NCBI GenBank assembly: GCA_009787445.1
Contig: WRFX01000008.1
Coordinates: forward strand, 1 to 34,501
DNA length: 34,501 nt
Reading direction: 5' to 3'
DNA from: Chitinivibrionia bacterium
GTDB lineage: Bacteria; Fibrobacterota; Chitinivibrionia; Chitinivibrionales; Chitinivibrionaceae
Shown: positions 1 to 34,501 of the stretch, piece after piece
How positions within the stretch are numbered: position 1 is the stretch's first letter
How the letters are laid out: each line of letters opens with the position of its first letter
The notes under the pieces: model-generated
What the model was told of the DNA's origin: nothing
What the model saw: only the letters and a program-made list of their open reading frames with translations
The model's database searches: none
Program-made: the position numbers and the translations under genes

Positions 1-305
1 ACGTGCGGCTTGGTCTTTCGCCGCCTGTTCGCGTGCGGCTTGGTCTCGTGCCGCTTGGTCACGTGCCGCTTGGTCACGTGCGGCTTGGTCTCGCGCCGCT
101 TGTTCGGCTGCTTGTTGTTGCTGTTGCGCTAATAATGCTTGCTGTTGTTGTTGCGCTAACGCTTGCTGTTGTTGCTGTGCTAATAATGCTTGTTGTTGTT
201 GCTGTTGCGCTAACGCTTGTTGCTGTTGTTGTTGCGCTAACGCTTGTTGTTGTGCCAACGCTTCTTGTTGCTGTTGTTGCGCTAATGCCTGTTGTTGCGC
301 GGTTG
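1..305 (-). repeat. Gln/Ala-rich and pentapeptide-repeat C-terminal tail coding repeat
   Basis: On the minus strand this encodes runs of four to six Gln separated by ALA or ALLA. After them come at least seven consecutive [DE]QAA[RK] pentapeptides with a 15-bp DNA period, running off the window edge. It is low-complexity coding DNA, probably forming an extended helix. Confidence 0.85.
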
Positions 306-2250
306 TTTGCGTTTGTTGCGCGGTTTGCGCAGTTTGTTGCGCCGACGTTTTTCTTTCCAAATTTTTCGTTATTTTTTGTTCTTTGCCGTTGTATTCAATA
401 TGCCATTCCAACTCCGAATAACCTTCTAATTGAGCGCGAAAAAAAACTTTCCCGTGAGGCGCATTGGCAACGCTGACGGGCGATATGCCCAAATATCCGT
501 TATTTATAAAAATTCTTGCGCCGCTCGGATTTGTCGCAATATGTATGGTAGCGTTTTGCTTTGCTTGCGGTTGCGGTTTCGGCTGTTGCGGTTTTGCCTG
601 TTGTTTCGGTTTTGTTTGCGTTTTTACTTGTTGTTTCGGCTGATGAGGCGCAGAAACCGCGACTTGCTCTTCCGCTTTTTGAACCGATGCCTCGTCTACC
701 GAAGCGGTTTGATACGTTCCTTCGTTTTGATACGTTTGCTCTTCTTCTTCGGAAGACATAAACGGAAAAGGAATTATTTTCGTAAAAATTCCGGCGGATA
801 CCAAAACTATAAGTCCGACAAAAGCGATTAGAACAATTTTACTGTCAAGGTTTTTGGCAGGTTTTTCGTCGCTATAATAAGGAAACGCATCGGCATTGCC
901 GCTCGGTTTTGAAAACGCCGCTTCGCTCGGTTGCTGTATAGTTTGTTGTGCGGGAATCGCTTCAGGTTTAGGTTCGTAATATGTTTGCGCTTGTTGTTGC
1001 GGCGCAGGCGAAACGGGTACTTGTTGCGGACGCGCAACTTCAACATTCGTCGGTTGCGGTTGTTGTGGAATATCGTATGGCGAATCATCAATTTCAAAAC
1101 GCACTTCGTCCTGCGAAACAAATTTTTCTTCTTTTTTCGCTTCGACAACCGTCGGAATTTCAACGGGCTTTTGTATAATAGAATCGATATCGAGACCTAC
1201 ATCCACCTCTATCGGTTTTTCTACGGGAGCGGGGGTTGCGGGTTTCGGCTGTTGCGGTATAATGGCATCGTCAATATCAAGACCAATGTCCACTTCTATC
1301 GGTTTTTCAACGGGAGCGGAAGTTGCAGGTTTCGGCTGTTGCGGTACAAAAGAATCGATATCAAGACCAATATCCACTTCTATCGGTTTTTCGACGGGTG
1401 CGGGAGTTGCAGGTTTCGGCTGTTGCGGTACAATAGAATCAATGTCAAGACCTATATCCATTTCCACAGGTTTTTCTGCGGGCGCAGATTTCGGCTGTTG
1501 TATCGGTTTTTCTATTGGAGGCGCTTCGCCGCCATCGACAAATAAATCGTCAAAACTCGACGATACGGAAGGCGCAGAAGGCGCGGAAGGCGGTGCAATC
1601 GGTTCTTCCGTCGGCAACACGGGTGCGGGTTTTGGCGGCTGTATCGGTTCTTGTATCGGGTCAAATGTCGGCTCAAATTTCGGTTCTTGTATCGGAGCAA
1701 ATGTCTCTTGTATCGGGTCAAATGTCGGCTCAAATGTTGGCTGCGACGTCGGCGCAAATGCCGACGGTTCAGAAAACGAATCTTCAAAAACTCCCGACGC
1801 GGGCGTTTCGTCGCCTATCGAAAGCGTGTCCGAAAGTATTTGCTTCAAATCCGAAAAATCGTCTTCTTCCTGTCTGTGCTGTTGTTCAATATCGGGAGCG
1901 CTTTTCAAAAGAATGTCCGAAAGCGCTTGCAATTCGTCCAAAGAACGAACAATTTTTACCTGTTTATCTACTCCCGCGCGGTTCAAAATTTCAAAAACCT
2001 TTTCGTGCGGCGCAACTATAACGAGTCGTCCCGCCATAGAAAGAAGCGAACGATTCATCCCGATAAATTTATTTATGGAATCCGAATAAATATAATCCAA
2101 AGGCGACAAATCTATGCAAATAAAATGACTTCCCGAAGTCGACAGCGCCTTAACTTTTGCTTCCAACGCGACGGAATCAAGCAATTCATCGCCAATAAGT
2201 TCAGGCAAAAGCACCTGAAATAAGCCCGTTTGAGATAACGAAATATTGAT
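1..2250 (-). CDS. STAS-TM-PEGA protein with Gln/Ala-rich repeat tail (C-terminus cut by window edge)
   Basis: A minus-strand frame stays open from just after a TAG at 2269-2271 to base 1, about 750 codons; the C-terminus lies outside the window. Residues about 1-105 look like a STAS (anti-anti-sigma-like) domain, with a CIDLS strand and a conserved-looking MAGRLVIVAP segment. Next comes a long Pro/Glu-rich linker with four copies of a roughly 30-residue unit around PQQPKPATPAPVEKPIEVDI. Residues about 471-490 form one membrane segment. Residues about 576-635 are a PEGA domain (NPSGARIFINNGYLG; APHGKVFF), which would be periplasmic. The tail is poly-Gln/Ala/Leu, then tandem [DE]QAA[RK] pentapeptides. 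AAGGAGG (2255-2261) and a perfect TATAAT (2271-2276) precede it, but the frame has no ATG, GTG or TTG near the ribosome site, so ATC (2248-2250) or ATT (2251-2253 or 2242-2244) is the likely start. The role is unknown; the architecture suggests a cytoplasmic regulatory domain tied to a periplasmic surface-binding domain. Confidence 0.85.
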   Translation of the reverse strand, partial: MNISLSQTGLFQVLLPELIGDELLDSVALEAKVKALSTSGSHFICIDLSPLDYIYSDSINKFIGMNRSLLSMAGRLVIVAPHEKVFEILNRAGVDKQVKIVRSLDELQALSDILLKSAPDIEQQHRQEEDDFSDLKQILSDTLSIGDETPASGVFEDSFSEPSAFAPTSQPTFEPTFDPIQETFAPIQEPKFEPTFDPIQEPIQPPKPAPVLPTEEPIAPPSAPSAPSVSSSFDDLFVDGGEAPPIEKPIQQPKSAPAEKPVEMDIGLDIDSIVPQQPKPATPAPVEKPIEVDIGLDIDSFVPQQPKPATSAPVEKPIEVDIGLDIDDAIIPQQPKPATPAPVEKPIEVDVGLDIDSIIQKPVEIPTVVEAKKEEKFVSQDEVRFEIDDSPYDIPQQPQPTNVEVARPQQVPVSPAPQQQAQTYYEPKPEAIPAQQTIQQPSEAAFSKPSGNADAFPYYSDEKPAKNLDSKIVLIAFVGLIVLVSAGIFTKIIPFPFMSSEEEEQTYQNEGTYQTASVDEASVQKAEEQVAVSAPHQPKQQVKTQTKPKQQAKPQQPKPQPQAKQNATIHIATNPSGARIFINNGYLGISPVSVANAPHGKVFFRAQLEGYSELEWHIEYNGKEQKITKNLERKTSAQQTAQTAQQTQTTAQQQALAQQQQQEALAQQQALAQQQQQQALAQQQQQQALLAQQQQQALAQQQQQALLAQQQQQAAEQAARDQAARDQAARDQAARDQAAREQAAKDQAAR
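1180..1510 (-). repeat. Four tandem imperfect ~90-bp repeats inside the STAS-PEGA gene
   Basis: Four in-frame units of about 90 bp encode variants of PQQPKPAT(P/S)APVEKPIEVDIGLDID. The units begin near 1510, 1440, 1350 and 1260 when read on the minus strand. They make a Pro/Glu-rich spacer between the STAS domain and the membrane segment, and their copy number may vary between strains. Confidence 0.85.
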
Positions 2251-2305
2251 AATTCCTCCTTGAAAACGCTATTATACGGGTATAATATAAAAAAAAATAC
2301 AGAGT

Positions 2306-2329
2306 AAAAACGGAATTTTTTCTGTTTTT
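2306..2329 (-). terminator. Probable intrinsic terminator of the folK operon
   Basis: Arms 2306-2315 and 2320-2329 pair at 9 of 10 positions around a 4-base loop, starting just after the folK stop codon at 2339. On the minus strand the hairpin is followed after a short gap by a T-rich run (about 2290-2298). Confidence 0.5.
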
Positions 2330-2338
2330 GCTAAATTT

Positions 2339-2827
2339 TTATTCAATAATTTTTATTTTTTGCCGCAAAATTTCCTTACTAACGCGATAATTTGCAAATT
2401 TTTCGCCCGTAAACGGATTCAATAAATTGGTATTAAGCGATTTTACGCCTTCAATTGCGAACTTTCTGAAAAACAATCTCGGATGAGGAATTGTCAGCGC
2501 GGGCGTTTTTTTTATAATTTCGTCAAAGAGTAAAATATCGATGTCGGCGGTTCGCGGCGATTTATCGTTTTTTGATTTTCGTCCGAGTTTTTTTTCGATA
2601 TTTTGCGTTATTTTCAAAAGTTCTTCGGGCGTTTCGTCGGTTTCTATTAAAATCGTCTGATTAAAATAATTTTCTTGCGCTATTTTTACGTCGACCGCCG
2701 CGCTTTCGTACACGGGAGAGCAAATTAGAGGAATTTTGCTTATTTTTTGCAATTCGTCGCGCATCGCTTTTATGTTTGCTAATTTATCGCCGACGTTTGT
2801 TCCCAAACACAAAACCGCAAAACTCAC
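2339..2827 (-). CDS. folK: 2-amino-4-hydroxy-6-hydroxymethyldihydropteridine pyrophosphokinase (HPPK)
   Basis: At 162 aa this is a normal-length HPPK, which transfers pyrophosphate from ATP to 6-hydroxymethyl-7,8-dihydropterin in folate synthesis. Visible family signatures are the N-terminal LCLGTNVGDK motif, SPVYES, NYFNQTI, and the ATP/Mg2+-binding stretch KSPRTADIDILLFD followed by TIPHPRLFFRKFA. The start codon overlaps the stop of the upstream nucleotidase-like gene by 4 bases (ATGA), so translation is probably coupled to it. No folP, folB or folE lies nearby. The family call is secure. Confidence 0.96.
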   Translation of the reverse strand: MSFAVLCLGTNVGDKLANIKAMRDELQKISKIPLICSPVYESAAVDVKIAQENYFNQTILIETDETPEELLKITQNIEKKLGRKSKNDKSPRTADIDILLFDEIIKKTPALTIPHPRLFFRKFAIEGVKSLNTNLLNPFTGEKFANYRVSKEILRQKIKIIE

Positions 2828-4437
2828 AGGTTTTTGCCCTTTTTTACGTAAAATTCTATCAATTTTTTTGCTTTTTCCAAATTATTTGTCGTTGTAAGGC
2901 ATCTGTTTTCCCACCAAATAAGAATATTTTCGTCGCCGTCTTTGTCCGCCAACAAATGCAGATTTTCAACTTTTTCGCTAAAAAATCCATTAAGTTTTAA
3001 TACTGCGGCGCTGTCGGAAATTACAACTATTTCGTTTTCGTGAAAGTCCCGTTTATAATATTCGCCGTCGGGAAAATCTTGCCAATCCAAAACAAATCCG
3101 TCTCTGATAATTGCGGGAACGCGCTCTATGTCAAAGTTTTCGAGTAATTTTTTTGCGGCCGGATTATCCAAAAAAAACGTATCGATTTTTCCATAAGTGT
3201 TTTGTAAAATATAATCGACGGGCAAATTCGGCGTTTCGTATTTTGACGCGATAAATATGATTTTTGAATAATTTTTAACGATTTCGTTATTTATAAATAT
3301 AGTCGGGCATTGCGTAATATTTAGCGTTTGCGATTTTTTATAGTTTTCGGCAAGAATTTTATCGCCTTTTTCTTTGTCCCATTTTGCAAAAATTTCGGGT
3401 AAAAGTCCAATATTTTCGGCAATTTTTTTGCCGTCCGAATCGGGAGTAGTCGCCAAAAATAAAAAATCCCGAAATCTTTCGGGAAATAAATCTTGAACTG
3501 CAAGGTAAATTTTTTCTTCTATTAGCGAGCCGTCGGGAAGTCCGGGCGAAAGTTTATGCGTTTGACCGTCGTAATTTCCCGCAAAACTTACCTTTATAGA
3601 ATAATTTGAGTCCAGCGAAATTTGCAAATAATTTCTTATCGCGTCCTTTGAATAGGAACATCCGCTCATAGAAAAAATTTCTACGAATGTTTTTGGAATC
3701 GGCGCGATTTTCGCGGTTCTTTGAGCGAAAACTCGCCATCTGACCGCGCCTTTTCTGTTCAAAACCGCGATTCTTCTTCCGAGTTCTCCAAATTGCAAAA
3801 CTATTTTTGCGCTACTCAAACGCGACGGTTGCGTTACGTTTTTTGTATGCCCCTGCACTCCAAAATCGATGCGCGGATTTTGCGAAATTAACGAATCCGT
3901 AAGCGACGGTTCGCAATGCGCGATAAGCACAATTTTATATCCCTGCGGAATTTGCGAGATTGCGCGCGCAAGGGCGGTTTGCGGGTCTTCGACTTCGTAA
4001 TCGTTAGAAATTCCCGTTATTTTTTTGTCAAAAGCCGAAACAAGCGCATATTTTTCGCCGTTTTTGTATTCGACCGAATGAATTTTTTCAAACAACTTTT
4101 TGCCTGATTTTACGTTTATGTTCGTCGCCAAAAGCAGAAGTGGGAATTTTTTGTTTATATCTTCCCAAAAATTCTCGCCGAAGCGCAATTCGTTGCCGCC
4201 CAAAGCGATAGCCGAATAATTTACTTTCTGCATAAGCGAGCATATAGCGACGTTTTTTGCAGAATCTTCCGTTAAAAAATTGCCCGCGTCAAAAATCGCG
4301 ATTCTTCTGTTGTTATTTTGCCAAACCGCTATGTATTCGAGCGCTTCCGTATTTCCGCGAATATCGCCGCTTGCCGCAAAACTCGCCGCGCAAACGACGC
4401 AAGTTGAAATTAAAATTATAGTTAAAATTTTCTTCAT
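2824..4437 (-). CDS. Secreted 5'-nucleotidase/metallophosphoesterase-like plus thioredoxin-like fusion protein
   Basis: A 537-aa protein with an N-terminal signal peptide (MKKILTIILISTCVVCAASFAA), so it should act in the periplasm. Residues about 23-235 follow the block order of UshA/5'-nucleotidase N-domains: SGDIRGN, IFDAGNF, ALGGNELRFG, VLIAHCE and FGVQGHT. However, metal-binding positions are altered: the usual D-x-H reads DIR, GNHE reads GGNE, and the final GH-x-H reads GHTK. Residues about 245-390 look thioredoxin/DsbA-like, with FSMSGCSYSK where CxxC would be expected and a later TQCPTIFINN resembling the cis-Pro region. A poorly recognised C-terminal part follows. The gene overlaps folK by 4 bp and is preceded by a copy of the shared promoter motif. 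It may be a pseudoenzyme; its substrate is unknown. Confidence 0.7.
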   Translation of the reverse strand: MKKILTIILISTCVVCAASFAASGDIRGNTEALEYIAVWQNNNRRIAIFDAGNFLTEDSAKNVAICSLMQKVNYSAIALGGNELRFGENFWEDINKKFPLLLLATNINVKSGKKLFEKIHSVEYKNGEKYALVSAFDKKITGISNDYEVEDPQTALARAISQIPQGYKIVLIAHCEPSLTDSLISQNPRIDFGVQGHTKNVTQPSRLSSAKIVLQFGELGRRIAVLNRKGAVRWRVFAQRTAKIAPIPKTFVEIFSMSGCSYSKDAIRNYLQISLDSNYSIKVSFAGNYDGQTHKLSPGLPDGSLIEEKIYLAVQDLFPERFRDFLFLATTPDSDGKKIAENIGLLPEIFAKWDKEKGDKILAENYKKSQTLNITQCPTIFINNEIVKNYSKIIFIASKYETPNLPVDYILQNTYGKIDTFFLDNPAAKKLLENFDIERVPAIIRDGFVLDWQDFPDGEYYKRDFHENEIVVISDSAAVLKLNGFFSEKVENLHLLADKDGDENILIWWENRCLTTTNNLEKAKKLIEFYVKKGKNL

Positions 4438-4477
4438 TTTTCCTCCTAAAAATCTTTAATGTTTTGTTATATTTATC

Positions 4478-4498
4478 ATAAAAATACTATATGCCAAA
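4478..4498 (-). promoter_or_regulatory. Shared promoter motif for the nucleotidase-like/folK operon
   Basis: The minus strand reads GGCATATAGTATTTTTAT, matching GSCNNATAKTATWTT. TAGTAT would be the -10 element, putting the transcription start about 40 bases before the ATG at 4437. It forms an inverted pair with the copy at 4523-4543, giving divergent promoters. Confidence 0.55.
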
Positions 4499-4522
4499 AA
4501 ACAAAAAACGATGGTATTGTCG

Positions 4523-4543
4523 TTTGCCAAATAGTATTTTTAT
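4523..4543 (+). promoter_or_regulatory. Shared promoter motif facing the 45-codon ORF
   Basis: The plus strand reads GCCAAATAGTATTTTTAT, matching GSCNNATAKTATWTT. A start site predicted from TAGTAT (4532-4537) falls within a few bases of the ATG at 4547, so the transcript would be nearly leaderless. Confidence 0.5.
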
Positions 4544-4546
4544 CTT

Positions 4547-4684
4547 ATGAAATATAAAAATTTAAGAGAAAAAGAGATAAAAAACCGTGTCGAAGATGAA
4601 TTTTTCCCCGATTTCGATTGCGACAGCATTTTGCAAAACGTCACGTCGATTTTTCATCGACAATTAAAATCATTTTTCTGCTAA
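4547..4684 (+). pseudogene. 45-aa ORF, probable N-terminal remnant of a restriction-modification-type protein
   Basis: The product begins MKYKNLREKEIKNRVEDEFF, continues to an FDCDSIL segment and stops after 45 residues. The opening LREKE-KN-V--D-F---FDC resembles, from memory, the first residues of some Type II restriction-modification methyltransferases (Eco57I-like). Nothing of such an enzyme follows, so this looks like the stub left by a deletion. It has its own promoter motif directly upstream and no clear ribosome site. It could instead be a genuine small protein. The similarity is a recollection, not a search result. Confidence 0.35.
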
Positions 4685-4714
4685 ATCCGCTTCCAAATTG
4701 AATCAAAAAGAAAA

Positions 4715-5190
4715 TTAAAACATTGTTATGTCGGCAAGTTTATAACTTTTCACGTTGCCGTTCGGAGACAATGCCATTGCGCTATACTTCCAAACTCCTC
4801 CGGCTTCCCAATTGTTTATGTTGGCAATAGCGGTTCCGATAAGATATTCGTTTTCATCGTACAAATTAAAAGTTATTTGCGCATAACTGTACGTTTTGTT
4901 TGTTTTGTTGCGCAGGGCTCTCCCTGTATATATAAAGAAAACATATCCTGTTTTACGCTCGCCGCCTCAACTACTTCATATTTGTCGCTGTTGTCTTTTT
5001 GTTTAATACTGTTTGCAACATCACTACTTCCGGAACTAACAGCGTCTATAAAGAAATATACGCAAATAAAGGCAATAAACAATGAAAGACAGACGCCTAT
5101 TATTTTTGTATTCCCCGATACTATTACTTTTCCGCATTTTGGACACTTGTTTCCTTCAAAATTTTCAACGCAATCATGACAAAAAGCCAT
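4715..5190 (-). pseudogene. Zinc-ribbon / membrane / FxLYD-domain protein, split by a frameshift
   Basis: The frame starting at 5190 gives 105 aa: a zinc ribbon with C4, C7, C16 and C19 (CHDC...CPKC), a membrane segment (IIGVCLSLFIAFICVYFF), a polar linker, then DMFSLYIQG followed by unrelated residues to a stop at 4873. Just before that stop another minus-strand frame carries a clear FxLYD domain: NKTNKTYSYAQITFNLYDEN, then GTAIANINNWEAGGVWKYSA, ending at TAA 4715-4717. Joining the frames near 4915-4930 gives about 157 aa with the usual ribbon-TM-FxLYD order, so a single indel (mutation or sequencing error) is likely. FxLYD proteins are small envelope proteins of unknown function. The start has AAAGGATG upstream. 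Confidence 0.7.
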
Positions 5191-5207
5191 AAATCATCCT
5201 TTTTGTT

Positions 5208-5226
5208 ACGCAGTATCAATCTGCGT
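5208..5226 (-). other. Small stem-loop in the 5' leader of the zinc-ribbon gene
   Basis: ACGCAG (5208-5213) pairs with CTGCGT (5221-5226) across a 7-base loop. It lies between the promoter motif at 5250-5270 and the start codon at 5190. It could affect translation or be chance. Confidence 0.3.
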
Positions 5227-5249
5227 TAATTTATAAAACAAATAATATA

Positions 5250-5270
5250 ATTAATATAATATTTGGCGCA
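5250..5270 (-). promoter_or_regulatory. Shared promoter motif for the zinc-ribbon/FxLYD gene
   Basis: The minus strand reads GCCAAATATTATATTAAT, an exact match to GSCNNATAKTATWTT. It implies a leader of about 60 bases before the ATG at 5190. Confidence 0.5.
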
Positions 5271-5354
5271 AACGAAAAGCAAGAATTAAAATTATAATTT
5301 TTCTTCAAGAAAAGCAATTATCGCGAAATATCAAAAACAAAATCGCATTCGGAT

Positions 5355-5375
5355 TGCGGCGAATAGTATTTTTTC
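5355..5375 (+). promoter_or_regulatory. Shared promoter motif for carB
   Basis: The plus strand reads GGCGAATAGTATTTTTTC, matching GSCNNATAKTATWTT. The predicted start is about 40 bases before the carB ATG. The rest of the 5191-5417 gap is AT-rich and shows no gene. Confidence 0.5.
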
Positions 5376-5417
5376 AACTTAAAATACGCGATTATTACAA
5401 AAATAAGGGATAATTGA

Positions 5418-8400
5418 ATGCCAAAAAGAAATGATTTACACAAAATTATGATTATCGGAAGCGGACCTATAGTTATCGGTCAGGCGTGCGAATTTGACTA
5501 TTCGGGAGCGCAGGCGTGCAAGGCGCTCAAACAGGAAGGTTACGAAATCGTTTTAATAAATTCCAACCCCGCGACCATTATGACCGACCCGAATATGGCT
5601 GACAAAACATACATAGAACCAGTTACTCCCGAAGTCGTTGAAAAAATTATCGCCCGCGAACGCCCCGACGCTTTTTTGCCCACGATGGGCGGACAAACCG
5701 CGCTGAATACCGCAATGACAATGAGCCAAAGAGGCATTCTCGCCAAATATAACGTAGAACTCATAGGCGCAAACGAACAGGCGATTTTGCTTGCCGAAGA
5801 CAGAAGCGAGTTCAAAAAAGCGATGAACGAAATCGGACTTGAAATGCCCAAAGCAAAAATTGCGCATACGCTCGAAGAAGCGTGGGAAATTGCCGACGAA
5901 TTCGGTTTTCCGTGCATTGTTCGTCCGAGTTTCACTATGGGCGGAACGGGCGGCGGAATCGTTTATGAACGCGGCGAATTTGAAGCGGCGGCAAAAAAAG
6001 GACTACTTTTGTCTCCCACAAGCGAAATTCTTATTGACGAATCGGTTTTGGGCTGGCAAGAACTCGAAATAGAAGTAATTCGCGACCACAAAGACAAAGT
6101 TATCGTAATTTGTTCAATAGAAAACCTTGACCCGATGGGAATACATACGGGCGATTCCATAACCGTCGCTCCCGCGCAAACATTAACGTTTGAACAATAC
6201 GCAAAAATGCGCGACGCGGCTGTCGCAATGATTCGCAAAGTAGGCGTTATCGGCGGAAGCAATATTCAGTTTGCGATAGACCCAAACAACGGACGAATGC
6301 TCGTTATTGAAATGAATCCGCGAGTTAGCAGAAGTTCGGCTTTGGCAAGCAAGGCGACGGGTTATCCGATTGCGAAAGTCGCGGCAAAATTGAGCGTTGG
6401 CTATTCTTTGGACGAAATTATGAACGATATTACGCGCAAAACTCCCGCGTCGTTTGAGCCGACGATAGATTATGTAGTAACGAAAATTCCGAGATTCGCG
6501 TTTGAAAAATTTCCCGAAGCGGACGCCCGACTCGGCGTTCAAATGAAAGCGGTCGGCGAAATAATGTCAATCGGTCGAACATTCAAAGAAAGTTTGCAAA
6601 AAGGACTTCGAGGACTCGAAACGCGCCACGCAGGTTTTGAAACGACAAAATACGCCGATTATTCCGTAGAGCAAATTAAAAACGAACTGAAAGAACTTTC
6701 GCACGACAGAATATTTATTGTTAGAGCCGCGATGGACAAAGGAATTTCGGTCGACGAAATTTTCGATATTACCAAAATAGACAGATGGTTTTTAAATAAT
6801 ATGAAAGATATTGTGGATTTTGAAAAGAAATTAAAAGAAATTAAAAATATAAGCGAAAACGAGCGAAAAGAATTGTTTGCGGAAGCGAAAATTATGGGAT
6901 TTTCGGACGCGCAAATAGCAAATTTAAACGGAATTTCGGAACTTGACGCGCGCAAAATTCGCGTTAAAGAAAAAATTATTCCCGTGTATAAATCCGTAGA
7001 CACTTGCGCGGCAAAATTCGACACTTTTGTGTCGTATTATTATTCGACTTACGAAAAAGAAAACGAATCTCTCGTTAGCGACAAACGAAAAATTATGATT
7101 TTAGGCGGCGGACCAAACAGAATCGGACAGGGAATAGAATTTGATTATTGCTGTTGTCAAGCGGCTTACGCGCTAAAAGAATTGGGAATCGAGAGTATTA
7201 TGGTAAATTCCAACCCCGAAACCGTGTCGACCGATTACGATACTTCGGACAAACTTTATTTTGAACCGCTTACTTTTGAAGACGTGATGAACGTTATAGA
7301 CCACGAAAAACCCGACGGCGTTATTGTGCAGTTCGGCGGTCAAACTCCGCTTAATTTGGCGAAAAAACTTCGCGATTGCGGCGCAAAAATTATTGGAACT
7401 TCGGTAGAAAACATAAACAAGGCGGAAGACCGCGACGAATTTTCGGCTATGTGCAATAAATTAGGCATAAAACAGCCGCCAAACGGAATGGCTTCCACTC
7501 CCGAAGAAGCGATAGAAATAGCAAAGCGAATAGGATATCCGATTTTGCTTCGTCCGAGTTTTGTTTTGGGCGGACGCGGAATGAGAATTATTTATTCCGC
7601 CGACGGACTTGACAAATTTGTCGAGGAAGCAAAAGACGCGGGAGAAAATCGCCCCGTTCTTATAGACAAATTTATACAAGACGCGATAGAATTAGACGTC
7701 GACGCGGTATCCGACGGAGAACAAACAATAGTTTGCGGAATTATGGAACATATAGAAGAAGCGGGCATTCATTCGGGCGATTCCGCCTGCGTTTTGCCGC
7801 CGTATACTTTGCCGCGAAGAATTGTAAAAGAAATAAGACAAATTACCGAAAACGTCGCAAGCGAACTTAAAGTCGTCGGACTTATGAACATACAGTTTGC
7901 CATAGACGGAAACGACATTTATATTATAGAAGTAAATCCGCGAGCAAGCCGCACGGTTCCTTTCGTGAGCAAGGCGACGGGAGTCGCGTGGGCGAAAATT
8001 GCGGCGAAAGTTATGACGGGAATTATGTTAAAAAACATTGCCGAAGCGCAAGTCCCTAATATGGATTATTTTGCGGTAAAAGAAGCGGTTTTGCCGTTCA
8101 ATAAATTTCCGGGCTCCGACACGATGCTTGGTCCCGAAATGAAATCGACGGGCGAAGTAATGGGAATAGACAAGGATTTTGGAATCGCCTATCTTAAAGC
8201 GCAAGAAGCGGCTTACAACAAACTTCCAAAAAGCGGCGCGGTTTTCATTTCGGTTCGCAATACGATTCGTCGCCATATAGTTTTTATGGCGAAAAAAATT
8301 CACGAACTCGGCTTCAAAGTTTATTCGACGGAAGGCACGGCGAAAATGCTCAACAATTACGGAGTTCCCGCAATTCCCGTACCAAAAGTCGGTATGGGAA

Positions 8401-8639
8401 AGCCGGATATTGTGGATATGATTCGCGCCAATAAGTTTGATTTACTTATAAATATTCCCGAAGGACAGCGCGCGCTTTTGGACAGCAAACCTATTCGCAC
8501 GGCGGCGGTTTTGCAAAAAATTCCTTACATAACGACAATAGAGGCGGCTCAAGCGGCGGTCGCGGGAATGGATTCGTTAGCGAAACAGGATTACGGCGTA
8601 AAAACGATTCAGGAATACGGAAAAGAAACAAATTCATAA
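5418..8639 (+). CDS. carB: Carbamoyl-phosphate synthase large subunit
   Basis: At 1073 aa this is full length. The enzyme makes carbamoyl phosphate from bicarbonate, ATP and ammonia supplied by CarA, feeding pyrimidine and arginine synthesis. Both duplicated synthetase halves are present: the first opens [20 protein letters not shown] and has [12 protein letters not shown], the second opens [20 protein letters not shown] and has [12 protein letters not shown]. Each half has the NP(R)xSRS/SRT segment ([22 protein letters not shown]). The C-terminal ~130 residues form the MGS-like allosteric domain ([15 protein letters not shown]). No carA lies within the window, so the two subunits are not adjacent here. 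AAGGGA precedes the ATG. Confidence 0.98.
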
Positions 8640-8824
8640 AAATTATTATTCATAAATTTGCAAAATAACAAAAAAAACAACAAAATTTATTGTTAATTTA
8701 TAAAAAGCGCATATAAACAAAAGCGCGTAATAAATTGTTCATACTCTGTTCTCCCGTTTGTTTGGCATAGATTTTTAACTAATTCTTATTTTAATTTCCG
8801 AAATTAAATTACGGAGGTTAAAAT
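8640..8824. other. Gap between carB and the TonB-receptor operon: probable promoter and operator region
   Basis: AT-rich and without an ORF. It holds TTTGGCATAG at 8761-8770, resembling part of the shared promoter motif but not matching it fully, then the palindrome at 8790-8808 and the ribosome site GGAGG just before the ATG at 8825. No convincing terminator for carB is visible. Confidence 0.5.
8790..8808. promoter_or_regulatory. 19-bp perfect palindrome, candidate operator of the receptor operon
   Basis: TTTAATTTC-C-GAAATTAAA is a perfect 9-1-9 palindrome ending 16 bases before the lipoprotein ATG. Size, symmetry and place fit a dimeric repressor site; metalloregulators of the Fur/Zur family use sites of similar layout, but the sequence is not a recognisable Fur box. 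Its AT content makes partial chance origin possible. Confidence 0.5.
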
Positions 8825-9598
8825 ATGAATTTACGTCATTTTTTTATATACGCGCTCGCCGTCGCGATGTTTTTTGGCTGCGCGTCAAACGATACGCCGG
8901 AAGTTTCGTCCGCGACTATCGATTATTATTTCGCTAACGATACGGCATTCGGCGAAGGAGCGGTTAATTTTTCTACGGGAAACGCCGTTTGGACAATAGA
9001 AAAAGCGATGATGGTCGCAGGCGAAATAGGAATACACTGGGAAGAGCCGAACGCGCCGCGGGGAATACGACACGATGTTCCCGGTGGAAAGATTTCGCCT
9101 AAAATCTACGGATATTTCGCCGTCGATTTGCTGAAAACGCAGAATATCCAGAAACTTAAAGTTCCCGACGAAGGCAAATATTCGCATATCCATATGATTA
9201 TAACAAACGACGAATACGTCAAAACTTTGGGCGATACGGTGAAAAACATAAAAAACTATTCCGAACTTAAAGGTCGCTCGTTCTATTTTTCGGGTATAGT
9301 CGGCGACGACAAAACGCAATATCCCTTTGAACTTTATTCTTTGGAAACATTTGACGAAAACTCTATGGGCGACATAACTTTTAATCTTCCCGTTTATGAA
9401 GGCGACGCTTTTTCATTTTATATATCGCCGAAACTTGAACGCTGGTTTACTCCCATACGTTTTGAACTCTTGCGTCCAAACGAAGATGGCAAAATTATAA
9501 TTCACGAAAAAAGCAACGCTACGGCGTATTTGGCTTTTCGTCAAAGATTTACGGAAAACAAATCTATGAATTTAGTCATTAAAAACGAGAAAAAATAA
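8825..9598 (+). CDS. Lipoprotein LP1, partner of the TonB-dependent receptor
   Basis: A 257-aa protein with a lipoprotein signal (AVAMFFGC, lipobox Cys at about residue 19), so probably anchored in the outer membrane. GGAGG lies 7 bases before the ATG. I recognise no named family. It shares a block order with LP2 (12456) and LP3 (13704): a histidine segment H-x10-RH (IHWEEPNAPRGIRH), YFAVDLLK, a turn ending EGKYSH, FYFSG, FELYSLE and a C-terminal SPKLERWF. The stop overlaps the receptor ATG by one base (TAATG), so the two are translated together. This suggests LP1 works with the receptor, perhaps as a surface ligand binder. The family link is judged by eye. Confidence 0.75.
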   Translation: MNLRHFFIYALAVAMFFGCASNDTPEVSSATIDYYFANDTAFGEGAVNFSTGNAVWTIEKAMMVAGEIGIHWEEPNAPRGIRHDVPGGKISPKIYGYFAVDLLKTQNIQKLKVPDEGKYSHIHMIITNDEYVKTLGDTVKNIKNYSELKGRSFYFSGIVGDDKTQYPFELYSLETFDENSMGDITFNLPVYEGDAFSFYISPKLERWFTPIRFELLRPNEDGKIIIHEKSNATAYLAFRQRFTENKSMNLVIKNEKK

Positions 9599-11610
9599 TG
9601 GCGAAATTCATAATAATTTTTATTTTTGCTTTCTTGTGCGCCGCGCAGGAAACTATAGATATGGGAACGATGGTTGTGCGGGACAGTATAATTTTACTCA
9701 CGAAACAGCAGGACAAAATTGCGATTGTCGATACCGTTTCGCGCAAAGAAATTGAACGGACGACTGCGACAAATTTAATCGATTTGCTCGACGGCAAACT
9801 CGGCGTGCGCAAAAAAGTCGATTGTTCCGTTTGCAATACCGCGCATATTCGCCTTTTGGGGCTTAACGGCGCGTATTCGCAAATTCTTATAGACGGCGTT
9901 CCCGCATATTCTGGCTTGGGAAATATTTATGGAATCGAGCAAATTCCGCTGGTAAATATAGATAATATATTGATTGTTAAGGGAGCGTCGAGCGTGCGGC
10001 ACGGAAACAACGCGATTGCGGGCGTAGTGGATATTATTCACAAACCGATTTCTTTCGATACGAAAACGTATTTCAAGATGGCGTTGGGAAATCATAACGA
10101 GCAAAATTACGACGCTTATTTTTCTACGTTTGTCGAAAAAAGCCAAACGGGCGTACAAATTTCTATGGCTTACGCAAATTCGCCGCGCATAGATATGGAC
10201 AGTTCCACTCCTATGATGGACGTCGCGGAATTTGACCGCGTAAATTTTTCGCTGCGTTTGTCGCAGGAAATAAAAAGTACGCAAATTTTCGCAAACGCGC
10301 AGACAGCATACGAAGACAGATTTGGCGGCACGCAAAATTCGTCGCGCAAATACATAGGAAATTTCCAGCCGGAAAGCACTTATATCGACGAATGGGGAAA
10401 TACGGTTTTTCGTCCGCTGATATATCAGGAATATGCGCGGACAAGGCGCGTAAATTACGAAATCGGAAGCAAAACCGAAATAAATCCGATTGTTACGAAT
10501 GAAAATCGCGCAAGTTTTATTCAGCATTATCAGGACAGTTACTACGGCTATCTGTCGCTTGAAGCGTTGCAAGATATGCTTTTTGCGGTTTCGGATTTTC
10601 ATTTTGATTTTTACAAAAATAAACTGCTCGCGGGCGTAAGTTACACTTACGATAAATTTTACGACGACCGTTCCATCGGTTCGCATTTGTATAATATTTT
10701 AGCGATATATTTGCAAAATATTTTTGTTATAAACGAACTTTTTGACGTTTCCGCAGGTTTGCGCGGCGATTTTCATAACGTTCACGGATTTATTTTGTCG
10801 CCGCGTTTCGCTTTTAATTATTACGCAAATCACCATCTTAATTTCAAAACGACGGCGGGCAAAGGATTCAGGACTTTCAATTTATTTTCGGAAAATCACT
10901 CGGCGACCACAAGCGACGTTTATTATTTGGAACCGGTAGAAAATTTACGCGAAGAAAGTTCTTGGACTTTCGCGCAAAACGTGCAATATTCGCAATTTTG
11001 GCGCGTTAATTTGGGAATTACGGCGGAGGCGACGGCTTATCAAACGGTAATATCCGATTATATTCAGGCGCAATATTTGCGAAGATATACCGCCGACGGA
11101 CGTCAAATTGTGCGCTATCGCAATCTTGACGGAACCGCGATAACTCGCGGATTAGAAGGAGTAGCGCGTTTTTCTTTGCCGAAGGGTTTTACGCTTGAAG
11201 GCGGCGCGACTTTGCTTGATTTTGAATCGAAAAACGAAACGGAGAAAAATTTTTCGTATTATTCGCCAAATTATACGGCTCTGGCGAAAATTCAATGGGA
11301 CAATAGAAAAAGCGGTCTAGTTTTGTCTTTTGACTGGAATTATACGGGAAGGCAACTGCTTCGCGAAGTTCGCTTCGGACAAAAACTTATTATGCCCGAA
11401 AGATACGGCGAACCGTATTCGATTTTCAGCGCGCAAATAGAAAAGCGGCTCGCAAGATTTACGTTTACGGCGGCGTGCAATAATATCGGGGACTTTTATC
11501 AATCCAAAATCGAGCCGATTTTTTACGCGGACGGTTGGTACTATCAAACGACTTCGGTTTGGGCGCCGATTAAGGGTAGAACGTTTTATTTCGGTTTGCG
11601 ATTTAATTAG
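9598..11610 (+). CDS. TonB-dependent outer-membrane receptor (metal/chelate type inferred)
   Basis: A 670-aa protein: signal peptide (residues 1-16), a TonB-box-like stretch (ETIDMGTMVV), plug domain (about 40-150), then a beta-barrel ending FYFGLRFN. The plug shows the usual LLDGKLGVR, IRLLGLNG-YSQILIDGVP, GIEQIP, I-I-VKGASSVRHG and AIAGVVDII signatures. Unusually, it has DCSVCN (C76 and C79) just before IRLLGL. The short length and lack of SusC features fit receptors for metals, metal chelates or cobalamin better than glycans. Its start is one base into the LP1 stop codon with only a weak ribosome site, so coupling is likely. Downstream TonB and lipoproteins belong to the same run of genes. 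The true ligand is not evident. Confidence 0.9.
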   Translation: MAKFIIIFIFAFLCAAQETIDMGTMVVRDSIILLTKQQDKIAIVDTVSRKEIERTTATNLIDLLDGKLGVRKKVDCSVCNTAHIRLLGLNGAYSQILIDGVPAYSGLGNIYGIEQIPLVNIDNILIVKGASSVRHGNNAIAGVVDIIHKPISFDTKTYFKMALGNHNEQNYDAYFSTFVEKSQTGVQISMAYANSPRIDMDSSTPMMDVAEFDRVNFSLRLSQEIKSTQIFANAQTAYEDRFGGTQNSSRKYIGNFQPESTYIDEWGNTVFRPLIYQEYARTRRVNYEIGSKTEINPIVTNENRASFIQHYQDSYYGYLSLEALQDMLFAVSDFHFDFYKNKLLAGVSYTYDKFYDDRSIGSHLYNILAIYLQNIFVINELFDVSAGLRGDFHNVHGFILSPRFAFNYYANHHLNFKTTAGKGFRTFNLFSENHSATTSDVYYLEPVENLREESSWTFAQNVQYSQFWRVNLGITAEATAYQTVISDYIQAQYLRRYTADGRQIVRYRNLDGTAITRGLEGVARFSLPKGFTLEGGATLLDFESKNETEKNFSYYSPNYTALAKIQWDNRKSGLVLSFDWNYTGRQLLREVRFGQKLIMPERYGEPYSIFSAQIEKRLARFTFTAACNNIGDFYQSKIEPIFYADGWYYQTTSVWAPIKGRTFYFGLRFN

Positions 11611-11731
11611 AAATTGTGTATGTTACATTTAACTTTATATGAAAGGAGTTTCTTAAATGAAACGATTGAAAAACAGTTTGACGGTATCTGCGATAACCGT
11701 TGCGTTGGGAATGTTCTTTTTTGTCGGTTGC
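11607..11731 (+). repeat. Leader plus lipoprotein signal-peptide cassette, copy 1
   Basis: This segment matches 13640-13778. Shared parts are TTAGAAATTGTGT upstream, ATGAAAGGAGTTTCT with the ribosome site, and an identical 50-base run (11682-11731) encoding most of the signal peptide. Similarity stops at the lipobox Cys, after which the two genes are unrelated. Confidence 0.85.
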
Positions 11732-12436
11732 AGCGACAAGGACGATGAAAGCCCTGTAACCCAAAAAACCATAAACGGAATAGAGTGCGTTTTGGTTGAA
11801 AAAGGAACGTTTTATATGGGAAGTCAGGAAAGCGAAAGAGAAAAACCCAACGACGAGGTTTATCATAAAGTTACTTTAACGAGGAATTTCTGGATAGGTA
11901 AATATCCCGTAACAAACGAACAGTACGGCAGAGAAGTTTCGGACGACAGGAAAAAACATCCTGTCGTAAACGTAACTTGGGCGGATGCGAAAGCGTTTGC
12001 GGAAAGTAAAGGCGGATTTCTCCCGACCGAAGCGCAATGGGAATACGCGGCGAGAGGCGGCAATAAAAGTAAAGGTTATAAATACAGCGGCGGCGACAAT
12101 TTGGATGAAGTCGCGTGGTATGAAGGTAATTCGGGCTGGTCACTACGCACCGTTGGAACTAAAAAAGCCAACGAACTGGGAATTTACGATATGACCGGAA
12201 ACGTATGGGAATGGTTGTCGGATTTTTACAATTCTTACGGCGTTGAAGAAAATACAGGAACAAGAACCGACCCCGATATTCAAAATGTAGAAGAACTTTG
12301 CTGCGGTGAAATTCGCAATAATCGCGGAGGTTCCTACGATACAGGCGAGTCAAATAGCCGTATTGCGTATCGCGAAGCGAGCCAACCGGGATACAGCGGC
12401 GGATATACCGGATTTCGCGTGATTTTCTACGATTGA
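11657..12436 (+). CDS. SUMF1/formylglycine-generating-enzyme-fold lipoprotein
   Basis: A 259-aa protein with a lipoprotein signal (GMFFFVGC), then one SUMF1 (FGE-sulfatase) domain over about residues 38-258. Fold motifs are clear: FYMGS, VTLTRNFWIGKYPVTNEQYG, HPVVNVTWADAKAFAE, LPTEAQWEYAARGG, GIYDMTGNVWEWLSDFY, NNRGGSYD and TGFRVIF. The catalytic cysteine pair of true formylglycine-generating enzymes, expected in the segment here reading SRIAYREASQPG, is missing, so it is probably a binding or structural domain rather than a sulfatase activator. AAAGGAG precedes the ATG. It sits 46 bp after the receptor gene and 19 bp before LP2, inside the TonB operon. Confidence 0.9.
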   Translation: MKRLKNSLTVSAITVALGMFFFVGCSDKDDESPVTQKTINGIECVLVEKGTFYMGSQESEREKPNDEVYHKVTLTRNFWIGKYPVTNEQYGREVSDDRKKHPVVNVTWADAKAFAESKGGFLPTEAQWEYAARGGNKSKGYKYSGGDNLDEVAWYEGNSGWSLRTVGTKKANELGIYDMTGNVWEWLSDFYNSYGVEENTGTRTDPDIQNVEELCCGEIRNNRGGSYDTGESNSRIAYREASQPGYSGGYTGFRVIFYD

Positions 12437-12455
12437 TAAAACGAGAGTTTGGATT

Positions 12456-13619
12456 ATGAAATTGAAAAAAAATTTACGGTGCTTACTAATAATTGCGGCG
12501 GTATTGGCGGTAATGTTTGTCGGCTGCGGCAAAGACGACGACGGCGAAAAATTTACGATTACTTACAATGCAAACGCCGCCAATTTCAGCGGAAAACTAC
12601 CCGCTTCCGTTTCCGTTAACGCGGGAGAATCCGTAAAACTCGCAACCGACAACGAATATTTTAACCGCTGGAACGAAAGAATTTCGCTTGACGGATGGAA
12701 TACGAAAGACAATGGAAGCGGAACGGACTACGGCGTTTCGCAGGTAATCGTCCCGACGCAAAGTATGACGCTTTACGCGCAATGGAAACCGTTTGGAGTC
12801 GGAACCGTTGAGTTTTACGTCGGCTCAAAAATATACGTCGGCGAATATTTTTCTTATAACGGGTTTAAGGCGACTATCGATACGGCGGTAATGATAATCA
12901 AATATCCGACTGTTTACGCGGTTCACGACGAGTATAATCCGAGAATTTTAAGGCACTCGGCGGGCGAATATACTTTGGGAGACCCTGACGGCAATCAGTC
13001 GATATGCGAAACATACGCCGTCGATTTGCTCAAACCGCAGGAATCTTATTTGGGAAATATAGAAGGTTTAGACGAAGGATTTTACGGCGACCCTTACGTT
13101 AGAGTTTTTTGTCCCTGCGCGGACGGCAAAAACGCGGATTTATGGTGGGAACTTGTTAAAGATGTCGATACTCCGTCGAAACAAATTTTGAAGGAGAAAG
13201 ACGCGGGATATTATTTCGCGGGAAAAATTGAAGTTGATTCGACCGCATCGTCGCCGGCTAAAACTTACGCTTACGAACTCGTAGGCAAAAAAGAAATCGG
13301 TCCCGTAGGCGTTTATTGGGAAAAAGCGGCTAATCTGAATGACAAAGAAACTTTGTCCGTAAAATTTCGTCCGCATATAGAGCGTTGGTTTGAAGTTCTT
13401 GAAAAATACAAAGTATATGAAAAGGCGCAAGAAATGGCGCGTGAAGAGCGTATTGTTTTCAGCGATTTAACTCTTAAAGATTTTTTGCCGAGCGTCGCGC
13501 TTCCAGCAGGAAAAACGCTTATGGATTTAATTTACGCCGAACTTGACAACGATTACGATGAACGCGGATGGAATACTTTTTTAAGCGGCGGCTGGGACGT
13601 AGAATTTTCGATAAAATAA
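12456..13619 (+). CDS. Lipoprotein LP2 with N-terminal InlB-type repeat
   Basis: A 387-aa lipoprotein (lipobox VMFVGC). Residues about 30-110 match the Listeria-Bacteroides (InlB B-) repeat: ITYNANA, GESVKL, LDGWNTKDNGSGTDY and MTLYAQWKP. From about residue 120 it follows the LP1/LP3 pattern: IDTAVMIIKYPT, VHDEYNPRILRH (H-x8-RH), CETYAVDLLKPQ, GFYGDPYVRVF, KDAGYYFAGKI, YAYELVGK and RPHIERWF. It resembles LP3 more closely than LP1. The InlB-like module may present the C-terminal domain away from the membrane. Same operon as the receptor. No named family recognised for the main domain. Confidence 0.78.
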   Translation: MKLKKNLRCLLIIAAVLAVMFVGCGKDDDGEKFTITYNANAANFSGKLPASVSVNAGESVKLATDNEYFNRWNERISLDGWNTKDNGSGTDYGVSQVIVPTQSMTLYAQWKPFGVGTVEFYVGSKIYVGEYFSYNGFKATIDTAVMIIKYPTVYAVHDEYNPRILRHSAGEYTLGDPDGNQSICETYAVDLLKPQESYLGNIEGLDEGFYGDPYVRVFCPCADGKNADLWWELVKDVDTPSKQILKEKDAGYYFAGKIEVDSTASSPAKTYAYELVGKKEIGPVGVYWEKAANLNDKETLSVKFRPHIERWFEVLEKYKVYEKAQEMAREERIVFSDLTLKDFLPSVALPAGKTLMDLIYAELDNDYDERGWNTFLSGGWDVEFSIK

Positions 13620-13639
13620 TTCTGCGGTGAAGTAAAAAT

Positions 13640-13778
13640 TTAGAAATTGTGTTTCTTATATTGTCTGTTTTATGTTTAATTTTTTTATGAAAGGAGTTTC
13701 TGAATGAAACTTTTGAAAAACAGTTTGGCGGTATCTGCGATAACCGTTGCGTTGGGAATGTTCTTTTTTGTCGGTTGC
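13640..13778 (+). repeat. Leader plus lipoprotein signal-peptide cassette, copy 2
   Basis: Second copy of the 11607-11731 cassette. The identical 50-base core is 13729-13778. This copy has an insertion of about 14 bases between TTAGAAATTGTGT and the ribosome site. Confidence 0.85.
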
Positions 13779-14837
13779 GACGACGGAAAAGAAATTGAAA
13801 TTATCAAAGAACCCGACGGCGAAAAAGAGAAAACTACCGCGCGGATTTCGTTTTACGGCGGCGGCGAAAGGAGAGGCGCGGCAGATTGGCAATTCGGCAC
13901 AAACGCGCATTTGGACAATTTATACGACAATACCGAGCCGACGTCCAGATGGTATTATCCAAGTACGTCGGGAACTGCTTTGGACGGTACACCTGTGAAC
14001 CATCAGAGTTACGGATTTTACGCAATGACGATTGACACGGCGTATATCATATTGAAATATCCTACGCTTTCCGCCGGTCATTTTGACCAGCATAGCAGTA
14101 GCGTAAGGCACGCCGCCGCCGACCATACGCTGACGGAAAATGTCGACCCGTCTTCACCTGACCCGGAACATCCGATTTGCGAGACGTACGCGGTGAATTT
14201 AATGAAACCGTTGCAGCAATATTTGGGTTCGGTTACAGTAGAACCGGGTCAATACGGAACGCCGTGGGTGAGAGTGTTTTGGCCCGGCGCGGACGGCGCA
14301 AACGCGGCTAATTGGTGGAATCGCGTCAAAGACGTTGACCCCGACAAAAAGGCAAAGCAAGTTTTGCAGGCGAAAAACGCCGGATATTATTTTAGCGGCA
14401 GAATCACTATGTTTGAACAACCCGTCGTCGGCGATACGGTGTTTATTCCTTATACTTATGAAGTCCAAAGTCGCGCGGAACTCGGACCGCAGACCTGGGG
14501 CGGAAATAATTATTGGGATGTAGGCGCAGGGCAGACGCTTCATTTTAACATACATCCGCATTCAGACCATTGGCTCGGACGTTTCCGCGATTTTCAGGTG
14601 TATTTGGATTTGGCGACGCTTAAAGAACCCGATACCGAGTCGCGTAAAAATCACGTAATTTTCAGCCCCGAAAAATTGGCGGGTTATACGCTTCGTCCCC
14701 GTTATACAGGCACGACTGCGGTTACGGCGGGTTGGAATTTTATGAATTTGATTGACGGCGAATTTTATCCCAGACAGGGATTCGATTCGGATTTTACAAT
14801 AGTTTTAGACGACGGGAGAATCAGAGGGCTTGATTAA
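13704..14837 (+). CDS. Lipoprotein LP3, paralogue of LP2
   Basis: A 377-aa lipoprotein whose signal peptide is nearly identical to that of the SUMF1 lipoprotein at 11657. The mature part has the LP family pattern: IDTAYIILKYPT, a His-rich segment GHFDQHSSSVRHAAADH, CETYAVNLMKPLQQYLG, GQYGTPWVRVFWPGADG, KNAGYYFSGRI, YTYEVQSR and a C-terminal HPHSDHW. It has more histidines than its relatives, which suggests metal or metal-ligand binding (inference). AAAGGAG precedes the ATG. The tonB start lies within its last codons, so it belongs to the same transcript. Confidence 0.78.
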   Translation: MKLLKNSLAVSAITVALGMFFFVGCDDGKEIEIIKEPDGEKEKTTARISFYGGGERRGAADWQFGTNAHLDNLYDNTEPTSRWYYPSTSGTALDGTPVNHQSYGFYAMTIDTAYIILKYPTLSAGHFDQHSSSVRHAAADHTLTENVDPSSPDPEHPICETYAVNLMKPLQQYLGSVTVEPGQYGTPWVRVFWPGADGANAANWWNRVKDVDPDKKAKQVLQAKNAGYYFSGRITMFEQPVVGDTVFIPYTYEVQSRAELGPQTWGGNNYWDVGAGQTLHFNIHPHSDHWLGRFRDFQVYLDLATLKEPDTESRKNHVIFSPEKLAGYTLRPRYTGTTAVTAGWNFMNLIDGEFYPRQGFDSDFTIVLDDGRIRGLD

Positions 14838-15531
14838 AACAGGCAGTTTTTTCAGGCGGCGCGAAGATAATATTTGCGCCGCCGTTTTCTTTTCGGCGAT
14901 AATACATATCGCCTTTTTCGCATTTTTGTTTTCTTTTCGGGAAGCAAAACCCGTGCCTAATTTAGAAAAATCTTACGCGCTTGTAACGCTTGTAACTCCT
15001 CGACAAACGCCGCCTGCAACAGAACCGCCCGCGCAAGTAAAACGGCAAATTTCCAAACAAAATCGGCGGTCTTTGCAAAGCGATGAAAAATCGTTTGTTC
15101 CGTCCGAAACATCTGCCGAAATTGAAAATTTTATCGAAAATTCTATGGAAACAAACGGCGATTTTACCGAACAAATTGAAGCAGACGGCGAAATCGGCGA
15201 AATCGGCGACATTGAAAAAGCGGAAAATTCAAACGTCGCGACCGAATTGACGCAAGAATTTACTAATGCGCCGAAAACGCTTTATATGCCGCAAATTCCA
15301 TATCCAAAAGCGGCAAAAAACGAAAAAATTGAAGGAATTGCCGAAATATCATATATTATCGATACTGCGGGACGAGTGAGCGAAATAGAAATTTTATCGA
15401 CTCCGCACGCTTCGTTTGAAAACGCGATAAGAAAAACGGTTCTTTCGTGGCGTTTTACTCCCGCTACAAAAAACGGAAAAGCGGTTTCCGTAAAAGCGAG
15501 CAAAAAAATCGTATTTAAGTTGAAAGATTAA
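14830..15531 (+). CDS. tonB: TonB energy-transducing protein
   Basis: A 233-aa protein with one N-terminal membrane anchor (about residues 17-36), a Pro/Gln-rich then acidic periplasmic linker, and a C-terminal TonB domain (about 150-233) with PQIPYPKAAKNEKIEGIAEI, VSEIEILST and VLSWRFTPATKNGKAVSV. It transmits proton-motive force from ExbB/ExbD to outer-membrane receptors; exbBD are not in the window. The chosen start is TTG at 14830, which overlaps the LP3 stop by 8 bases, with GGGAG 11 bases upstream. No other start keeps the membrane anchor. Its place at the end of the operon suggests it is dedicated to the 9598 receptor. Confidence 0.9.
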   Translation: MIKTGSFFRRREDNICAAVFFSAIIHIAFFAFLFSFREAKPVPNLEKSYALVTLVTPRQTPPATEPPAQVKRQISKQNRRSLQSDEKSFVPSETSAEIENFIENSMETNGDFTEQIEADGEIGEIGDIEKAENSNVATELTQEFTNAPKTLYMPQIPYPKAAKNEKIEGIAEISYIIDTAGRVSEIEILSTPHASFENAIRKTVLSWRFTPATKNGKAVSVKASKKIVFKLKD

Positions 15532-15667
15532 AAGTTTTTCAATGAATAAATGTGTAAATTATCTTAAAAAAAGAAAAAAAATATGAAATAATTCCGTAAA
15601 AGTACGGCGAAATTTATTATATTTGCCTTGCAATAAAGTAAATAGATAAGCAACGAAAGGTTAAAAT
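15532..15667. other. Gap between tonB and the NtrC-type regulator
   Basis: AT-rich, no ORF. CCGTA-AAAG-TACGG (15595-15608) is a short palindrome, directly followed by GGCGAAATTTATTATATTTG, a looser form of the shared promoter motif with two extra bases. GAAAGG precedes the regulator ATG. No clear terminator for tonB. Confidence 0.4.
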
Positions 15668-17053
15668 ATGGATAAACCAAAAATTTTAGTTGTCGACGAC
15701 GACAAACATATGCGCGGCTCGGTCGTCGAGTTTTTGGAATACGGCGAGCAATACCAAATTTTTGAAGCGATAAACGGACAAGCCGCTTTGGAAGTTATTG
15801 CGCAAGAAAATCTTTCGGCAATAGTAAGCGACATAAAAATGCCGATTATGGACGGACTTCAATTATTAGATAACCTTGTTAAGCGGGAAAGCAAAATTCC
15901 GTTTATAATAATGACCGCTTTCGGCGACGTAAAAACCGCCGTCGACGCGATGAGCAAAGGGGCTTACTATTTTATAGAAAAAGGAAGCGATTCTTTTACC
16001 GACCGTCTTGAAGCGATACTTACGCGAGCCGTCGAAAAGAACAATTTAGTACGCGAAAACACGCGGCTCGTCAAAGAAAACACAGTTCTAAAAACCGCGC
16101 TAAAAGGCAAATGGCAATATATCGGACAATCGAAGCAAATAAAAGAAATTCAAAAAACGATAGAGACGATAGCGTCGAGCAAATCGACTATTTTGGTAAC
16201 GGGCGAATCGGGAACGGGTAAGGAAATGATTGCGAAATCGATACACGCGTTAAGCAATCGTTCGGGCGGTCCGTTCGTAAAAGTAAATTGCGCGGCGCTT
16301 CCCGAAAGTTTAATTGAAAGCGAACTTTTCGGACACGAAAAAGGCGCGTTTACGGGCGCGCTAAAAACTCGTTTGGGTAAATTTGAACTCGCAAACGGCG
16401 GAACATTGCTCTTGGACGAAATAGGCGAAATGCCGCTTGGAGTGCAGGCAAAACTTCTGCGCGTTTTGCAGGAACGGGAAGTCGATAAAATAGGAGGAGA
16501 CGTACCGGTTTCGGTCGACATTCGTCTTATTGTTACGACAAACCGCGACTTGCAAAAAGAAGTTAAAAACGGGACTTTCCGCGAAGATTTGTATTATCGT
16601 CTTAACGTCTTTCACTTTGAATTGCCGCCTTTGCGTGAAAGAAAAGACGACGTTCCCGATTTGATAAATCACTTTATCGCAAAATACAACGAAGAAAACG
16701 GTTTTTCGGTTTCGGGCGTTTCAAAAGGTGCGCTTGAAGCGTTGAAAAATTATGATTTTCCGGGAAATATCCGCGAACTTGAAAATATTATCGAGCGTTC
16801 GGTCGTTTTGACGAGCGGCGGCGAATTGAGCGAAGAATCGCTTCGTTTGGGCAAAGCGAAAGAACTTCCCGTTGAAATATCCAAAGGACTCGCCGTCGGG
16901 AAAACCGTCGCGCAGGTCGAAAAAGAACTTATTTACGCCACCCTTGAACATTGCAAAAACAACAAGACGCAAGCGGCGGAAATAATGGATATTTCGGTGC
17001 GTACTTTGCGCAATAAACTCAAAGAATACGGCGACGCTTCGGCGGAAGAATAG
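15668..17053 (+). CDS. NtrC-family sigma-54-dependent response regulator
   Basis: A 461-aa protein with the three standard parts. The receiver (about 1-120) has acidic D10-D12 and phospho-acceptor D55 in IVSDIKMP. The AAA+ domain (about 150-380) has Walker A GESGTGKE (179-186), GAFTGA sigma-54 contact loop (226-231) and GGTLLLDEIGEM. The C-terminal Fis-type helix-turn-helix ends NKTQAAEIMDISVRTLRNKLKEYG. When phosphorylated it should activate sigma-54 promoters. No histidine kinase is encoded nearby, so its partner is elsewhere. It lies 136 bp after tonB on the same strand, but I see no clear -24/-12 promoter in the window, so its link to the uptake operon is unproven. Confidence 0.95.
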   Translation: MDKPKILVVDDDKHMRGSVVEFLEYGEQYQIFEAINGQAALEVIAQENLSAIVSDIKMPIMDGLQLLDNLVKRESKIPFIIMTAFGDVKTAVDAMSKGAYYFIEKGSDSFTDRLEAILTRAVEKNNLVRENTRLVKENTVLKTALKGKWQYIGQSKQIKEIQKTIETIASSKSTILVTGESGTGKEMIAKSIHALSNRSGGPFVKVNCAALPESLIESELFGHEKGAFTGALKTRLGKFELANGGTLLLDEIGEMPLGVQAKLLRVLQEREVDKIGGDVPVSVDIRLIVTTNRDLQKEVKNGTFREDLYYRLNVFHFELPPLRERKDDVPDLINHFIAKYNEENGFSVSGVSKGALEALKNYDFPGNIRELENIIERSVVLTSGGELSEESLRLGKAKELPVEISKGLAVGKTVAQVEKELIYATLEHCKNNKTQAAEIMDISVRTLRNKLKEYGDASAEE

Positions 17054-17121
17054 TTTTATATAACTTTTATACACATAACATAACGCTTAATCGCTACTTC
17101 TTCACTCCCAATTTTGCGGGA

Positions 17122-17149
17122 TAGCGATAAACTTTTCCGTTTATTGCTA
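17122..17149 (+). terminator. Hairpin after the NtrC-type gene, possible terminator
   Basis: TAGCGATAAAC (17122-17132) pairs with GTTTATTGCTA (17139-17149), an 11-bp stem with one G-U pair and a 6-base loop. The following bases are T-rich but lack a pure T run. ATCGCTA at 17090-17096 could pair with the same left arm, so an alternative fold exists. Confidence 0.45.
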
Positions 17150-17223
17150 CTATTTCTTTAATAAAAAATTTATAAAAATATTTTTTCTCGTTTTTTATCA
17201 AAAATAAAAATTATATTACAAAT

Positions 17224-17369
17224 GTCGAGAATTGTGAATAGTGAATAAACTCACTATTTATTGATATTTTTATTTTTTTTAACAAAGCGACAAAACTTCC
17301 TTGTGGTTGTTTCTGTCCGTCGCTTTGTTATATCTAAAATATCATTGTAAAAAAATCACAATTCTCGAC
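17224..17369. mobile_element. MITE-like or structured-RNA element with 14-bp inverted termini
   Basis: Perfect 14-bp terminal inverted repeats GTCGAGAATTGTGA (17224-17237) and its complement (17356-17369), each flanked by AAAT, as a target duplication would be. Inside are two further perfect stems: AATAGTGA/TCACTATT (17237-17244/17251-17258) and AACAAAGCGAC/GTCGCTTTGTT (17281-17291/17319-17329). If transcribed, it could fold as a three-way junction. No transposase is present. Whether it is a miniature transposon or an RNA cannot be told from one copy. Confidence 0.5.
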
Positions 17370-17505
17370 AAATTATGATTTATGGACGAAACAACCTTTT
17401 CGTTGTCTTTTTCCGCAATTCATAATTTTTTAATTTCGGCAATAACAATAACGTTTTTGCATAAATTTTAATTTGCGGTTCAAAGGCAAAGAAAGGCGAC
17501 TTATT

Positions 17506-19206
17506 ATGAGCAACATTAAAGGATGCGTGTTTTTAAATTCAATTTCGCAACAGTTCACATTTCAGCAAGACAACTCAAAAAATTCTATGGATTTTTTGAA
17601 CGATAAAATATCCGTATCGGGAAGCGGAATTCCTGAAACTTTTTGCTTTGACGTTTCTCAAAACGGCGGTTGGTCGTGGATTGTTTGCGGTATCGGCATA
17701 ATTGAATCCCGCTTTATTACAAAAACCGAATGGAAACAAATTATTCAACGGGACAATATTGAATTTGATAAATTAGACGGACACTATATTATACTTCGCT
17801 GGAAAGATAATTTTGTCGAATTTTATAACGACCCGCTGGAATTGAGAAAATTATACTGGAAAAAAGAAAAAGATAAAATATTATTCGCAACGCAACTTGT
17901 CGATATGGCGGATATGGTTGAAAATGCGGAGTTTTCGTTTGAAAATTATGCGGGATATTCGCGATTTATAAATTCTTTCGGCGGCGGCGCTTTGTTAAAA
18001 GGCGTAAAAAGGTTGGGGACAGGCGGTTGTCTAAAAATCGAAAAAAATGAAATTTTTCATAAAGATAGTCAATGGGACATAAAACAACAAAGCAGTGAAG
18101 ATTTTTCTGTTGAGAAATTAAAATCAATAGTGAATATGAAAATGCCGAATCGTGAAAAACCGTTATTGGCTTTGTCGGGCGGAATAGACAGCAGAACGGT
18201 TTTGGCATTGTTTGATGAATTACCAGATTTGCTAAATTTTGGGAACATTGAAGACGCCGACGCGCAAGTTGCAAAAATTATAGCCGATAAATTAAAAAAG
18301 AATCTTTGTTTTTATGAGTATAAACTTCCGCAAACGGCAGATGAAAAAAATATTGTTTTTGACAATATAAAAAAAGCAATTCTTTGGGAAACATCGGATG
18401 TAACCGCAAATCTTTTCGGTTTGCTTGAAGAAAAAAACAAAGAAGGTTATTGGCTCATAGACGGCGGTCTCGGCGAAGTTCTTCGTTTCGGTTACGGAAG
18501 AAAATTTTTATATACAGCCGAAAATCTTTGGAAACAAAATGATTTTAATTCTCTTGCAAAATATATGTATAAAAAGCAATACGATATTTTTAATAAACAA
18601 TTACAAGAAGATATGAATATTTGGGCTTTGCAGGAGTTTGTTTCGGCGATGGAGAAAATGCCTAAAAACATTTCTTTTGAAGATTGGATTTCTTTATTTC
18701 ACATAATATACAGAGTAAAAAATTGTCCGCTTAACGGACAAGGCGCATACGACAATATAATTCCGTCTTATATGCCGCTGATACAACCGTCGGTGTTGCG
18801 TTCGCTGCAATCAATACATATCAAAAAAAGAATGAATTGCCGTATTAACAGAAAAATAATTTCACAATTTCAACCGATTTTAAGTTCCGTGTCGTTAGCG
18901 TGGTATGAATCAAAAGTCCCGTTTTGTTTGAGTGGGAATATTGTTCTTGCTAAATTATATTCTATTGTTTGTAATAAATTGAAAAAGCAAAAACAAGAGT
19001 ATAACGACAAATTAATGTTTTCTCTAAAAGAGTTGGTTATGGACAGAATAAATACGAGCGCGGTAAAACAATGCGCTTGGTATAATATGAAAAACATTAG
19101 CGAATTTGCGGAAATGTTTTATAGTGGAAAAACAGAAAACTCGCAATTTTTGTACGATTGGCTGCAAATAGATTTCTGGCGGGAGAAGTGCGCGGAAAGA
19201 ATATAA
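17506..19206 (+). CDS. Asparagine-synthetase-like (PP-loop) protein
   Basis: A 566-aa protein of the AsnB-like family. ATP-binding PP-loop LALSGGIDSR is at about residues 221-230, and the N-terminal part keeps the fold signature YNDPLELRKLYWKK...ILFATQL seen in asparagine synthetases and lasso-peptide cyclases. The nucleophilic Cys2 needed to release ammonia from glutamine is absent, so it is unlikely to be a simple glutamine-dependent asparagine synthetase. It may form an amide on a peptide, sugar or natural product using another amine. The start at 17506 was chosen for GAAAGG 9 bases upstream; a TTG at 17473 is less likely. Its base use is more AT-rich than its neighbours, which hints at acquisition. 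No precursor peptide or partner gene is visible. Confidence 0.8.
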   Translation: MSNIKGCVFLNSISQQFTFQQDNSKNSMDFLNDKISVSGSGIPETFCFDVSQNGGWSWIVCGIGIIESRFITKTEWKQIIQRDNIEFDKLDGHYIILRWKDNFVEFYNDPLELRKLYWKKEKDKILFATQLVDMADMVENAEFSFENYAGYSRFINSFGGGALLKGVKRLGTGGCLKIEKNEIFHKDSQWDIKQQSSEDFSVEKLKSIVNMKMPNREKPLLALSGGIDSRTVLALFDELPDLLNFGNIEDADAQVAKIIADKLKKNLCFYEYKLPQTADEKNIVFDNIKKAILWETSDVTANLFGLLEEKNKEGYWLIDGGLGEVLRFGYGRKFLYTAENLWKQNDFNSLAKYMYKKQYDIFNKQLQEDMNIWALQEFVSAMEKMPKNISFEDWISLFHIIYRVKNCPLNGQGAYDNIIPSYMPLIQPSVLRSLQSIHIKKRMNCRINRKIISQFQPILSSVSLAWYESKVPFCLSGNIVLAKLYSIVCNKLKKQKQEYNDKLMFSLKELVMDRINTSAVKQCAWYNMKNISEFAEMFYSGKTENSQFLYDWLQIDFWREKCAERI

Positions 19207-19221
19207 ATTTGAATTAAAAAC

Positions 19222-19259
19222 AAAAAATATTAGGGAGATTATTCTCTCTAATATTTTTT
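19222..19259. terminator. Bidirectional intrinsic terminator
   Basis: Arms 19222-19238 and 19243-19259 form a 17-bp stem with one G-U pair and a 4-base loop, A-rich on one side and T-rich on the other. It can end both the AsnB-like gene (plus) and the helicase gene (minus). Confidence 0.85.
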
Positions 19260-19326
19260 AATTACCGAATGCCACCTTGCGCACTTTGCATTTTCTTATC
19301 AAAATGCTTATTCTTTTTCTTATTAT

Positions 19327-20868
19327 TTATACCCTGAACAGTACGGGGAAATGTTTGCCGTTATTCTTTTGTTTTTTGTTTTTATCAAACCGCCTGTTTT
19401 TCCATTCGTCAAATTCGTTTGATTTATTTTCGTAATGCTGCTTTCCCGATTTTGCGTTTTTCCCCGATTTGTAAAATTTTTCGGACTTGTTGTGCTTGCC
19501 AGATTTCTCAAATTCTTTTTTGCGGTCTTTCTTAAAATCGTCTTTTTTGGGCTTTACGGGAGTTAATTCGTTATAATTTTCGGTATCGAATTTATCTCCG
19601 TAAGCCGCCGAAATAAGGGTGGAAACCAACTTTTCGGGACTGTAATTCATAAGCAATTCTTTCGCCCATTCTTCAAAATTTTGCAAATCGTCGTCGTTGA
19701 ACAATCCGTCTATTTCCTTTGAAATTTTGCGTTTTTGCTCCGCCATAATTTCGGGAACGGTCGGAACTTCTTTCTTTTTTATGTCCGCTTTCGTAATTTT
19801 TTGCAAAAAGCCGAGTTTGCGAAATTCGCTCGGAGTAACAAAAGTTATAGCCGTTCCTTTTTGCCCGGCGCGACCCGTTCTGCCTATTCTGTGAACATAC
19901 GCTTCGGGATTTTGCGGAAGAGAATAATTTATCACGTGCGTCAAATCCGAGACGTCTATTCCTCTTGCGGCGACGTCGGTGGCGACCAAAACGTTTATGA
20001 TTTTTTTGCGGAATTTCGTCAAAATTCTTTCGCGCAAAAACTGCGAAATATCGCCGTGAAGCGCGTCCGCAGAATATCCTCTGTCGGTCAAACGGGACGC
20101 AATTTCGTCGGTTTCGGTTTTTGTGCGGCAAAAAACTATGGCGTAAAAATCGTCTTCCATATCGATAATTCTGCAAAGCGCTTCAAACCTGTCGCGCTCA
20201 AAAACTTCAAAATAAATCTGGTCGGTCAAATTCGTCGTCATCTGCGTTTTCGTTTTCAGCGTAATCGGGTCTTTAAGATATGTGTCCGCCAAATCCCGTA
20301 TTCGTTTCGGCATCGTCGCCGAAAATAAAAGCATTCTTTTTTTGGGATTCGATACGGAAATTATTTTTTCAATATCGTCTATAAATCCCATATTAAGCAT
20401 TTCGTCCGCTTCGTCCATAACAAGCGACGTTATTTTTGACAAATCGAGCGTTTTTCTGTCGATGTGGTCTAAAATTCTTCCGGGCGTGCCTACTACTATA
20501 TCGACGCCGTTTTTCAGTTGAAAAATTTGTCTGTCGTAGGACTGTCCGCCGTAAATCGGAGCGATTTTAAGCGGATTTTCGCCTCTTAACGAATTTAATT
20601 CTTCGCAAATTTGCACGACAAGTTCGCGGGTAGGAGCGACAATTAGCGCCTTAACGCCTTTTTTGCCGCTGTCAATAATTTCAATAAGAGGCAAGCCGAA
20701 CGCCGCGGTTTTTCCCGTTCCCGTTTGCGCCTGCGCTACAATATCGTCTTTGCCCGAAAGCATTGCCTCAATGGCAAGTTCCTGTATTTGCGTCGGCTCT
20801 TCAAAGCCCTTTTGCGTGATTGCTTTTAGTGTTCTGTCGGATAATCCGAGTTCTGAAAATTGTTTCAT
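19327..20868 (-). CDS. DEAD-box ATP-dependent RNA helicase
   Basis: A 513-aa DEAD-box helicase that remodels RNA, likely in ribosome assembly or cold adaptation. Ordered motifs: Q-motif (GFEEPTQIQ), I AQTGTGKT (47-54), Ia PTRELV, Ib TPGR, II DEAD (152-155), III SAT, IV VFCRTK, V VATDVAARGID, VI HRIGRTGRAG. After the core there is a short helical region and a Lys-rich tail with repeated KSGK/KSEK units, probably for RNA binding, but no recognisable DbpA/CsdA RNA-binding domain. AAGGA precedes the ATG, and an ATAGTATTTT promoter-like stretch lies near 20925. Close to DeaD/RhlE types; the exact name is not justified. Confidence 0.95.
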   Translation of the reverse strand: MKQFSELGLSDRTLKAITQKGFEEPTQIQELAIEAMLSGKDDIVAQAQTGTGKTAAFGLPLIEIIDSGKKGVKALIVAPTRELVVQICEELNSLRGENPLKIAPIYGGQSYDRQIFQLKNGVDIVVGTPGRILDHIDRKTLDLSKITSLVMDEADEMLNMGFIDDIEKIISVSNPKKRMLLFSATMPKRIRDLADTYLKDPITLKTKTQMTTNLTDQIYFEVFERDRFEALCRIIDMEDDFYAIVFCRTKTETDEIASRLTDRGYSADALHGDISQFLRERILTKFRKKIINVLVATDVAARGIDVSDLTHVINYSLPQNPEAYVHRIGRTGRAGQKGTAITFVTPSEFRKLGFLQKITKADIKKKEVPTVPEIMAEQKRKISKEIDGLFNDDDLQNFEEWAKELLMNYSPEKLVSTLISAAYGDKFDTENYNELTPVKPKKDDFKKDRKKEFEKSGKHNKSEKFYKSGKNAKSGKQHYENKSNEFDEWKNRRFDKNKKQKNNGKHFPVLFRV

Positions 20869-20964
20869 TTTTTTCCTTAAAAAAATTCTTGTTTTTATTC
20901 GTTTTTTCGTTTGTTTTTCGCTAAAATACTATAATTTCGTATATAAATGTACTTATCTGTAAAA

Positions 20965-21687
20965 TTAAGACAATTTAGCAAGACCGTTTTTTTTATTTTT
21001 TGAAAGCGAATTGTCGCCGCCGCGCGCCATATCATAGCAAATCGTATCAATATCTTCTCGAAAATGTTCCCAATTCGGCTTGTTTATCCAGCGAATATTG
21101 TCAAATTCGGATTGCGGTATTTTTTTCAGAATATCGCAAATCAGCGTAATGTCTATTCCAGATTCTTTTTCGCACGCTTCTTTAAATATTTCGTTCCAAT
21201 TAAAATTTTCGTGCAAAGATAACTCTCTTAAATCCGCGACGTCTTTGCCCGCATAACGAAAAAGAGCGGATATTTTATTTGAAAGAATATTGCGTTTGGA
21301 ATCAATTCTATGAAACAAATTTGTGTTCTGTATTTCTCCGAAATGCGCGTTTATATCGTTTACAAAATCCAATTTTAACAATACGTCCGACTTGTCCCAA
21401 GAGACATAAAACGAATAAATATATTCTCTTTTTTGTATCTGCAAATTTTTGTTTATAATTATTTCGTTTTCTTTCAATTTTGCAATAATTTCTTCAACTT
21501 GCGCGAGAAATGAATCGTCGGAATTTACAAAAAAATCCAAATCGTCGGAATATCTATGATTGTAATACGCCCTGCTCAACGCCGTTCCACCTGTCAGATA
21601 AAAATGCGCGTTGCAACGACTTACTATATTCATCACTCCATCCTGTATGGGGTAAAGGTTCTTTTCGTAATATTGAGAACATTCCAT
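20965..21687 (-). CDS. AbiEii-family nucleotidyltransferase toxin
   Basis: A 240-aa protein of the AbiEii/AbiGii toxin family (nucleotidyltransferase fold). Signature GGTALSRAY (33-41) is followed by HRYSDDLDFF, which provides the metal-binding Asp residues, and later KLDFV. Family members act in Type IV toxin-antitoxin/abortive-infection systems and can transfer nucleotides to tRNA. The ATG at 21687 has a strong ribosome site (AAAGGAG, 8 bases upstream), so this start is well supported although it lies 134 bp inside the upstream antitoxin-like gene. Confidence 0.9.
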   Translation of the reverse strand: MECSQYYEKNLYPIQDGVMNIVSRCNAHFYLTGGTALSRAYYNHRYSDDLDFFVNSDDSFLAQVEEIIAKLKENEIIINKNLQIQKREYIYSFYVSWDKSDVLLKLDFVNDINAHFGEIQNTNLFHRIDSKRNILSNKISALFRYAGKDVADLRELSLHENFNWNEIFKEACEKESGIDITLICDILKKIPQSEFDNIRWINKPNWEHFREDIDTICYDMARGGDNSLSKNKKNGLAKLS

Positions 21688-21952
21688 CTATTTCGCTCCT
21701 TTTTTGTTTAGGAAATAATCCTTTCGACAATTCGCAATCATAAAGTTCAATTAAAACGTCTTTATCCCACAGTTCGGTTACATAGTGCCAAGGAAGTCGT
21801 TGCAGGCATCTTGTCAAAAGTTTTTTTCTGTCGAAAACGCCGTTTGCCGACTCCGCTCGTCCTTCAATAACGTCCAACATCGATTGCAGAGATACGTTAT
21901 AATCCCAGCAAATACTTTTCATAATATCGAGTTTTTTATCCGAAGTGAACAT
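21554..21952 (-). CDS. Probable AbiE-type antitoxin partner
   Basis: A 132-aa protein directly upstream of the AbiEii toxin and overlapping it by 134 bp in another frame. It begins MFTSDKKLDIMKSICWDYNV and contains SMLDVIEGR and RCLQRLPWHYVTELWDKDVL; I know similar small proteins next to AbiEii toxins, though I cannot name the family. It is not obviously the winged-helix AbiEi type. The coding sense holds to the end (AFLSDRWNGVEQG), so a late frameshift is possible but not needed. Assigned mainly by context. Confidence 0.65.
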   Translation of the reverse strand: MFTSDKKLDIMKSICWDYNVSLQSMLDVIEGRAESANGVFDRKKLLTRCLQRLPWHYVTELWDKDVLIELYDCELSKGLFPKQKRSEIDGMFSILRKEPLPHTGWSDEYSKSLQRAFLSDRWNGVEQGVLQS

Positions 21953-21985
21953 TTTTATCCTTTTATTTTCGATAAATAAATTAAA

Positions 21986-22019
21986 AAAAGACGGAACTTT
22001 TGCAAGCGTTCCGTCTTTT
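21986..22019 (-). terminator. Intrinsic terminator of the ligase-ACP operon
   Basis: AAAAGACGGAAC (21986-21997) pairs perfectly with its complement at 22008-22019 across a 10-base loop, just after the ACP stop codon at 22031. On the minus strand a run of T follows the stem. Confidence 0.88.
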
Positions 22020-22030
22020 AATTTTTGTTT

Positions 22031-22270
22031 TTACTGCTGCTTTTGTTTTTGCTTTTCTTCAATGTAGTCAAGAATATTTTTTACGGTTTTGAAATTATTG
22101 ATGTCTCGGTCGTTCACTCTAATGCCAAACTCGTTTTCAATTTCGTTTACAAGTTGCGCTACGTCAAACGAATCAAGTTTCAAATCCGAAATCAGAACCA
22201 TCTCGGGCGTTACCGATAACTTATCGTCGCCCTTTGCCTCGCGGATAATCTTTTGCAATTTCTCAATCAT
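22031..22270 (-). CDS. Acyl carrier protein
   Basis: A 79-aa acidic ACP. The 4'-phosphopantetheine attachment site is S34 in the LKLDSFDVAQLVNEIE segment, and the typical helix III/IV region follows (FGIRVNDRDINNFKTVKNIL). It is preceded by GGAG and lies 13 bases after the ligase gene, so it is probably the ligase's acyl acceptor. It differs from a housekeeping AcpP in the D-S-F-D sequence (AcpP usually DSLD) and in not sitting with fatty-acid synthesis genes, so a dedicated role is likely. Confidence 0.93.
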   Translation of the reverse strand: MIEKLQKIIREAKGDDKLSVTPEMVLISDLKLDSFDVAQLVNEIENEFGIRVNDRDINNFKTVKNILDYIEEKQKQKQQ

Positions 22271-22283
22271 AAAAACATCTCCT

Positions 22284-23972
22284 TTATTTGTAGTTTCTTT
22301 TGATTTTCTGCGTAGTAGTTTTTGGAAATTCCGTCAAACGCACCAATACTTTTGCGATATTTTTCTGCGGCGGCTGCTTTCTGTTAAATTCCAAAATTTC
22401 TTTCTGAAATTTGTCTCCGTAATCCACGTCTTGCGTTCCCGTTTCTTCTATGTATTCCTTGTTGAAAAACGCTTCGGCGACTATTGCGTTGTCCTCCTGA
22501 AAACATACGACTTCCTTAACGTATACGAATTCGTTAAGAATTTCCTGCTCCAAACCTTCGGGAGAAACGTTTTCGCCGTTGCTCAAAATTATAAGATTTT
22601 TCTTACGTCCGCAAATAAACAGGAAATTATCGCCGTCTATTTTTCCTATGTCGCCCGTCCTGAACCATTTTTCCGCGCCGACTTCAAAAAACGCTTCTTT
22701 TGTCGCTTCGGGATTATTGTAATAGCCCATCATAACGATATCGCCGCGAACGCAAACTTCGCCGATTCCGTTTTCGTCTGGCTCCCAAATTCTAACTTTT
22801 GTGTTTGGAACAATCATCCCGACGCTTCCTTCGCGATAGAATAAATTTCTGTTTACCGCGACAATCGGCGAACATTCCGTAATTCCGTAGCCGTTAATGA
22901 TATTTATGCCAAATTCGCGAAATCCTTGCATATATTTTTCGTCAATCGGCGCACCGCCCGTAACGATTAAGCCCAAATTTCCGCCAAACGCTTCGTGAAC
23001 CGATTTGAACAATTTTCTTCGCAAATCTATGTTGTGTTTTAGCAAAAAGTTGCTAATTTTTATAACCTTTTTAAGCAATTTTTCTTTGCCCGATTTTGCG
23101 GCGTTTTGCCAAATTTTTTTGTAAAACGTTTCCACAAAAAGCGGAACGAGAAGCGTACAATCGGGCTTAAATTTTTTCATATCGTTAAGCACGTTTTTCA
23201 AGGACTTGTTTATTACTATGTCGCAACCCATATAGATCGCGCACAAAATACAAGCGGTAAACGCAAACGCGTGATTTAGCGGCAAAACCATAAGTTCTCT
23301 GCCTTGTATTTGAGCGATGGACAAAACTACAATAATATCCGTAGCCAAATTTTTGTGCGAAAGCATAACGCCTTTTGAAATTCCCGTAGTTCCCGACGTA
23401 TAAATTATGACAGCCAAATTGTGCGGGTCTATTTTGTAATCGATAAATTCTTTTGCCGACGGCGCTTCTTTTGCTACGAGTTCTTTTCCCGCTTCTATCA
23501 TTTGCAAAATATCGGTTTTCATATTGAGTTTTACGCGCAATTTGTCGCTTTTAATTTTTTCGGCGATGTCGGCAAAAGTGTCGGAATAAATAAGAACGCC
23601 CGCCTCGCTGTCTTTTATCAAAACTTCCAATGCCTCTGCGGAAAGATTTTTGTCGAGCGGAACCATTGCGCTGCCGCCGTTTACTCCCGCAAAATACGAC
23701 AAAATCCACAAATAAGACGATTCTCCAAGCAGCACGATTCTGTCGTTTTTTATGTCTTTTTCATAAAACGACGCGCCCAAAGCGTCAATTTCCCGCTTAA
23801 AACGATTAAACGAAATGTTCGCTTCCTTTTCGTCGTCGTCGTCGAAAGTAAACGCGTTGTTTTCGCCGTGTTTTTTACTTGCGTATTCCACAAGCCCTTT
23901 GAGGTCGTATATCAATTCTCTCTCGTACATAGGATAGGGTTTGTTCGCAATACTAATGTAATCCTTCAACAT
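22284..23972 (-). CDS. AMP-binding acyl-CoA/acyl-ACP synthetase
   Basis: A 562-aa adenylate-forming enzyme of the long-chain acyl-CoA synthetase type. It has the P-loop IIYTSGTTGISKGVMLSHKN, VTGGAPI, GYGITECSPIV, FRTGDIGKIDGDNFLFICGRKKNLI and a C-terminal lysine region TTTQKIKRNYK. It should activate a carboxylic acid with ATP and pass it to a thiol, probably the ACP encoded 13 bases downstream. The start at 23972 was chosen over the ATG at 23993 because AGGAGGA lies 9 bases upstream of the former, inside the extra codons of the latter. The acid substrate is unknown. Confidence 0.92.
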   Translation of the reverse strand: MLKDYISIANKPYPMYERELIYDLKGLVEYASKKHGENNAFTFDDDDEKEANISFNRFKREIDALGASFYEKDIKNDRIVLLGESSYLWILSYFAGVNGGSAMVPLDKNLSAEALEVLIKDSEAGVLIYSDTFADIAEKIKSDKLRVKLNMKTDILQMIEAGKELVAKEAPSAKEFIDYKIDPHNLAVIIYTSGTTGISKGVMLSHKNLATDIIVVLSIAQIQGRELMVLPLNHAFAFTACILCAIYMGCDIVINKSLKNVLNDMKKFKPDCTLLVPLFVETFYKKIWQNAAKSGKEKLLKKVIKISNFLLKHNIDLRRKLFKSVHEAFGGNLGLIVTGGAPIDEKYMQGFREFGINIINGYGITECSPIVAVNRNLFYREGSVGMIVPNTKVRIWEPDENGIGEVCVRGDIVMMGYYNNPEATKEAFFEVGAEKWFRTGDIGKIDGDNFLFICGRKKNLIILSNGENVSPEGLEQEILNEFVYVKEVVCFQEDNAIVAEAFFNKEYIEETGTQDVDYGDKFQKEILEFNRKQPPQKNIAKVLVRLTEFPKTTTQKIKRNYK

Positions 23973-24071
23973 TTTATCAAATCCTCCTGACATAATTGAA
24001 AATTTTAGGGGGAAAATAAATCATTTTCACAATCAAAAGGGAAAAAATATAAAAATTATTATTTTTTTATT

Positions 24072-24836
24072 TTAGTTTAGCCATTTTTTTACTTCTTCGA
24101 CGGTTTCGTTTCCGCGTTTTGCGTAATCGAGCAATTGGTCTTCGGCAACTTTTCCTACTGAAAAATGTTTTATTTTAGGATGAGTGATATAAAATCCGCA
24201 AACAGAAGACAGCGGCGACATCATACAATTTTCATTCAGCGTAATTCCTATACTGTTAAGGTTTAATATTTTATCTACAATTCGTATAATTCGCAAATCT
24301 GGAAGCGACGGATAACCTATCGCCGCGCATATTCCGTTTTTTCCGTTTAAGTATTGGTTATGATAATATTTTGAAAACGCTTCTACAATTCGCTGAGAAA
24401 CGGAAGCATACAAAAGCGACGAATGCAGGTCGTCTTTTTCGGCAAATTTTCGCGTTTTTTTTTCAAAATCCTCTCCGCTCGTAAGCGCGAAAACGCCTAT
24501 TTTTTCGTCTTCGCAAATAAAATCGGCAAGGCAAAAATACGGTTCGCCGTCGGGCTTTTTTGTTTGTTGTCGCAAGCAACGAACTGTAATTTCTTCGTCG
24601 GCAAAAATAATTATGTTATCGTTTTCGGTTTTTGCGCTAAAAAATTCAATTTTCGCTTCGCCGCAATAAAAATTTTCATTTTGCAGTTTTTTCAAAAGTT
24701 CGTTTGCTTCGTCAAACAATTTTTTCGCTTCTTCGTTGCGTAAAATTTCGGGATATTTCCCCTTGAATTTCCAAAAATGAAAAAATTCGTTCCAATTAAT
24801 AATATCGATTATTTGTCGCGTAAGTTTGTTTTGCAT
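24072..24836 (-). CDS. Free-standing MetH activation-domain protein
   Basis: A 254-aa protein that aligns by eye with the C-terminal S-adenosylmethionine-dependent activation domain of cobalamin methionine synthase: FFHFWKFKGKYP, IGVFALTSG, GYPSLPDLRIIRIVDKI, IGITLNENCMMSPLSSVCGFYITHP, FSVGKVAEDQLLDYAKR and a final WL. In MetH this domain re-methylates oxidised cobalamin. Here it stands alone, as in Thermotoga TM0269, so it probably serves a separately encoded methionine synthase. The Arg that binds S-adenosylmethionine in the E. coli GIRPAPGYP segment is replaced: the sequence here is GICAAIGYP. Function may therefore have shifted. No metH or cobalamin gene lies nearby. Confidence 0.88.
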   Translation of the reverse strand: MQNKLTRQIIDIINWNEFFHFWKFKGKYPEILRNEEAKKLFDEANELLKKLQNENFYCGEAKIEFFSAKTENDNIIIFADEEITVRCLRQQTKKPDGEPYFCLADFICEDEKIGVFALTSGEDFEKKTRKFAEKDDLHSSLLYASVSQRIVEAFSKYYHNQYLNGKNGICAAIGYPSLPDLRIIRIVDKILNLNSIGITLNENCMMSPLSSVCGFYITHPKIKHFSVGKVAEDQLLDYAKRGNETVEEVKKWLN

Positions 24837-24985
24837 TTTTTATTCCTCCGATTAAAAATTATATGGTTTTTCGGCATTTTTTAAAATTATTAGCGTTTTT
24901 TTATAAAAAATAAAACATATTTGAGCGCAATAACAAGCGCATTTCGTATTTTTATGTAAAAACAGGCGATAAAAACGGAGAAAAT

Positions 24986-25822
24986 ATGACCGAATTTTAT
25001 ACTTTTGACGCAATAGTCGACGCGCAAAATTTAGAAGAGTTGCTTGCCGAAGCGATAAGCGACGGATTTGCAGGATATAACGAAATTCCCGACGGCGAAA
25101 AAATAAAAATCCGTTTTTACTATTACAATAAGGATTTGGCAAACGAAATTTGCGACGTTTTGCGTAAAAAATATGAAATGTCGAAAGTTTGCGAAGTCGA
25201 AAATCGCGATTGGAACGAAGAATGGAAAAAAACGATAACGCCCGTCAAGGTAGCGGATAAAATTTGGGTTTCGCCGAAATGGCTTGAACCGACAATGTTT
25301 AGCGGCGAAAGTTGGATAAAAATAGAGCCGCAAATGGCTTTTGGAACAGGACATCACGAAACTACAAGAATCGCCGCAAAATTGATTTCGCAGCAATATA
25401 ATGGCGAAAAATCGCTTCTCGATATAGGAACGGGTTCGGGAATTTTGGCTTTTGTGGCGCAAATTGTCGGTTATAAATCGATTACGGGAATAGAAATCGA
25501 CGAAAATTGCGCAGAAAATTTACAGCAAAATCTCGAAGACAACAAAGGACGCGCCGACATTCGTTTTATAATCGGCACAATAGAAAAAATAAACGTTTCG
25601 GCAAAATTCGACGCGGTCGCAATGAATATTATTCGCTCGCAATCCGCGCCGCTTTTGAAGGATATTTGCAGTATTTTGTCGCCAAACGGCGTTTTGATTT
25701 GGTCGGGAATTTTATTGGAAGAAAAAGAAAAAGTTATCGTCGAAGCAAACGATTTCGGCTTTGATTTTCGGTGTGAAATAATTGAAAAAGAATGGTGGGG
25801 TGCAAAATTTATCAAGAAATGA
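24986..25822 (+). CDS. prmA: Ribosomal protein L11 methyltransferase
   Basis: A 278-aa protein that trimethylates ribosomal protein L11 using S-adenosylmethionine. Diagnostic features are NRDWNEEWKKTITPVKV, the FGTGHHETT signature, the S-adenosylmethionine motif LLDIGTGSGILAF, GIEIDENC, and a motif IV MNI that in most PrmA proteins continues NPxxxL but here reads MNIIRSQS. GGAG precedes the ATG. The stop overlaps the start of the next methyltransferase gene by 4 bases. Length and domain order are normal. Confidence 0.95.
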   Translation: MTEFYTFDAIVDAQNLEELLAEAISDGFAGYNEIPDGEKIKIRFYYYNKDLANEICDVLRKKYEMSKVCEVENRDWNEEWKKTITPVKVADKIWVSPKWLEPTMFSGESWIKIEPQMAFGTGHHETTRIAAKLISQQYNGEKSLLDIGTGSGILAFVAQIVGYKSITGIEIDENCAENLQQNLEDNKGRADIRFIIGTIEKINVSAKFDAVAMNIIRSQSAPLLKDICSILSPNGVLIWSGILLEEKEKVIVEANDFGFDFRCEIIEKEWWGAKFIKK

Positions 25823-26928
25823 AATTAACCTGCGAAAAACTGATTTTCGGGGGACTTGGGCTTTGTAGAACGAAAAACGGCGTTGTTTTTTGCGAGGGAC
25901 TCGCTCCAAAAGAAACCGCCGAGTGCGTTCTCACGTGGGAAGTCGGCGGAACTTCGGTTTTTAAGGCGCGCGATATTTTGGAAAAATCGCCGGAGCGAAG
26001 AGACGCTTTTTGCGAACATTTTGGAAATTGCGGCGGATGTTGCTGGCAGTTTATAAATTACGAAACGCAAGTGGCGTGCAAAAAGGATATTTTTGAAAGT
26101 ACTTTCAAAAGAACGGGCAAGTTTTTCGATACTTGCGAGCCGCAAATATTTTTTGACCGCGAAACAAATTACAGAATAAAAGCGAATTTCAGCGTCGATG
26201 AAAAGAGTGGAAAAATCGGCTTTTTGTCTAAAAAATCGCATAAAATCGTCGAGATAAAAAATTGTCCGCTTTTGAGCGAAAATCTTAATTTGTTTTTGGA
26301 AAACGCCTCAGATATAAAAGCGAAAAGCGTCGCCGCAATCGACACGGGAAGCAAACTTGTAACGTCGCTTGACGAATCCGTCGGCGAAATTTTGGTAGGC
26401 GATTACAAATTTGAAGTGAACGGAAATTCGTTTTTTCAGTCGAACAGATTTATGACTGAAAAAATTGCAAAATGGTGCGCCGACCAAGTATCTCCTTGCG
26501 AAAATTTGTTTGATATTTACGGCGGAGTTGGTTTATTTTCGGTATTTTGCAGTAAAAAGGCAAAAAATATCACGCTTGTAGAAATTGACGAAAAAATGGT
26601 AAAATCCGCCGAAAGAACTTTTGAAATAAATTCCGTTTTGAACGCGAAATCCGTCGCCGCAAGCGCCGAGAACTTTTTTGCCGCGCAAAACGTTTCTCCC
26701 GATTGCGTAATTATCGACCCGCCGAGAATAGGACTGAATAAACGCACGTTGCAAGGAATAGCAAATACTTCGCCGTTAAAAATAATTTATATTTCCTGCA
26801 ATCCGACGACGCAGGCGCGAGATTGCAATATCTTTGCGAATTTCGGCTATAAAATTCAAAAGACGGCGGTTTTTGATTGCTATCCGAACACTTTTCACAT
26901 AGAAAGCGGCGTCGTTTTGGAAAAATAA
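25819..26928 (+). CDS. 23S rRNA (uracil-5-)-methyltransferase, RlmD/RumA family
   Basis: A 369-aa TrmA/RumA-family RNA methyltransferase. It begins with a short TRAM-like segment, then Fe-S cysteines C65-x5-C71-x2-C74 (CEHFGNCGGCCWQ). The methyltransferase domain has DIYGGVGLFSVF, VEIDEKMV, DPPRIGL and the catalytic-cysteine motif YISCNPTTQARD, with the C-terminal Phe/Tyr-rich PNTFHIESGV. The start at 25819 (ATGA overlap with prmA) is preferred to 25792, which would only add 9 residues inside prmA. The pair is probably a translation-modification operon. Whether the target is U1939 or U747 cannot be told from sequence. Confidence 0.93.
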   Translation: MKLTCEKLIFGGLGLCRTKNGVVFCEGLAPKETAECVLTWEVGGTSVFKARDILEKSPERRDAFCEHFGNCGGCCWQFINYETQVACKKDIFESTFKRTGKFFDTCEPQIFFDRETNYRIKANFSVDEKSGKIGFLSKKSHKIVEIKNCPLLSENLNLFLENASDIKAKSVAAIDTGSKLVTSLDESVGEILVGDYKFEVNGNSFFQSNRFMTEKIAKWCADQVSPCENLFDIYGGVGLFSVFCSKKAKNITLVEIDEKMVKSAERTFEINSVLNAKSVAASAENFFAAQNVSPDCVIIDPPRIGLNKRTLQGIANTSPLKIIYISCNPTTQARDCNIFANFGYKIQKTAVFDCYPNTFHIESGVVLEK

Positions 26929-26940
26929 AATTCTTTTCTT

Positions 26941-26961
26941 TGCGGCAAATATTATTTTAAT
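26941..26961 (+). promoter_or_regulatory. Shared promoter motif for the UDP-glucose dehydrogenase gene
   Basis: The plus strand reads GGCAAATATTATTTTAAT, matching GSCNNATAKTATWTT. TATTAT (26950-26955) would give a leader of about 27 bases. The ribosome site GGAAAGGA follows. Confidence 0.55.
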
Positions 26962-26988
26962 CCTAAAAACAAACGGAAAGGATACGAA

Positions 26989-28383
26989 ATGTCAAAAGAA
27001 TTTGAAACTAAAATTTTATGTATCGGCGCAGGATACGTCGGCGGTCCCACTATGGCGGTTATCGCCGAGAAATGTCCTAATATAAGAGTATGCGTCGTCG
27101 ATATAAACAAAACGCGGATAGACGCTTGGAACAGCGACAATCTGCCGATTTACGAGCCCGGACTCGACGAAGTTGTGAAAATTGCAAGAGGCAGAAACCT
27201 GTTTTTCTCTACCGAAATAGATAAGGAAATAACCGTCGCCGACATAATTTTCGTTTCGGTGAACACGCCCACAAAAGAATACGGAATCGGCGCGGGAAAA
27301 GCAAGCGATTTGCAATATTGGGAAAAAACCGCTCGCGCAATCGCCGCCGCGTCAAACGCAAACAAAATTATCGTCGAAAAAAGCACCCTGCCCGTGAGAA
27401 CCGCCGAAGCGATGGAACGAGTTCTCAACTCAAACGAAAAAGGACTTCATTTTGAAGTTTTGTCAAATCCCGAATTTTTGGCGGAAGGAACCGCGATAGA
27501 CGATTTGCACAACCCCGACAGAGTTCTTATCGGCTCTATGGAAACCGAAAGCGGAATCGCCGCGCGCGACAAACTCGTCGGCGTTTATGCAAATTGGGTC
27601 AAACGCGAAAAAATTATCACAAGCAACGTTTGGAGCGCGGAATTGTCGAAATTGGTGGCAAACGCATTTTTGGCGCAAAGAATTTCTTCTATAAACGCCG
27701 TTTCGCAATTATGCGAAAAAACTTTTGCCGACGTTCAGGAAATTTCAAAAGCAATCGGCGCGGACACGAGAATCGGCGCGAAATTTTTGAACTCAAGCGT
27801 GGGATTCGGCGGAAGTTGCTTCAAAAAAGACGTGCTTAATTTGGTTTATATCGCCGAAAGCAACGGACTTTCGGAAGTCGCGGAATATTGGGAATGGGTA
27901 GTAAAAATGAACGAACATCAACAAAATCGTTTCGTTAAAAATATTATTCGCGCTTTGTTTAACACGATTGCAGGCAAAAAAATAGCGATGTTTGGATTTG
28001 CGTTCAAAAAAGACACGGGAGACACTCGCGAAACTCCCGCTTTGCACGTCGCGCAGCAACTTGCGCAAGAGCAGGCGAAAATCACCATAAGCGACCCGAA
28101 AGCGATAGACAACGCAAAAATCGATTTGGCAGGAATTAACGGAATATCGTATGAAATTGACCCGTATAAAGCCGCGCAGGACGCGCACGCGATTGCGATT
28201 TTGACGGAATGGGATTTATACAAAACGCTCGATTACGCAAAAATTTACAAAAGTATGGTAAAACCCGCGATGATTTTTGACGGAAGAAACATTTTAGACC
28301 ATCAAAAACTCTATAAAATCGGGTTTAACGTGTATAGAATAGGAAAAACGCCGCTTCTTCATTCGGAAACGGCGCTTATTTAA
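26989..28383 (+). CDS. UDP-glucose 6-dehydrogenase, animal-like subtype
   Basis: A 464-aa protein that oxidises UDP-glucose to UDP-glucuronate with NAD+, a precursor of surface polysaccharides. It shows GAGYVGGPT (NAD binding), [46 protein letters not shown], catalytic Cys277 in [16 protein letters not shown], and [13 protein letters not shown]. Many stretches read almost as in human UGDH ([31 protein letters not shown]), unlike the shorter typical bacterial Ugd. It lacks the extra C-terminal tail of the animal enzyme. It has its own promoter motif. No glycosyltransferase genes lie next to it. Confidence 0.95.
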
Positions 28384-28384
28384 T

Positions 28385-29422
28385 CTAAAAATCAAGCAAT
28401 TCGACTTCAAACACAAGCCAAGCGTTTGGCGGTATTATGCCGCCTGCGCCTCTTGAACCGTAAGCCAAATCGGGCGGAAGAATAATTGTTCTTTTTTCGC
28501 CTTTTTTCATCGATAAAAACGCCGTATCCCAGCCGTCTATTACCTGACCCGCGCCGACGTTAAATTTAAACGCGCCTCTTTTAAGAGAACTGTCAAAAAC
28601 CGTTCCGTCCAAAAATTTGCCCGTATAATGAGTGGAAATTTCTTTGCCTTTTTGCGGCGTATTATCGCCTTCGCCCGGTTTTTCGACGATATAATAATAT
28701 CCGTCTTTCGATTCGACGATATTTGGATATTTCTTTTTTATTTCCTGCATTACTTTTTGGTTTGATTCTTCGTTTCGTTTCTTTTCCATTTCGCCGTAAC
28801 TGCTTAAAAGTTCTTCAAAATGTTCTTGGTCGGCAATAAAATTTTGCGCTTTTTCACCTACGCGAACTATTGTTATAGAATCAATTTTGTCGCCTTGTTT
28901 TATTTCATTTACGACGTCTATTCCCTCGACGACTTTACCGAAAACCGTATGTTTTCCGTCCAAATGCGGCTGCGGCGAATGCGTAATAAAAAATTGACTT
29001 CCGTTTGTTCCCGGTCCCGCGTTTGCCATAGACAAAATTCCCGCTTCGGAATGCTTTAAGTCGGCGTTAATTTCATCGGGAAAAGAATAGCCCGGTCCGC
29101 CGCGACCTGTTCCCGTCGGGTCGCCGCCTTGAATCATAAAATTATCCACAACTCTGTGAAAAACGATGCCGTTATAAAAATTTTCGCCTTTTCCTTTTAC
29201 GTCGTTTTCAATATTGCCCTCCGCAAGTCCGACAAAACTTGTTACAGTCAAAGGCGTTTTTTCATATTCCAGCGCGAATTTTATGTCGCCTTTCGTCGTG
29301 TGCATAATCGCGTACAAGCCGTCTTTGTTCATAATAATTTCCTTTCCGCTATTCTTTTTGTCGGCAAAACTTATTGCGCAAAAAAGAAACAATGCGATAA
29401 TAATCGTTAGTTTTTTGTTCAT
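28385..29422 (-). CDS. Periplasmic dual peptidyl-prolyl isomerase (cyclophilin-FKBP fusion)
   Basis: A 345-aa protein with a signal peptide ([20 protein letters not shown]). Residues about 40-200 are a cyclophilin: [36 protein letters not shown] and [15 protein letters not shown] helical linker of about 50 residues follows, then an FKBP domain (about 255-345): [60 protein letters not shown]. Key active residues of both domains are kept, so both may be active. Cyclophilin-FKBP chimeras are known in a few bacteria and protists. It starts 1 base after the AsmA-like stop codon, so it is co-transcribed with that gene and may help fold envelope proteins. Confidence 0.95.
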
Positions 29423-29423
29423 T

Positions 29424-32270
29424 TTATCTCTTAAATCCTTTCAAAGCGTCTTTTGCCTTGTCAGTAGCGGCTCCCGTCGCTTTTTGCGTCTGCGCTTCGG
29501 CTTCGGCTTTCGCTTTGTCTTCGGCTTCTTTCTTTACTCTTTCGGCTTCGGCTTTCGCTTTGTCCGCTTCGGCTTTCGCTTTATCTTCGGCTTCTTTTTT
29601 CATTCTTTCGGCTTCGGCTTTCGCTTTGTCTTCAAGTTCTTTCGCTTTGTCTAAAGCCGCTTGCTTTGCGTCGTCCACTTTATCCATAACCTTGTCTTTA
29701 ACTTCGTTAAGTTTTGCGGAAATCGCGTCTTTAATTCCTCCCGCGACGCTTTCTTTCATTTTTTCGGTATCGAGAGCGATTTTCGGTTCCGTAAGCGTAC
29801 CGCCTATCTTAAAGAATAAAAGCGCGTTTCCTTTCGCGTCTTTTGGATAAAGCGCGACGGGACTGTTTTTTGTCAGATTGCTTAAATTGGAACTTATTGC
29901 GGAGTTCAAAGTGTTTTGCATTTTCAAGTCCAAAGTGCCGTCGAAGCCGACCGCGCCGTCAAAAGCAAGCAAGCCGAGCGCCTTTGCATTTACGTCGAAA
30001 TTCTTAACTAAAAGTTGTCCGTCTTTTATTTCGAGGTCTGCTTTGGTGTCGTCAAAATTCATATCGCCTTTGTCGCTTATTGGAATTAAACCGCTCAAAA
30101 CTTTTTTGCCTAAAACTTCAAAATCCGTTATGCCCTTGCCGACTCCGCCGAGAATTTTTGAACCTCTAAAACTTCCGTTTGCAATTTGCACAAAAACAGG
30201 TCCGCTCAAATTATTTACAAAATCCTGCGGCAAACCGTTCGTGTTCAAATTTATTTTCATATTTAATTTGCCGAAAATCGTGCTGTCGAGGTCTCTTATT
30301 TGCTTTTCTATAGCGGTTTCTCCCGTTATGTTGTCGTTTCCGTTGGATATAAAATCGTTTGCCTCCACTTTATCGACGTTAAGCGAAAATTTTACGTCCG
30401 CCGACTTGCGATTGCTCAAATCCACGCCGACGTTCGCGTTAAATCCTCCCGCGTAAAGTCGTCCTTTGCTTGCGACGGCGACTTTGGCGTCCGCGTAATT
30501 TATGCCCAAATTAAAATCGGAAAGAGTCAAGTGCATAAATTCCGTTTTCGCCAAATTTACGTTTATGTTCGCCACCAAATCGGGAAGTTCGGGATATTGC
30601 TCCATCGGAATGGTTTCTACCGCTTCGGGAGCGGGTTTTGTCGTATCTCCGGGCGGCGGCAAAAGTCGGTCTATTTCCAAATTTGAAGAACGCACGTCAA
30701 TATTTACGTTTGTTTTTTTGCCGTCCGCAAGTCGAGGCATTACCATAACCAAATAATCCTTAATTACCGCTTTTACTTTTACGTCGGAATTACCGATTTT
30801 CACTTCGGGGTCTGCGGAAATTTCGGTGTTTGAAAATCTAAACGCGCCGTTTAAGGTAATTTCGTCGGGAAGCAGAGGCGTTTTCGCCGTTACGTTTTGC
30901 AAAACCGCGCTTCCGTTTACGGAAATATTTTCGGGACGCGCAGGGTCAATAACTCCTTTCGCGTTCAAATCGGCTTCCAAATTACCGCCGAGTTCGCTTA
31001 ATTCCTGAATCGTAACAAGTTTTCCCGCGAGCGTAAATAGCGCGCCCAAATCGAGTTTTGCGCTAAACGCAAGATTGTTCAGCATAGGTTTCGGCGACAG
31101 TAAATCGCTTGCGTCCAAAAGAACGCTTGTCGGCTGGTCTGCGAGCAAAAACGTGAACGGTTTTATGCTAACCGTATTTTCGGTAAATGCGATGTTTCCC
31201 GTTAAATTGCCGATTCCTGCGGGCAGGTCGCTGTGGCTTATGTTTATTGCGTTCAAAACAAGATTTCCGCTTACCGACGGAAGTTTTTCGGGAACTATCG
31301 CGCCCTTTACCGCGACGTTAAGCGCCGCCGTTCCGCCCGCGCGTACTTTCGGAATTTCAGGATTTATACCGACGGGAATTTCTTTTATAAGTTCCGCCAA
31401 ATTTATTTTATTCGTTTCGACTTTCAAATCCACGCTTAAATCTTTTTCTAAAAATTTATCTACGGTTCCGCTCGCGTTTACGTTTATCGATTGCAAACCC
31501 GCCGAAAAACTTTGAATATCTATATGTTGAGAGCGCAAATTCGCGCCGATTTCCGCGTTAAGAAATACGGAAATTCCGCCTTTGCGCACTCCGAGTCCCG
31601 CGTCTTCCATAGAAATTTCTTTTAAGGTGAGCGCGGTCGACGTTTTTATGTCTTCAAGCGTTTTGTCCAACGAAACCGCGACGTTTAAGTTTATGCTTCC
31701 CAAAGTAACTTTTCTTTTTTGCTTGCGGTCGTTAAAAACCACTTTTGCGTTGTCTATGCTGAACGATTTCAGCGCCAAAGTTCCCGGAAGTTCAATACTC
31801 GACAAATCAAGCGGTTTCGCTTCTTCTTCCTCTTCGGGAATTTCCTTAACGGTCGTATCGGGTTCGCCGCCCAAACCGTCTATGGAAGTTCTGCCGTCGG
31901 GCATAATTTCGTAAAGCAAACTCATATTTTCAAAGGATATTTTGTCTATCGCGACTTGAAAAGTCATAAGTTTTGCGAGGTCAATTTTTACGGTCGCAAG
32001 CGGCAAATCCAAAAGCGGTTCTTGACTGAATCCGACTCCCGAATTATTTGCGACCCTCACGTTTTTAATTTGAATGGCGAGAGGAAATATTTTAATATCC
32101 GCACCGCCGACTTTAACGTCTCTTTTCAGGATTTGAGACGCCTGCGTTTCCACTAGATTTTGAATTTTTTCCGGCGGCAACATTATTTTAACCGTAAAAA
32201 ACGCCGCGGTCGGAAGCACAACAAAAAGAACAACCAAAACAATGATTAGAATTTTAACGCCTTTATTCAT
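29424..32270 (-). CDS. AsmA-family envelope protein with coiled-coil tail
   Basis: A 948-aa protein with one N-terminal membrane anchor (about residues 7-28), then the AsmA start pattern ([32 protein letters not shown]) and long repeated beta-strand sequence, as in AsmA/YhdP/TamB-like proteins that bridge the two membranes and move lipid. The C-terminal AsmA region is around residues 690-800 ([19 protein letters not shown]). The last ~80 residues are a charged Ala/Lys/Glu helix made of repeats of [10 protein letters not shown] and AKAEAER, which is unusual for the family and may form a coiled coil. The gene is followed immediately by the dual PPIase gene. Confidence 0.88.
29460..29660 (-). 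repeat. Coding repeat of the AsmA-like coiled-coil tail
   Basis: Roughly 30-bp units encode (K)AKAEAERxKKEAED and related sequence four to five times near the 3' end of the gene. The low-complexity unit is prone to copy-number change. Confidence 0.75.
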
Positions 32271-32337
32271 AACAAAACCCCTTTAAATAATTTTTTTACA
32301 TAATAAATTTTGCCTAAAAATACAATAGTTACCAAAG

Positions 32338-32391
32338 AAAAATGAAAATTTAGCGACAATTTTTTTAAATTTATGCTAAATTTTCATTTTT
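32338..32391 (-). terminator. Long perfect inverted repeat, terminator of the beta-barrel gene
   Basis: Arms 32338-32354 and 32375-32391 are perfect 17-bp complements (AAAAATGAAAATTTAGC) around a 20-base loop. It lies between the stop of the 32437-33216 gene and the AsmA-like start; reading on the minus strand the 3' arm ends in T-rich DNA. Low GC in the stem makes its strength uncertain. Confidence 0.65.
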
Positions 32392-32436
32392 TCTTATAAA
32401 ATTTATACGTTTTTGTTTGTATTCGACTCAAAATCC

Positions 32437-33216
32437 TCAAAATAAAACGGTTAATCCGACGCCTATATTGAAGTTTATCAGAAACGCCGTTTTTGAATCT
32501 CGGTTCCCGTAACTGTCGGACGATTCATAATATTTGTCCGCCCAACCCATAAGCGCTCTTGCGGATACTTCAAAAAATCTTTTGTTTTTGCCGATTAAGT
32601 ATTTCGCAAAAGGACCGCCGAACATAAATTGAGAAGAATAATCTTCGTTATTGTTATTGGCGTCGTTGTAAAAGTTCATCGCAAACCAAAAACCCGTCGA
32701 AATTCCCGAAATTATAAGATGTTCGTTTGGAAGTTCAGCCAAAAATCCGAGATTGAATCCCGCGCCCCAATTATAAAATCCGCCGCACATTTCTCCCGAA
32801 AGCAAAATGTTGTTCCTATAAGAAATCGCGCCTAATTCAATGTTGCTACCGAAATAAATATATCCGGGAGCCCCGACGTAATCGTAGAGTTTCAAGGAAA
32901 GATAAACGTCCCTTTGGCTCTTTCTCTCTTTATAATTTAGTTTTCTCATCGCGGATTTCATTTGCTCTAAAAATAACGAAATTTCGAGGTCGTTTTCCGC
33001 CGCGCTTTTTTCTTCGTCGCGGGTTTCAATTTTTGCCGAAACTAAATCGTCATTGTTTTCTTCCGCGTCGTTTTCCAACGAAATTTCTTCTTGAATATAT
33101 GTTTCGTTTGTTTCAAAATCGGCGTTGTTTTCTTCAATATCGTTTTCTAACGAATTTTCTTCGGCAAACAAAAACGACGTAAAAAGACAAAGCAATATTA
33201 TTGCAATTTTTTTCAT
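32437..33216 (-). CDS. Predicted outer-membrane beta-barrel protein with acidic N-terminal repeats
   Basis: A 259-aa protein with a signal peptide (MKKIAIILLCLFTSFLFA). Residues about 20-80 are very acidic, with two imperfect copies of SLENDxEENN. The remainder has alternating hydrophobic strands and Gly/aromatic turns (YIYFGSNIELGAISYRN, GFYNWGAGFNLGFLAEL, FEVSARALMGWADKYY) and ends with INFNIGVGLTVLF, a terminal strand ending in Phe as in outer-membrane barrels. No named family recognised. The ATG has AGGAGAAAAGAAAA upstream, and the tautomerase gene ends 19 bases before it on the same strand. Confidence 0.72.
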   Translation of the reverse strand: MKKIAIILLCLFTSFLFAEENSLENDIEENNADFETNETYIQEEISLENDAEENNDDLVSAKIETRDEEKSAAENDLEISLFLEQMKSAMRKLNYKERKSQRDVYLSLKLYDYVGAPGYIYFGSNIELGAISYRNNILLSGEMCGGFYNWGAGFNLGFLAELPNEHLIISGISTGFWFAMNFYNDANNNNEDYSSQFMFGGPFAKYLIGKNKRFFEVSARALMGWADKYYESSDSYGNRDSKTAFLINFNIGVGLTVLF

Positions 33217-33235
33217 TTTTCTTTTCTCCTATTTT

Positions 33236-33472
33236 TTAGTCGAATGTTTTTGGATTTGTGTATTCGGGTTTGACAATCACGTTGTCTTTGTCTTTAATAA
33301 ATTCGTTATAGACGCCTTCCCATTCGCCGAAAGAATATTCTTCTACTGAAACGGAAATATATTTTTTCGGTTTTCCCATAGTTTTGTTTACGATGTCGCC
33401 GATTTGTCGAGCCGCTTCCTTTATCTGTTCTTTCGACGGTCCGCTGATGGTTTTAATTACTATATGCGGCAT
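33236..33472 (-). CDS. 4-oxalocrotonate tautomerase-family protein
   Basis: A 78-aa protein starting MPHIVIKTISGPSKEQIKEA. The Pro after the initiator Met is the catalytic base of this superfamily once Met is removed. The helix (EAARQIGDIVNK) and second strand (YISVSVEEY) fit the beta-alpha-beta fold of small 4-OT/PptA-like tautomerases. The natural substrate is unknown. AAGGAG precedes the ATG and a promoter-motif copy lies about 45 bases upstream. It is probably the first gene of an operon with the outer-membrane protein. Confidence 0.9.
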   Translation of the reverse strand: MPHIVIKTISGPSKEQIKEAARQIGDIVNKTMGKPKKYISVSVEEYSFGEWEGVYNEFIKDKDNVIVKPEYTNPKTFD

Positions 33473-33513
33473 ATTTTTCTCCTTTTTAAAAAAACGTTAA
33501 TTTGGTTTTCATA

Positions 33514-33534
33514 ATAAATATAATATTTGGCAAA
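33514..33534 (-). promoter_or_regulatory. Shared promoter motif for the tautomerase gene
   Basis: The minus strand reads GCCAAATATTATATTTAT, an exact match to GSCNNATAKTATWTT. It implies a leader of about 40 bases. Confidence 0.55.
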
Positions 33535-33627
33535 TATTTATTGCGCAAATAAAGAAAAAAATATTGTTTTTTTTGTATTTTCAAGACATAATATAATGTA
33601 AAACAGATAAAATATTATATATATAAT

Positions 33628-34290
33628 TTAATAAACTTTTAGATTGTCGTCAATAATTTCAACGTTTTCGCCTTTGGGTCGCAATATTCCTATGCCTTGT
33701 TCCAACGCTTCTTTTTCGGTATTGTCTTCAAACGAAAGTCCTGCTATTCCCAAATAAAAATCAAAATTGGCGTATTGAGGAAACAATTCCTTAAACATTT
33801 TTACCTGATTGGTTTTTAAGTTTTCAATGTGATTTTTCTTGACTTTATATTTCACTTCTATAAGAGCAATGGTGTTTCCGTTGTACATAACTACGTCGTA
33901 TTCGCCGGTTAATTTTTTTCCGTCTGGCAATTTTTTTGAGCGTTTTAGTCCTTTGTCTATATTATCAAAATCTTTGCCGCCAAAATGCATAGAGTTAAAA
34001 AGCGTACTATAAAAATACGATTCACAAAATTTTCCGTTGCTATCTCCTATTCCGCCGAGTTCTTTGTGTAATTCGGCAAAACTTTTCGCGTTCTCTTCTT
34101 GTTGTTTTTCAACTCTTTCAAAGAATTTTTCATTCTTTTCCTGCAATTCTCTTAATTCGGCGAAACCTTTCATATTTTCCGCCATATTTTTCGCGTTCTC
34201 TTCTTGCTGTTCTCTAATTTCAGCAAAACTTCTTTCATTTTCTTCTCTCAACGCCTTCATTGCCGTCATAAATTCTTCAAACGTTTCCAT
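33628..34290 (-). CDS. Coiled-coil plus PD-(D/E)XK nuclease-like protein
   Basis: A 220-aa protein. Residues about 1-85 form a coiled coil of repeated units around FAE(L/I)REQQEENAK. The rest resembles the DUF3782-type restriction-endonuclease-like fold, with the core GEYDVVMYNGNTIALIEVKYKVK supplying the D...ExK residues. Such proteins are common orphan genes in mat and gut bacteria; their role is undefined, possibly DNA cleavage or binding. GGGAGG lies 7 bases upstream of the ATG, and a promoter-motif copy at 34333-34353 faces it. No methyltransferase accompanies it. Confidence 0.82.
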   Translation of the reverse strand: METFEEFMTAMKALREENERSFAEIREQQEENAKNMAENMKGFAELRELQEKNEKFFERVEKQQEENAKSFAELHKELGGIGDSNGKFCESYFYSTLFNSMHFGGKDFDNIDKGLKRSKKLPDGKKLTGEYDVVMYNGNTIALIEVKYKVKKNHIENLKTNQVKMFKELFPQYANFDFYLGIAGLSFEDNTEKEALEQGIGILRPKGENVEIIDDNLKVY

Positions 34291-34332
34291 ACTCTACCTC
34301 CCAAATTTCAAAACAACCATTATTTTTTTCAC

Positions 34333-34353
34333 ATAAAAATACTATCTGCCAAA
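34333..34353 (-). promoter_or_regulatory. Shared promoter motif for the coiled-coil nuclease-like gene
   Basis: The minus strand reads GGCAGATAGTATTTTTAT, nearly identical to the copy at 4478-4498 and matching GSCNNATAKTATWTT. The leader would be about 43 bases. Confidence 0.55.
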
Positions 34354-34372
34354 ACAAAAAAAACGTACTTTT

Positions 34373-34408
34373 TACAAAAAAAAGCGACCCGCCTACGCAA
34401 GCCGCTTT
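34373..34408 (-). terminator. Probable terminator of the truncated gene at the right edge
   Basis: AAAGCG (34381-34386) pairs with CGCTTT (34403-34408). On the minus strand the stem is followed by eight T (complement of 34373-34380). It lies 28 bases after the stop codon at 34436-34438. Confidence 0.6.
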
Positions 34409-34435
34409 CACAAATCAAAAAAACCAAAACCCTTC

Positions 34436-34501
34436 TTAAAACAACCGACTTACCTGTTTGGCGGAAATTTTACTAAAATCGCCAAAAAGGTCTTTCAACT
34501 T
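34436..34501 (-). CDS. C-terminal 21 codons of a gene entering from the right
   Basis: A minus-strand frame open at the window edge ends KLKDLFGDFSKISAKQVSRLF before TAA at 34436-34438, and a terminator-like hairpin follows. The fragment is too short to identify. Confidence 0.4.
   Translation of the reverse strand, partial: KLKDLFGDFSKISAKQVSRLF

Follow-up and report, generated by a model that had tools for sequence, protein, structure and literature searches.

A putative lipoprotein-assisted TonB-dependent importer with a likely metal cargo in a Chitinivibrionia bacterium

What is carried across the outer membrane by a TonB-dependent receptor (TBDT) that is encoded together with several lipoproteins of no recognized family? 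This question is raised by an operon at positions 8825-15531 of a 34,501-nucleotide stretch of a Chitinivibrionia contig (hereafter, the window), in which six co-directional genes, all on the + strand, are arranged in the order LP1, TBDT, SUMF1-fold lipoprotein, LP2, LP3, and TonB. A preliminary description of this DNA had proposed that the six genes form an uptake unit, and its coordinates and reading frames were borne out. The operon is interpreted here as encoding a TonB-dependent importer that is assisted by lipoproteins and takes up a transition-metal ion or a small metal complex, a reading to which we assign a probability of roughly 55%.

Operon layout and conservation in relatives

LP1 (8825..9598, + strand) is an open reading frame for a predicted lipoprotein of 257 aa that carries the lipobox FFGC, has no family match, and founds a subfamily of its own. 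Its stop codon shares one nucleotide (TAATG) with the start of the TBDT gene (9598..11610, + strand; 670 aa), whose product contains Pfam Plug (63.5 bits against a cut-off of 23.9, 3e-17) and barrel (59.5 bits against a cut-off of 27, 7e-16) domains. These are followed by the SUMF1/FGE-fold lipoprotein (11657..12436, + strand; 259 aa), LP2 (12456..13619, + strand; 387 aa), a predicted lipoprotein with an N-terminal List_Bact-like repeat ahead of the LP core, and its paralogue LP3 (13704..14837, + strand; 377 aa), also a predicted lipoprotein. TonB (14830..15531, + strand; 233 aa) begins with TTG, shares its first 8 nt with LP3, and has a TonB_C domain (59.1 bits against a cut-off of 24.6, 6e-16) and a hydrophobic N-terminal segment visible in its sequence. 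The remaining intergenic gaps are 19-84 nt. Upstream of the operon, no Rfam element was found, promoter-like and terminator-like matches occur at about chance level, and no operator was assigned; no metal-related gene was found adjoining the operon.

The co-occurrence of the LPs with a TBDT bearing the DCxxCN plug, a check that the preliminary description had put forward, holds: of 168 genomes sampled from the window's phylum, the same 3 contain both, with gene order kept, and the system has so far been seen only in these three related bacteria. A receptor-based contig scan returned only L029, the contig of a known relative, together with distant receptors of KSB1 and Sphingobacterium. The conserved core is LP1-TBDT-LP2, joined by TonB in the congener. 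LP1 orthologues are 38% (genome G001) and 41% (G004) identical to LP1, while the G001 orthologues of the TBDT and of the operon-encoded TonB are 60 and 41% identical, respectively.

Both relatives carry only two LPs, and the duplication that gave LP2 and LP3 is a local addition; thus, the three divergent binders that had been taken for the design of the system are the condition of a single genome, in a system that otherwise has two binders. The SUMF1 lipoprotein, likewise described as part of the unit, is a second local addition, as its gene is not present in the operons of either relative. According to Pfam, this protein has the FGE-sulfatase fold (157.7 bits, 5.5e-46). The active-site cysteine pair of FGE is missing, as there is no Cys in GGSYDTGESNSR, which aligns to GGSFLCHESYCNR, the Cys-bearing segment of a solved FGE. 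The leaders of the SUMF1 gene (11613..11731, + strand) and of LP3 (13660..13778, + strand), which span the ribosome-binding site and the signal peptide, are copies of a 119-bp duplication that are 89% identical and end exactly at the lipobox Cys codon. The SUMF1-fold lipoprotein is interpreted as a local accessory that is probably non-catalytic.

A lipoprotein family with conserved histidines

Lipoboxes were found by pattern search in LP1, LP2, and LP3. The preliminary description could not assign the three proteins to a known family, and profile searches agree, as their shared core has no match in Pfam, NCBIfam, or PHROG, nor does the family match any PDB chain by sequence. LP1 and LP3 have no significant domain match at all, and the sole match of LP2 is a sub-threshold List_Bact repeat (residues 33-109) that lies outside the shared core. 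LP2 of G004 gave an Esterase_PHB match that was taken as chance (19 bits against a cut-off of 23). LP2 and LP3 are 39% identical (E = 4e-41), and with signal peptides removed, the LP1 family aligns to the LP2 family over 199 columns with an hhalign score of 67.6 (E 2.6e-9), compared with 13.1 for a reversed control and at most 23.3 for 60 column-shuffled decoys. On these sequence comparisons, LP1-LP3 are true paralogues, beyond chance. An LP profile found no match in 386 Bacteroidota genomes and 82 genomes of the phylum of the KSB1 locus (sets that had no positive control), and an LP pattern scan of genome contigs also gave none.

Two candidate kinships were compared. MbnP (PF20243), a family of copper-binding proteins, initially matched the LPs with an E-value of 3.4e-6; once the signal peptides were taken off, scores fell to 19-22, with a reversed control of 25.5. 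The LP1-MbnP profile alignment is weakly colinear over about 207 columns. With signal peptides removed, its score of 22.0 lies above the maximum of 60 shuffles (17.0) and below that same reversed control, and is not significant; an HMM search with PF20243 found no match in the LPs. MbnP thus serves as no more than a lead. For DUF4382, the profile-profile score fell within the decoy range.

The block order ascribed to LP1-LP3 stands in part. The H-x8-10-RH motif is exact in all three, with spacings of x10 in LP1, x9 in LP2, and x8 in LP3, whereas LP2 alone has an exact PHxERW (PHIERW), the corresponding block being PHSDHW in LP3 and PKLERW in LP1. In place of the PHxERW histidine, LP1 has an HIH (H121 and H123). 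The proposal that the LP histidines are conserved also stands: seven columns are invariant over all seven LPs, and two of these are the histidines of the H...RH motif. In LP1, His71, His83, His121, and His123 are invariant across the three genomes, and LP2 contains only three histidines, every one of which occupies a motif position. AlphaFold2 models of LP1 and LP2 have mean pLDDT values of 35 and 31, respectively, too low for the models to be usable. Besides binding a metal, the conserved histidines could serve as heme ligands or as structural residues.

The receptor plug and the metalloregulator neighbours of its class

The plug of the receptor contains a pair of cysteines, Cys76-Cys79 (9823..9834, + strand), in a CxxC directly before the xxIRxxG strand; the motif reads DCSVCN in the window and is invariant in the three orthologues. 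This CxxC extends beyond the present system to a broad receptor class: CxxC occurs at the same plug position in 18 of 18 strong plug-profile matches of Bacteroidota and in 0 of 20 weaker ones, as well as in KSB1 receptors, with full-length homology to the window receptor. Strong matches were present in 17 of the 61 Bacteroidota genomes sampled. In the titles and abstracts of the papers listed for CxxC plugs, for Zur-linked TBDTs of Bacteroides, and for DtxR-linked TBDTs, no description of this class was found. The CxxC itself could be a structural disulfide.

Among Bacteroidota, 12 of the 18 CxxC receptors have, within 4 kb, either a metalloregulator of the DtxR or Fur type or a small protein rich in His. 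The corresponding count for related receptors that lack the CxxC is 0 of 20 (p = 7e-6); the neighbour classes were picked after the loci had been viewed, and some loci are related. Neighbours confirmed by Pfam include DtxR, FUR, FeoB, Nramp, and MerC. For HmuY, the pattern is reversed, with a HmuY neighbour at 0 of 18 CxxC loci and at 6 of 20 non-CxxC loci. The plug motif thereby splits metalloregulator-linked from HmuY-linked receptors and gives a testable handle on the receptor class. Neither the window nor locus L008 has a metalloregulator or a His-rich small protein adjoining the operon, as is also true of 6 of the 18 class loci.

Metal is the likely cargo class, as had been suggested earlier, because two histidines are invariant in the seven LPs and metalloregulators stand beside CxxC receptors elsewhere, the latter link being drawn from receptors only 23-27% identical to that of the window. 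A metal under DtxR/Fur control (Fe, Mn, or Zn) is more likely than heme, cobalamin, or a glycan. In the proposed mechanism, LP1 and LP2/LP3 would be exposed at the outer surface of the outer membrane, where their conserved histidines, namely those of H...RH together with the HIH of LP1 or the PHxxxW histidine of LP2/LP3, would bind the metal or metal complex. The LPs may then pass this cargo on, a step for which XusAB offers a precedent (PMC13142918), to the receptor, whose plug cysteines would point toward the extracellular cavity, with uptake presumably powered by the co-encoded TonB. To our knowledge, few receptors for outer-membrane import of non-heme metals are known in Gram-negatives; ZnuD, for Zn, and OprC, for Cu, are examples. 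A broader and more tentative possibility is that LP1/LP2 are the first members of a new lipoprotein family that captures metal at the cell surface and supplies a CxxC-plug TBDT with a transition-metal ion in bare form (Fe, Mn, or Zn class), with the whole CxxC-plug class forming a widespread, uncharacterized outer-membrane import route for DtxR/Fur-controlled metals.

Other cargoes and comparison with known systems

HmuY binds heme through two histidines, and LP1/LP2 might be its functional analogues, feeding heme to a receptor of the HmuR kind, in which case the conserved histidines would be the axial heme ligands. The layout agrees: in the HmuY-HmuR systems of Bacteroidota and at the LB191-type locus of Leptospira, a small lipoprotein gene directly precedes and overlaps the TBDT gene, like LP1-TBDT. 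The receptor also weakly resembles heme receptor models (TIGR01785, 2e-19, far under the cut-off). However, the HmuY family (PF14064) was matched neither in the LPs nor in the whole genome, in a search whose positive control found it in 9 of 21 Bacteroidota; HmuY-linked receptors lack the plug CxxC; and the operon has no heme gene. Heme is an unlikely cargo.

Uptake of a ferric siderophore (xenosiderophore) or another organic metallophore, in which the LPs bind a chelate instead of bare metal, is similarly doubtful. Among solved structures, the plug and barrel align best to receptors of the CirA, FepA, and PfeA types, but these are generally the nearest solved TBDTs. The lipoprotein-TBDT pairing recalls XusAB of Bacteroides, in which a surface lipoprotein binds a xenosiderophore and hands it to a co-encoded TBDT (PMC13142918). 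XusB, though, is a single siderophore binder, whereas the window operon co-encodes TonB and two or three LPs. Moreover, siderophore binding needs neither invariant histidines nor a CxxC, and the operon has no siderophore-processing gene.

Cobalamin or corrinoid uptake, with the LPs in the role of BtuG/BtuH, is quite improbable. The best NCBIfam match of the receptor is a B12 receptor (TIGR01779, 1.3e-19), and elsewhere in the window, at 24072-24836, there is an activation domain of B12-dependent methionine synthase that stands alone; yet the TIGR01779 score of 70 bits is far under the family cut-off of 600, Rfam found no cobalamin riboswitch in the window, Pfam found no DUF4465 or other B12-binding domain, and relatives of the plug class adjoin metalloregulators, not btu genes. 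The weakest alternative, SusCD-style glycan or peptide uptake with the LPs as surface glycan-binding proteins, would suit one TBDT with several lipoproteins and the List_Bact repeat of LP2, which is frequent in surface proteins, but a glycan-binding family among LP1-3, which the preliminary description had named as an outcome against its own proposal, was looked for and none was found (no SusD or carbohydrate-binding family in Pfam). In addition, the receptor, at 670 aa, is short and has no CarboxypepD_reg match at its N-terminus, and the operon has no hydrolase.

Other known metal systems resemble the metal importer proposed here in single features. ZepA, a secreted zinc exoprotein of cyanobacteria, has a short H-x2-9-H-F/Y-H motif; in the part of its description available, it is exported through PEP-CTERM and no TBDT partner is described, and its likeness to the LPs is by analogy alone (PMC10957091). 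In the copper TBDT OprC, plug Cys and Met residues are copper ligands (PMC8610252), a precedent for metal binding by plug cysteines. OprC uses CxxxM-HxM and has no lipoprotein; it shares with the window receptor the TBDT fold and a plug Cys. A further counterpart in the plug is the CxxC class of Bacteroidota and KSB1, in which the motif holds the same position. Instead of LPs, that class has DtxR/Fur regulators, small membrane proteins rich in His, or thioredoxin-like proteins as neighbours, whereas here a CxxC receptor is accompanied by a dedicated TonB and by a new lipoprotein family with conserved histidines.

The six-gene operon and its lipoproteins

Reading of the open reading frames confirms the plus-strand operon of the preliminary description, six genes joined by overlaps or short gaps (8825-15531). 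These encode the predicted lipoproteins LP1 (8825-9598), LP2 (12456-13619) and LP3 (13704-14837); a TonB-dependent receptor (TBDT; 9598-11610) with Pfam Plug and TonB-dependent barrel domains; a lipoprotein with the FGE-sulfatase (SUMF1) fold (11657-12436); and a TonB with a TonB_C domain (14830-15531). LP1 and LP3 have no significant family match in Pfam and the other profile libraries searched, LP2 matches nothing but a List_Bact repeat, below threshold and outside the LP core, and neither LP3 nor the LP profile found a match in the PDB; the claim of a family without known relatives thus stands for these libraries. A resemblance to MbnP, tempting in profile comparison, did not hold up against controls and is no more than a lead. 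The paralogy of the three lipoproteins is firm: LP2 and LP3 match with an E-value of 4e-41, and hhalign of the LP1 and LP2 families, with signal peptides removed, scores 67.6 (E 2.6e-9), where the reversed alignment reaches 13.1 and 60 shuffles 23.3 at most. The block order said to unite them is present, except that the PHxERW histidine is missing from LP1.

Alignment of the seven known LPs leaves only seven invariant columns (I58, A61, H71, H83, A99, L102, and G157; LP1 numbering), two of which, H71 and H83, are histidines. LP2 has three histidines in 387 residues, every one at a motif position, LP1 orthologues share an additional invariant HIH (H121, H123), and the region in LP2 from a same-family genome (G004) reads VHAGTKGRHAGHIHGEG. 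Judged from sequence, metal or heme ligands would be expected to show this kind of pattern. The His motif of the zinc exoprotein ZepA, H-x2-9-H-F/Y-H (PMC10957091), is an analogue, with no claim of kinship.

A 119-bp leader, made up of ribosome-binding site and signal peptide and stopping at the lipobox Cys codon, is 89% identical between the SUMF1 gene and LP3, which suggests that a local duplication supplied one of the two genes with the export leader of the other. The active-site cysteines of formylglycine-generating enzyme are missing from the SUMF1 protein (GGSYDTGESNSR aligned to GGSFLCHESYCNR), which makes catalysis of that type unlikely.

Conservation and genomic setting

In a same-genus genome (G001, locus L008), the gene order is as in the window: LP1, TBDT (60% identity), one LP, and TonB (41% identity), the LP being a single long protein of 642 aa with no gene between it and the TBDT. 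In G004, LP1-TBDT ends one contig and TBDT-LP2 ends another; we infer that these join, because the two TBDT fragments span complementary parts of the profile, and no TonB follows LP2. LPs or a close TBDT occur in 3 of 168 genomes of the phylum (probably Fibrobacterota, judging from gene content and NCBIfam matches), namely the window genome, G001 and G004. This distribution and the conserved order indicate that the ancestral unit is likely LP1-TBDT-LP2, plus TonB in the genus. The three lipoproteins and the SUMF1 lipoprotein are not supported as the fixed make-up of the system, as both LP3 and the SUMF1 gene were found in the window genome alone among the 168. No LP was found in 386 Bacteroidota genomes or 82 genomes from the phylum of a KSB1 locus (a group with distant CxxC-plug receptors), sets without a positive control, in which empty answers are weak.

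Positions 1-19839 recur as a 100% identical, 19.8-kb copy on contig C19 (L009) of the same assembly, which extends beyond the window's left end. The copy is treated as an assembly duplicate, and the two contigs resemble overlapping pieces that the assembly split at a repeat. Near the left end (109-297, 1173-1476, and 1649-1735), short direct repeats of 80-100% identity lie inside predicted ORFs of no known family. A 34-bp intergenic direct repeat (4477-4510 and 34332-34365; 91% identical, 30 kb apart) is possibly a short interspersed element. The minus strand encodes a stand-alone B12-dependent methionine synthase activation domain (24072-24836; Met_synt_B12, 1.5e-64), which usually forms the C-terminal portion of MetH. 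A 577-aa plus-strand ORF (17473-19206) has an LALSGGIDSRT motif like asparagine-synthase-type proteins and no Pfam match at E 1e-4.

CxxC-plug receptors and their cargo

The plug cysteines of the window receptor (DCSVCN, Cys76-Cys79) lie directly ahead of the xIRxxG strand. They are not private to this system: distant receptors from Sphingobacterium, Persicobacter, Prevotella, Bacteroides finegoldii, and KSB1 carry the same CxxC, and the plugs read from Leptospira and Haliscomenobacter receptors showed none. Across 61 Bacteroidota genomes, a plug profile gave 18 matches at E <= 2.3e-31, in 17 genomes, separated by a clear gap from the remainder (E >= 5.6e-24); CxxC is present in 18/18 strong matches vs. 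0/20 of the weaker ones examined.

Genes within 4 kb were compared between these 18 CxxC and 20 non-CxxC receptors, the p values being limited because neighbour classes were picked after the loci were viewed and part of the loci are related: DtxR-family regulators (8/18 vs. 0/20, p = 9e-4), thioredoxin-like proteins (7/18 vs. 0/20, p = 0.003), His-rich small proteins (4/18 vs. 0/20, p = 0.04), any of DtxR, Fur or His-rich (12/18 vs. 0/20, p = 7e-6), and the heme-binding lipoprotein family HmuY (0/18 vs. 6/20, p = 0.02). Pfam confirmed DtxR, FUR, FeoB, Nramp, and MerC domains among these neighbours. By eye, a few control receptors are also near other metal-related genes (e.g., cation-efflux-like near L134; ArsR-like and heavy-metal-like near L137). 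These differences speak for a transition metal, and against heme, as the cargo of the CxxC class. For the operon itself, uptake of heme, a siderophore, cobalamin or a glycan are alternative, less probable readings. By extension from this class, to which its receptors are about 23-27% identical, we infer a transition-metal cargo for the window clade.

Immediately before six CxxC-plug receptor genes of Bacteroidota and KSB1 lies a gene for a small His-rich membrane-like protein with an HTHxLPDGxxxxHSH-type motif (L117:4520-4990, L118:6003-6365, L122:4245-4619, L132:4486-4863, L052:4116-4496, L047:626-1018). Five of these six proteins, run against Pfam or inspected, gave no clear family, with one weak HTTM match below cut-off; they deserve their own study. 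Exported thioredoxin-like proteins follow CxxC-plug receptors (L045:7232-7738, L118:3082-3555, L121:7239-7718, L128:7449-7916, L129:7053-7538, L130:6900-7505). The window genome has only two further Plug-domain receptors, on contigs C27, where a lipoprotein of no known family follows, and C30, where the next gene encodes a large exported protein. The G004 receptor (L023:14020-14418, minus strand) has a His-bearing C-terminal tail, KHDESVPHGH, missing from the window receptor.

Proposed uptake mechanism and known systems

Acidic residues follow the lipobox Cys in LP2 (CGKDDDGE), LP3 (CDDGKE), and the SUMF1 protein (CSDKDD), resembling the surface-export signals of Bacteroidota lipoproteins, a phylum other than the host's. 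We propose that the LPs pick up a metal, free or complexed, on the outside of the cell and deliver it to the receptor, in whose plug the cysteines may serve as metal ligands, with the co-encoded TonB powering uptake. Several CxxC receptors have thioredoxin-like genes downstream, which allows the speculation that the products of these genes, as redox partners, keep the plug cysteines reduced. The ligand role is modeled on the OprC plug, in which Cys143 and Met147 are metal ligands (PMC8610252), and the proposed transfer has a precedent in the lipoprotein-to-TBDT hand-over of XusAB (PMC13142918). A surface lipoprotein with a TBDT and TonB is an already known kind of system; the LP family appears to be new, as does its association with a receptor of the CxxC-plug class.
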